From: Onthophagus taurus
Lineage: Eukaryota > Arthropoda > Insecta > Coleoptera > Scarabaeidae
Reading direction: 5' to 3'
Length of the DNA stretch: 64,000 nt
Assembly (NCBI RefSeq): GCF_036711975.1
Contig: NC_091971.1
Coordinates: 25,737,501 to 25,801,500 of the forward strand
Translations under genes and position numbers: made by a program
The notes under the pieces: model-generated
Told to the model about the DNA's origin: nothing
The model's database searches: none
What the model saw: the letters and a program-made list of their open reading frames with translations, nothing else
Shown: piece by piece, positions 1 through 64,000 of the stretch
Layout: every line of letters begins with the position of its first letter
How positions within the stretch are numbered: the first letter of the stretch is position 1

Positions 1-3000
1 TTCGGTTCCGGTAATTCTGTTGACCGTATTTGTGATATTCAGGCGTCAAATGACATCTTGGAGCATGTTGGAGATAAAAAACAAAATGTGCCCAAAACGT
101 GATATTATGACGTTATACGCCGTTCTGAGCCATGTTTGACCTTTCTATCACTTTTGGTTCCGGTAATTCTGTTGATCATATTTGTGATATTCAGGCGCCA
201 AATGACATCTTGGAGCATGTTGGAGATAAAAAACAAAATGTGCCCAAAACGTGATATTATGACGTTATACGCCGTTCTGAGCCATGTTTGAACTTTCTAT
301 CACTTTCGGTTCCGGTAATTCTGTTGACCATATATGTTATATTCAGGCGCCAAATGACATCTTGGAGCATGTTGGAGATAAAAAACAAAATGTGCCCAAA
401 ACGTGATATTATGACGTTATACGCCGTTCTGAGCCATGTTTGACCTTTCTATCACTTTTGGTTCCGGTAATTCTGTTGATCATATTTGTGATATTCAGGC
501 GCCAAATGACATCTTGGAGCATGTTGGAGATAAAAAACAAAATGTGCCCAAAACGTGATATTATGACGTTATACGCCGTTCTGAACCATGTTTGAACTTT
601 CTATCACTTTCGGTTCCGATAATTCTGTTGACCATATTTGTGATATTCAGGCGTCAAATGACATCTTGGAGCATGTTGGAGATAAAAAACAAAATGTTCC
701 CAAAACGTGATATTATGACGTTATACGCCGTTCTGAGCCATGCTTGAACTTTCTATCACTTTTGGCTCCGGTAATTCTGTTGATCATATTTGTGATATTC
801 AGGCGCCAAATGACATCTTGGAGCATGTTGGAGATAAAAAACAAAATGTGCCTAAAACGTGATATTATGACGTTATACGCCGTTCTGAGCCATGTTTGAA
901 CTTTCTATCACTTTCGGTTCCGATAATTCTGTTGACCATATTTGTGATATTCAGGCCTCAAATGACATCTTGGAGCATGTTGGAGATAAAAAACAAAATG
1001 TGCCCAAAACGTGATATTATGACGTTATACGCCGTTCTGAGCCATGCTTGAACTTTCTATCACTTTCGGTTCCGATAATTCTGTTGACCATATTTGTGAT
1101 ATTCAGGCGCCAAATGACATCTTGGAGCATGTTGGAGATAAAAAACAAAATGTGCCCAAAACGTGATATTATGACGTTATACGCCCTTTTGAGCCATGTT
1201 TGAACTTTCTATCACTTTTGGTTCCGGTAATTCTGTTGACCATATTTGTGATATTCAGGCGTCAAATGGCATCTTGGAGCATATAGGAGATAAAAAACAA
1301 AATGTGTCCAAAACGTGATATTATGACGTTATACGCCGTTCTGAGCCATGTTTGAACTTTCTATCACTTTCGGTTCCGATAATTCTGTTGACCATATTTG
1401 TGATATTCAGGCGCCAAATGACATCTTGGAGCATGTTGGAGATAAAAAACAAAATGCACCCAAAACGTGATATTATGACGTTATACGCCGTTCTGAGCCA
1501 TGTTTGAGCTTTCTATCACTTTCGGTTCCGATAATTCTGTTGACCATATTTGTGATATTCAGGCCTCAAATGACATCTTGGAGCATGTTGGAGATAAAAA
1601 ACAAAATGTGCCCAAAACGTGATATTATGACGTTATACGCCGTTCTGAGCCATGTTTGAACTTTCTATCACTTTCGGTTCCGGTAATTCTGTTGACCATA
1701 TATGTGATATTCAGGCGCCAAATGACATCTTGGAGCATGTTGGAGATAAAAAACAAAATGTGCCCAAAACGTGATATTATGACGTTATACGCCGTTTTGA
1801 GCCATGTTTGAACTTTCTATCACTTTCGGCTCCGATAATTCTGTTGACCATATTTGTGATATTCAGGCGCCAAATGACATCTTGGAGCATGTTGGAGATA
1901 AAAAACAAAATGTGCCCAAAACGTGATATTATGACGTTATACGCCGTTCTGAGCCATGTTTGAACTTTCTATCACTTTCGGTTCCGGTAATTCTGTTGAC
2001 CATATATGTGATATTCAGGCGCCAAATGACATCTTGGAGCATGTTGGAGATAAAAAACAAAATGTGCCCAAAACGTGATATTATGACGTTATACGCCGTT
2101 CTGAGCCATGTTTGACCTTTCTATCACTTTTGGTTCCGGTAATTCTGTTGATCATATTTGTGATATTCAGGCGCCAAATGACATCTTGGAGCATGTTGGA
2201 GATAAAAAACAAAATGTGCCCAAAACGTGATATTATGACGTTATACGCCGTTTTGAGTCATGTTTGAACTTTCTATCACTTTCGGTTCCGGTAATTCTGT
2301 TGACCGTATTTGTTATATTCAGGCGTCAAATGACATCTTGGAGCATGTTGGAGATAAAAAACAAAATGTGCCCAAAACGTGATATTATGACGTTATACGC
2401 CGTTCTGAGCCATGTTTGAACTTTCTATCACTTTTGGCTCCGGTAATTCTGTTGATCATATTTGTGATATTCAGGCGCCAAATGACATCTTGGAGCATGT
2501 TGGAGATAGAAAACAAAATGTGCCCAAAACGTGATATTATGACGTTATACGCCGTTTTGAGCCATGTTTGAACTTTCTATCACTTTTGGTTCCGGTAATT
2601 CTGTTGACCGTATTTGTGATATTCAGGCGTCAAATGACATCTTGGAGCATGTTGCAGATAAAAAACAAAATGTGCCCAAAACGTGATATTATGACGTTAT
2701 ACGCCGTTTTGAGCCATGTTTGAACTTTCTATCACTTTCGGTTCCGATAATTCTGTTGACCATATTTGTGATATTCAGGCGCCAAATGACATCTTGGAGC
2801 ATGTTGGAGATAAAAAACAAAATGTGCCCAAAACGTGATATTATGACGTTATACGCCGTTCTGAGCCATGTTTGAACTTTCTATCACTTTTGGTTCCGGT
2901 AATTCTGTTGATCATATTTGTGATATTCAGGCACCAAATGACATCTTGGAGCATGTTGGAGATAAAAAACAAAATGTGCCCAAAACGTGATATTATGACG

Positions 3001-4690
3001 TTATACGCCGTTTTGAGCCATGTTTGAACTTTCTATCACTTTTGGTTCCGGTAATTCTGTTGACCATATATTTGATATTCAGGCGTCAAATGACATCTTG
3101 GAGCATGTTGGAGATAAAAAACAAAATGTGCCCAAAACGTGATATTATGACGTTATACGCCGTTTTGAGCCATGTTTGAACTTTCTATCACTTTCGGTTC
3201 CGATAATTCTGTTGACCATATTTGTGATATTCAGGCGCCAAATGACATCTTGGAGCATGTTGGAGATAAAAAACAAAATGTGCCCAAAACGTGATATTAT
3301 GACGTTATACGCCGTTCTGAGCCATGTTTGAACTTTCTATCACTTTTGGTTCCGGTAATTCTGTTGATCATATTTGTGATATTCAGGCACCAAATGACAT
3401 CTTGGAGCATGTTGGAGATAAAAAACAAAATGTGCCCAAAACGTGATATTATGACGTTATACGCCGTTTTGAGCCATGTTTGAACTTTCTATCACTTTTG
3501 GTTCCGGTAATTCTGTTGACCATATATTTGATATTCAGGCGTCAAATGACATCTTGGAGCATGTTGGAGATAAAAAACAAAATGTGCCCAAAACGTGATA
3601 TTATGACGTTATACGCCGTTTTGAGCCATGTTTGAACTTTCTATCACTTTCGGTTCCGATAATTCTGTTGACCATATTTGTGATATTCAGGCGCCAAATG
3701 ACATCTTGGAGCATGTTGGAGATAAAAAACAAAATGTGCCCAAAACGTGATATTATGACGTTATACGCCGTTCTGAGCCATGTTTGAACTTTCTATCACT
3801 TTTGGCTCCGGTAATTCTGTTGACCATATATGTGATATTCTGGCGCCAAATGACATCTTGGAGCATGTTGGAGATAAAAACAAAATGTGCCCAAAACGTG
3901 ATATTATGACGTTATGCGCCGTTCTGAGCCATGTTTGAACTTTCTATCACTTTTGGTTCCGGTAATTCTGTTGACCATATTTGTGATATTCAGGCGTCAA
4001 ATGACATGTTGGAGCATGTTGGAGATAAAAAACAAAATGTGCCCAAAACGTGATATTATGACGTTATGCGCCGTTCTGAGCCATGTTTGAACTTTCTATC
4101 ACTTTCGGTTCCGGTAATTCTGTTGACCATATATGTGATATTCAGGCGCCAAATGACATCTTGGAGCATGTTGGAGATAAAAAACAAAATGTGCCCAAAA
4201 CGTGATATTATGACGTTATACGCCGTTCTGAGCCATGTTTGAACTTTCTATCACTTTTGGTTCGGGTAATTCTGTTGACCATATATGTGATATTCTGGCG
4301 CCAAATGACATCTTGGAGCATGTTGGAGATAAAAAACAAAATGTGCCCAAAACGTGATATTATGACGTTATACGCCCTTTTGAGGCATGTTTGAACTTTC
4401 TATCACTTTTGGTTCCGGTAATTCTGTTGACCATATTTGTGATATTCAGGCCTCAAATGACATCTTGGAGCATGTTGGAGATAAAAAACAAAATATGCCC
4501 AAAACGTGATATTATGACGTTATACGCCGTTCTGAGCCATGTTTGAACTTTCTATCACTTTTGGTTCCGATAATTCTGCTGACCATATTTGTGATATTCA
4601 GGCGTCAAATGACATCTTGGAGCATGTTGGAGATAAAAAGCAAAATGTGCCCAAAACGTGATATTATGACGTTATACGCCGTTCTGAGCC

Positions 4691-5906
4691 ATGTTTGAAC
4701 TTTCTATCACTTTCGGTTCCGGTAATTCTGTTGATCATATTTGTGATATTCACGCGCCAAATGACATCTTGGAGCATGTTGGAGATAAAAAGCATAATGT
4801 GCCCAAAACGTGCTATTATGACGTTATACGCCGTTCTGAGCCATGTTTGAACTTTCTATCACTTTCGGTTCCGGTAATTCTGTTGACCATATTTGTGATA
4901 TTCAGGCGCCAAATGACATCTTGGAGCATGTTGGAGATAAAAAACAAAATGTGCCCAAAACGGGATATTATGACGTTATACGCCGTTTTGAGCCATGTTT
5001 GAACTTTCTATCACTTTTGGTTCCGGTAATTCTGTTGACCATATTTGTGATATTCAGGCGTCAAATGACATCTTGGAGCATGTTGGAGATAAAAAACAAA
5101 ATGTGCCCAAAACGTGATATTTTGCCGTTATACGCCCTTTTGAGGCATGTTTGAACTTTCTATCACTTTTGGTTCCGTAAATTCTGTTGACCATATTTGT
5201 GATATTCAGGCCTCAAATGACATCTTGGAGCATGTTGGAGATAAAAAACAAAATATGCCCAAAACGTGATATTATGACGTTATACGCCGTTCTGAGCCAT
5301 GTTTGAACTTTCTATCACTTTCGGTTCCGGTAATTCTGTTGATCATATTTGTGATATTCACGCGCCAAATGACATCTTGGAGCATGTTGGAGATAAAAAG
5401 CATAATGTGCCCAAAACGTGCTATTATGACGTTATACGCCGTTCTGAGCCATGTTTGAACTTTCTATCACTTTCGGTTCCGGTAATTCTGTTGACCATAT
5501 TTGTGATATTCAGGCGCCAAATGACATCTTGGAGCATGTTGGAGATAAAAAACAAAATGTGCCCAAAACGGGATATTATGACGTTATACGCCGTTTTGAG
5601 CCATGTTTGAACTTTCTATCACTTTTGGTTCCGGTAATTCTGTTGACCATATTTGTGATATTCAGGCGTCAAATGACATCTTGGAGCATGTTGGAGATAA
5701 AAAACAAAATGTGCCCAAAACGTGATATTTTGCCGTTATACGCCCTTTTGAGGCATGTTTGAACTTTCTATCACTTTTGGTTCCGTAAATTCTGTTGACC
5801 ATATTTGTGATATTCAGGCCTCAAATGACATCTTGGAGCATGTTGGAGATAAAAAACAAAATATGCCCAAAACGTGATATTATGACGTTATACGCCGTTC
5901 TGAGCC
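4691..5906 (+). repeat. Tandem duplication of a 608-bp tetramer
   Basis: Bases 4691-5298 recur as 5299-5906, a period of 608 bp (four monomers). Rare shared variants such as CACGCGCCAAATG, AAGCATAATG and CGTGCTATTATG sit at the same offsets in both copies, marking a recent local duplication by unequal exchange. Confidence 0.85.
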
Positions 5907-8346
5907 ATGTTTGAACTTTCTATTACTTTTGGTTCCGATAATTCTGCTGACCATATTTGTGATATTCAGGCGTCAAATGACATCTTGGAGCATGTTGGAG
6001 ATAAAAAACAAAATGTGCCCAAAACGTGATATTATGACGTTATACGCCGTTCTGAGCCATGTTTGAACTTTCTATCACTTTCGGTTCCGGTAATTCTGTT
6101 GATCATATTTGTGATATTCAGGCGCCAAATGACATCTTGGAGCATGTTGGAGATAAAAAGCAAAATGTGCCCAAAACGTGCTATTATGACGTTATACGCC
6201 GTTCTGAGCCATGTTTGAACTTTCTATCACTTTCGGTTCCGGTAATTCTGTTGACCATATTTGTGATATTCAGGCGTCAAATGACATCTTGGAGCATATT
6301 GGAGATAAAAAACAAAATGTGTCCAAAACGTGATATTATGACGTTAGATGCCGTTTTAAGCCATGTTTGAACTTTCTATCACTTTTGGTTCGGGTAATTC
6401 TGTTGACCATATATGTGATATTCAGGCACCAAATGACATCTTGGAGCATGTTGGAGATAAAAAACAAAATGTGTCCAAAACGTGATATTATGACGTTAGA
6501 TGCCGTTTTAAGCCATGTTTGAACTTTCTATCACTTTCGGTTCCGATAATTCTGTTGACCATATTTGTGATATTCAGGCGCCAAATGACATCTTGGAGCA
6601 TGTTGGAGATAAAAAACAAAATGTGCCCAAAACGTGATATTATGACGTTATACGCTGTTCTGAGCCATGTTTGAACTTTCTTTCACTTTTGGTTCCGGTA
6701 ATTCTGTTGATCATATTTGTGATATTCAGGCACCAAATGACATCTTGGAGCATGTTGGAGATAAAAAACAAAATGTGCCCAAAACGTGATATTATGACGT
6801 TATACGCCGTTCTGAGCCATGTTTGAACTTTCTATCACTTTCGGTTCCGATAATTCTGTTGATCATATTTGTGATATTCAGGCCTCAAATGACATCTTGG
6901 AGCATGTTGGAGATAAAAAACAAAATATGCCCAAAACGTGATATTATGACGTTATACGCCGTTCTGAGCCATGTTTGAACTTTCTATTACTTTTGGTTCC
7001 GATAATTCTGCTGACCATATTTGTGATATTCAGGCGTCAAATGACATCTTGGAGCATGTTGGAGATAAAAAACAAAATGTGCCCAAAACGTGATATTATG
7101 ACGTTATACGCCGTTCTGAGCCATGTTTGAACTTTCTATCACTTTCGGTTCCGGTAATTCTGTTGATCATATTTGTGATATTCAGGCGCCAAATGACATC
7201 TTGGAGCATGTTGGAGATAAAAAGCAAAATGTGCCCAAAACGTGCTATTATGACGTTATACGCCGTTCTGAGCCATGTTTGAACTTTCTATCACTTTCGG
7301 TTCCGGTAATTCTGTTGACCATATTTGTGATATTCAGGCGTCAAATGACATCTTGGAGCATATTGGAGATAAAAAACAAAATGTGTCCAAAACGTGATAT
7401 TATGACGTTAGATGCCGTTTTAAGCCATGTTTGAACTTTCTATCACTTTTGGTTCGGGTAATTCTGTTGACCATATATGTGATATTCAGGCACCAAATGA
7501 CATCTTGGAGCATGTTGGAGATAAAAAACAAAATGTGTCCAAAACGTGATATTATGACGTTAGATGCCGTTTTAAGCCATGTTTGAACTTTCTATCACTT
7601 TCGGTTCCGATAATTCTGTTGACCATATTTGTGATATTCAGGCGCCAAATGACATCTTGGAGCATGTTGGAGATAAAAAACAAAATGTGCCCAAAACGTG
7701 ATATTATGACGTTATACGCCCTTTTGAGGCATGTTTGAACTTTCTATCACTTTTGGTTCCGGTAATTCTGTTGACCATATTTGTGATATTCAGGCCTCAA
7801 ATGACATCTTGGAGCATGTTGGAGATAAAAAACAAAATATGCCCAAAACGTGATATTATGACGTTATACGCCGTTCTGAGCCATGTTTGAACTTTCTATT
7901 ACTTTTGGTTCCGATAATTCTGCTGACCATATTTGTGATATTCAGGCGTCAAATGACATCTTGGAGCATGTTGGAGATAAAAAACAAAATGTGCCCAAAA
8001 CGTGATATTATGACGTTATACGCCGTTCTGAGCCATGTTTGAACTTTCTATCACTTTCGGTTCAGGTAATTCTGTTGATCATATTTGTGATATTCAGGCG
8101 CCAAATGACATCTTGGAGCATGTTGGAGATAAAAAGCAAAATGTGCCCAAAACGTGCTATTATGACGTTATACGCCGTTCTGAGCCATGTTTGAACTTTC
8201 TATCACTTTCGGTTCCGGTAATTCTGTTGACCATATTTGTGATATTCAGGCGTCAAATGACATCTTGGAGCATATTGGAGATAAAAAACAAAATGTGTCC
8301 AAAACGTGATATTATGACGTTAGATGCCGTTTTAAGCCATGTTTGA
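5907..8346 (+). repeat. Higher-order repeat copies carrying the GATGCCGTTTTAAGCC variant
   Basis: A multi-monomer segment marked by AAGCAAAATG, GGAGCATATTGGAG and GATGCCGTTTTAAGCC occurs three times, with equivalent points at 6059, 7123 and 8035. The spacings are 1064 and 912 bp, seven and six monomers. Loss of one monomer between copies points to unequal crossing-over. Boundaries are approximate. Confidence 0.75.
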
Positions 8347-10417
8347 ACTTTCTATCACTTTTGGTTCCGGTAATTCTGTTGATCATATTTGTGATATTCA
8401 GGCGTCAAATGACATCTTGGAGCATGTTGGAGATAAAAAACAAAATGTGCCCAAAACGTGTTATTATGACGTTATACGCCGTTCTGAGCCATGTTTGAAC
8501 TTTCTATCACTTTTGGTTCCGATAATTCTGTCGACCATATATGTGACATTCAGGGGCCAAATGTCATATTGGAGCATGTTGGAGATAAAAAACAAAATGT
8601 GCCCAAAACGTGATATTATGACGTTATACGCCGTTCTGAGCCATGTTTGAACTTTCTATCACTTTTGGTTCCGATAATTCTGTTGACCATATTTGTGATA
8701 TTCAGGCGTCAAATGACATCTTGGAGCATGTTGGAGATAAAAAACAAAATGTGCCCAAAACGTGATATTATGACGTTATACGCCGTTCTGAGCCATGTTT
8801 GAACTTTCTATCACTTTTGGTTCCGGTAATTCTGTTGATCATATTTGTGATATTCAGGCGCCAAATGACATCTTGGAGCATGTTGGAGATAAAAAACAAA
8901 ATGTGCCCAAAACGTGATATTATGACGTTATACGCCGTTCTGAGCCATGTTTGAACTTTCTATCACTTTTGGTTCCGGTAATTCTGTTGATCATATTTGT
9001 GATATTCAGGCGCCAAATGACATCTTGGAGCATGTTGGAGATAAAAAACAAAATGTGCCCAAAACGTGATATTATGACGTTATACGCCGTTCTGAGCATG
9101 TTTGAACTTTCTATCACTTTTGGTTCCGGTAATTCTGTTGATCATATTTGTGATATTCAGGCGTCAAATGACATCTTGGAGCATGTTGGAGATAAAAAAC
9201 AAAATGTGCCCAAAACGTCATATTATGACGTTATACGCCGTTTTGAGCCATGTTTGAACTTTCTATCACTTTCGGTTCCGATAATTCTGTTGACCATATT
9301 TGTGATATTCAGGCGCCAAATGACATCTTGGAGCATGTTGGAGATAAAAAACATAATGTGCCCAAAACGTGATATTATGACGTTATACGCCGTTCTGAGC
9401 CATGTTTGAACTTTCTATCACTTTTGGTTCCGGTAATTCTGTTGATCATATTTGTGATATTCAGGCGCCAAATAACATCTTGGAGCATGTTGGAGATAAA
9501 AAACAAAATGTGCCCAAAACGTGATATTATGACGTTATACGCCGTTCTGAGCCATGTTTGAACTTTCTATCACTTTCGATTCCGATAATTCTGTTGACCA
9601 TATTTGTGATATTCAGGCGCCAAATGACATCTTGGAGCATGTTGGAGACAAAAAACAAAATGTGCCCAAAACGTGATATTATGACGTTAGATGCCGTTTT
9701 AAGCCATGTTTGAACTTTCTATCACTTTTGGTTCGGGTAATTCTGTTGACAATATATGTGATATTCTGGCGCCAAATGACATCTTGGAGCATGTTGGAGA
9801 TACAAAACAAAATGTGCCCAAAACGTGATATTTTGCCGTTATACGCCGTTTTGAGCCATGCTTGAACTTTCTATCACTTTCGGTTCCGGTAATTCTGTTG
9901 ACCATATATTTGATATTCAGGCGTCAAATGACATCTTGGAGCATGTTGGAGATAAAAAACAAAATGTGCCCAAAACGTGATATTATGACGTTATACGCCG
10001 TTCTGAGCCATGTTTGAACTTTCTATCACTTTTGGTTCCGATAATTCTGTTGACCATATATGTGATATTCAGGCGCCAAATGACATCTTGGAGCATGTTG
10101 GAGATAAAAAACAAAATGTCCCCAAAACGTGATATTTTGCCGTTATACGCCGTTTTGAGCCATGCTTGAACTTTCTATCACTTTCGGTTCCGATAATTCT
10201 GTTGACCATATTTGTGATATTCAGGCGCCAAATGACATCTTGGAGCAAGTTGGAGATAAAAAACAAAATGTGACCAAAACGTGATATTATGACGTTATAC
10301 GCCGTTTTGAGCCATGTTTGAACTTTCTATCACTTTCGGTTCCGATAATTCTGTTGACCATATTTGTGATTCAATAAATCTCATAGAAACGATGAAAATT
10401 CTTTATTTAGATTTGTT

Positions 10418-10464
10418 TCAGTGCGACATGTTTCGATTTAACAATCTTCTTCAGGCACGACTGA
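10418..10464 (-). ncRNA. Hammerhead ribozyme-like motif, left arm
   Basis: Read on the minus strand, a GUGC/GCAC stem I encloses CUGAAGA (fits CUGANGA), a short stem II (GAUU/AAUC with one extra A before it), GAAAC, a minimal stem III and the cleavage triplet GUC. This order matches the small type I hammerheads known from Penelope-like elements. Activity cannot be judged from sequence; the tiny stem III might need a dimeric form. Confidence 0.45.
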
Positions 10465-10853
10465 GAAATACATAAATACATTGCATTTTATAATAAATCG
10501 TTCTGCGAGAGGTAAGTATATAAAACATAATTATAATAAAAATTCTTTTTTAATTTTACCGTCAATCAGATGAAATGTACAGATGTTCTATTTTGATGGA
10601 TTTCCTTAAAAACATTGTACCAGTAGGGGGAGTAGACCAAAAATATTTTTTTCCCTTTATCCAATTTAAGTCAATTATTTGGAGTAATTACGGTTTAAAG
10701 GGATTGTATGTTTATAGGGTTTATAAAAGAAATAAATTGTTAGGGAATGTAAAGGGGATTGTTAAAAATTCTGAAATAAGACATCGAATCAGTACAGAAA
10801 ATTGAGAGGAAAATGGCGTCTTACTTTCGTCGTTAAATTTAGATCACGTGTTA

Positions 10854-10889
<36 letters not shown>

Positions 10890-11488
10890 TATTTAATATA
10901 AAAGAGGAGGTGAATCGTCTGAAAGAACAAGATATTTCATCGATTAAAAGAAGAAGGGGTAGAATTTATTATGTGAACTTACGTTATTGGGAAAGAAAAT
11001 TCTACCCCTTCTTCTTTTAATCGATGAAATATCTTGTTCTTTCAGACGATTCACCTCCTCTTTTATATTAAATACAAAAAAAAAAAAAAAAAAAATTTTT
11101 AACACGTGATCTAAATTTAACGACGAAAGTAAGACGCCATTTTCCTCTCAATTTTCTGTACTGATTCGATGTCTTATTTCAGAATTTTTAACAATCCCCT
11201 TTACATTCCCTAACAATTTATTTCTTTTATAAACCCTATAAACATACAATCCCTTTAAACCGTAATTACTCCAAATAATTGACTTAAATTGGATAAAGGG
11301 AAAAAAATATTTTTGGTCTACTCCCCCTACTGGTACAATATTTTTAAGGAAATCCATCAAAATAGAACATCTGTACATTTCATCTGATTGACGGTAAAAT
11401 TAAAAAAGAATTTTTATTATAATTATGTTTTATATACTTACCTCTCGCGGAACGATTTATTATAAAATGCAATGTATTTATGTATTTC

Positions 11489-11535
11489 TCAGTCGTGCCT
11501 GAAGAAAATTGTTAAATCGAAACATGTCGCACTGA
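11489..11535 (+). ncRNA. Hammerhead ribozyme-like motif, right arm
   Basis: This is the inverted partner of the motif in the left arm, with the same CUGAAGA, GAAAC and GUC core. One stem II base differs (AAUU instead of GAUU), which weakens the G-C pair at the base of stem II, so this copy may be less active. Confidence 0.4.
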
Positions 11536-14500
11536 AACAAATCTAAATAAAGAATTTTCATCGTTTCTATGAGATTTATTGAATTAATACTTACGATGAA
11601 CACCGAATCCACTTTAACAAACATATTTGTGATATTCAGGCGTCAAATGACATCTTGGAGCATGTTGGAGATAAAAAACAAAATGTGCCCAAAACATGAT
11701 ATTATGACGTTATACGCCGTTCTGAGCCATGTTTGAACTTTCTATCACTTTCGGTTCCGGTAATTCTGTTGACCATATATGTGATATTCAGGCGCCAAAT
11801 GACATCTTGGGCATGTTGGAGATAAAAAACAAAATGTGCCCAAAACGTGATATTATGACGTTATACGCCGTTTTGAGCCATGTTTGAACTTTCTATCACT
11901 TTTGGTTCCGGTAATTCTGTTGACCATATATTTGATATTCAGGCGCCAAATGACATCTTGGAGCAAGTTGGAGATAAAAAACAAAATGTGCCCAAAACGT
12001 GATATTATGACGTTATACGCCGTTCTGAGCCATGTTTGAACTTTCTATCACTTTTGGCTCCGGTAATTCTGTTGATCATATTTGTGATATTCAGGCGCCA
12101 AATGACATCTTGGAGCATGTTGGAGATAAAAAACAAAATGTGCCCAAAACGTGATAATATGACGTTATACGCCGTTTTGAGCCATGTTTGAACTTTCTAT
12201 CACTTTTGGTTCCGATAATTCTGTTGACCGTATTTGTGATATTCAGGCGTCAAATGACATCTTGGAGCATGTTGGAGATAAAAAACAAAATGTCCCCAAA
12301 ACGTGATATTATGACGTTATACGCCGTTTTGAGCCATGTTTGAACTTTCTATCACTTTCGGTTCCGATAATTCTGTTGACCATATTTGTGATATTCAGGC
12401 GTCAAATGACATCTTGGAGCATGTTGGAGATAAAAAACAAAATGTGCCCAAAACGTGATATTATGACGTTATACGCCGTTCTGAGCCATGTTTGAACTTT
12501 CTATCACTTTCGGTTCCGGTAATTCTGTTGACCATATATGTGATATTCAGGCGCCAAATGACATCTTGGAGCATGTTGGAGATAAAAAACAAAATGTGCC
12601 CAAAACCTGATATTATGACGTTATACGCCGTTCTGAGCCATGTTTGACCTTTCTATCACTTTTGGTTCCGGTAATTCTGTTGACCATATTTGTCATATTC
12701 AGGCGTCAAATGACATCTTGGAGCATGTTGGAGATAAAAAACAAAATGTGCCCAAAACGTGATATTATGACGTTATACGCCGTTCTGAGCCATGTTTGAA
12801 CTTTCTATCACTTTCGGTTCCGATAATTCTGTTGACCATATTTGTGATATTCAGGCCTCAAATGACATCTTGGAGCATGTTGGAGATAAAAAACAAAATG
12901 TGCCCAAAACGTGATATTATGACGTTATACGCCGTTCTGAGCCATGTTTGAACTTTCTATCACTTTTGGTTCCGGTAATTCTGTTGATCATATTTGTGAT
13001 ATTCAGGCACCAAATGACATCTTGGAGCATGTTGGAGATAAAAAACAAAATGTGCCCAAAACGTGATATTATGACGTTATACGCCGTTTTGAGCCATGTT
13101 TGAACTTTCTATCACTTTTGGTTCCGGTAATTCTGTTGATCATATTTGTGATATTCAGGCACCAAATGACATCTTGGAGCATGTTGGAGATAAAAAACAA
13201 AATGTGCCCAAAACGTGATATTATGACGTTATACGCCGTTTTGAGCCATGTTTGAACTTTCTATCACTTTTGGTTCCGGTAATTCTGTTGACCATATTTG
13301 TCATATTCAGGCGTCAAATGACTTCTTGGAGCATGTTGGAGATAAAAAGCAAAATGTGCCCAAAACGTGCTATTATGACGTTATACGCCCTTTTGAGGCA
13401 TGTTTGAACTTTCTATCACTCTTGGTTTCGGTAATTCTGTTGACCATATTTGTGATATTCAGGCGTCAAATGACATCTTGGAGCATGTTGGAGATAAAAA
13501 ACAAAATGTGCCCAAAACGTGATATTATGACGTTATACGCCGTTCTGAGCCATGTTTGAACTTTCTACCACTTTTGGCTTCGGTAATTCTGTTGATCATA
13601 TTTGTGATATTCAGGCGCCAAATGACATCTTGGAGCATGTTGGAGATAAAAAACAAGATGTGCCCAAAACGTGATATTATGACGTTAGATGCCGCTTTAC
13701 CATGTTTGAACTTTCTATCACTTTTGGTTCTGGTAATTCTGTTGACCATATATGTGATATTCTGGCGCCAAATGACATCTTGGAGCATGTTGGAGATAAA
13801 AAACAAAATGTGCCCAAAACGTGATATTATGACGTTATACGCCGTTCTGAGCCATGTTTGAACTTTCTATCACTTTTGGTTCGGGTAATTCTGTTGACCA
13901 TATATGTGATATTCTGGCGCCAAATGACATCTTGGAGCATGTTGGAGATAAAAAACAAAATGTGCCCAAAACGTGATATTATGACGTTATACGCCGTTCT
14001 GAGCCATGTTTGAACTTTCTATCACTTTTGGTTCCGGTAATTCTGTTGACCATATTTGTGATATTCAGGCCTCAAATGACATCTTGGAGCATGTTGGAGA
14101 TAAAAAACAAAATGTGCCCAAAGCGTGATATTATGACGTTATACGCCGTTTTGAGCCATGTTTGAACTTTCTATCACTTTCGGTTCCGATAATTCTGCTG
14201 ACCATATTTGTGATATTCTGGCGCCAAATGACATCTTGGAGCATGTTGGAGATAAAAAACAAAATGTGCCCAAAACGTGATATTATGACGTTATACGCCG
14301 TTCTGAGCCATGTTTGAACTTTCTATCACTTTCGGTTCCGGTAATTCTGTTGACCATATTTGTGATATTCAGGCGTCAAATGACATCTTGGAGCATATTG
14401 GAGATAAAAAACAAAATGTGTCCAAAACGTGATATTATGACGTTATACGCCGTTCTGAGCCATGTTTGAACTTTCTATCACTTTCGGTTCCGATAATTCT

Positions 14501-17500
14501 GTTGACCATATTTGTGATATTCTGGCGCCAAATGACATCTTGGAGCATGTTGGAGATAAAAAACAAAATGTGCCCAAAACGTGATATTATGACGTTATAC
14601 GCCGTTCTGAGCCATGTTTGAACTTTCTATCACTTTCGGTTCCGATAATTCTGTTGACCATATTTGTGATATTCTGGCGCCAAATGACATCTTGGAGCAT
14701 GTTGGAGATAAAAAACAAAATGTGCCCAAAACGTGATATTATGACGTTATACGCCGTTCTGAGCCATGTTTGAACTTTCTATCACTTTGGGTTCCGGTAA
14801 TTCTGTTGACCATATTTGTGATATTCAGGCGTCAAATGACATGTTGGAGCATGTTGGAGATAAAAAACAAAATGTGCCCAAAACGTGATATTATGACGTT
14901 ATACGCCGTTTTGAACCATGTTTGAACTTTCTATCACTTTCGGTTCTGGTAATTCTGCTGACCATATTTGTGATATTCTGGCGCCAAATGACATCTTGGA
15001 GCATGTTGGAGATAAAAAACAAAATGTGCCCAAAACGTGTTATTATGACGTTATACGCCGTTCTGAGCCATGTTTGAACTTTCTATCACTTTTGGTTCCG
15101 ACAATTCTGTCCACCATATATGTGATATTCAGGGGCCAAATGACATTTTGGAGCATGTTGGAGATAAAAAACATAATGTGCCCAAAAGGTGATATTATGA
15201 CGTTACACGCCGTTCTGAGCCATGTTGGAACTTTCTATCACTTTTGGTTCCGATAATTCTGTTGACCATATTTGCCCAAAAGGTGATATTATGACACTAC
15301 ACGCCGTTCTGAGCCATGTTGGAACTTTCTATCACTTTTGGTTCCGATAATTCTGTTGACCATATTTGTGATATTCAGGCGCCAAATGACATGTTGGAGC
15401 ATGTTGAAGATAAAAAACAAAATGTGCCCAAAACGTGATATTATCACGTTATACGCCGTTCTGAGCCTTGTTTGAACTTTCTATCACTTTTGGTTCCGAC
15501 AATTCTGTCCACCATATATGTGATATTCAGGGGCCAAATGACATTTTGGAGAATGTTGGCGATAAAAAACAAAATGTGCCCAAAACGTGATATTATGACG
15601 TTATACGCCGTTCTGAGCCATGTTTGAACTTTCTATCACTTTTGGTTCCGATAATTCTGTTGACCATATTTGTGATATTCAGGCGCCAAATGACATGTTG
15701 GAGCATATTGGAGATAAAAAACAAAACGTGCACAAAATGTGATATTATGACGTTACACGCCGTTCTGAGCCATGTTGGAACTTTCTATCACTTTTGGTTC
15801 CGATAATTCTGTTGACCATATTTGTGATATTCAGGCGCCAAATGACATGTTGGAGCATGTTGGAGATAAAAAACAAAATGTGCCCAAAACGTGATATTAT
15901 GACGTTACACGCCGTTCTGAGCCATGTTTGAACTTTCTATCACTTTTGGTTCCGATAATTCTGTCGACCATATATGTGACATTCAGGGGCCAAATGTCAT
16001 ATTGGAGCATGTTGGAGATAAAAAACAAAATGTGCCCAAAACGTGATATTATGACGTTATACGCCGTTCTGAGCCATGTTTGAACTTTCTATCACTTTTG
16101 GTTCCGACAATTCTGTCCACCATATATGTGATATTCAGGGGCCAAATGACATTTTGGAGCATGTTGGAGATAAGAAACAAAATGTTCCCAAAAGGTGATA
16201 TTATGACGTTACACGCCGTTCTGAGCCATGTTGGAACTTTCTATCACTTTTGGTTCCGATAATTCTGTTGACCATATTTGTGATATTCAGGCGCCAAATG
16301 ACATGTTGGAGCATGTTGAAGATAAAAAACAAAATGTGCCCAAAACGTGATATTATCACGTTATACGCCGTTCTGAGCCTTGTTTGATCTTTCTATCACT
16401 TTTGGTTCCGACAATTCTGTCCACCATATATGTGATATTCAGGGGCCAAATGACATTTTGGAGCATGTTGGAGATAAAAAACAAAATGTGCCCAAAAGGT
16501 GATATTATGACGTTACACGCCATTCTGAGCCATGTTGGAACTTTCTATCACTTTTGGTTCCGATAATTCTGTTGACCATATTTGTGATATTCAGGCGCCA
16601 AATGACATGTTGGAGCATGTTGGAGATAAAAAACAAAATGTGCCCAAAACGCGATATTATGACGTTATACGCCGTTCTGAGCCATGTTTGAACTTTCTAT
16701 CCTTTTGGCTCCGATAATTCTGTTGTCCATATTTGTGATATTCAGGCGCCAAATGACATGTTGGAGCATGTTGGAGATAAAACACAAAACGTGCCCAAAA
16801 CGTGATATTATGACGTTACACGCCGTTCTGAGCCATGTTGGAACTTTCTATCACTTTTGGTTCCGATAATTCTGTTGACCATATTTGTGATATTCAGGCG
16901 CCAAATGACATGTTGGAGCATGTTGGAGATAAAAAACAAAATGTGTCCAAAACGTCATATTATGACGTTATACGCCGTTCTGAGCCATGTTTGAACTTTC
17001 TATCACTTTTGGTTCCGATAATTCTGTTGACCATATTTGTGATATTCAGGCGCCAAATGACATGTTGGAGCATGTTATAGATAAAAAACAAAATGTGCCC
17101 AAAACGTCATATTATGACGTTATACGCCGTTCTGAGCCATGTTTGAACTATCTATCACTTTTGGTTCCGATAATTCTGCCCATCATATATGTGATATTCA
17201 GGGGCCAAATGTCGTATTGGAGCATGTTGGAGATAAAAAACAAAATGTGCCCAAAACGTGATAGTATGACGTTATACGCCGTTCTGAGCCATGTTTGAAC
17301 TTTTTATCACTTTTGGTTCCGACAATTCTGTCCACCATATATGTGATATTCAGGGGCGAAATGACATGTTGGATCATGTTGGAGATAGTAAACAAAATGT
17401 GCCCAAAACGTGATATTATGACGTTATACGCCGTTCTGAGCCATGTTTGAACTTTCTATCACTTTTGGTTCCGACAATTCTGTCCACCATATATGTGATA

Positions 17501-20500
17501 TTCAGGGGCCAAATGACATTTTGGAGCATGTTGGAGATAAAAAACATAATGTGCCCAAAAGGTGATATTATGACGTTACACGCCGTTCTGAGCCATGTTG
17601 GAACTTTCTATCACTTTTGGTTCCGATAATTCTGTTGACCATATTTGTGATATTCAGGCGCCAAATGACATGTTGGAGCATGTTGAAGATAAAAAACAAA
17701 ATGTGCCCAAAACGTGATATTATCACGTTATACGCCGTTCTGAGCCTTGTTTGAACTTTCTATCTCTTTTGGTTCCGACAATTCTGTCCACCATATATGT
17801 GATATTCAGGGGCCAAATGACATTTTGGAGCATGTTGGCGATAAAAAACAAAATGTGCCCAAAACGTGATATTATGACGTTATACGCCGTTCTGAGCCAT
17901 GTTTGAACTATCTATCACTTTTGGTTCCGATAATTCTGTTGACCATATTTGTGATATTCAGGCGCCAAATGACATGTTGGAGCATATTGGAGATAAAAAA
18001 CAAAACGTGCACAAAATGTGATATTATGACGTTACACGCCGTTCTGAGCCATGTTGGAACTTTCTATCACTTTTGGTTCCGATAATTCTGTTGACCATAT
18101 TTGTGATATTCAGGCGTCAAATGACATCTTGGAGCATGTTTTAGATAAAAAACAAAATGTACCCAAAACGTGATATTATGACGTTATACACCGTTTTGAG
18201 CCATGTTTGAACTTTCTATCCCTTGTGGTTCCGATAATTCTGCCCATCATATGTGCGATATTCAGGGGCCAAATGTCGTATTGGAGCATGTTGGAGATAA
18301 AAAACAAAATGTGCCCAAAACGTGATATTATGACGTTATACGCCGTTCTGAGCCATGTTTGAATTTTCTATCACTTTTGGTTCCGATAATTCTGTTGACC
18401 ATATTTGTGATATTCAGGCGCCAAATGACTTGTTGGAGCATGTTGGAGATAAAAAACAAAATGTGCCCAAAACGTGTTATTATGACGTTATACGCCGTTC
18501 TGAGCCATGTTTGAACTTTCTATCACTTTTGGTTCCGATAATTCTGTCGACCATATATGTGACATTCAGGGGCCAAATGTCATATTGGAGCATGTTGGAG
18601 ATAAAAAACAAAATGTGCCCAAAACGTGATATTATGACGTTATACGCCGTTCTGAGCCATGTTTGAACTTTCTATCACTTTTGGTTCCGATAATTCTGTT
18701 GACCATATTTGTGATATTCAGGCGCCAAATGACTTGTTGGAGCATGTTGGAGATAAAAAACAAAATGTGCCCAAAACGTGTTATTATGACGTTATACGCC
18801 GTTCTGAGCCATGTTTGAACTTTCTATCACATTTGGTTCCGACAATTCTGTCCACCATATATGTGATATTCAGGGGCCAAATGACATTTTGGAGCATGTT
18901 GGAGATAAAAAACAAAATGTGCCCAAAAGGTGATATTATGACGTTACACGCCGTTCTGAGCCATGTTGGAACTTTCTATCACTTTTGGTTCCGATAATTC
19001 TGTTGACCATATTTGTGATATTCAGGCGCCAAATGACATGTTGGAGCATGTTGAAGATAAAAAACAAAATGTGCCCAAAACGTGATATTATGTCTTTATA
19101 CGCCGTTCTGAGCCATGTTTGAACTTTCTATCACTTTTGGTTCAGACAATTCTGTCCACCATATATGTGATATTCAGGGGCCAAATGACATTTTGGAGCA
19201 TGTTGGAGATAAAAAACAAAATGTGCCCAAAACGTGATATTATGACGTTATACGCCGTTCTGAGCCATGTTTGAACTTTCTATCACTTTTGGTTCCGATA
19301 ATTCTGCTGTCCATATTTGTGATATTCAGGCGCCAAATGACATGTTGGAGCATGTTGGAGATAAAAAACAAAATGTGCCCAAAACGTCATATTATGACGT
19401 TATACGCCGTTTTGAGCCATGTTTGAACTTTCTATCACTTTCGGTTCCGATAATTCTGTTGACCATATTTGTGATATTCAGGCGCCAAATGACATCTTGG
19501 AGCATGTTGGAGATAAAAAACATAATGTGCCCAAAACGTGATATTATGACGTTATACGCCGTTCTGAGCCATGTTTGAACTTTCTATCACTTTTGGTTCC
19601 GATAATTCTGTCGACCATATTTGTGATATTCAGGCGCCAAATGACTTGTTGGAGCATGTTGGAGATAAAAAACAAAATGTGCCCAAAACGTGTTATTATG
19701 ACGTTATACGCCGTTCTGAGCCATGTTTGAACTTTCTATCACTTTTGGTTCCGACAATTCTGTTGACCATATTTGTGATATTCAGGCGCCAAATGACATG
19801 TTGGAGCATGTTGGAGATAAGAAACAAAATGTTCCCAAAACGTGATATTATGACGTTATACGTCGTTCTGAGCCTTGTTTGAACTTTCTATTACTTTTGG
19901 TTCCGATAATTCTGTTGACCATATTTGTGATATTCAGGCGCCAAATGACATGTTGGAGCATGTTGGAGATAAAAAACAAAATGTGTCCAAAACTTCATAT
20001 TATGACGTTATACGCCGTTCTGAGCCATGTTTGAACTTTCTATCACTTTTGGTTCCGATAATTCTGTTGACCATATTTGTGATATTCAGGCGTCAAATGA
20101 CATCTTGGAGCATTTTAGAGATAAAAAACAAAATGTGCCCAAAACGTGATATTATGACGTTATACGCCGTTCTGAGCCATGTTTGAACTTTCTATCACTT
20201 TCGGTTCCGATAATTCTGTTGACCATATTTGTGATATTCAGGCGCCAAATGACATCTTGGAGCATGTTGGAGATAAAAAACAAAATGTGCCCAAAACGTG
20301 ATAATATGACGTTATACGCCGTTTTGAGCCATGTTTGAACTTTCTATCACTTTTGGTTCCGGTAATTCTGTTGACCATATTTGTGATATTCAGGCGTCAA
20401 ATGACATCTTGGAGCATGTTTTAGATAAAAAACAAAATGTACCCAAAACGTGATATTATGACGTTATACGCCGTTTTGAGCCATGTTTGAACTTTCTATC

Positions 20501-23040
20501 ACTTGTGGTTCCGATAATTCTGCCCATCATATGTGCGATATTCAGGGGCCAAATGTCGTATTGGAGCATGTTGGAGATAAAAAACAAAATGTGCCCAAAA
20601 CGTGATAGTATGACTTATACGCCGTTCTGAGCCATGTTTGAACTTTTTATCACTTTTGGTTCCGACAATTCTGTCCACCATATATGTGATATTCAGGGGC
20701 GAAATGACATGTTGGAGCATGTTGGAGATAAAAAACAAAATGTGCCCAAAACGTGATATTATGACGTTACACGCCGTTCTGAGCCATGTTTGAACTTTCT
20801 ATCACTTTTGGTTCCGATAATTCTGTTGACCATATTTGTGATATTCAGGCGCCAAATGACATGTTGGAGATAAAAAACAAAATGTGTCCAAAACGTGATA
20901 TTATGACGTTATACGCCGTTTTGAGCCATGTTTGAACTTTCTATCACTTTCGGTTCCGATAATTCTGTTGACCATATTTGTGATATTCAGGCGCCAAATG
21001 ACATCTTGGAGCATGTTGGAGGTAAAAAACAAAATGTGCCCAAAACGTGATATTATGACGTTATACGCCGTTCTGAGCCATGTTTGAACTTTCTATCACT
21101 TTTGGTTCCGATAATTCTGTTGACCATATTTGTGATATTCAGGCGTCAAATGACATCTTGGAGCATTTTGGAGATAAAAAACAAAATGTGCCCAAAACGT
21201 GATATTATGACGTTATACGCCGTTCTGAGCCATGTTTGAACTTTCTATCACTTTCGGTTCCGATAATTCTGTTGACCATATTTGTGATATTCAGGCTCCA
21301 AATGACATCTTGGAGCATGTTGGAGATAAAAAACAAAATGTGCCCAAAACGTGATATTATGACGTTATACGCCGTTCTGAGCCATGTTTGAACTTTCTAT
21401 CACTTTCGGTTCCGATAATTCTGTTGACCATATTCGTGATATTCAGGCGCCAAATGACATCTTGGAGCATGTTGGAGATAAAAAACAAAATGTGCCCAAA
21501 ACGTGATATTATGACGTTATACGCCGTTTTGAGCCATGTTTGAACTTTCTATCACTTTTGGTTCCGATAATTCTGCCCATCATATGTGCGATATTCAGGG
21601 GCCAAATGTCGTATTGGAGCATGTTGGAGATAAAAAACAAAATGTGCCCAAATCGTGATAGTATGACTTATACGCCGTTCTGAGCCATGTTTGAACTTTT
21701 TATCACTTTTGGTTCCGACAATTCTGTCCACCACATATGTGATATTCAAGGGCGAAATGACATGTTGGATCATGTTGGAGATAATAAACAAAATGTGCCC
21801 AAAACGTGATATTATGACGTTATACGCCGTTCTGAGCCATGTTTGAACTTTCTATCACTTTTGGTTCCGATAATTCTGTTGACCATATTTGTGATATTCA
21901 GGCGCCAAATGACATGTTGGAGCATGTTGGAGATAAGAAACAAAATGTTCCCAAAACGTGATATTATGACGTTATACGCCGTTCTGAGCCTTGTTTGAAC
22001 TTTCTATTACTTTTGGTTCCGATAATTCTGTTGACCATATTTGTGATATTCAGGAGTCAAATGACATCTTGGAGCATGTTGGAGATAAAAAACAAAATGT
22101 GCCCAAAACGTGATATTATGACGTTATGCGCCGTTCTGAGCCATGTTTGAACTTTCTATCACTTTCGGTTCCGATAATTCTGTTGACCATATTTGTGATA
22201 TTCAGGCGCCAAATGACATCTTGGAGCATGTTGTAGGTAAAAAACAAAATGTGCCCAAAACGTGATATTATGACGTTATACGCCGTTCTGAGCCATGTTT
22301 GAACTTTCTATCACTTTTGGTTCCGATAATTCTGTTGACCATATTTGTGATATTCAGGCGTCAAATGACATCTTGGATCATTTTGGAGATAAAAAACAAA
22401 ATGTGCCCAAAACGTGATATTATGACGTTATACGCCGTTCTGAGCCATGTTTGAACTTTCTATCACTTTTGGTTCCGGTAATTCTGTTGACCATATTTGT
22501 GATATTCAGGCGTCAAATGACATCTTGGAGCATGTTTTAGATAAAAAACAAAATGTACCCAAAACGTGATATTATGACGTTATACGCCGTTTTGAGCAAT
22601 GTTTGAACTTTTTATCACTTTTGGTTCCGACAATTCTGTCCACCATATATGTGATATTCTGGGGCGAAATGACATGTTGGAGATAAAAAACAAAATGTGC
22701 CCAAAACGTGATAGTATGACTTATACGCCGTTCTGAGCCATGTTTGAACTTTTTATCACTTTTGGTTCCGACAATTCTGTCCACCATATATGTGATATTC
22801 TGGGGCGAAATGACATGTTTTAGATAAAAAACAAAATGTGCCCAAAACGTGATATTATGACGTTATACGCCGTTTTGAGCCATGTTTGAACTTTCTATCA
22901 CTTGTGGTTCCGATAATTCTGCCCATTATATGTGTGATATTCAGGGGCCAAATGTCGTATTGGAGCATGTTGGAGATAAAAAACAAAATGTGCCCAAAAC
23001 GTGATAGTATGACTTATACGCCGTTCTGAGCCATGTTTGA

Positions 23041-24863
23041 ACTTTTTATCACTTTTGGTTCCGACAATTCTGTCCACCATATATGTGATATTCAGGGGCG
23101 AAATGACATGTTGGAGCATGTTGGAGATAAAAAACAAAATGTGCCCAAAACGTGATATTATGACGTTACACGCCGTTCTGAGCCATGTTTGAACTTTCTA
23201 TCACTTTTGGTTCCGATAATTCTGTTGACCATATTTGTGATATTCAGGCGACAAATGACGTTGGAGCATGTTGGAGATAAAAAACAAAATGTGCCCAAAA
23301 CGTGATATTATGACGTTATACGCCGTTCTGAGCCATGTTTGAACTTTCTATCACTTTTGGTTCCGATAATTCTGTTGACCATATTTGTGATATTCAGGCG
23401 TCAAATGACATCTTGGAGCATGTTGGAGATAAAAAACAAAATGTGCCCAAAACGTGATATTATGACGTTATACGCCGTTCTGAGCCATGTTTGAACTTTC
23501 TATCACTTTCGGTTCCGATAATTCTGTTGACCATATTTGTGATATTCAGGCGCCAAATGACATCTTGGAGCATGTTGGAGGTAAAAAACAAAATGTGCCC
23601 AAAACGTGATATTATGACGTTATACGCCGTTCTGAGCCATGTTTGAACTTTCTATCACTTTTGGTTCCGATAATTCTGTTGACCATATTTGTGATATTCA
23701 GGCGTCAAATGACATCTTGGACCATTTTGGAGATAAAAAACAAAATGTGCCCAAAACGTGATATTATGACGTTATACGCCGTTCTGAGCCATGTTTGAAC
23801 TTTCTATCACTTTCGGTTCCGATAATTCTGTTGACCATATTTGTGATATTCAGGCGCCAAATGACATCTTGGAACATGTTGGAGATAAAAAACAAAATGT
23901 GCCCAAAACGTGATATTATGACGTTATACGCCGTTCTGAGCCATGTTTGAACTTTTTATCACTTTTGGTTCCGACAATTCTGTCCACCATATATGTGATA
24001 TTCAGGGGCGAAATGACATGTTGGAGCATGTTGGAGATAAAAAACAAAATGTGCCCAAAACGTGATATTATGACGTTACACGCCGTTCTGAGCCATGTTT
24101 GAACTTTCTATCACTTTTGGTTCCGATAATTCTGTTGACCATATTTGTGATATTCAGGCGACAAATGACGTTGGAGCATGTTGGAGATAAAAAACAAAAT
24201 GTGCCCAAAACGTGATATTATGACGTTATACGCCGTTCTGAGCCATGTTTGAACTTTCTATCACTTTTGGTTCCGATAATTCTGTTGACCATATTTGTGA
24301 TATTCAGGCGTCAAATGACATCTTGGAGCATGTTGGAGATAAAAAACAAAATGTGCCCAAAACGTGATATTATGACGTTATACGCCGTTCTGAGCCATGT
24401 TTGAACTTTCTATCACTTTCGGTTCCGATAATTCTGTTGACCATATTTGTGATATTCAGGCGCCAAATGACATCTTGGAGCATGTTGGAGGTAAAAAACA
24501 AAATGTGCCCAAAACGTGATATTATGACGTTATACGCCGTTCTGAGCCATGTTTGAACTTTCTATCACTTTTGGTTCCGATAATTCTGTTGACCATATTT
24601 GTGATATTCAGGCGTCAAATGACATCTTGGACCATTTTGGAGATAAAAAACAAAATGTGCCCAAAACGTGATATTATGACGTTATACGCCGTTCTGAGCC
24701 ATGTTTGAACTTTCTATCACTTTCGGTTCCGATAATTCTGTTGACCATATTTGTGATATTCAGGCGCCAAATGACATCTTGGAACATGTTGGAGATAAAA
24801 AACAAAATGTGCCCAAAACGTGATATTATGACGTTATACGCCGTTTTGAGCCATGTTTGAACT
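23041..24863 (+). repeat. ~910-bp higher-order repeat, two tandem copies beside the Polinton
   Basis: The six-monomer segment from about 23,041 (ACTTTTTATCAC, then GGGGCGAAATGACATG, then GCGACAAATGACGTTGG, then GGTAAAAAAC, then GGACCATTTTGG) is repeated from about 23,951. The second copy runs into the Polinton insertion point. The equivalent segment at about 48.4-49.3 kb has one copy only. Confidence 0.75.
24858..24863. repeat. Target-site duplication, left (TGAACT)
   Basis: TGAACT immediately precedes the element end AGTAGTAGATAAAAG and recurs directly after the other end. Six-base duplications are the hallmark of Polinton integrase. The satellite consensus TTTGAACTTTC contains the site once. 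Confidence 0.96.
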
Positions 24864-24876
24864 AGTAGTAGATAAA

Positions 24877-24993
24877 AGCCGATTCTAGAACCTCCTCTCA
24901 GAACCTCAGGTCAAGGCCAAGGCCAAGGTCACGTTGAGTGACCATGACCTTGACCTTGCCCTGAGGTTCTGGGAGGAGGTTCCAGAATCGGCT
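24877..24993. repeat. Imperfect palindrome in left TIR
   Basis: AGCCGATTCTAGAACCTCCT at one end pairs with the complementary block ending GGTTCCAGAATCGGCT, and the inner AGGTCAAGG/CCTTGACCT blocks also pair, leaving a short centre around CACGTTGAGTGAC. It could extrude as a cruciform or be a binding site for the terminal protein or integrase; the role is inferred. The other TIR holds the same structure. Confidence 0.8.
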
Positions 24994-25250
24994 ATTGCAA
25001 AGGGGGTCGTTGACCAGTAACCTTGACCTAAACAATGACCTTTACTTTGAGCTCACCTCAGGTCAAGATCACGTTTAGTGACCATGACCTTGATCAGTAA
25101 CCTTGACCTGAACAATGACCTTTACTTTGACCTCAACGGAGACCTTGAAGTCAACCTTAATTGTGACCATGACATTGACCTTGTACGTGACCTGAAATGA
25201 AGGTTACACGACGTGAGTTCATTGAAAACCCCACTTCGGAGGAGGTATGC

Positions 25251-25258
25251 TTTAAATA
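25251..25258 (+). promoter_or_regulatory. TATA-like element of the left TIR promoter
   Basis: TTTAAATA lies about 50 bp upstream of the polB ATG; a start site near 25,280 (CAACAGTATTG) would be at usual TATA distance. The identical element in the other TIR serves the leftward gene there. Confidence 0.5.
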
Positions 25259-25307
25259 GCAGATAGAAAATCGTGTTCAACAGTATTGAAGTAAGAGTGT
25301 TGTGAAC

Positions 25308-28300
25308 ATGTTGACCTGCGACGTGTGTTACAAAGAGTTTACTAGACCAGATAATCTTGTGAGACATCAACGCACAGCATGTATTGGGAAACGTCGAAAG
25401 GTGGAAGAGGATCAACAAGGAGATGTTATAGTGTGTGAAATATGTGATGAACACGTAACCAGACAATGTTATTCCTCACATCTGCGCAGCAACAAACATA
25501 AACAGAAAGCCTTCGTAATAATAGATGATGGTGTAGAAAAAATAGATTCGATATTTGGAGATAAAATATGTAGTTTTAGAGTGAGCGATCATGAACGGAA
25601 GTACGTAGACATGAAGGAATTCAGTAACCGAATTAGAGAAAAAGTTATCAGTTTGATACAGTCCGTGAGGAATGTAAATGGTAGTTTAAAAGTGAATACG
25701 GAAATTTTTGGATTGTATTTCATAAATACGAAGGAAGAAGTGGAAATCAAATCATTCAACACAAAAAATAAAATTATAACAGTAGCCGTAGACTTGTACC
25801 AAACATACGAGGACCTTATGGACGAGATTATGGTGAAAATGTCGGAATTCCAAGAACGGGACTCAGGTAAGAGTATAAGAATAGAAAAGTAGTAAAATGC
25901 GAAACTAAAGGCGTTAATACTGCAGGTTGGACCTTGTTGGAAATATTATATCTTGAGGTGAACTGTAACAAGTTTAATCCTACAAGAGCATCGAGCTACA
26001 TCGACTTACCGACATCCATAAAAGGGAAGAGAGCGGTAATAAACGTGCAAAATAACGATAATAAGTGCTTTGCTTGGGCACTGATATCCGCGCTGTACCA
26101 ACCCACAGGTTTACCGCAAAGAATATCATCATACCCAGATTATAGGGAAACAGAATTAAAGTTTGACTGCGTAACATTCCCAGTACCCATCAGAGACATA
26201 CCAAAATTTGAGGAAGAAAATAACATTTCAATTAACGTCTATGGTATAAATTCTTGGTATAATGGAGAGAAAATGGTAGATGATATTGTAACTGTATGTA
26301 TATGTAAACAGAAACGGGAGCGTCATGTAAACTTATTAGTAGTCAGCGACAATTTCGGGAATAACCACTATTGTTGGATAAAAAACTTATCTCGACTGAT
26401 AAATACACAATCATCGACTCATGAACATCAAAGATATATTTGTGAGGGTTGTTTGCAATACTTTTCAACTGAAGACAAGTTGGTACGACATCAGATGGAT
26501 GACTGTAAAAAAGTGAAAGCAACAGTACCAAGCGAACAAATAAAAGTGAATAAGTTCGGACATCTAGAAAAGGAAAATGTTTTACAATTTGAAGGATTTG
26601 AAAAAAAAATGAAAGTTCCGTTTGTGGTGTACGCCGATTTCGAGGCGATTCTGAAACCCTTAACGCCCGAAGAAGGAAAAGTTTACGATGATAATAAACC
26701 ATATACGGCCCGATGTTTTGAACACGAACCATACGCGTTTGCGTACTACATTAAGTGTGCTTACGATGATAACTTATCGAAATTCCGAATATACCGAGGG
26801 CGAAACGCTGCTCTGGAATTTATTATAAGATTGGAGAAGGATGTAATAGAGATCTATAAACAACATTTGAGGCAAACAAAGGATATGATACCGCTAAGCT
26901 GTCTGGACCAATTTGTACATGAACTGAGTTCCGTATGTCACATTTGTGATAAACCAATAAACAAAGAAGAGAAAGTGTGTGATCACGATCACTTGACAGG
27001 ATTGTATAGGGGTCCTGCGCATTCCGTCTGCAATATAAATTATAAATTACCGATGTTTATCCCTGTGTTTTTCCACAACCTGTCGAATTACGATGCCCAC
27101 ATGTTTGTGAAAAGTATTGCCCTAAACAAGGAGGAAGTAGAGGTGATAGCACAAAACAAAGAAAAATATATTTCTTTTTCCAAAAAAATAGTTGTCGGAG
27201 AAACAACCGATAACAAGGGAAAGAAACGCAAAGTGTTTATGAAAATAAGATTCGTCGACTCGTTTAGATTTATGGCGAGTTCTTTGGAAAAGTTGGTTTC
27301 ATATTTGGATGATAAGGATTGTGTGGAAGTGAAAAAAAAATTCAAAGACTCTGAAGAATTTAGATTGATGCGCCAGAAAGGTGTATTTCCATATTCGTTC
27401 GTAGATTCGTTTGAAAAGTTGGAGTATAGTAAATTGCCTGATCATACACAGTTTTACGACATATTGAGTTCAAGTAATATTTCAAAGGAACAATACTCTA
27501 GAGCACAGACTGTATGGAATAAATTTAAGTGTACAACGTTGGGAGAATACAGTGACCTGTATTTGACGTCAGATGTGTTAATGTTGACTGACGTCTTTGA
27601 AAATTTCAGGACAATATCTTTGGAGAATTACAATCTGGATCCTTGCCATTATTATACTGCGCCCGGGTTTGGGTGGGATGCTCTGTTAAAAATGACAGGT
27701 GTAAAATTAGAATTGTTATCAGACATTGACATGTTACACTTTTTTAAGAAAGGAATTAGAGGCGGTCTCTGTATGTGTGTAAAACGATCTGCAATAGCAA
27801 ACAACAAGTTCCTTGACGATTTTAACCCGGAAAAACCATCATCATATATTCTATACTTGGACGCTACCAATTTGTATGGGTATGCAATGAGTTGTAAATT
27901 ACCAACAGGCGGTTTTCGATGGTTGTCGAACCAAGAAATAGCAGATATAGATGTGGAGTGTTTAGATGATGAACACCTTGGTTATGTCTTTGAAGTGGAT
28001 TTGGAGTATCCCGAAAGGTTACACAACCAGCATGATGATCTACCGTTTTGTCCCGAAAACATAATCGCTCCCGGATCGAAGCATCCTAAGTTGATTGCGA
28101 ACTTACAAAATAAATCGAAATACATAATTCACTATGTAAACCTACGTGAATGTGTGAAAAAAGGTCTTAAGCTAACCAAAATACACCGTGCATTGCAATT
28201 TCAACAATCGCCGTGGATGAAACCATATATCGATTTTAACTCTGAGAAACGAATGAATGCTACGAATGAATTTGGGAAAAATCATTATAAACAAATGAAT

Positions 28301-29140
28301 AATATCGTGTATGGGAAAACGATGGAAAATGTTGAAAATAGAGTCGATATACGATTAGTGTCACATTGGGAGAATCGTTACAGGAGACCCGGTGCAGAAG
28401 CTCTTATCGCAAAGCCGACTTTCAAGTCATCGAAAATTTTCTGCCATAATTTGGCAGCCATTGAAATGCAGAAGGTGGAGGTCAAATATAACAAACCTCT
28501 GTATGTAGGGTTTAGCGTACTGGAATTGTCGAAAGCGGTCATTTATAACTTTTTTTATAATTTTTTAAAAGAGAAATATGGTGAAAACGTATTATTGTTA
28601 TATACAGATACGGATTCGTTAATTCTCGAAATATTTACTGAGAATGTATACCAGGATATCAAAGAAAATATAGAGATGTTCGATACCTCTAATTACAAGT
28701 TAAACAACAGACATAATATTCCTCCAGGGCCGCCGATAGTTGGAAAAATGAAAGATGAGTACCCAAATACGATATTAACATCGTTTTATGGTACAGGAGC
28801 TAAAGCTTATTGTATTAACACTTTGGAAGGAGTTGTCAAGCGTGCCAAGGGTGTGAAAAAGTATGTTATCGATAAAAACTTAAGTGTTTCAGAATATAAA
28901 CGGATTATCGAAGATGGAGGTTCTGTGCGAAAAAAGATGTATGTCTTTCGCTCCTCCTATCACACGATGTATACAGAACTAAAGAATAAAGTGGCGCTCT
29001 CTGCACATGACGATAAACGTTACGTGATGGAGGATGGATGTCATACGTTAGCTTGGGGAAACTATCTTATTGAAGATCTACGCAGGGAAGATCTTTTGGA
29101 CAACTTATTGGAGTTGTTAAACGTAAACATGTATGGCTAG
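25308..29140 (+). CDS. polB: Protein-primed DNA polymerase B (two exons)
   Basis: Family B polymerase that should replicate the element from its TIRs by protein priming. Exon 1 is 25308-25866 and exon 2 is 25926-29140; removal of a 59-nt intron gives 1,257 aa, with the junction falling in a conserved Gly-Trp stretch of Polinton polymerases. In order: two C2H2-type zinc fingers (residues about 4-25 and 46-68), a conserved N-terminal domain, another zinc finger (about 355-380), exonuclease motif I (DFE, about 424), an endonuclease VII-like zinc/HNH insert (CHIC...CDHDH...RG...CN, about 524-550), Exo II (NYDAH, about 570), Exo III (about 734), motif A (DATNLYG, about 830), motif B (NNIVYGK, about 973), motif C (YTDTDS, about 1078) and KAY (about 1144). 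All catalytic motifs are intact. The ATG at 25308 is the first in frame; GTG at 25302 is unlikely in a eukaryote. Confidence 0.95.
25867..25925 (+). other. 59-nt intron in polB
   Basis: Donor GTAAGAGT at 25867 and acceptor CTGCAG ending at 25925 flank an AT-rich stretch with in-frame stops (from 25890). Splicing joins codon 187 across the junction and keeps the frame of both exons. The length agrees with other candidate introns in this element (55 and 60 nt). Confidence 0.85.
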
Positions 29141-29241
29141 TTAAATTGCGATCAGTTAATTTGTAAAAAAAAAAAAATACTTGCTTGTATCACAAAACTT
29201 GTATATAAAGTAGAAAGTAGGTTGTTAAAAAGGTTACTTGA

Positions 29242-29247
29242 AATAAA
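29242..29247 (+). terminator. Poly(A) signal for polB
   Basis: AATAAA lies about 100 nt after the polB stop, just before an A-rich run. It lies within 40 nt of the opposing signal of the leftward genes, so the two transcript sets converge tail to tail. Confidence 0.6.
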
Positions 29248-29273
29248 ATCAACGAAATTAAAAAAAAAAGTTT

Positions 29274-29279
29274 TTTATT
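29274..29279 (-). terminator. Poly(A) signal for the integrase transcript
   Basis: TTTATT on the plus strand reads AATAAA on the minus strand, 16 nt after the integrase stop. Confidence 0.55.
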
Positions 29280-29294
29280 TTCTTAGTGTAAAAA

Positions 29295-30230
29295 TTATAA
29301 TACATCCTTTTTTGCAATCCAAGAATTATGAGAGCTATCCATTCCCAACCATTTCACTCGGACTTTATTTCCTTTTCGACGAAGAACTTTTTCAATTAAA
29401 AATACATCCGGGTGTTTCACACGTTGTAATTCTTCGTCGTAAAATGCTCCAAGAATGGGTTCTCCTCTACCATCTTTAATAAGGTAAGTCCTGGGATTAG
29501 TATTTTGAACTGTCGCTATGGTGAAAATTTCATTGGACCAAGTTGGTTGGTAACCTTTAGCAAAAGCGTGTCTGTACTTGCTAATTCGCACGTGTTCCCC
29601 CACATTAAATTTATGGTGGTTGGGGTCGACAACTTTAATGGAATTGTATACAGTATTTAACAGAGCAGATTCATTTCGTCGATTAACAGCTGAAGGTTTC
29701 ATGTGAATGGTGCGATGTATTGTGTTGTTGTAAGATTTTAGTAATTTGGGTAGTAAGTCTAACCAGCGATAATTTCCTTGCATACTAAATTCTTTCCACA
29801 TTTTATTTTTTAGGGTTCTATTAAACCGTTCGATAATCGAGCTTTTTAAAGTGGAATAGGTGCTGTAATGATTAATGTTAAGTTGTTCCATTAATTTTTG
29901 AAAATCGCTATTGTAAAACTCTTTCCCATTATCGGTTTGTAAGTTGCTCGGAGTAATATTCTTTTTACTATGCAAAATGTCCTTCATAGCTTGAGTAACC
30001 TCTTTCCCAGTTTTGGTTTTGAGTGGTAAGGCCCATGCGTATTTTGAAAAAGCGTTGATAACAGTCAGTATATACTTGTAACCTTTATTGACCGACGCAT
30101 ATGGGATCATTTCAACCAAATCAGCTTGATAAAGATCCAATAGTCCGTGAAGCAGAACGCGGCGTCGCCGATAATGTCGTCTCGCAGGTGCATGTAGTTC
30201 GTTAACGAGATCTCGCTTAACACTAACCAT
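29295..30230 (-). CDS. INT: DDE integrase with C-terminal chromodomain
   Basis: Retroviral-type integrase (311 aa) that inserts the element and generates the 6-bp target duplication. The N-terminal segment has the NELHAPARR and DLYQADLVEM blocks usual for Polinton integrases; the catalytic triad is D (QADLVEM, about residue 37), D (LQTDNGKEF, about 119) and E (IIERFNRTLKN, about 154). After an SH3-like stretch (PNHHKFNVGEHVRISK) comes a chromodomain (about 262-311: FLIEKVLRRKGNKVRVKWLG), which may steer integration to histone-marked chromatin; location in a satellite array fits heterochromatin preference but does not prove it. Its ATG overlaps the stop of the preceding gene by one base (TAATG). 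Confidence 0.95.
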   Translation of the reverse strand: MVSVKRDLVNELHAPARRHYRRRRVLLHGLLDLYQADLVEMIPYASVNKGYKYILTVINAFSKYAWALPLKTKTGKEVTQAMKDILHSKKNITPSNLQTDNGKEFYNSDFQKLMEQLNINHYSTYSTLKSSIIERFNRTLKNKMWKEFSMQGNYRWLDLLPKLLKSYNNTIHRTIHMKPSAVNRRNESALLNTVYNSIKVVDPNHHKFNVGEHVRISKYRHAFAKGYQPTWSNEIFTIATVQNTNPRTYLIKDGRGEPILGAFYDEELQRVKHPDVFLIEKVLRRKGNKVRVKWLGMDSSHNSWIAKKDVL

Positions 30231-30637
30231 TACTCTACAACCCCTTCAATCAACAACTCTACAAGAAAAGGTAGTCCTCCTATCGGTGCATTATTTTTAC
30301 ACTTAATGGTATCTCCGCGTTTGAGTTGAACTCCCTGGAGCGACTTAATAACGATATCGTTAACAAGTAACTGAACATGAGCGGACTTTACAACATCTTT
30401 TATCATACCTTCGTAGAAAGAATTGATGTAATCCGTAATTCCACTTTTGTTTGTGATTTTATAAAGTTTTGTTTTTGGATCAACATCTCCATCACCACGT
30501 AAAGTTAAAATAAATGTTGATGAAGGTTGTAGAACTTCGGATCTTGCTATGTGGTTCTGTATAACATGGTGGTGAACATGCTTACCAAATTTATCGATAG
30601 ATGTAGAACCATGTTCACCAAAACGGTTTAAAGGCAT
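30230..30637 (-). CDS. Conserved Polinton protein, 135 aa, unknown function
   Basis: Not recognised as a named family. It starts with MPLNRFGEHGS, then has a His-rich turn (KHVHHHVIQNH), a beta-rich middle (FILTLRGDGDVD, TKLYKITNK) and a hydrophobic C-terminus. No signal peptide or membrane segment is evident. It sits between the 386-aa gene (46 bp upstream) and integrase, and its stop codon shares a base with the integrase ATG, so the two are probably translated from one mRNA by reinitiation or come from alternative transcripts. A structural or virion role is possible; nothing in the sequence fixes one. Confidence 0.75.
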   Translation of the reverse strand: MPLNRFGEHGSTSIDKFGKHVHHHVIQNHIARSEVLQPSSTFILTLRGDGDVDPKTKLYKITNKSGITDYINSFYEGMIKDVVKSAHVQLLVNDIVIKSLQGVQLKRGDTIKCKNNAPIGGLPFLVELLIEGVVE

Positions 30638-30683
30638 ATTGGCTTCTGAAGCGTCACAGAAACAGAAAAAAGTTTATATACCC

Positions 30684-31844
30684 TTAACGAATGACTTGCG
30701 CTTCCCGTAATTCCTCTATGAGGGATATAATTTCGTTATGATGAGCAGTATGACCTGCTGCTTCGGAAGCAAGTAGTAAACGCAACCGATCAACTAATTC
30801 GTTCACGTCGTCCCAGTATTCGTACTCTTTAATTGCAGCAGGTACTAACAACTTATTTAAGTGACCTGATCCAGTTTTAGGTTTTGGCCAATATCGAGCC
30901 CAGTACACATTTGGTCTTTGACCCAAGGAAATTGGTTTGATTATGTTCACAAACTTTTCATTTTCATCATCAGTTATGATACTTTTTGAAGCGTCATAAT
31001 CTCTTTTATGTACATTCGAACGTTGTAAGATATCTTTGTAATTTCTCGCATCTGGTAAAGTAAATTTACCCGGTTTATTTTTGAATAACAACTCGTATAA
31101 CCCCGGTGTTCCTGTATAAGTAAATTCACCCACCAAAATGTTTTTCCCGTCAAACGTTATTGGTTGATTTGCGATATACAATCCATCGGTAAGTGCACGA
31201 ACACCGTAAGTTTGATCGAACTCGTTATTTACATCTACTGTTAAACCCGTAACATAGGTACGTGGTAAGGGGTCCAGCTGCCCTAAAGCTTCTCTAATAA
31301 CTGTCTGTTCCATCATTCCCTCCATATTCTCTTTCATGCGCGCCAACTGCTCCCTAGCGTCCCGCTCGTAGACATCTAAAGATGTGTCTGACTCACGAAC
31401 AGAAAACTCAGGTGTAGTATCTCGACCCTCGAACACCTCTTCGTCGCTGAGAAATTGCGGACTCCGTGCGAGTTCCGGTGAAACATCCATGCTAGCTCCC
31501 GGTTTAATGGGTGTTGACGTAACTCTACGTTTAGGTTTCACTCTAGGAGTTTCCAGTTTAAGTCCTTTAGAAGGTTTCTGCAAGTCAGCCAGTAAGGCTG
31601 AGATATCTGGTGACTGCTCCTTTTTCGGGGTAAATAAATCACGTTTTATCCCGAATTTATTGTCGAGCGCTAATAAATTGACAGTTTGTAATTTTTTGGA
31701 AATATCTGTCAGAGGTTCTTTCAGTGGAGCGAGTTGAGCTTCGGCAATGGACTGCTTCTGTTTTATATCTCCTTTCAAAGTGCGTATTTTATGTTTAACA
31801 TCTTCTCGCGCAGCTATTAACTGTTGTGCAACATTACGATTCAT
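30684..31844 (-). CDS. Conserved Polinton protein, 386 aa, unknown function
   Basis: Residues 1-60 are charged and heptad-like (coiled coil likely); about 90-160 are low-complexity with Ser/Pro/Thr and acidic runs; about 195-386 form the conserved part, with GTPGLYELLFKNKPG, a YKDILQRSNVHKRDY stretch, EYEYWDDVNELVDRLRLLL and the C-terminal HNEIISLIEELREAQVIR. From general knowledge, proteins with this C-terminal block recur in insect and other Polintons next to the ATPase and integrase, but their function is not established. It is separated by 63 bp from the ATPase gene upstream. It could be a virion or replication accessory protein. ATG at 31844 is the first in frame. Confidence 0.85.
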   Translation of the reverse strand: MNRNVAQQLIAAREDVKHKIRTLKGDIKQKQSIAEAQLAPLKEPLTDISKKLQTVNLLALDNKFGIKRDLFTPKKEQSPDISALLADLQKPSKGLKLETPRVKPKRRVTSTPIKPGASMDVSPELARSPQFLSDEEVFEGRDTTPEFSVRESDTSLDVYERDAREQLARMKENMEGMMEQTVIREALGQLDPLPRTYVTGLTVDVNNEFDQTYGVRALTDGLYIANQPITFDGKNILVGEFTYTGTPGLYELLFKNKPGKFTLPDARNYKDILQRSNVHKRDYDASKSIITDDENEKFVNIIKPISLGQRPNVYWARYWPKPKTGSGHLNKLLVPAAIKEYEYWDDVNELVDRLRLLLASEAAGHTAHHNEIISLIEELREAQVIR

Positions 31845-31907
31845 AGTTCAACGTGATAGTGTAATGATCGCACAGAGACTGAGCATGCAGTCGTAAAGTC
31901 AATGGTT

Positions 31908-32609
31908 TTACAGTATAATGTACTCATCGAAACCTTTCCGATAGCGTCCGTTATTTTTATCGCAATCTAAATCAATAACTAATATACCGTGCGGTGTATC
32001 CCAACAAGTTCGACAAATTCTGACAAAATCATCCCACGTAATGTCCCCTAGCAAATGATCGTTGTAAATATGTTTCAAGTTAGTGAGATCTTGTTTAAAT
32101 AAAACTAAAAGGTTGCAATTGTCACGTAAAAGCTGCTTGGAAATGGCGCTATAACTTTGAGCGAGTAAAAAAGTATCAACGTTTCTATGACGACCGTATG
32201 AAAAATATTCCTTGATAATCTGTTGCTCTGTAGGAGCAATATCATCAAAAATAATAATTGAATATTCTTTCACCTTTGACGGTGGTAGAAATCGTCCGAC
32301 ATCTGAGTATTCATAATAGCCGCAAGAGCGGATAGGTTTAAGTAATTGTCGTAGAAATTCGTATTTGATTTGGTAGAGTGAATTAGAGCACAAATATACA
32401 TTCAAAAAGCGCAACCCGTTGAGAGCTGTCAATAAAGTTAACATTACGTTTGTTTTTCCGGCACCCGAAGAACCAATTATCAAACCACGTTTACATTCCC
32501 CACCAAATAATTCGCTATGTCGTTTAAATTTATTTGCAGCGAAGTCGTTATGAAGATTACAGATTGGTAGTGTTAAAGGTTGGCTAACAAACTTAACGTC
32601 TTCAACCAT
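31908..32609 (-). CDS. ATPase: Genome-packaging ATPase, FtsK/HerA (A32-like)
   Basis: P-loop ATPase of 233 aa that would pump the DNA genome into capsids. Walker A is GSSGAGKT (residues 46-53); Walker B is IIIFDDI (Asp122-Asp123); LLAQSY near residue 155 fits the downstream polar motif of the HerA/A32 clade. Length and architecture are normal for Polintons. The ATG at 32609 gives the expected short N-terminus before the P-loop. It is in a leftward run with the 386-aa, 135-aa and integrase genes, and follows a 633-bp non-coding gap, which probably holds its promoter. Confidence 0.94.
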   Translation of the reverse strand: MVEDVKFVSQPLTLPICNLHNDFAANKFKRHSELFGGECKRGLIIGSSGAGKTNVMLTLLTALNGLRFLNVYLCSNSLYQIKYEFLRQLLKPIRSCGYYEYSDVGRFLPPSKVKEYSIIIFDDIAPTEQQIIKEYFSYGRHRNVDTFLLAQSYSAISKQLLRDNCNLLVLFKQDLTNLKHIYNDHLLGDITWDDFVRICRTCWDTPHGILVIDLDCDKNNGRYRKGFDEYIIL

Positions 32610-33242
32610 GTTGACGGGTGATACTTGAACGGGAGATTAACAAGAAATGAAGTCGTAGTAGAAAACAATGTTTATTTTATCATAAAATGTAGCATACAAA
32701 AAATTTCAGCAGATTATTTATTATCATTGTTTCAAAATAATGGTTTACAACACTAAACTGTTAACATTGAGTTTGAAAGTTATTTAAAGCGTGCGTAATA
32801 TTACACAATATTTATTTTACAATAAGACGTGGTATACATAAATTTACAAAATTATTTATTATCATGATTTCAAAAGTATCTGTATGGTTGATGTAGTAGA
32901 ACCACCAGTGGGTTATTCACATACAGATGTTATGTGATTAAACAAAATAAAGCAGTGTAAGTCACAGTACAATTTACACTACTTAGTATTAAATTAACAA
33001 TAAGTAGATACGGTAAATATTCAAATAAGTAATTAATAATACATATTAACAAAAGCATGGGAGCGGTAACAATAAGTAGATACGGTAAATATTCAAATAA
33101 ATAATTAATAATACATATAAACAAAAGCATGGGAGCGGAAAAGGTGAAAAGGAAGCGAACTTGTTGTCATATCATCAATTCGAACGATTTTCAGTATCAT
33201 ACAAGGATGGTGTACAAATTTGAAAAAACCACCTACAACATA
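32610..33242. other. Non-coding AT-rich gap with repeats
   Basis: No credible gene. A diverged ~140-bp repeat is visible (about 32,665-32,745 resembling 32,805-32,885, both with TTATTTATTATCAT), and a 72-bp tandem pair lies at 32,995-33,138. Minus-strand AATAAA signals occur in both diverged copies and could end the transcript of the Cys-rich gene to the right. Confidence 0.6.
32995..33138. repeat. 72-bp tandem repeat, two copies
   Basis: The unit begins TAACAATAAGTAGATACGGT and ends AAAGCATGGGAGCGG; copies 32,995-33,066 and 33,067-33,138 differ at only a few bases. Possible regulatory or replication-related repeat; function unknown. Confidence 0.85.
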
Positions 33243-33826
33243 TTAGTTGCTGAGACATCCCTCCGACAATTCCTCAGTACTTTGATCCTCCTCAAGTTGT
33301 GGTTTAAAACAGACTCGAAACAAAGACACACGACAACACATCGCACACCAATATTTTTTATTTAAAATAATAGTCTGCAATCGTTCAGAAGATGCATACT
33401 TTATTTTCGAGCGCAATTTCACACGACAATCCAGTTGTAAAACGTTCGTTATACTAATATGGTGTAGGCGGCGTCGACAACGATAGCAAAGGTTGCCCAA
33501 ATGTGATTCATAAAAAACATACCTTGCTTGATACTGAAGACCCACTCCGAAAGTTGAACTCCAATCAACCAGAGAACCGTGGAACAACTTATGTACGGTG
33601 CCTTGCGACATTTTCTTTCCAAAGCGTTCCACGGTGGGGAAGCAAACCTCCCCAAGATTGATTCGATCGCCCTTTCGGGATATTCGACGCCAGAAGCATA
33701 TGTCCCAGCTGTACATTACGTTTAGTAGTAGAGTCTTTGGTAAAACATCTACTAACCGCAACGTACAGTCTTTACGGGAAATCGTCGAATTAACGCTCTC
33801 CATAGCCAACTCCTGCAACGTTAACA
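33243..33826 (-). CDS. Cys-rich protein, unknown function; probably 5' spliced
   Basis: Not recognised. The first ATG is at 33803 (190 aa minus a few residues), but a strong minus-strand 3' splice site (pyrimidine-rich tract then TTGCAG, AG at 33827-33828) lies just upstream in the same open frame, so the N-terminus may come from an upstream exon I cannot place. The N-terminal third has a leucine-patterned helix-like stretch (LTLQELAMESV ... LPKTLLLNVM); the C-terminal half has CYRC and CAMCC pairs and further Cys spaced as in a zinc-binding module. The protein ends with an acidic tail (EEDQSTEELSEG). A host-interaction role is possible for a fast-evolving gene here, but this is speculation. 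Confidence 0.6.
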
Positions 33827-33871
33827 CTGCAAGAGACAAAAAAACTGAACGAGCTTCAAAAAAAAACGCTA

Positions 33872-35029
33872 TTAACCGTTGTCAGGCAGCAGCCTGAGAA
33901 GGGACTTATACAGGTTAATTTTGGTGTTGTACATGTTAAGGATGTTTGAAGAAGCAGCAAAGCAGACGGTGGGATTCTGGTTTACTGCATTCAACGCGTT
34001 CACGAAGTGGCGCTTATGATGTTCCAAAGTCGTCACTTTGGTTTGCAATTGAGGTTTCAAGCCCAAGATGAAAAAATCCTCTTGGGACAAAAGACTGCTT
34101 GCCAAGTTGGTTGTTGAATGCAGAAACGCATCAACCCATGGGTCGGGATGTGCGGTATTTACAGCTGGAAGATTTTGCCTCTGCGGGATAGTAGGGATAG
34201 GTAAAGGTGGTGGGAACACCACATTTTGTGGTGGGATAGTTGTGATAGTTGGCGGGCTGTCACGGATGTCGATGGTCACCTCTGGTGGAGATGTAACCAC
34301 CGTTGCAGGTCTGGTTACTGTAGCGAGTGTAGGTACTCTTCGTGTGTTACGGGGAGGTTTGGCTAATGCGTTGCGCAGCAATCTACAGGAGTCTTGTGAA
34401 GCAGGAGAAGGGTTTGGGCGGGTAGTTTGTTTCACGCAACCCCTTGACAACAAGTTGACGCGTTTTTTTATACGGCGGGATGTGTACCGTATGGGTCCAC
34501 TCGAGAAGACAGGCGAAACACATATCCTATCGGAGGGTTGGGATACGTCTTCCGTCGCTGGTACAGACGGTGCCGCAAGCACCTGGTTTTCAGCAGGTGC
34601 TTGACTTGTGACATCCGTATGTACAATATCTGGAAGTGGTTGTACCACGTCGGCCTGATTGGTAGCAGGTTCAGGTGGCACAACAACTTCCTGATATGTT
34701 CCTTCTTCTCGTATCTCCATACTGATGCGAGTTAAGCCGTAGGACGACAAGGTTGGACTGGTGGTAACAATCGCACCATTGTCGTTCCCTGGCTGTGACC
34801 GGAGCTCATTCATTATTTGCTCGTACAGTGGTGGGTCTGTAGTGAAATCCTGCATGGTACGACTCAAACCGTCAAAGTTGCCGCTGCAATATAATGGTAA
34901 CGACGGTAGGCTTGACTCAACAACATTCGTACTGTCGTTATTGCGTGGCAGCACGGCAACCAGTGGGTCGGTCATACCATCGGTATTATCGCTTGCACGA
35001 GCGTGGCTGTTACCAATTAAGTGAAGCAT
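33872..35029 (-). CDS. Low-complexity Pro/Ser/Thr-rich protein, 385 aa, unknown function
   Basis: Not recognised. The central part (about residues 90-290) is rich in Pro, Val and Thr, with runs such as VVVPPEPATNQADVV and PPPLPIPTIPQRQNLPAV, and a short basic segment (YTSRRIKKRVNLL, about 185). The C-terminal 90 residues look folded (LLSQEDFFILGLKPQL, TLEHHKRHFVNALNAVNQN, FAASSNILNMYNTKINLYKSLLRLLP). No signal peptide or membrane span is seen. The disordered-linker-plus-folded-end design could suit a virion spike, tegument or scaffold protein; this is inference. It lies 45 bp upstream of the Cys-rich ORF on the same strand. Confidence 0.7.
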   Translation of the reverse strand: MLHLIGNSHARASDNTDGMTDPLVAVLPRNNDSTNVVESSLPSLPLYCSGNFDGLSRTMQDFTTDPPLYEQIMNELRSQPGNDNGAIVTTSPTLSSYGLTRISMEIREEGTYQEVVVPPEPATNQADVVQPLPDIVHTDVTSQAPAENQVLAAPSVPATEDVSQPSDRICVSPVFSSGPIRYTSRRIKKRVNLLSRGCVKQTTRPNPSPASQDSCRLLRNALAKPPRNTRRVPTLATVTRPATVVTSPPEVTIDIRDSPPTITTIPPQNVVFPPPLPIPTIPQRQNLPAVNTAHPDPWVDAFLHSTTNLASSLLSQEDFFILGLKPQLQTKVTTLEHHKRHFVNALNAVNQNPTVCFAASSNILNMYNTKINLYKSLLRLLPDNG

Positions 35030-35075
35030 AATGGGAAAGACTTCAAGGAATCAAAAGGGTTACAAAAAATTTGGA

Positions 35076-35429
35076 TTATTTTATTAAAATTATACGTTCG
35101 CTCACGTCTGACAAGTTTGCAATCCGCTGAAGAACCACTTTTCTCAGCGTATAACAATTAATGTCTGAAATCATCACAAACATACATGAAGAAAACCGAT
35201 AAAAATTGTATTGATGTAACTTACTTTTCAAATGGTTTTCTATCACGTCTGACAGGTTTGCAATGCGCTGAAGAACCACTTTTCTCAGCGTATAACAATT
35301 AATACCTGAAATCATCACAAACATACATGAAGAAAACCGATAAAAATTGTATTGATGTAACTTACTTTTCAAATGGTTTTCTAGCAGAAGGCGATTTCTT
35401 CGTGGTCGGAAAAACACAGTTTTTAACAA
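35076..35429 (-). pseudogene. Candidate small spliced gene or gene fragment with duplicated mini-exon
   Basis: The minus strand stays open for 117 codons but has no early ATG. Inside are two 60-nt candidate introns, 35306-35365 and 35165-35224, each with donor GTAAGT and acceptor TTTCAG. The 81-nt exon between them (35225-35305) and the terminal exon both read INCYTLRKVVLQRIANLSDV. An AATAAA follows the stop at about 35,080. The two copies come from a 141-bp tandem duplication. It may be the upstream exons of a neighbouring leftward gene, or a remnant. Function unknown. Confidence 0.35.
35102..35383. repeat. 141-bp tandem duplication, two copies
   Basis: Copies 35,102-35,242 and 35,243-35,383 begin TCACGTCTGACA and differ at few positions. 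The length is a multiple of three, so the reading frame is kept. Each unit spans an exon-intron-exon boundary of the candidate small gene. Confidence 0.9.
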
Positions 35430-35580
35430 AATCTGTTATTATTGTAAACACACTTTTTAAGGAATTATCGTCTTTTGTACACTACTATATCACTCAGCGA
35501 CTGCTGTACACGGAGTGAGGAGTAACCCACTTTCCACTACCTTTAAGTACGGGTTAGTGAACAGGTATTTGTCCGGTCAA

Positions 35581-35770
35581 CTGTCTGGGAATGCGAGGTC
35601 GTTTAGGTCTTCTCCTTGTTATCGCCTGTGACTGAAGGGGAGGTCATACTGTCTGGGAATGCGAGGTTGTCCAGGTTTTCTCCTTGTTATCGCCTGTGGC
35701 CCAAGGGGAGGTCATACTGTCTGAGAATGCGAGGTCGTTCGGACCTTATCTTCGCCCGTGACTCAAGGGG
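35581..35770. repeat. 68-bp tandem repeats, three copies
   Basis: Units start CTGTCTGGGAATGCGAGGT at 35,581, 35,649 and 35,717 (the third diverged). They carry TTATCGCCTGTG and AAGGGGAGGTCATA, and end in a G-rich run at 35,767-35,790. The base composition differs from the AT-rich neighbours. No gene is seen from 35,430 to 35,842. Confidence 0.88.
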
Positions 35771-35842
35771 GGGGGGAGGGGGAAGGGGAGGTGAAGAGGT
35801 TTCTTTAAATAAAACTCATCAATATGGATAAAAAAATAACAT

Positions 35843-36178
35843 TTATTTCTTTTCTAACGTACATTTAATACAATGCATTTTAGGTGGTGGTGGTCCATCG
35901 AAATGAGTTTCCGCACAATCATTATTATAATGTTCAAGACACGGTAACTTCATTTGTAACATTTTCGATTGCTGGTAGGCGAACGGTAGTTGGGTCCAAA
36001 TTCTTCGTAATTCCATAGATGGTACTTTATCGAAATAATACTGTGTTGGTAAATATTTTAAATCACGAGCTGGAATGTTCGCAAATGAGGCATCTTGTTC
36101 ATATTTTTTCATTACGCTGTACACTTTCTTGGCAGATGTAAGTGGCCAACACCCAAACACAGTGAACACTTGTTCCAT
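35843..36178 (-). CDS. Small protein, 111 aa, unknown function
   Basis: Not recognised. It starts at ATG 36178. It has a mixed helical N-terminal half (SAKKVYSVMKKYEQD), a middle segment with LPTQYYFDKVPSMELRRIW, and a C-terminal part with paired Cys/His (CLEHYNNDC, CAETH, MHCIKC) that could bind zinc. It follows the next gene to the right by 50 bp on the same strand. A minus-strand AATAAA lies beside the stop at about 35,836-35,841. Confidence 0.6.
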   Translation of the reverse strand: MEQVFTVFGCWPLTSAKKVYSVMKKYEQDASFANIPARDLKYLPTQYYFDKVPSMELRRIWTQLPFAYQQSKMLQMKLPCLEHYNNDCAETHFDGPPPPKMHCIKCTLEKK

Positions 36179-36228
36179 CGCAACCAGCTCTTAACTATCC
36201 CCCATTACGACTTGTCTCTGCTTTATAG

Positions 36229-36744
36229 TCACCGACTGTCTTTCGCATCCTTGTTTTGCACCCCCTCTTCGACAACTTCTTGTAAGTGGCGTACATTGGA
36301 AAGAGCGCACATACTTCTTCGTCGCGAGTGAAAAGCACAGCTCGGTATACCCATCTCAAGTTTATAGATACTACCTTCCAACGCAAATATCGGCGCGGAA
36401 ATAATATGTCTTAAAAATTTAATTTTTTCAGGTCCTTTAACATACACTTTCTTGACATTCCGACACAGATATTTGACTATGGCGTCGAATTCCATTGGAT
36501 GGATAAAACCAACTTTCCAGTCGATGCAATGATGATGTGTCATTAACCAGTTTGCAGTATTCCTATATTTAGATGGTAATGAAGCTATACTGCTACTCGG
36601 TTGAAAAACGTGGTGGGTTATGCATTTGTTACTATCACATGATGCTAATTCTTTAGGTACGAACTGATCTTCGTTGACCATGAAACCTTGTATATCGAGA
36701 ATTATGTATTGAGTTTTATTTGAATACATCTTGCTTCCGTACAT
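36229..36744 (-). CDS. Polinton accessory protein, paralogue of the gene at 42273-42755
   Basis: Not a family I can name. It shares with the gene next to the right TIR the pattern [IL]DxQGF near the N-terminus, a PKELA or VKELA block, HHVFQP or SHFIFQP, a WL/HH segment, the VYVKGPEK or VFVKGSQKEK block followed by a conserved LE, and the C-terminal CAxH...CAxxNV. Asp, Glu and His/Asn in this order are reminiscent of RNase H-like nuclease folds, but the usual DxE signature is DxQ here, so this is only a hint. GTG at 36750 is not a likely start; ATG at 36744 or 36729 would be used. Confidence 0.7.
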   Translation of the reverse strand: MYGSKMYSNKTQYIILDIQGFMVNEDQFVPKELASCDSNKCITHHVFQPSSSIASLPSKYRNTANWLMTHHHCIDWKVGFIHPMEFDAIVKYLCRNVKKVYVKGPEKIKFLRHIISAPIFALEGSIYKLEMGIPSCAFHSRRRSMCALSNVRHLQEVVEEGVQNKDAKDSR

Positions 36745-36919
36745 CAACACGATTATCCATACTATGCAGCCGTAGAAATCTGTCGCACAACTTATACTCT
36801 ACGACTTTTTTTTGTTTACGCTGAATATAGAAGTCTCACATTTCGGATGATGAGCTACGGGTGCGATGCGGCTCAGGATCCGATCCAACTACACACTACC
36901 AACCCTTCTTTCCCCATAC

Positions 36920-38182
36920 TCAAGTCATTTGTTTGACGATTTTTGTTAGTGGAGAATATTGAAACGCCTTATCATGTAAAACTAAACAGTATGCTGTGGT
37001 ACCATCAGGAATCGGATTTTTTGTCGTAAATTCTATCCGTATTTCTACCCCACTTTTGTGTAGCGCTTCTGCTTGATATGTACAATCAATTCCAATCAGT
37101 GGATAATTTTCAATAAATTGTTTCGGAGTGAGTAATGGTTCTCCTTCCTTCCCATAGTAGGACTTTTGAAAGCGTGTATACATGTCATATAACACTGCGA
37201 CACGATTACTATCAAAGTCCACGTTCAGATTATCGTATGGGTAGCGTTCACCGTTTAGGAATACCGTCAAATTGGTGAGTTTTACATTATCAAAGGTTGC
37301 CATGTTCGCCAACTGTTTTCCTTTCTTCTTTGTTTGAAACCCAATTATTATAAATCTAGGTGTTTCCAACTGCGGAGCTGTTTTCACAGCCCATGAATGC
37401 TTTGTTGTTTGAGGTAAAGAAGGATATTCATGTACTTCCCAACTGCGAAAAGGTATTTGCAGATCAATATTTCGTCCTGCTATTTTTGTTAGAGCTAATT
37501 GTTCTCGTAAGCCTACGGCTAGATGGGGCATTCTCCACACAACTTTATCGATTTTTAACTGTAACGGTTCTTCTACCGTATTCACAAGCACATCATTATC
37601 ATCATTATTACGAATTAACACTAGCTCTTGTCTCACATTCATCACAATTGTTTTAAAATCTTCAGCAAACCCTATTAATGTCTTTAGCGGTACACTCAAT
37701 CCAAAATTTCCATTTTTATCCATTATTGCATCCGTTACAGGGGATGTTGGGACCACTTGACCTAGCAGATCCTCGCCCATGTTCCAACCTGCGTTCGCCA
37801 ACTTTATTATATCGTGAGGGGTATACGAAAAGTATCCTTTCATACATGATGTTAACCCCACGTTTCTCACTCCATCTATTTGAACACCATTTATAAGATA
37901 GCGAATATCACTGAACATAAACGCTACAGGATTATTTATCAATTTTGCAGTTGCACTAGCATCTTTTGTTGCTTTACCACTCGCATCCAGTTTACGTACG
38001 CTCCCTTCCACATACAAAAAACTTTCATGAGGCAATGTGTAATTGTCTATTTCGGGTATGCCTATACGAATTTCATCATTGTTACCGAAGCTAGTAGAAC
38101 CAAACGGTTGATGGGAATGATATTCGTAACTTACAATCGAGTTATCTACTTTTATTTTCTCCGTGACGTTTAAGGACTCCAT
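36920..38182 (-). CDS. MCP: Major capsid protein, double jelly-roll
   Basis: 420 aa, the hexon-like capsid protein of adintovirus-type Polintons. Conserved stretches I recognise include FGNNDEIRIGIPEID near residue 33, NNPVAFMFSDIRYLINGVQID (about 85-105), the GYFSYTPHD segment, a VWRMPHL strand (about 220), the FRSWEVHEYPSLP turn (about 250), PRFIIIGFQTKKKG and YPLIGIDCTYQAEALHKSGV toward the C-terminus. These strands fit two tandem jelly-roll barrels that form pseudo-hexameric capsomers. The frame is complete, with no stop or frameshift. ATG at 38182 follows directly after the TAA of the small basic gene, in a close leftward series with the minor capsid protein and protease. Confidence 0.93.
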   Translation of the reverse strand: MESLNVTEKIKVDNSIVSYEYHSHQPFGSTSFGNNDEIRIGIPEIDNYTLPHESFLYVEGSVRKLDASGKATKDASATAKLINNPVAFMFSDIRYLINGVQIDGVRNVGLTSCMKGYFSYTPHDIIKLANAGWNMGEDLLGQVVPTSPVTDAIMDKNGNFGLSVPLKTLIGFAEDFKTIVMNVRQELVLIRNNDDNDVLVNTVEEPLQLKIDKVVWRMPHLAVGLREQLALTKIAGRNIDLQIPFRSWEVHEYPSLPQTTKHSWAVKTAPQLETPRFIIIGFQTKKKGKQLANMATFDNVKLTNLTVFLNGERYPYDNLNVDFDSNRVAVLYDMYTRFQKSYYGKEGEPLLTPKQFIENYPLIGIDCTYQAEALHKSGVEIRIEFTTKNPIPDGTTAYCLVLHDKAFQYSPLTKIVKQMT

Positions 38183-38353
38183 TTATAGTAGTTGAAAACC
38201 TAAGTTGCTTAAATACTGACGATTGACGCGTGTTAACTGGGTAGTTGATTTTCGCTTACTGTTAGGTTTTACATCCTTTCGTACCGTTTTATACATTACT
38301 CTATCACCCAGATTTTCCTGTGCTTTTCTTCGAACGTCGTACACTATACCCAT
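38183..38353 (-). CDS. Small basic protein between capsid genes, 56 aa
   Basis: From ATG 38353 the product begins MGIVYDVRRKAQ, is rich in Arg and Lys, and ends with RQYLSNLGFQLL; the basic centre (RKDVKPNSKRKST) suits DNA or capsid binding. Its start lies 17 nt after the minor capsid stop and its TAA abuts the ATG of the major capsid gene, which supports it as a genuine gene rather than a chance frame. Function is not known; a minor virion or core protein is plausible. Confidence 0.65.
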   Translation of the reverse strand: MGIVYDVRRKAQENLGDRVMYKTVRKDVKPNSKRKSTTQLTRVNRQYLSNLGFQLL

Positions 38354-38370
38354 ATTAAATACCCTACTAC

Positions 38371-39114
38371 TCACACCGATTTCAAGTGCACTCTCACGGT
38401 CACTTCTTCGTCTCTGAAGTTTACCAACTGACCGTCCTGATCAAGTATGCGTACTATTAATGTACTAATCACGTTCGTTGTAACAGGTAAGTAAATCGGT
38501 TGTTGCGGAGCTTCTATTATTTTAAAACCAGCCGGTACGTTCGGGAAGAAATGATACAACACGTGCATGGGTTGTCCATTCGTATACGATCCGGAGCTCA
38601 AATTACAATAAATTTGTAATGCATTCGTTTTATTTATATTCACGATATGATCCGATTCTGTTATCGTGTTTTTAGGTATAACTTTAGGGTTAAAACCAAG
38701 TAAGGAACCGATTGAATTATCGCTAGCAAAATTTATTCGCCGGTTTGTTTTTATCTCAGCACGTTGCGTATTATTGTTACCTCTTATGCGTATCTGTGTA
38801 CCCGGTGTAGTCACGCTGAGAATATTCCTCGCTGTTAATGTTTTTTTAACGTATTCGTTAATATCGTTAATATCGTATGTTCCTAGCGGTATTTCAATAT
38901 TCTCTGTAAAATTTCCCATATGATCTTCATATTGTAAAATATTGTTTGTTGAATCGATATTAGGTAACGTATTGAACGTTTCGAAATTTAAAAGAGCTAA
39001 CTCGTATGTACCGAGTTCATTCAAATAAATCGGTGGGTTAAAGTTACAAGACAACTCCGACCCCCTTCCGGTGAGCGTAAATGTATAACTTGTATGTATT
39101 GTATCTTGTTCCAT
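38371..39114 (-). CDS. mCP: Minor capsid protein, single jelly-roll (penton-like)
   Basis: 247 aa from ATG 39114 (the open frame begins slightly upstream without ATG). Recognised segments are HTSYTFTLTGRGSELSCNF at the start, PPIYLNELGTYELALLNFET, NIEIPLGTYDINDINEYVKK, INFASDNSIGSLLGFNP and the C-terminal STLIVRILDQDGQLVNF followed by EEVTVRVHLKSV. This is the usual set of the Polinton penton-type protein that closes capsid vertices. It is complete. It follows the protease stop by about 20 nt and precedes the small basic and major capsid genes. Confidence 0.92.
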   Translation of the reverse strand: MEQDTIHTSYTFTLTGRGSELSCNFNPPIYLNELGTYELALLNFETFNTLPNIDSTNNILQYEDHMGNFTENIEIPLGTYDINDINEYVKKTLTARNILSVTTPGTQIRIRGNNNTQRAEIKTNRRINFASDNSIGSLLGFNPKVIPKNTITESDHIVNINKTNALQIYCNLSSGSYTNGQPMHVLYHFFPNVPAGFKIIEAPQQPIYLPVTTNVISTLIVRILDQDGQLVNFRDEEVTVRVHLKSV

Positions 39115-39134
39115 TGTTGTTCTCAAGACTAATC

Positions 39135-39527
39135 TTACACGGATACTTCCTTGGTATTTAAACTATCTAAGAAATGCAGACACAATTGTCCACAATTTGT
39201 TTGATCTTCTTTTTGATATCGTCGATAATTATACCTCACAATATTTCTCCCCCCATCCGATATAAAATACTTCTCCACTTCAATCGGTGGTCGTAAATCT
39301 CCATAACTGTCAAAGTAGTTAACATTTACACCATCCTTGTTGTAAGCTGTCCAGTGAGTACCGGGACCCGTACGATTATCAAGATTTATTATCCCACTCT
39401 CTCGTTTTCGGATTTTCTTCGGTAAATTGTTTCTCATGTACACCCCACGAAAGTTTAACAGATCAAGCGCTCGTGCATATCGCCTTAACTCTACATCCGT
39501 TAAAGAATGTTGGGGTATTTTTATTAG
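39135..39527 (-). CDS. PRO: Adenain-like cysteine protease, probably reached by -1 frameshift
   Basis: Maturation protease of the C5/adenain type. The catalytic residues are all present: His in GTHWTAY, Asp in FDSYG, the oxyanion Gln seven residues before Cys in YQKEDQTNCGQLC. The first in-frame ATG is 39437, giving about 100 aa, but the conserved adenain N-terminal helix and strand (LTDVELRRYARAL, then FRGVYMR) are encoded upstream of that ATG with no start codon. The open frame runs back into the 3' end of the PLA2-protein gene in its -1 frame, meeting AAAAAAC directly before that gene's stop. The likely product is therefore a C-terminal extension of the PLA2 protein, with the -1 frame supplying 130 aa. 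A non-AUG start or splicing are alternatives. Confidence 0.85.
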   Translation of the reverse strand, partial: LIKIPQHSLTDVELRRYARALDLLNFRGVYMRNNLPKKIRKRESGIINLDNRTGPGTHWTAYNKDGVNVNYFDSYGDLRPPIEVEKYFISDGGRNIVRYNYRRYQKEDQTNCGQLCLHFLDSLNTKEVSV

Positions 39528-40426
39528 TTTTTTGCTACAGTTTTATAACCACAACCCTTTTTATATGGATTAATAAACATTCCTGTACCAATTTTGTTCG
39601 CCCTCTTGGGGCGTTTTAGTCGCTTTGATTTTCGTGATACCGTTTTCATGACTAGTCCGCAACCTTGCTTATATGGTTTAATATACAAACCGCTGCCGAT
39701 CGCTTTTGGTTCCATAGCCCGATTGTGACGTTGGGCTTCTTGTAACTGCTCCCTTGCTATTTTTGCTTCGTTTACGGTTTTTGCAATAGCTGCTGCACCT
39801 CCGCCTAAAGAACCGAGAGCACCCAAAGCTGCAAGTATTAAGGGTAAAAAACCTCCCGTCTTGGGAATCTTGATTATTTTTCCGCGCGGTTTAAGTATTC
39901 TACCTTGATAAGGTTTCAACAGATTGTAACCCACTTGTACATCTCCCTTTGTATTCGTACTGTTGGTCTGTGCAATCGCTCGCCGCACTAAGTTCATTGC
40001 CTGCGTAAACGACAACTTACCGCCACGTTTCAACTTCTGACGAGTTGTCCCTCTACGTCTTAGGGCACGAATTTGCATTCCCATACCCATTATTGTTTTT
40101 CCTTTCATTATCGTTGACACTAACGCCGACGATAGTCGCTCTCCTAAGCTTGCGTCTTTACTTCTCAACCGCTCTTTCGCCGTCTTATACAACTCTTTAT
40201 CGGCTATGTGTCGCTCAGCTAAATTCGATGTCGCTGCGTAGGCAATATCATGCGTTTTACAGGCGTCGTCTAATTTATTCACTCCCCGATCTCCACGAAC
40301 TAATCTCTTTACCAATTTGGTTCCCGGACCGCAATAATTATAACCTGGCAAATGTAGTTCTATCGGAAGCTTATTGATTAATGTATTCACAATACCTCGA
40401 CCAGACCGTTTGCTTGATCGATGCAT
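39524..40426 (-). CDS. Phospholipase A2-domain virion core protein
   Basis: 300 aa. Residues 29-63 hold the secreted/parvoviral PLA2 core: calcium loop YCGPGT (31-36) and catalytic pair in DDACKTHDIAY (His59-Asp60). In parvoviruses such a domain breaches endosomal membranes during entry, and related core proteins occur in adintoviruses. The middle is basic (RALRRRGTTRQKLKRGG), then comes a hydrophobic Gly/Ala/Leu segment (GGFLPLILAALGALGSLGGG, about 190-210) that may insert in membranes, and two copies of a C-terminal motif (GSGLYIKPYKQGCG and GTGMFINPYKKGCG). GG-containing sites such as KTGG-F resemble adenain cleavage sites. It ends in a candidate frameshift into the protease. Confidence 0.88.
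   Translation of the reverse strand: MHRSSKRSGRGIVNTLINKLPIELHLPGYNYCGPGTKLVKRLVRGDRGVNKLDDACKTHDIAYAATSNLAERHIADKELYKTAKERLRSKDASLGERLSSALVSTIMKGKTIMGMGMQIRALRRRGTTRQKLKRGGKLSFTQAMNLVRRAIAQTNSTNTKGDVQVGYNLLKPYQGRILKPRGKIIKIPKTGGFLPLILAALGALGSLGGGAAAIAKTVNEAKIAREQLQEAQRHNRAMEPKAIGSGLYIKPYKQGCGLVMKTVSRKSKRLKRPKRANKIGTGMFINPYKKGCGYKTVAKN
39527..39533 (-). promoter_or_regulatory. Candidate -1 ribosomal frameshift site A AAA AAC
   Basis: On the minus strand the heptamer is in the zero frame of the PLA2 gene as A-AAA-AAC and is followed at once by TAA. A slip of one base back continues as CTA ATA and enters the protease frame. About 11 nt downstream, ACCCCA can pair with TGGGGT roughly 60 nt further on, enclosing a 7-bp hairpin (CTTTAAC/GTTAAGG). 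A AAA AAC is among the most efficient eukaryotic slippery sites known. Confidence 0.65.
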
Positions 40427-40454
40427 ACTGTTTCACTGTCCTAACATTCATACC

Positions 40455-40467
40455 ATTATATTTAATA
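40455..40467 (-). promoter_or_regulatory. TATA-like element upstream of the PLA2 gene
   Basis: The minus strand reads TATTAAATATAAT about 30-40 nt upstream of the ATG, implying a very short leader and a promoter for the capsid and protease gene run. Confidence 0.4.
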
Positions 40468-40540
40468 GCTTTCGCACATTATTCGGTGAATATTGGATGG
40501 TTAATAATACGCTCACATTTGAAAAAAAATTTTATTTATT

Positions 40541-40765
40541 TTAAGTCATTACATATTTAAATCTTTCATGAAAAATCTTATTTCTAAATTCGCTGCTTAA
40601 GTACAGGTGTAACATATCATTTACATAACTTATTCTATTCTTAAATCTAAGACGATCTAAATACATTTCCTCCCAATTACACTTTCGTGATTGTCTATAC
40701 GCATAAGTCCATGCATACATTCTATGCATCTCATTTTTACTCTCATCAATCCGCACCTTACCCAT
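40541..40765 (-). CDS. Small protein, 74 aa, unknown function
   Basis: Not recognised. It is rich in Arg, Tyr and Met and likely helical (HRMYAWTYAYRQSRKCNWEE, then LDRLRFKNRISYVNDML). Its ATG lies 4 nt after the stop of the 299-aa gene, so the two are probably on one mRNA. A minus-strand AATAAA run follows its stop at about 40,528-40,540, making it the last gene of that transcript. Size, position and lack of homology leave its role open. Confidence 0.6.
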   Translation of the reverse strand: MGKVRIDESKNEMHRMYAWTYAYRQSRKCNWEEMYLDRLRFKNRISYVNDMLHLYLSSEFRNKIFHERFKYVMT

Positions 40766-40769
40766 GTCT

Positions 40770-41668
40770 TTATTGATTGTGAAATAATTTAAACAAATCT
40801 ACATCCAACAAGATTTTATCGAAATTGTACAACATCACTTCCTTACTTATACATATTTGTTCAGAACACGATTCATTGAGCATCGTTAACATATTACGTT
40901 TCACATCTCCATCCATTGCAGCTAACGCGTTTATAACACTATCATAATATGCTTTGTAATTCACAGTTCTCAATAATTTCAGTCGAGTTGCTACTAAATC
41001 TGCTACGTTCCAAAGCTCATGCAACGATTCATATGCAATATATACATATTCTCCACCCCTCTCCAACTTTAAAATCTTGCAAACGTTTTCCATCCAATCG
41101 CACGATATACTGACACCACACAACACTATCTGCGACGGAGACTGATTAGCAAAACTGTTTGTGATTGTTGACTTATACATAATAATGTTGTGCCAATCGT
41201 TTTCCGTTAATGTTAAACATTGACCTTTTCCCATTAACCTTACCACTGGTTCAAAATGTAAGTCAGCACTTAATCCTATTGCCACACATTTCGTGCGGCT
41301 CTTATTTAGTGCATACACTGTTTCCGAAAATAGAGGACCTCTACTTGCTCTTACTGTACTGTCCGACATGTTGGTTAAGCTCTCCATGTTATCTATTCTC
41401 GAAACTACTTCATTATTACCGTTAACACTTTGCGTCATAATAAAAGGGCTTAAGTCTGCAAACGAATCTTTTCCATCAGCGACCGCTTGCATATTGTTAC
41501 CACACTCTATAACTGTATTAAACTTTTCTTGTTTTAACACCTCTTCAGATGCCACGGGTGTCAACGAGGGTTTTATCACCTTTGGACTTATGCTCGCTTT
41601 TTTGGACACCGCCTGTTGAACCTCGAGACTTCTCTTCGGTGCTTTTGTATATTGTTGTCTGGAACCCA
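40770..41668 (-). CDS. Unknown protein, 299 aa, start codon made by splicing
   Basis: Not recognised. The open frame has no ATG before residue 60. A 55-nt intron (41669-41723) would join a final A of an upstream exon to TG at 41668, creating ATG followed by GGT in a strong context. The N-terminal 60 residues are basic and Pro/Ser-rich (QYTKAPKRSLEVQQAVSKK); the rest looks globular (KCVAIGLSADLHFEPVVRLMG, DWHNIIMYKSTI, IVLCGVSISCDWMENVCKIL, helices to the C-terminus LLDVDLFKLFHNQ). No membrane span or catalytic motif is visible. It is followed after 4 nt by the 74-aa gene. Confidence 0.7.
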
Positions 41669-41723
41669 CTAAGTATATATAACATTAATACTTCTGCTGT
41701 AAGACAAGTGTTTATGGACTTAC
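41669..41723 (-). other. 55-nt leader intron generating an ATG
   Basis: Minus-strand donor GTAAGT (GT at 41722-41723) and acceptor ACTTAG (AG at 41669-41670). The upstream exon ends GAACAA and the downstream exon begins TGGGTTCC, so the junction reads ACAATGG, a good initiation context, in frame with the 299-aa protein. Confidence 0.65.
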
Positions 41724-41795
41724 TTGTTCTGCGTTGTTATGTCACCACTACGTCGGATGATTTCAATGAAACTAATCTTTTATGAACCTGACTTG

Positions 41796-41804
41796 CTATT
41801 TATG
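41796..41804 (-). promoter_or_regulatory. TATA-like element of the 299-aa gene
   Basis: The minus strand reads CATAAATAG about 70-80 nt before the leader intron donor; a transcript start near 41,770 would give a short ATG-free first exon ending at 41,724. Confidence 0.4.
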
Positions 41805-41829
41805 CACATCATTTTAGGTGGGGACGTCA

Positions 41830-41958
41830 CGGTCACAATTAAGGTTGACTTCAAGTTCTCCGTTGAGGTCAAAGTAAAGGTCATTGTTCAGGTCAAGGTT
41901 ACTGATCAATGTCATAGTCACTCAACGTGATCTTGACCTGAGGTGAGCTCAAAGTAAA
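41830..41958 (-). repeat. Internal fragment of the TIR
   Basis: About 129 bp from GGTCACAATTAAGG to CTCAAAGTAAA match 42,954-43,081 of the right TIR in the same orientation, with several substitutions, so it is older than the TIR pair. The stretch 41,959-42,272 that follows holds no gene; it is AT-rich toward the right, with a GC-rich start (CTCCGGGAGCACCCGAG). Confidence 0.85.
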
Positions 41959-42272
41959 TCCAACCCGGTCATGCTCCACTCCTCCGGGAGCACCCGAGAA
42001 GAGTCATCACTCGACTTGAGTACACCAAAAAAAAACATCATGAACTGCTAACTCGGGGGCGTCGAGTTGACACCATAAATAATACGTTAAAAAGATATGC
42101 AATTGTTTATCATTTATTAAAGACGAGTTCAATAAATTAAATGAAATTTAATTCGGTTGTTTTTCTTTTCCATTTTATATATTAGGATTAGGAATGTGAT
42201 ACATTTAAATTGAATAAAAAAAAAAAAGTCAGTACAATAAAAATTAATTTATTTAAATTTTAAATTTTAACA

Positions 42273-42755
42273 CTAATCTAAATCCATTTTTAAAAATTTT
42301 AAAATTAATTTAACATTTTCAATTGCACAACTGCTTTCCGATTTATAATGATATGCGCAAGAATTTTGACTCAACGAAAGCAAAGGGCAATATATATTAT
42401 CTTCTAAATTAATAATCACTGGCTTTACCGATGATAATAGGTCTCTCAATACCTTTTCTTTTTGAGATCCCTTTACAAACACCACCTCCACTCCGCATGT
42501 ATGCTGTTCCAGAATGTCTTTCAGTTGATTATAGGGCACATATCCATTCTCGTAATGCAAATGGTGTAAGTTATTCTCCTCCCAACGCACTTGTCGACAT
42601 TCTCGCTTATTGAGTCTTTCATAACTTATATCAGGTTGAAATATGAAATGGGAAATCGACTCACCATCACCGATAGCCAATTCTTTAACTCGAAATCCCG
42701 AAGATAAAGTAAACCCTTGCATATCGATGACTTTAATTGGATTTCTCGATGCCAT
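42273..42755 (-). CDS. Accessory protein next to right TIR, paralogue of the gene at 36229-36744
   Basis: 160 aa from ATG 42755, transcribed out of the right TIR promoter. It shares the IDMQGF, VKELA, SHFIFQP, VFVKGSQKEK, NLED and CAYH...CAIENV blocks with the gene beside the major capsid gene; identity is low, so the duplication is old or the copies came separately. Function not recognised; the conserved acidic and His/Asn positions only hint at a nuclease-like fold. It is boxed in by an internal TIR fragment and the TIR itself, as if the module had been added at the element's end. A minus-strand poly(A) signal (AATAAA in TTATTTAAATTT) lies at about 42,245-42,255. Confidence 0.75.
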   Translation of the reverse strand: MASRNPIKVIDMQGFTLSSGFRVKELAIGDGESISHFIFQPDISYERLNKRECRQVRWEENNLHHLHYENGYVPYNQLKDILEQHTCGVEVVFVKGSQKEKVLRDLLSSVKPVIINLEDNIYCPLLSLSQNSCAYHYKSESSCAIENVKLILKFLKMDLD

Positions 42756-42863
42756 TATATTTAAGCGATGTAAACTGCTTAAAATAGGAGCTACAAGTTC
42801 CTCAATTTCTTTATGTTCACAACACTCTTACTTCAATACTGTTGAACACGATTTTCTATCTGC

Positions 42864-42871
42864 TATTTAAA
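42864..42871 (-). promoter_or_regulatory. TATA-like element of the right TIR promoter
   Basis: TATTTAAA on the plus strand is the mirror copy of the element at 25251-25258 and lies about 110 nt upstream of the ATG at 42755. Confidence 0.5.
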
Positions 42872-43128
42872 GCATACCTCCTCCGAAGTGGGGTTTTCAA
42901 TGGCCTCACGTCGTGTAACCTTCATTTCAGGTCACGTACACGGTCAATGTCATGGTCACAATTAAGGTTGACTTCAAGGTCTCCGTTGAGGTCAAAGTAA
43001 AGGTCATTGTTCAGGTCAAGGTTACTGATCAAGGTCATGGTCACTAAACGTGATCTTGACCTGAGGTGAGCTCAAAGTAAAGGTCATTGTTTAGGTCAAG
43101 GTTACTGGTCAACGACCCCCTTTGCAAT

Positions 43129-43245
43129 AGCCGATTCTGGAACCTCCTCCCAGAACCTCAGGGCAAGGTCAAGGTCATGGTCACTCAACGTGACCTTGGC
43201 CTTGGCCTTGACCTGAGGTTCTGAGAGGAGGTTCTAGAATCGGCT
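43129..43245. repeat. Imperfect palindrome in right TIR
   Basis: Inverted copy of the 117-bp palindrome described for the left TIR, with AGCCGATTCTGG at one end and CTAGAATCGGCT at the other. Confidence 0.8.
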
Positions 43246-43258
43246 TTTATCTACTACT

Positions 43259-43264
43259 TGAACT
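43259..43264. repeat. Target-site duplication, right (TGAACT)
   Basis: Directly follows the element end TTTTATCTACTACT; same six bases as at 24858-24863. The satellite phase continues with TTCTATCACTTGTGG as in uninterrupted monomers. Confidence 0.96.
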
Positions 43265-44151
43265 TTCTATCACTTGTGGTTCCGATAATTCTGCCCATCA
43301 TATGTGCGATATTCAGGGGCCAAATGTCGTATTGGAGCATGTTGGAGATAAAAAACAAAATGTGCCCAAAACGTGATAGTATGACTTATACGCCGTTCTG
43401 AGCCATGTTTGAACTTTTTATCACTTTTGGTTCCGACAATTCTGTCCACCATATATGTGATATTCAGGGGCGAAATGACATGTTGGAGATAAAAAACAAA
43501 ATGTGCCCAAAACGTGATATTATGACGTTACACGCCGTTCTGAGCCATGTTTGAACTTTCTATCACTTTTGGTTCCGATAATTCTGTCGACCATATATGT
43601 GACATTCAGGGGCCAAATGTCATATTGGAGCATGTTGGAGATAAAAAACAAAATGTGCCCAAAACGTGATATTATGACGTTATACGCCGTTCTGAGCCAT
43701 GTTTGAACTTTCTATCACTTTTGGTTCCGATAATTCTGTCGACCATATTTGTGATATTCAGGCGCCAAATGACGTGTTGGAGCATGTTGGAGATAAAAAA
43801 CAAAATGTGCCCAAAACGTGATATTATGACGTTATACGCCGTTTTGAGCCATGTTTGAACTTTCTATCACTTTTGGTTCCGGTAATTCTGTTGACCATAT
43901 TTGTGATATTCAAGCGTCAAATGACATCTTGGAGCATGTTTTAGATAAAAAACAAAATGTGCCCAAAACGTGATATTATGACGTTATACGCCGTTCTGAG
44001 CCATGTTTGAACTTTCTATCACTTTTGGTTCCGAAAATTCTGTCGACCATATATGTGACATTCAGGGGCCAAACGTCATATTGGAGCATGTTGGAGATAA
44101 AAAACAAAATGTGCCCAAAACGTGATATGACGTTATACGCCGTTCTGAGCC

Positions 44152-47100
44152 ATGTTTGAACTTTCTATCACTTTTGGTTCCGATAATTCTGTCGACCATA
44201 TTTGTGATATTCAGGCGCCAAATGACTTGTTGGAGCATGTTGGAGATAAAAAACAAAATGTGCCCAAAACGTGTTATTATGACGTTATACGCCGTTCTGA
44301 GCCATGTTTGAACTTTCTATCACTTTTGGTTCCGACAATTCTGTTGACCATATTTGTGATATTCAGGCGCCAAATGACATGTTGGAGCATGTTGGAGATA
44401 AGAAACAAAATGTTCCCAAAACGTGATATTATGACGTTATACGTCGTTCTGAGCCTTGTTTGAACTTTCTATTACTTTTGGTTCCGATAATTCTGTTGAC
44501 CATATTTGTGATATTCAGGCGCCAAATGACATGTTGGAGCATGTTGGAGATAAAAAACAAAATGTGTCCAAAACTTCATATTATGACGTTATACGCCGTT
44601 CTGAGCCATGTTTGAACTTTCTATCACTTTTGGTTCCGGTAATTCTGTTGACCATATTTGTGATATTCAGGCGTCAAATGACATCTTGGAGCATGTTTTA
44701 GATAAAAAACAAAATGTACCCAAAACGTGATATTATGACGTTATACGCCGTTTTGAGCCATGTTTGAACTTTCTATCACTTGTGGTTCCGATAATTCTGC
44801 CCATCATATGTGCGATATTCAGGGGCCAAATGTCGTATTGGAGCATGTTGGAGATAAAAAACAAAATGTGCCCAAAACGTGATAGTATGACTTATACGCC
44901 GTTCTGAGCCATGTTTGAACTTTTTATCACTTTTGGTTCCGACAATTCTGTCCACCATATATGTGATATTCAGGGGCGAAATGACATGTTGGAGCATGTT
45001 GGAGATAAAAAACAAAATGTGCCCAAAACGTGATATTATGACGTTACACGCCGTTCTGAGCCATGTTTGAACTTTCTATCACTTTTGGTTCCGATAATTC
45101 TGTTGACCATATTTGTGATATTCAGGCGACAAATGACATGTTGGAGCATGTTGGAGATAAGAAACAAAATGTTCCCAAAACGTGATATTATGACGTTATA
45201 CGCCGTTCTGAGCCTTGTTTGAACTTTCTATTACTTTTGGTTCCGATAATTCTGTTGACCATATTTGTGATATTTAGGCGCCAAATGACATCTTGGAGCA
45301 TCTTGGAGGTAAAAAACAAAATGTGCCCAAAACGTGATATTATGACGTTATACGCCGTTCTGAGCCATGTTTGAACTTTCTATCACTTTTGGTTCCGATA
45401 ATTCTGTTGACCATATTTGTGATATTCAGGCGTCAAATGACATCTTGGAGCATTTTGGAGATAAAAAACAAAATGTGCCCAAAACGTGATATTATGACGT
45501 TATACGCCGTTCTGAGCCATGTTTGAACTTTCTATCACTTTCGGTTCCGATAATTCTGTTGATCATATTTGTGATATTCAGGCGCCAAATGACATCTTGG
45601 AGCATGTTGGAGATAAAAAACAAAATGTGCCCAAAACGTGATATTATGACGTTATACGCCGTTTTGAGCCATGTTTGAACTTTCTATCACTTTTGGTTCC
45701 GGTAATTCTGTTGACCATATTTGTGATATTCAGGCGTCAAATGACATCTTGGAGCATGTTTTAGATAAAAAACAAAATGTGCCCAAAACGTGATATTATG
45801 ACGTTATACGCCGTTCTCAGCCATGTTTGAACTTTCTATCACTTTTGGTTCCGATAATTCTGCCCATCATATATGTGATATTCAGGGGCCAAATGTCGTA
45901 TGGAGCATGTTGGAGATAAAAAACAAAATGTACCCAAAACGTGATAGTATGACGTTATACGCCGTTCTGAGCCATGTTTGAACTTTTTATCACTTTTGGT
46001 TCCGACAATTCTGTCCACCATATATGTGATATTCAGGGGCGAAATGACATGTTGGATCATGTTGGAGATAATAAACAAAATGTGCCCAAAACGTGATATT
46101 ATGACGTTATACGCCGTTCTGAGCCAAGTTTGAACTTTCTATCACTTTTGGTTCCGATAATTCTGTTGACCATATTTGTGATATTCAGGCGCCAAATGAC
46201 ATGTTGGAGATAAAAAACAAAATGTGTCCAAAACGTGATATTATGACGTTATACGCCGTTTTGAGCCATGTTTGAACTTTCTATCACTTTCGGTTCCGAT
46301 AATTCTGTTGACCATATTTGTGATATTCAGGCGCCAAATGACATCTTGGAGCATGTTGGAGGTAAAAAACAAAATGTGCCCAAAACGTGATATTATGACG
46401 TTATACGCCGTTCTGAGCCATGTTTGAACTTTCTATCACTTTTGGTTCCGATAATTCTGTTGACCATATTTGTGATATTCAGGCGTCAAATGACATCTTG
46501 GAGCATTTTGGAGATAAAAAACAAAATGTGCCCAAAACGTGATATTATGACGTTATACGCCGTTCTGAGCCATGTTTGAACTTTCTATCACTTTCGGTTC
46601 CGATAATTCTGTTGACCATATTTGTGATATTCAGGCTCCAAATGACATCTTGGAGCATGTTGGAGATAAAAAACAAAATGTGCCCAAAACGTGATATTAT
46701 GACGTTATACGCCGTTCTGAGCCATGTTTGAACTTTCTATCACTTTCGGTTCCGATAATTCTGTTGACCATATTCGTGATATTCAGGCGCCAAATGACAT
46801 CTTGGAGCATGTTGGAGATAAAAAACAAAATGTGCCCAAAACGTGATATTATGACGTTATACGCCGTTTTGAGCCATGTTTGAACTTTCTATCACTTTTG
46901 GTTCCGATAATTCTGCCCATCATATGTGCGATATTCAGGGGCCAAATGTCGTATTGGAGCATGTTGGAGATAAAAAACAAAATGTGCCCAAATCGTGATA
47001 GTATGACTTATACGCCGTTCTGAGCCATGTTTGAACTTTTTATCACTTTTGGTTCCGACAATTCTGTCCACCACATATGTGATATTCAAGGGCGAAATGA

Positions 47101-49293
47101 CATGTTGGATCATGTTGGAGATAATAAACAAAATGTGCCCAAAACGTGATATTATGACGTTATACGCCGTTCTGAGCCATGTTTGAACTTTCTATCACTT
47201 TTGGTTCCGATAATTCTGTTGACCATATTTGTGATATTCAGGCGCCAAATGACATGTTGGAGCATGTTGGAGATAAGAAACAAAATGTTCCCAAAACGTG
47301 ATATTATGACGTTATACGCCGTTCTGAGCCTTGTTTGAACTTTCTATTACTTTTGGTTCCGATAATTCTGTTGACCATATTTGTGATATTCAGGAGTCAA
47401 ATGACATCTTGGAGCATGTTGGAGATAAAAAACAAAATGTGCCCAAAACGTGATATTATGACGTTATGCGCCGTTCTGAGCCATGTTTGAACTTTCTATC
47501 ACTTTCGGTTCCGATAATTCTGTTGACCATATTTGTGATATTCAGGCGCCAAATGACATCTTGGAGCATGTTGTAGGTAAAAAACAAAATGTGCCCAAAA
47601 CGTGATATTATGACGTTATACGCCGTTCTGAGCCATGTTTGAACTTTCTATCACTTTTGGTTCCGATAATTCTGTTGACCATATTTGTGATATTCAGGCG
47701 TCAAATGACATCTTGGATCATTTTGGAGATAAAAAACAAAATGTGCCCAAAACGTGATATTATGACGTTATACGCCGTTCTGAGCCATGTTTGAACTTTC
47801 TATCACTTTTGGTTCCGGTAATTCTGTTGACCATATTTGTGATATTCAGGCGTCAAATGACATCTTGGAGCATGTTTTAGATAAAAAACAAAATGTACCC
47901 AAAACGTGATATTATGACGTTATACGCCGTTTTGAGCAATGTTTGAACTTTTTATCACTTTTGGTTCCGACAATTCTGTCCACCATATATGTGATATTCT
48001 GGGGCGAAATGACATGTTGGAGATAAAAAACAAAATGTGCCCAAAACGTGATAGTATGACTTATACGCCGTTCTGAGCCATGTTTGAACTTTTTATCACT
48101 TTTGGTTCCGACAATTCTGTCCACCATATATGTGATATTCTGGGGCGAAATGACATGTTTTAGATAAAAAACAAAATGTGCCCAAAACGTGATATTATGA
48201 CGTTATACGCCGTTTTGAGCCATGTTTGAACTTTCTATCACTTGTGGTTCCGATAATTCTGCCCATCATATGTGTGATATTCAGGGGCCAAATGTCGTAT
48301 TGGAGCATGTTGGAGATAAAAAACAAAATGTGCCCAAAACGTGATAGTATGACTTATACGCCGTTCTGAGCCATGTTTGAACTTTTTATCACTTTTGGTT
48401 CCGACAATTCTGTCCACCATATATGTGATATTCAGGGGCGAAATGACATGTTGGAGCATGTTGGAGATAAAAAACAAAATGTGCCCAAAACGTGATATTA
48501 TGACGTTACACGCCGTTCTGAGCCATGTTTGAACTTTCTATCACTTTTGGTTCCGATAATTCTGTTGACCATATTTGTGATATTCAGGCGACAAATGACG
48601 TTGGAGCATGTTGGAGATAAAAAACAAAATGTGCCCAAAACGTGATATTATGACGTTATACGCCGTTCTGAGCCATGTTTGAACTTTCTATCACTTTTGG
48701 TTCCGATAATTCTGTTGACCATATTTGTGATATTCAGGCGTCAAATGACATCTTGGAGCATGTTGGAGATAAAAAACAAAATGTGCCCAAAACGTGATAT
48801 TATGACGTTATACGCCGTTCTGAGCCATGTTTGAACTTTCTATCACTTTCGGTTCCGATAATTCTGTTGACCATATTTGTGATATTCAGGCGCCAAATGA
48901 CATCTTGGAGCATGTTGGAGGTAAAAAACAAAATGTGCCCAAAACGTGATATTATGACGTTATACGCCGTTCTGAGCCATGTTTGAACTTTCTATCACTT
49001 TTGGTTCCGATAATTCTGTTGACCATATTTGTGATATTCAGGCGTCAAATGACATCTTGGACCATTTTGGAGATAAAAAACAAAATGTGCCCAAAACGTG
49101 ATATTATGACGTTATACGCCGTTCTGAGCCATGTTTGAACTTTCTATCACTTTCGGTTCCGATAATTCTGTTGACCATATTTGTGATATTCAGGCGCCAA
49201 ATGACATCTTGGAACATGTTGGAGATAAAAAACAAAATGTGCCCAAAACGTGATATTATGACGTTATACGCCGTTTTGAGCCATGTTTGAACT
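44152..49293 (+). repeat. Large duplicate of the left flank (equivalent to about 19,571-24,863)
   Basis: Markers in the left flank recur here in order: points 19,571, 21,552, 22,572 and 22,898 match 44,152, 46,892, 47,912 and 48,238. The offset is 24,581 at first and 25,340 later, so indels of whole monomers separate the copies. The segment ends at an uninterrupted TGAACT junction (49,288-49,293) equivalent to the Polinton target. Confidence 0.85.
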
Positions 49294-52200
49294 TTCTATC
49301 ACTTGTGGTTCCGATAATTCTGCCCATCATATGTGCGATATTCAGGGGCCAAATGTCGTATTGGAGCATGTTGGAGATAAAAAACAAAATGTGCCCAAAA
49401 CGTGATAGTATGACTTATACGCCGTTCTGAGCCATGTTTGAACTTTTTATCACTTTTGGTTCCGACAATTCTGTCCACCATATATGTGATATTCAGGGCG
49501 AAATGACATGTTGGAGATAAAAAACAAAATGTGCCCAAAACGTGATATTATGACGTTACACGCCGTTCTGAGCCATGTTTGAACTTTCTATCACTTTTGG
49601 TTCCGATAATTCTGTCGACCATATATGTGACATTCAGGGGCCAAATGTCATATTGGAGCATGTTGGAGATAAAAAACAAAATGTGCCCAAAACGTGATAT
49701 TATGACGTTATACGCCGTTCTGAGCCATGTTTGAACTTTCTATCACTTTTGGTTCCGATAATTCTGTCGACCATATTTGTGATATTCAGGCGCCAAATGA
49801 CGTGTTGGAGCATGTTGGAGATAAAAAACAAAATGTGCCCAAAACGTGATATTATGACGTTATACGCCGTTTTGAGCCATGTTTGAACTTTCTATCACTT
49901 TTGGTTCCGGTAATTCTGTTGACCATATTTGTGATATTCAAGCGTCAAATGACATCTTGGAGCATGTTTTAGATAAAAAACAAAATGTGCCCAAAACGTG
50001 ATATTATGACGTTATACGCCGTTTTGAGCCATGTTTGAACTTTCTATCACTTGTAGTTCCGATAATTCTGCCCATCATATGTGTGATATTCAGGGGCCAA
50101 ATGTCGTATTGGAGCATGTTGGAGATAAAACACAAAATGTGCCCAAAACGTGATAGTATGACTTATACGCCGTTCTGAGCCATGTTTGAACTTTTTATCA
50201 CTTTTGGTTCCGACAATTCTGTCCACCATATATGTGATATTCAGGGGCGAAATGACATGTTGGAGCATGTTGGAGATAAAAAACAAAATGTGCCCAAAAC
50301 GTGATATTATGACGTTACACGCCGTTCTGAGCCATGTTTGAACTTTCTATCACTTTTGGTTCCGATAATTCTGTTGACCATATTTGTGATATTCAGGCGA
50401 CAAATGACGTTGGAGCATGTTGGAGATAAAAAACAAAATGTGCCCAAAACGTGATATTATGACGTTATACGCCGTTCTGAGCCATGTTTGAACTTTCTAT
50501 CACTTTTGGTTCCGATAATTCTGTTGACCATATTTGTGATATTCAGGCGCCAAATGACATGTTGGAGCATGTTGGAGATAAAAAACAAAATGTGCCCAAA
50601 ACGTGATATTATGACGTTACACGCCGTTCTGAGCCATGTTTGAACTTTCTATCACTTTTGGTTCCGATAATTCTGTCGACCATATATGTGACATTCACGG
50701 GCCAAATGTCATATTGGAGCATGTTGGAGATAAAAAACAAAATGTGCCCAAAACGTGATATTATGACGTTATACGCCGTTCTGAGCCATGTTTGAACTTT
50801 CTATCACTTTTGGTTCCGATAATTCTGTTGACCATATTTGTGGTATTCAGGTGGCCAAATGACATTTTGGAGCATGTTGGAGATAAAAAACAAAATGTGC
50901 CCAAAACGTGATATTATGACGTTACACGCCGTTCTGAGCCATGTTTGAACTTTCTATCACTTTTGGTTCCGATAATTCTGTCGACCATATATGTGACATT
51001 CAGGGGCCAAACGTCATATTGGAGCATGTTGGAGATAAAAAACAAAATGTGCCCAAAACGTTTATATGACGTTATACGCCGTTCTGAGCCATGTTTGAAC
51101 TTTCTATCACTTTTGGTTCCGATAATTCTGTCGACCATATTTGTGATATTCAGGCGCCAAATGACATCTTGGAACATGTTGGAGATAAAAAACAAAATGT
51201 GCCCAAAACGTGATATTATGACGTTATACGCCGTTTTGAGCCATGTTTGAACTTTCTATCACTTGTGGTTCCGATAATTCTGCCCATCATATGTGCGATA
51301 TTCAGGGGCCAAATGTCGTATTGGAGCATGTTGGAGATAAAAAACAAAATGTGCCCAAAACGTGATAGTATGACTTATACGCCGTTCTGAGCCATGTTTG
51401 AACTTTTTATCACTTTTGGTTCCGACAATTCCGTCCACCATATATGTGATATTCAGGGGCGAAATGACATGTTGGAGATAAAAAACAAAATGTGCCCAAA
51501 ACGTGATATTATGACGTTACACGCCGTTCTGAGCCATGTTTGAACTTTCTATCACTTTTGGTTCCGATAATTCTGTCGACCATATATGTGACATTCAGGG
51601 GCCAAATGTCATATTGGAGCATGTTGGAGATAAAAAACAAAATGTGCCCAAAACGTGATAGTATGACTTATACGCCGTTCTGAGCCATGTTTGAACTTTT
51701 TATCACTTTTGGTTCCGACAATTCTGTCCACCATATATGTGATATTCAGGGGCGAAATGACATGTTGGAGCATGTTGGAGATAAAAAACAAAATGTGCCC
51801 AAAACGTGATATTATGACGTTACACGCCGTTCTGAGCCATGTTTGAACTTTCTATCACTTTTGGTTCCGATAATTCTGTTGACCATATTTGTGATATTCA
51901 GGCGACAAATGACGTTGGAGCATGTTGGAGATAAAAAACAAAATGTGCCCAAAACGTGATATTATGACGTTATACGCCGTTCTGAGCCATGTTTGAACTT
52001 TCTATCACTTTTGGTTCCGATAATTCTGTTGACCATATTTGTGATATTCAGGCGTCAAATGACATCTTGGAGCATGTTGGAGATAAAAAACAAAATGTGC
52101 CCAAAACGTGATATTATGACGTTATACGCCGTTCTGAGCCATGTTTGAACTTTCTATCACTTTCGGTTCCGATAATTCTGTTGACCATATTTGTGATATT

Positions 52201-54510
52201 CAGGCGCCAAATGACATCTTGGAGCATGTTGGAGGTAAAAAACAAAATGTGCCCAAAACGTGATATTATGACGTTATACGCCGTTCTGAGCCATGTTTGA
52301 ACTTTCTATCACTTTTGGTTCCGATAATTCTGTTGACCATATTTGTGATATTCAGGCGTCAAATGACATCTTGGACCATTTTGGAGATAAAAAACAAAAT
52401 GTGCCCAAAACGTGATATTATGACGTTATACGCCGTTCTGAGCCATGTTTGAACTTTCTATCACTTTCGGTTCCGATAATTCTGTTGACCATATTTGTGA
52501 TATTCAGGCGCCAAATGACATCTTGGAACATGTTGGAGATAAAAAACAAAATGTGCCCAAAACGTGATATTATGACGTTATACGCCGTTTTGAGCCATGT
52601 TTGAACTTTCTATCACTTGTGGTTCCGATAATTCTGCCCATCATATGTGCGATATTCAGGGGCCAAATGTCGTATTGGAGCATGTTGGAGATAAAAAACA
52701 AAATGTGCCCAAAACGTGATAGTATGACTTATACGCCGTTCTGAGCCATGTTTGAACTTTTTATCACTTTTGGTTCCGACAATTCTGTCCACCATATATG
52801 TGATATTCAGGGGCGAAATGACATGTTGGAGATAAAAAACAAAATGTGCCCAAAACGTGATATTATGACGTTACACGCCGTTCTGAGCCATGTTTGAACT
52901 TTCTATCACTTTTGGTTCCGATAATTCTGTCGACCATATATGTGACATTCAGGGGCCAAATGTCATATTGGAGCATGTTGGAGATAAAAAACAAAATGTG
53001 CCCAAAACGTGATATTATGACGTTATACGCCGTTCTGAGCCATGTTTGAACTTTCTATCACTTTTGGTTCCGATAATTCTGTCGACCATATTTGTGATAT
53101 TCAGGCGCCAAATGACGTGTTGGAGCATGTTGGAGATAAAAAACAAAATGTGCCCAAAACGTGATATTATGACGTTATACGCCGTTTTGAGCCATGTTTG
53201 AACTTTCTATCACTTTTGGTTCCGGTAATTCTGTTGACCATATTTGTGATATTCAAGCGTCAAATGACATCTTGGAGCATGTTTTAGATAAAAAACAAAA
53301 TGTGCCCAAAACGTGATATTATGACGTTATACGTCGTTTTGAGCCATGTTTGAACTTTCTATCACTTGTAGTTCCGATAATTCTGCCCATCATATGTGTG
53401 ATATTCAGGGGCCAAATGTCGTATTGGAGCATGTTGGAGATAAAAAACAAAATGTGCCCAAAACGTGATAGTATGACTTATACGCCGTTCTGAGCCATGT
53501 TTGAACTTTTTATCACTTTTGGTTCCGACAATTCTGTCCACCATATATGTGATATTCAGGGGCGAAATGACATGTTGGAGCATGTTGGAGATAAAAAACA
53601 AAATGTGCCCAAAACGTGATATTATGACGTTACACGCCGTTCTGAGCCATGTTTGAACTTTCTATCACTTTTGGTTCCGATAATTCTGTTGACCATATTT
53701 GTGATATTCAGGCGACAAATGACGTTGGAGCATGTTGGAGATAAAAAACAAAATGTGCCCAAAACGTGATATTATGACGTTATACGCCGTTCTGAGCCAT
53801 GTTTGAACTTTCTATCACTTTTGGTTCCGATAATTCTGTTGACCATATTTGTGATATTCAGGCGCCAAATGACATGTTGGAGCATGTTGGAGATAAAAAA
53901 CAAAATGTGCCCAAAACGTGATATTATGACGTTACACGCCGTTCTGAGCCATGTTTGAACTTTCTATCACTTTTGGTTCCGATAATTCTGTCGACCATAT
54001 ATGTGACATTCACGGGCCAAATGTCATATTGGAGCATGTTGGAGATAAAAAACAAAATGTGCCCAAAACGTGATATTATGACGTTATACGCCGTTCTGAG
54101 CCATGTTTGAACTTTCTATCACTTTTGGTTCCGATAATTCTGTTGACCATATTTGTGGTATTCAGGTGGCCAAATGACATTTTGGAGCATGTTGGAGATA
54201 AAAAACAAAATGTGCCCAAAACGTGATATTATGACTTTACACGCCGTTCTGAGCCATGTTTGAACTTTCTATCACTTTTGGTTCCGATAATTCTGTCGAC
54301 CATATATGTGACATTCAGGGGCCAAACGTCATATTGGAGCATGTTGGAGATAAAAAACAAAATGTGCCCAAAACGTTTATATGACGTTATACGCCGTTCT
54401 GAGCCATGTTTGAACTTTCTATCACTTTTGGTTCCGATAATTCTGTCGACCATATTTGTGATATTCAGGCGCCAAATGACTTGTTGGAGCATGTTGGAGA
54501 TAAAAAACAA
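49294..54510 (+). repeat. ~3.3-kb duplication, two copies
   Basis: Sequence from about 49,294 to 51,150 recurs from about 52,608 to 54,465 with an offset of 3,314-3,315 bp, including rare variants (TTGTAGTTCCG, GGTATTCAGGTGGCC, AAACGTTTATATGACG). The start of each copy also matches the satellite directly right of the Polinton (43,265 onward). Confidence 0.8.
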
Positions 54511-56929
54511 AATGTGCCCAAAACGTGTTATTATGACGTTATACGCCGTTCTGAGCCATGGTTGAACTTTCTATCACTTTTGGTTTCGACAATTCTGTCC
54601 ACCATATACGTGATATTCAGGGGCCAAATGACATTTTGGAGCATGTTGGAGATAAAAAACAAAATGTGCCCAAAAGGTGATATTATGACGTTACACGCCG
54701 TTCTGAGCCATGTTGGAACTTTCTATCACTTTTGGTTCCGATAATTCTGTTGACCATATTTGTGATATTCAGGCGCCAAATGACATGTTGGAGCATGTTG
54801 GAGATAAAAAACAAAATGTGCCCAAAACGTGATATTATGACGTTATACGCCGTTCTGAGCCATGTTTGAACTTTCTATCACTTTTGGTTCCGATAATTCT
54901 TTTGACCATATTTGTGATATTCAGGCGCCAAATGACATGTTGGAGCATGTTGGAGATAAAAAACAAAATGTGCCCAAAACGTGATATTATGACGTTATAC
55001 GCCGTTTTCAGCCATGTTTGAACTTTCTATCACTTTTGGTTCCGATAATTCTGTTGACCATATTTGTGATATTCAGGCGCCAAATGACATGTTGGAGATA
55101 AAAAACAAAATGTGTCCAAAACGTCATATTATGACGTTATACGCCGTTCTGAGCCATGTTTGAACTTTCTATCACTTTTGGTTCCGATAATTCTGTTGAC
55201 CATATTTGTGATATTCAGGCGTCAAATGACATCTTGGAGCATGTTGGAGATAAAAAACAAAATGTGCCCAAAACGTGATATTATGACCTTATACGCCGTT
55301 CTGAGCCATGTTTGAACTATCTATCACTTTTGGTTCCGATAATTCTGCCCATCATATATGTGATATTCAGGGGCCAAATGTCGTATTGTAGCATGTTGGA
55401 GATAAAAAACAAAATGTGCCCAAAACGTGATAGTATGACGTTATACGCCGTTCTGAGCCATGTTTGAACTTTTTATCACTTTTGGTTCCGACAATTCTGT
55501 CCACCATATATGTGATATTCAGGGGCGAAATGACTTGTTGGATCATGTTGGAGATAAAAAACAAAATGTGCCCAAAACGTGATATGATGACGTTACACGC
55601 CGTTCTGAGCCATGTTTGAACTTTCTATCACTTTTGGTTCCGATAATTCTGTTGACCATATTTGTAATATTCAGGCGACAAATGACGTTGGAGCATGTTG
55701 GAGATAAAAAACAAAATGTGCCCAAAACGTGATATTATGACGTTATACGCCGTTCTGAGCCATGTTTGAACTTTCTATCACTTTTGGTTCCGATAATTCT
55801 GTTGACCATATTTGTGATATTCAGGCGCCAAATGACATGTCGGAGCATGTTGGAGATAAAAAACAAAATGTGCCCAAAACGTGATATTATGACGTTACAC
55901 GCCGTTCTGAGCCATGTTTGAACTTTCTATCACTTTTGGTTCCGATAATTCTGTCGACCGTATATGTGACATTCACGGGCCAAATGTCATATTGGAGCAT
56001 GTTGGAGATAAAAAACAAAATGTGCCCAAAACGTGATATTATGACGTTATACGCCGTTCTGAGCCATGTTTGAACTTTCTATCACTTTTGGTTCCGATAA
56101 TTCTGTTGACCATATTTGTGGTATTCAGGTGGCCAAATGACATTTTGTAGCATGTTGGAGATAAAAAACAAAATGTGCCCAAAACGTGATATAATGACGT
56201 TACACGCCGTTCTGAGCCATGTTTGAACTTTCTATCACTTTTGGTTCCGATAATTCTGTCGACCATATATGTGACATTCAGGCGCCAAATGACTTGTTGG
56301 AGCATGTTGGAGATAAGAAACAAAATGTGCCCAAAACGTGATATTATGACGTTATACGCCGTTTTGAGCCATGTTTGAACTTTCTATCACTTTTGGTTCC
56401 GGTAATTCTGTTGACCATATTTGTGATATTCAGGCGTCAAATGACATCTTGGAGCATGTTGGAGATAAAAAACAAAATGTGCCCAAAACGTGATATTATG
56501 ACGTTACACGCCGTTCTGAGCCATGTTTGAACTTTCTATCACTTTTGGTTCCGATAATTCTGTTGACCATATTTGTGATATTCAGGCGACAAATGACGTT
56601 GGAGCATGTTGGAGATAAAAAACAAAATGTGCCCAAAACGTGATATTATGACGTTATACGCCGTTCTGAGCCATGTTTGAACTTTCTATCACTTTTGGTT
56701 CCGATAATTCTGTTGACCATATTTGTGATATTCAGGCGCCAAATGACATGTTGGAGCATGTTGGAGATAAAAAACAAAATGTGCCCAAAACGTGATATTA
56801 TGACGTTACACGCCGTTCTGAGCCATGTTTGAACTTTCTATCACTTTTGGTTCCGATAATTCTGTCGACCATATATGTAACATTCACGGGCCAAATGTCA
56901 TATTGGAGCATGTTGGAGATAAAAAACAA

Positions 56930-59900
56930 AATGTGCCCAAAACGTGATATTATGACGTTATACGCCGTTCTGAGCCATGTTTGAACTTTCTATCACTTTT
57001 GGTTCCGATAATTCTGTTGACCATATTTGTGGTATTCAGGTGGCCAAATGACATTTTGGAGCATGTTGGAGATAAAAAACAAAATGTGCCCAAAACGTGA
57101 TATTATGACGTTACACGCCGTTCTGAGCCATGTTTGAACTTTCTATCACTTTTGGTTCCGATAATTCTGTCGACCATATATGTGACATTCAGGCGCCAAA
57201 TGACTTGTTGGAGCATGTTGGAGATAAAAAACAAAATGTGCCCAAAACGTGATATTATGACGTTATACGCCGTTTTGAGCCATGTTTGAACTTTCTATCA
57301 CTTTTGGTTCCGGTAATTCTGTTGACCATATTTGTGATATTCAGGCGCCAAATGACATGTTGGAGCATGTTGGAGATAAAAAACAAAATGTGCCCAAAAC
57401 GTGATATTATGACGTTATACGCCGTTCTCAGCCATGTTTGAACTTTCTATCACTTTTGGTTCCGATAAATCTGTTGACCATATTTGTGATATTCAGGCGC
57501 CAAATGACATGTTGGAGCATGTTGGAGATAAAAAACAAAATGTGTCCAAAACGTCATATTATGACGTTATACGCCGTTCTGAGCCATGTTTGAACTTTCT
57601 ATCACTTTTGGTTCCGATAATTCTGTTGACCATATTTGTGATATTCAGGCGTCAAATGTCGTATTGGAGCATGTTGGAGATAAAAAACAAAATGTGCCCA
57701 AAACGTGATAGTATGACGTTATACGCCGTTCTGAGCCATGTTTGAACTTTTTATCACTTTTGGTTCCGACAATTCTGTCCACCATATATGTGATATTCAG
57801 GGGCGAAATGACATGTTGGATCATGTTGGAGATAAAAAACAAAATGTGCCCAAAACGTGATATGATGACGTTACACGCCGTTCTGAGCCATGTTTGAACT
57901 TTCTATCACTTTTGGTTCCGATAATTCTGTTGACCATATTTGTGATATTCAGGCGACAAATGACGTTGGAGCATGTTGGAGATAAAAAACAAAATGTGCC
58001 CAAAACGTGATATTATGACGTTATACGCCGTTCTGAGCCATGTTTGAACTTTCTATCACTTTTGGTTCCGATAATTCTGTTGACCATATTTGTGATATTC
58101 AGGCGCCAAATGACATGTTGGAGCATGTTGGAGATAAAAAACAAAATGTGCCCAAAACGTGATATTATGACGTTACACGCCGTTCTGAGCCATGTTTGAA
58201 CTTTCTATCACTTTTGGTTCCCATAATTCTGTCGACCATATATGTGACATTCACGGGCCAAATGTCATATTGGAGCATGTTGGAGATAAAAAACAAAATG
58301 TGCCCAAAACGTGATATTATGACGTTATACGCCGTTCTGAGCCATGTTTGAACTTTCTATCACTTTTGGTTCCGATAGTTCTGTTGACCATATTTGTGGT
58401 ATTCAGGTGGCCAAATGACATTTTGGAGCATGTTGGAGATAAAAAACAAAATGTGCCCAAAACGTGATATTATGACGTTGCACGCCGTTCTGAGCCATGT
58501 TTGAACTTTCTATCACTTTTGGTTCCGATAATTCTGTCGACCATATATGTGACATTCAGGCGCCAAATGACTTGTTGGAGCATGTTGGAGATAAAAAACA
58601 AAATGTGCCCAAAACGTGATATTATGACGTTATACGCCGTTTTGAGCCATGTTTGAACTTTCTATCACTTTTGGTTCCGGTAATTCTGTTGACCATATTT
58701 GTGATATTCAGGCGCCAAATGACATGTTGGAGCATGTTGGAGATAAAAAACAAAATGTGCCCAAAACGTGATATTATGACGTTATACGCCGTTCTCAGCC
58801 ATGTTTGAACTTTCTATCACTTTTGGTTCCGATAAATCTGTTGACCATATTTGTGATATTCAGGCGCCAAATGACATGTTGGAGCATGTTGGAGATAAAA
58901 AACAAAATGTGTCCAAAACGTCATATTATGACGTTATACGCCGTTCTGAGCCATGTTTGAACTTTCTATCACTTTTGGTTCCGATAATTCTGTTGACCAT
59001 ATTTGTGATATTCAGGCGTCAAATGTCGTATTGGAGCATGTTGGAGATAAAAAACAAAATGTGCCCAAAACGTGATAGTATGACGTTATACGCCGTTCTG
59101 AGCCATGTTTGAACTTTTTATCACTTTTGGTTCCGACAATTCTGTCCACCATATATGTGATATTCAGGGGCGAAATGACATGTTGGATCATGTTGGAGAT
59201 AAAAAACAAAATGTGCCCAAAACGTGATATGATGACGTTACACGCCGTTCTGAGCCATGTTTGAACTTTCTATCACTTTTGGTTCAGATAATTCTGTTGA
59301 CCATATTTGTGATATTCAGGCGACAAATGACGTTGGAGCATGTTGGAGATAAAAAACAAAATGTGCCCAAAACGTCATATTATGACGTTATACGCCGTTC
59401 TGAGCCATGTTTGAACTTTCTATCACTTTTGGTTCCGATAATTCTGTTGACCATATTTGTGATATTCAGGCGTCAAATGTCGTATTGGAGCATGTTGGAG
59501 ATAAAAAACAAAATGTGCCCAAAACGTGATAGTATGACGTTATACGCCGTTCTGAGCCATGTTTGAACTTTTTATCACTTTTGGTTCCGACAATTCTGTC
59601 CACCATATATGTGATATTCAGGGGCGAAATGACATGTTGGATCATGTTGGAGATAAAAAACAAAATGTGCCCAAAACGTGATATGATGACGTTACACGCC
59701 GTTCTGAGCCATGTTTGAACTTTCTATCACTTTTGGTTCAGATAATTCTGTTGACCATATTTGTGATATTCAGGCGACAAATGACGTTGGAGCATGTTGG
59801 AGATAAAAAACAAAATGTACCCAAAACGTGATATTATGACGTTATACGCCGTTCTGAGCCATGTTTGAACTTTCTATCACTTTTGGTTCCGATAATTCTG

Positions 59901-62700
59901 TTGACCATATTTGTGGTATTCAGGTGGCCAAATGACATTTTGGAGCATGTTGGAGATAAAAAACAAAATGTGCCCAAAACGTGATATTATGACGTTACAC
60001 GCCGTTCTGAGCCATGTTTGAACTTTCTATCACTTTTGGTTCCGATAATTCTGTCGACCATATATGTGACATTCAGGCGCCAAATGACTTGTTGGAGCAT
60101 GTTGGAGATAAAAAACAAAATGTGCCCAAAACGTGATATTATGACGTTATACGCCGTTTTGAGCCATGTTTGAACTTTCTATCACTTTTGGTTCCGGTAA
60201 TTCTGTTGACCATATTTGTGATATTCAGGCGCCAAATGACATGTTGGAGCATGTTGGAGATAAAAAACAAAATGTGCCCAAAACGTGATATTATGACGTT
60301 ATACGCCGTTCTCAGCCATGTTTGAACTTTCTATCACTTTTGGTTCCGATAAATCTGTTGACCATATTTGTGATATTCAGGCGCCAAATGACATGTTGGA
60401 GCATGTTGGAGATAAAAAACAAAATGTGTCCAAAACGTCATATTATGACGTTATACGCCGTTCTGAGCCATGTTTGAACTTTCTATCACTTTTGGTTCCG
60501 ATAATTCTGTTGACCATATTTGTGATATTCAGGCGTCAAATGTCGTATTGGAGCATGTTGGAGATAAAAAACAAAATGTGCCCAAAACGTGATAGTATGA
60601 CGTTATACGCCGTTCTGAGCCATGTTTGAACTTTTTATCACTTTTGGTTCCGACAATTCTGTCCACCATATATGTGATATTCAGGGGCGAAATGACATGT
60701 TGGATCATGTTGGAGATAAAAAACAAAATGTGCCCAAAACGTGATATGATGACGTTACACGCCGTTCTGAGCCATGTTTGAACTTTCTATCACTTTTGGT
60801 TCCGATAATTCTGTTGACCATATTTGTGATATTCAGGCGACAAATGACGTTGGAGCATGTTGGAGATAAAAAACAAAATGTGCCCAAAACGTGATATTAT
60901 GACGTTATACGCCGTTCTGAGCCATGTTTGAACTTTCTATCACTTTTGGTTCCGATAATTCTGTTGACCATATTTGTGATATTCAGGCGCCAAATGACAT
61001 GTTGGAGCATGTTGGAGATAAAAAACAAAATGTGCCCAAAACGTGATATTATGACGTTACACGCCGTTCTGAGCCATGTTTGAACTTTCTATCACTTTTG
61101 GTTCCCATAATTCTGTCGACCATATATGTGACATTCACGGGCCAAATGTCATATTGGAGCATGTTGGAGATAAAAAACAAAATGTGCCCAAAACGTGATA
61201 TTATGACGTTATACGCCGTTCTGAGCCATGTTTGAACTTTCTATCACTTTTGGTTCCGATAATTCTGTTGACCATATTTGTGGTATTCAGGTGGCCAAAT
61301 GACATTTTGGAGCATGTTGGAGATAAAAAACAAAATGTGCCCAAAACGTGATATTATGACGTTACACGCCGTTCTGAGCCATGTTTGAACTTTATATCAC
61401 CTTTGGTTCCGATAATTCTGTCGACCATATATGTGACATTCAGGCGCCAAATGACTTGTTGGAGCATGTTGGAGATAAAAAACAAAATGTGCCCAAAACG
61501 TGATATTATGACGTTATACGCCGTTTTGAGCCATGTTTGAACTTTCTATCACTTTTGGTTCCGGTAATTCTGTTGACCATATTTGTGATATTCAGGCGCC
61601 AAATGACATGTTGGAGCATGTTGGAGATAAAAAACAAAATGTGCCCAAAACGTGATATTATGACGTTATACGCCGTTCTCAGCCATGTTTGAACTTTCTA
61701 TCACTTTTGGTTCCGATAAATCTGTTGACCATATTTGTGATATTCAGGCGCCAAATGACATGTTGGAGCATGTTGGAGATAAAAAACAAAATGTGTCCAA
61801 AACGTCATATTATGACGTTATACGCCGTTCTGAGCCATGTTTGAACTTTCTATCACTTTTGGTTCCGATAATTCTGTTGACCATATTTGTGATATTCAGG
61901 CGTCAAATGTCGTATTGGAGCATGTTGGAGATAAAAAACAAAATGTGCCCAAAACGTGATAGTATGACGTTATACGCCGTTCTGAGCCATGTTTGAACTT
62001 TTTATCACTTTTGGTTCCGACAATTCTGTCCACCATATATGTGATATTCAGGGGCGAAATGACATGTTGGATCATGTTGGAGATAAAAAACAAAATGTGC
62101 CCAAAACGTGATATGATGACGTTACACGCCGTTCTGAGCCATGTTTGAACTTTCTATCACTTTTGGTTCAGATAATTCTGTTGACCATATTTGTGATATT
62201 CAGGCGACAAATGACGTTGGAGCATGTTGGAGATAAAAAACAAAATGTGCCCAAAACGTCATATTATGACGTTATACGCCGTTCTGAGCCATGTTTGAAC
62301 TTTCTATCACTTTTGGTTCCGATAATTCTGTTGACCATATTTGTGATATTCAGGCGTCAAATGTCGTATTGGAGCATGTTGGAGATAAAAAACAAAATGT
62401 GCCCAAAACGTGATAGTATGACGTTATACGCCGTTCTGAGCCATGTTTGAACTTTTTATCACTTTTGGTTCCGACAATTCTGTCCACCATATATGTGATA
62501 TTCAGGGGCGAAATGACATGTTGGATCATGTTGGAGATAAAAAACAAAATGTGCCCAAAACGTGATATGATGACGTTACACGCCGTTCTGAGCCATGTTT
62601 GAACTTTCTATCACTTTTGGTTCAGATAATTCTGTTGACCATATTTGTGATATTCAGGCGACAAATGACGTTGGAGCATGTTGGAGATAAAAAACAAAAT
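56930..62700 (+). repeat. 2,884-bp higher-order repeat, two tandem copies
   Basis: Points 57,434, 58,801, 59,261 and 59,466 recur at 60,318, 61,685, 62,145 and 62,350, all offset by 2,884 bp (19 monomers less 4 bp). Within each unit a 1,367-bp subunit is itself duplicated. The copies are near identical. Boundaries are approximate. Confidence 0.85.
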
Positions 62701-64000
62701 GTGCCCAAAACGTGATATTATGACGTTATACGCCGTTCTGAGCCATGTTTGAACTTTCTATCACTTTTGGTTCCGATAATTCTGTTGACCATATTTGTGA
62801 TATTCAGGCGCCAAATGACATGTTGGAGCATGTTGGAGATAAAAAACAAAATGTGCCCAAAACGTGATATTATGACGTTACACGCCGTTCTGAGCCATGT
62901 TTGAACTTTCTATCACTTTTGGTTCCCATAATTCTGTCGACCATATATGTGACATTCACGGGCCAAATGTCATATTGGAGCATGTTGGAGATAAAAAACA
63001 AAATGTGCCCAAAACGTGATATTATGACGTTATACGCCGTTCTGAGCCATGTTTGAACTTTCTATGACTTTTGGTTCCGATAATTCTGTTGACCATATTT
63101 GTGGTATTCTGGTGGCCAAATGACATTTTGGAGCATGTTGGAGATAAAAAACAAAATGTGCCCAAAACGTGATATTATGACGTTACACGCCGTTCTGAGC
63201 CATGTTTGAACTTTCTATCACTTTTGGTTCCGATAATTCTGTCGACCATATATGTGACATTCAGGCGCCAAATGACATGTTGGAGCATGTTGGAGATAAA
63301 AAACAAAATGTGCCCAAAACGTGATATTATGACGTTATACGCCGTTTTGAGCCATGTTTGAACTTTCTATCACTTTTGGTTCCGATAATTCTGTCGACCA
63401 TATTTGTGATATTCAGGCGCCAAATGACTTGTTGGAGCATGTTGGAGATAAAAAACAAAATGTGCCCAAAACGTGTTATTATGACGTTATACGCCGTTCT
63501 GAGCCATGTTTGAACTTTCTATCACTTTTGGTTCCGACAATTCTGTCCACCATATACGTGATATTCAGGGGCCAAATGACATTTTGGAGCATGTTGGAGA
63601 TAAAAAACAAAATGTGCCCAAAAGGTGATATTATGACGTTACACGCCGTTCTGAGCCATGTTGGAACTTTCTATCACTTTTGGTTCCGATAATTCTGTTG
63701 ACCATTTTTGTGATATTCAGGCGCCAAATGACATGTTGGAGCATGTTGAAGATAAAAAACAAAATGTGCCCAAAACGTGATATTATCACGTTATACGCCG
63801 TTCTGAGCCTTGTTTGAACTTTCCATCACGTTTGGTTCCGATAATTCTGTTGACCATATTTGTGATATTCAGGCGCCAAATGACATGTTGGAGCATGTTG
63901 GAGATAAAAAACAAAATGTGCCCAAAACGTGATATTATGACGTTATACGCCGTTCTGAGCCATGTTTGAACTTTCTATCACTTTTGGTTCCCACATTTTT

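Follow-up and report, generated by a model that had tools for sequence, protein, structure and literature searches.

How is the protease of a Polinton translated if its reading frame overlaps the 3' end of the preceding gene and has no usable start of its own? The question is raised by a locus of the scarabaeid beetle Onthophagus taurus (assembly GCF_036711975.1), which we analysed in a window of 64,000 nucleotides (contig NC_091971.1, positions 25,737,501 to 25,801,500 of the forward strand). The window is this whole stretch, and coordinates refer to it unless a locus is named.

The core-protease junction of a complete Polinton

The window holds a complete Polinton/Maverick element, recognizable by its long terminal inverted repeats and 6-bp target-site duplication and by a gene set of integrase, packaging ATPase, double jelly-roll capsid protein, and protease. 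Apart from the junction itself, its features are:

24858..24863, plus strand: target-site duplication TGAACT (6 bp), left copy
24864..43258, no strand: complete Polinton/Maverick element, 18,395 bp, delimited by terminal inverted repeats and target-site duplication
24864..25309, plus strand: left terminal inverted repeat, 446 nt (self-complementarity)
25871..29140, plus strand: 1089-aa ORF (Pfam: Endonuclease_7 alone, no polymerase family)
29295..30245, minus strand: retrovirus-type integrase (Pfam rve, E 2.9e-13)
31908..32636, minus strand: packaging ATPase (Pfam Pox_A32, E 1.8e-7)
36920..38182, minus strand: major capsid protein (Pfam DJR-like_dom, E 4.8e-105)
38371..39114, minus strand: putative penton/minor capsid gene, downstream of the protease (by position only, no Pfam match)
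42813..43258, minus strand: right terminal inverted repeat, 446 nt (self-complementarity)
43259..43264, plus strand: target-site duplication TGAACT (6 bp), right copy

The two terminal inverted repeats are complementary at 99 per cent. From its length and position, we take the 1089-aa ORF to be the protein-primed DNA polymerase B. The terminus of the integrase has a weak Chromo match (E 0.0024, below the Pfam cut-off), and the putative penton gene begins at its own ATG past the protease stop. In a scan of the genome (290.8 Mb), 46 of the 150 scored protease matches attained the full score of the window's own protease at 100 per cent identity, from which it follows that this Polinton family spread recently. 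Long arrays of look-alike ORFs spaced by about 152 bases flank the element (at about 4700-23200 and 43300-52000 of the window, in the parts for which ORFs were listed), as if the element had landed in satellite DNA. Two minus-strand ORFs without Pfam match, at 36229-36798 and 42273-42827, appear by eye to be diverged relatives of each other (..DIQGF../..DMQGF..), and the latter shares 15 bases with the right terminal repeat. An 85-aa ORF (40544-40798, minus strand) weakly matches a PP1-binding region (E 8.6e-5, below the curated cut-off) and is possibly a host-factor mimic.

At the junction between the PLA2/core protein and the protease, the features are:

39524..40426, minus strand: PLA2/core protein ORF, 300 aa, with its TAA at 39526-39524 (Pfam Phospholip_A2_4, E 2.2e-14)
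39527..39533, minus strand: slippery heptamer A AAA AAC, at the end of the PLA2/core ORF just before its stop
39135..39542, minus strand: adenain-like protease ORF, -1 frame, with the open stretch beginning at 39542 (ORF and fold)
39543..39545, minus strand: TAA closing the protease frame on its upstream side
39435..39437, minus strand: first ATG in the protease frame, residue 36 (RGVYM)

The minus-strand PLA2/core ORF closes with GCA AAA AAC TAA, and the heptamer at 39533-39527 stands in the X XXY YYZ phase relative to the zero frame of that ORF, just before the stop, as the initial annotation had stated. Two further statements of that annotation are confirmed as well: the -1 frame is open through the protease, from 39542 to 39135, and the N-terminus of the protease contains no in-frame ATG. 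From stop to stop, the protease frame encodes 135 aa and would be entered after a slip at 39527. Its first ATG lies 3' of the conserved LTDVELRRYARAL segment and is preceded by an out-of-frame ATG-TAG. As would be expected at a frameshift site, the -1 ORF overlaps the core ORF and is devoid of a usable start of its own.

Nine ORFs of the window (2476 codons) contain 17 slippery heptamers in frame, the junction heptamer included. In the window alone, the chance of finding one within the five usable codons is about 0.03, and the case for frameshifting is carried by conservation across relatives, not by this single site.

No Pfam family was recognized in the protease ORF at E 0.1. Its AlphaFold model (alignment of 77 sequences) has a mean pLDDT of 90.8 and is best matched in the PDB by adenovirus proteinase 1nln (Foldseek E 1.9e-6); all six top matches are adenovirus proteinases, with TM(query) of 0.66-0.70. 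A profile search retrieved both adenain (E 0.001) and the ASFV protease (E 0.0003). Residues H63, D78, Q110, and C117 are invariant among the 77 sequences, and these His, Asp/Glu, Gln, and Cys positions align with those of adenain (profile E 0.001); we take them to be the predicted active-site residues of an adenain-type enzyme. The features found are those of an adenain fold (C5-type cysteine protease), and the window protease is predicted to be an enzyme. In the model, helix 1 (residues 16-25) precedes the first ATG and strand 1 (residues 31-36) ends at it. Residues 16-36 align with the N-terminus of adenain, helix 1 from adenain residue 6 onward in the profile alignment. Because helix 1 and strand 1 precede or reach the ATG, a start at residue 36 would cut off part of the fold. 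A frameshift is probably the sole route to an intact protease.

Conservation of the slippery site

To the 50 + 20 loci of the beetle genome that we read, we added one virus contig from IMG/VR (L051), which gave 71 loci. One (L102) was dropped, having no protease ORF, and 70 were left (69 from the beetle genome and L051). An alignment of the junction across relatives, which the initial annotation had proposed as a check, bears its reading out: a heptamer recurs in the phase that links core protein to protease, as A AAA AAC in 51/70 loci and as T TTT TTA in 14/70. The former is found in all 30 loci of the window-like family A, in 11 of the 14 loci of family B (in which the core stop is TAG and the protease is 58 per cent identical to that of the window), in 8/8 loci of family D, in the relic locus L043, and in L051. 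The latter is characteristic of family C (14 of 15 loci). One family-B core protein is 100 per cent identical, over the aligned 67 per cent of the query, to a protein annotated in Onthophagus taurus (P0121). Five loci (L041, L042, L099, L100, and L091) have neither heptamer in phase; L042, L099, and L100 are broken, and L091 has a long A run of ambiguous phase. In the family-B locus L041 (L041:295-1431, minus strand), a small deletion at the junction joins core protein and protease in one frame, and the core ORF is broken further upstream. The relic L043 has a 19-bp inverted repeat within its protease gene, and a short insertion interrupts the segment after FRG.

Synonymous sites of the protease are saturated or nearly so between families A, B, and D (A-B, pS 0.86 and pN 0.27, dS not computable; A-D, pS 0.87, dS not computable; B-D, dS 2.59; pN between the three families 0.27-0.33), yet the heptamer is identical in all three. 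Its identity is therefore not due to recent ancestry, and the heptamer is kept beyond what the protein requires, as is expected of a frameshift site. Family-A copies are recent duplicates and some copies carry stops farther upstream in the core ORF, so it is lineages that count here, not copies.

In the two family-C copies for which ORFs were listed (L045 and L093), the PLA2 domain is absent from the gene overlapping the protease frame, and a PLA2 ORF lies elsewhere. This arrangement suggests that the PLA2 domain is dispensable for the fusion and that it is the core part, not the PLA2 enzyme, that stays linked to the protease. The detached PLA2 domain is a separate ORF on the other strand (L045:1-337, minus strand, and the same place in other family-C loci), and an ORF that is ATPase-like by eye lies between it and the core gene.

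The same constraint can be traced in proteins from other hosts. We considered 227 PLA2-type relatives among the matches listed, drawn from two lists by similarity to seeds from these elements and including the window's own protein (P0127). Both domains are in one frame in 46 of them, including relatives from Lucilia, Temnothorax, Trachymyrmex, Trichogramma, Exocentrus, and aphids; because the queries for the PLA2 lists were themselves one-frame fusions, 46/227 is not a frequency. Among the 181 listed PLA2-only proteins, 161 have tails that end in KN plus 0-2 residues (48, 67, and 46 tails with 0, 1, and 2 residues, respectively), compared to 219 of 9364 five-residue windows elsewhere; proteins with the KN ending come from, among other named hosts, Popillia, Anoplophora, Photinus, Stomoxys, and Haematobia. 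The residue before the terminal KN in the 161 listed tails is always S, P, K, T, Q, A, L, I, or R. Residues without an A-ending codon precede none of the 161 terminal KN pairs but 71 of 287 internal ones (Fisher P-value = 6e-16, in a test in which the relatives are not independent and 146 tails are distinct). As the residue before KN can always have an A-ending codon, the constraint is on the bases and not on the protein.

Ten of the 181 listed tails fit neither heptamer. In the first list, tails without KN contain xFL more often than those with KN (9/18 vs 7/97, P-value = 4e-5); a looser pattern in the larger set gave 10/20 vs 23/161 (P-value = 6e-4), and both patterns were picked after the data had been seen. 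In tails without KN, x-F-L often stands where other tails have L-Y-L and is compatible with T TTT TTA, the heptamer that family C shows in DNA.

Since two overlapping frames fix the underlying bases, protein sequences alone can reveal the junction. We compared 20 pairs of protease and PLA2 proteins whose longest contigs are equally long (one protease matched two partners). Six pairs allow a consistent overlap of at least 10 nt, each with exactly one fit; all six overlaps are in the -1 direction, span 34-46 nt, and force A AAA AAY one codon before the stop, although three of the six come from near-alike proteases that also fit one another's partners. The other 14 pairs overlap by at most 7 nt and are uninformative on the heptamer. 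In a control, 12/378 mismatched pairs fit over at least 30 nt, all of them among three near-alike proteases. Of 120 listed protease N-termini, 43 have KK followed by a compatible residue, 17 are longer and lack the KK pattern, and the other 60 begin 3' of the junction and carry no information on it. N-termini of the MVSKKLPIKLP type were considered as true starts and rejected, being compatible with A AAA AAC.

A few relatives may depart from this pattern. Three proteases (P0085, P0098, and P0104) have a common N-terminus, M(L)YS[ST]QVI, and the PLA2 protein paired with P0104 (P0236) lacks KN and allows no overlap of at least 10 nt. This small minority lineage may start at its own ATG. According to the initial annotation, frameshifting would be refuted by relatives in which the protease has a clear ATG and the slippery site is missing; this may hold for the minority lineage, which lowers the universality of the site and not the case in the window element. 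Among the relatives, there seem to be three arrangements of the two proteins: linked by slippage, permanently fused, or produced separately. The relatives are kin, selected by seeds, and include the window's P0127, so that their counts are not independent events.

Comparative evidence thus strongly supports the fusion of the PLA2/core protein to the protease that the initial annotation had proposed, and we consider it highly probable that a programmed -1 frameshift at the 3' end of the PLA2/core gene yields a minority core-protease fusion.

Downstream structure and other conceivable routes to the protease

Downstream of the heptamer, the window RNA is predicted to fold into two nested stems:

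39511..39518, minus strand: 5' arm of an 8-bp stem, starting 8 nt after the heptamer (RNA folding)
39440..39447, minus strand: 3' arm of the 8-bp stem (RNA folding)
39495..39504, minus strand: 5' arm of an inner 10-bp stem (RNA folding)
39454..39463, minus strand: 3' arm of the inner 10-bp stem (RNA folding)

The fold has a free energy of -28.7 kcal/mol (z = -3.82 relative to dinucleotide shuffles), with 0/200 shuffles as good and 1/200 in a repeat; three runs on family A gave z of -3.8, -3.8, and -3.1. In family B, an 8-bp stem occurs with the same 8-nt spacing, but the fold as a whole has a z of about 0, and no significant fold was found for families D and C and L051 (at most three distinct segments per family were folded). 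A stimulatory structure is likely in family A, and A AAA AAC with a nearby stop may need less structural help. The initial annotation had described a 6-bp stem about 11 nt downstream and had suggested folding this region: a stem is indeed there, and strong in family A, whereas its size and spacing are 8 bp and 8 nt, and the significance seen in family A does not extend to the segments from B, C, D, and L051. Covariation between the stems of families A and B was considered and rejected, as their 3' arms are 2 nt out of register. The chance of all eight stem pairs given the amino acids alone is 0.0026 in A and 0.076 in B; given the register shift and the partial complementarity that amino acids alone provide, we did not use these stems as covariation. 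A hairpin of L043 (z -8), 64 nt downstream, was also set aside as a local inverted repeat in a relic copy.

Could the same sequences be explained without ribosomal frameshifting? RNA polymerase might slip on the A6 (or T7) run and add one base to a fraction of the mRNAs, which would bring the fusion into frame. Every site read indeed has a run of at least six A or T, and some runs are longer (11 A in L051, and also L087). Such slippage needs no codon phase, yet the runs sit in the X XXY YYZ phase, and none of the 161 listed tails has a phase-forbidding residue before KN. The base that follows the run is C or A, as tandem tRNA slippage prefers, and an A6 run is short for transcriptional slippage. 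We regard this explanation as improbable. Nor would a conserved protein motif, with the -1 overlap a coincidence of compact gene packing, account for the KN ending. The C-terminal motif PYKxGxG of the core protein is itself conserved (175/181 listed), but a protein motif would neither bar Y, F, H, D, N, C, W, and M before KN (0/161 vs 71/287) nor tend to give way to a T TTT TTA-compatible xFL nearby, and we regard the coincidence as extremely improbable.

Removal of an intron could supply the protease with an ATG or an upstream reading frame. AG dinucleotides do occur just 5' of the heptamer in families A and B, and NCBI gene models of some relatives show fusions that are possibly spliced. Splicing leaves unexplained, however, both the in-phase heptamer of 51/70 loci and the codon constraint in 161/161 listed tails, and we take the sources of 24 of the 46 one-frame fusions to be intron-less gene calls. 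Moreover, the accessible portion of a study of vertebrate Mavericks describes the ORFs of intact elements as intronless (PMC8097293). We judge splicing to be very unlikely. Much the same holds for a protease made separately, by re-initiation after the PLA2 stop, leaky scanning, or a non-AUG start. The close overlap of the two frames would suit this route, as would the common N-terminus of P0085, P0098, and P0104, the lack of any overlap of at least 10 nt between P0104 and P0236, and the Met that precedes the FRG motif in 11 of the 14 family-C loci with a heptamer (ten in or adjoining the helix-1 segment and one in the linker). Against it, the first protease ATG of the window is residue 36, after helix 1 and at the end of strand 1, and follows an out-of-frame ATG-TAG; separate synthesis predicts no slippery heptamer, yet the heptamer is the conserved feature; and the PLA2 protein that pairs with the apparent ATG lineage has one of the tails without KN. 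Separate synthesis is therefore also assigned a very low probability, and programmed frameshifting is retained as the explanation of the junction.

A proposed frameshifted fusion and its known counterparts

The anatomy of the junction and the conservation of its nucleotides are read directly from sequences, and the course of events is proposed by analogy. Most ribosomes would stop at the TAA and release the 300-aa core protein. In a minority, both tRNAs would re-pair one base back on the A run of A AAA AAC, and translation would continue in the -1 frame to produce a fusion of the core protein to the adenain-like protease. In family A, the 8-bp and 10-bp stems 8 nt downstream probably stimulate the slip. 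The core protein is presumably packaged, and protease fused to it would enter the particle at a set ratio. We infer that ribosomes slip and that only a minority does so, and, from the analogy with retroviral Gag-Pro, that the purpose is to bring the protease inside the capsid by tethering it to a fixed minority of the core protein.

The initial annotation had further suggested that the C-terminus of the core protein, with its Cys, acts as a built-in cofactor of the protease, an idea that is not supported. A natural one-frame fusion, P0247, was modelled with AlphaFold from 35 sequences, a shallow alignment; its linker and the C-terminus of its core part are predicted to be disordered (block means of 35-43 over residues 231-270). 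The motif PYKxGxG is found in 175 of the 181 listed relatives, and its Cys position is occupied by Cys in 44 of these 175, with Y in 53, L in 32, M in 26, and F in 20.

In retroviruses, control of the amount of virion protease by frameshifting is textbook knowledge, and A AAA AAC is the gag-pro slippery site in several of them. The Polinton junction resembles retroviral gag-pro in its heptamers, its -1 direction, the minority protease appended to a structural protein, and, in family A, a stem a few nucleotides downstream. It differs in that the Polinton is a dsDNA virus-like transposon with an adenain-type cysteine protease rather than an aspartic one, a core protein replaces Gag, and the stop lies 0-2 codons past the heptamer in most listed relatives. 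Adenovirus adenain (1nln), which has the same fold and aligned active-site residues, is the product of a stand-alone gene and uses an 11-residue peptide cofactor. The Polinton protease ORF is shorter (135 aa), would be reached via a frame change alone, and in the modelled natural fusion follows a linker predicted to be disordered. The RNA form of the family-C heptamer, U UUU UUA, is the frameshift heptamer of HIV-1 in the available part of one source (PMC4373837).

In the open-licence literature, we found no prior description of a PLA2/core-protease frameshift site. The initial annotation's statement that no case is described in Polintons is roughly correct, with the qualification that a preprint, in its available part, raises hypothetical frameshifts in the adintovirus penton and 'Hexon-Adenain (Hexain)' genes (PMC11071296). 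These candidates belong to the same broad virus group and are predicted -1 sites, one of them with adenain; their partners are penton and hexon, and that part of the preprint words them as a possibility and presents no conservation analysis. Insect Mavericks have been reported to encode the same two genes, PRO and CAP/PLA2, with conserved protease catalytic and PLA2 residues; the portion of that report at hand gives them as separate ORFs and mentions no frameshift (PMC5803895). According to an excerpt of a review, frameshifting is known in relatively few eukaryotic DNA viruses (PMC8310308). The class of mechanism is known, and what appears to be new is that a DNA virus-like element uses it, in a conserved manner, to attach a virion protease to a core protein. 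If true, the conserved Polinton case would place a retroviral solution in an unrelated virus lineage, account for a protease gene that seems to have no start, point to a mistake that automated annotation commonly makes in such elements, and open one step in the assembly of Polinton virions to a simple reporter test.

A broader and more tentative idea, which we hold to be possible but rather doubtful, is that Polintons and Polinton-like viruses in general, from protists to insects, have long relied on Gag-Pro-like core-protease frameshifting. The strategy would have persisted through exchanges of the heptamer (A AAA AAC for T TTT TTA or the reverse) and would have been lost several times, either to in-frame fusion or to a protease with its own start; the stand-alone adenovirus protease with its diffusible cofactor would then be derived. 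Scans of IMG/VR yielded one distinct relative, the 19.4-kb protist Polinton-like virus contig L051 (L052 and L069 are the same contig); 29/30 pattern matches in IMG/VR were not recognized by a protease profile that itself included L051. In L051, too, the protease is encoded in the -1 frame; A AAA AAC falls within a run of 11 A, and no ATG precedes FRGVFM. As a single contig with a long A run that is prone to sequencing error, L051 is only suggestive as a distant instance of the junction. The gene upstream of its protease encodes a 213-aa protein with no significant Pfam match; this protein, the protease, and a packaging ATPase stand in a row (L051:1991-4130), with a DUF5679 ORF on the opposite strand.
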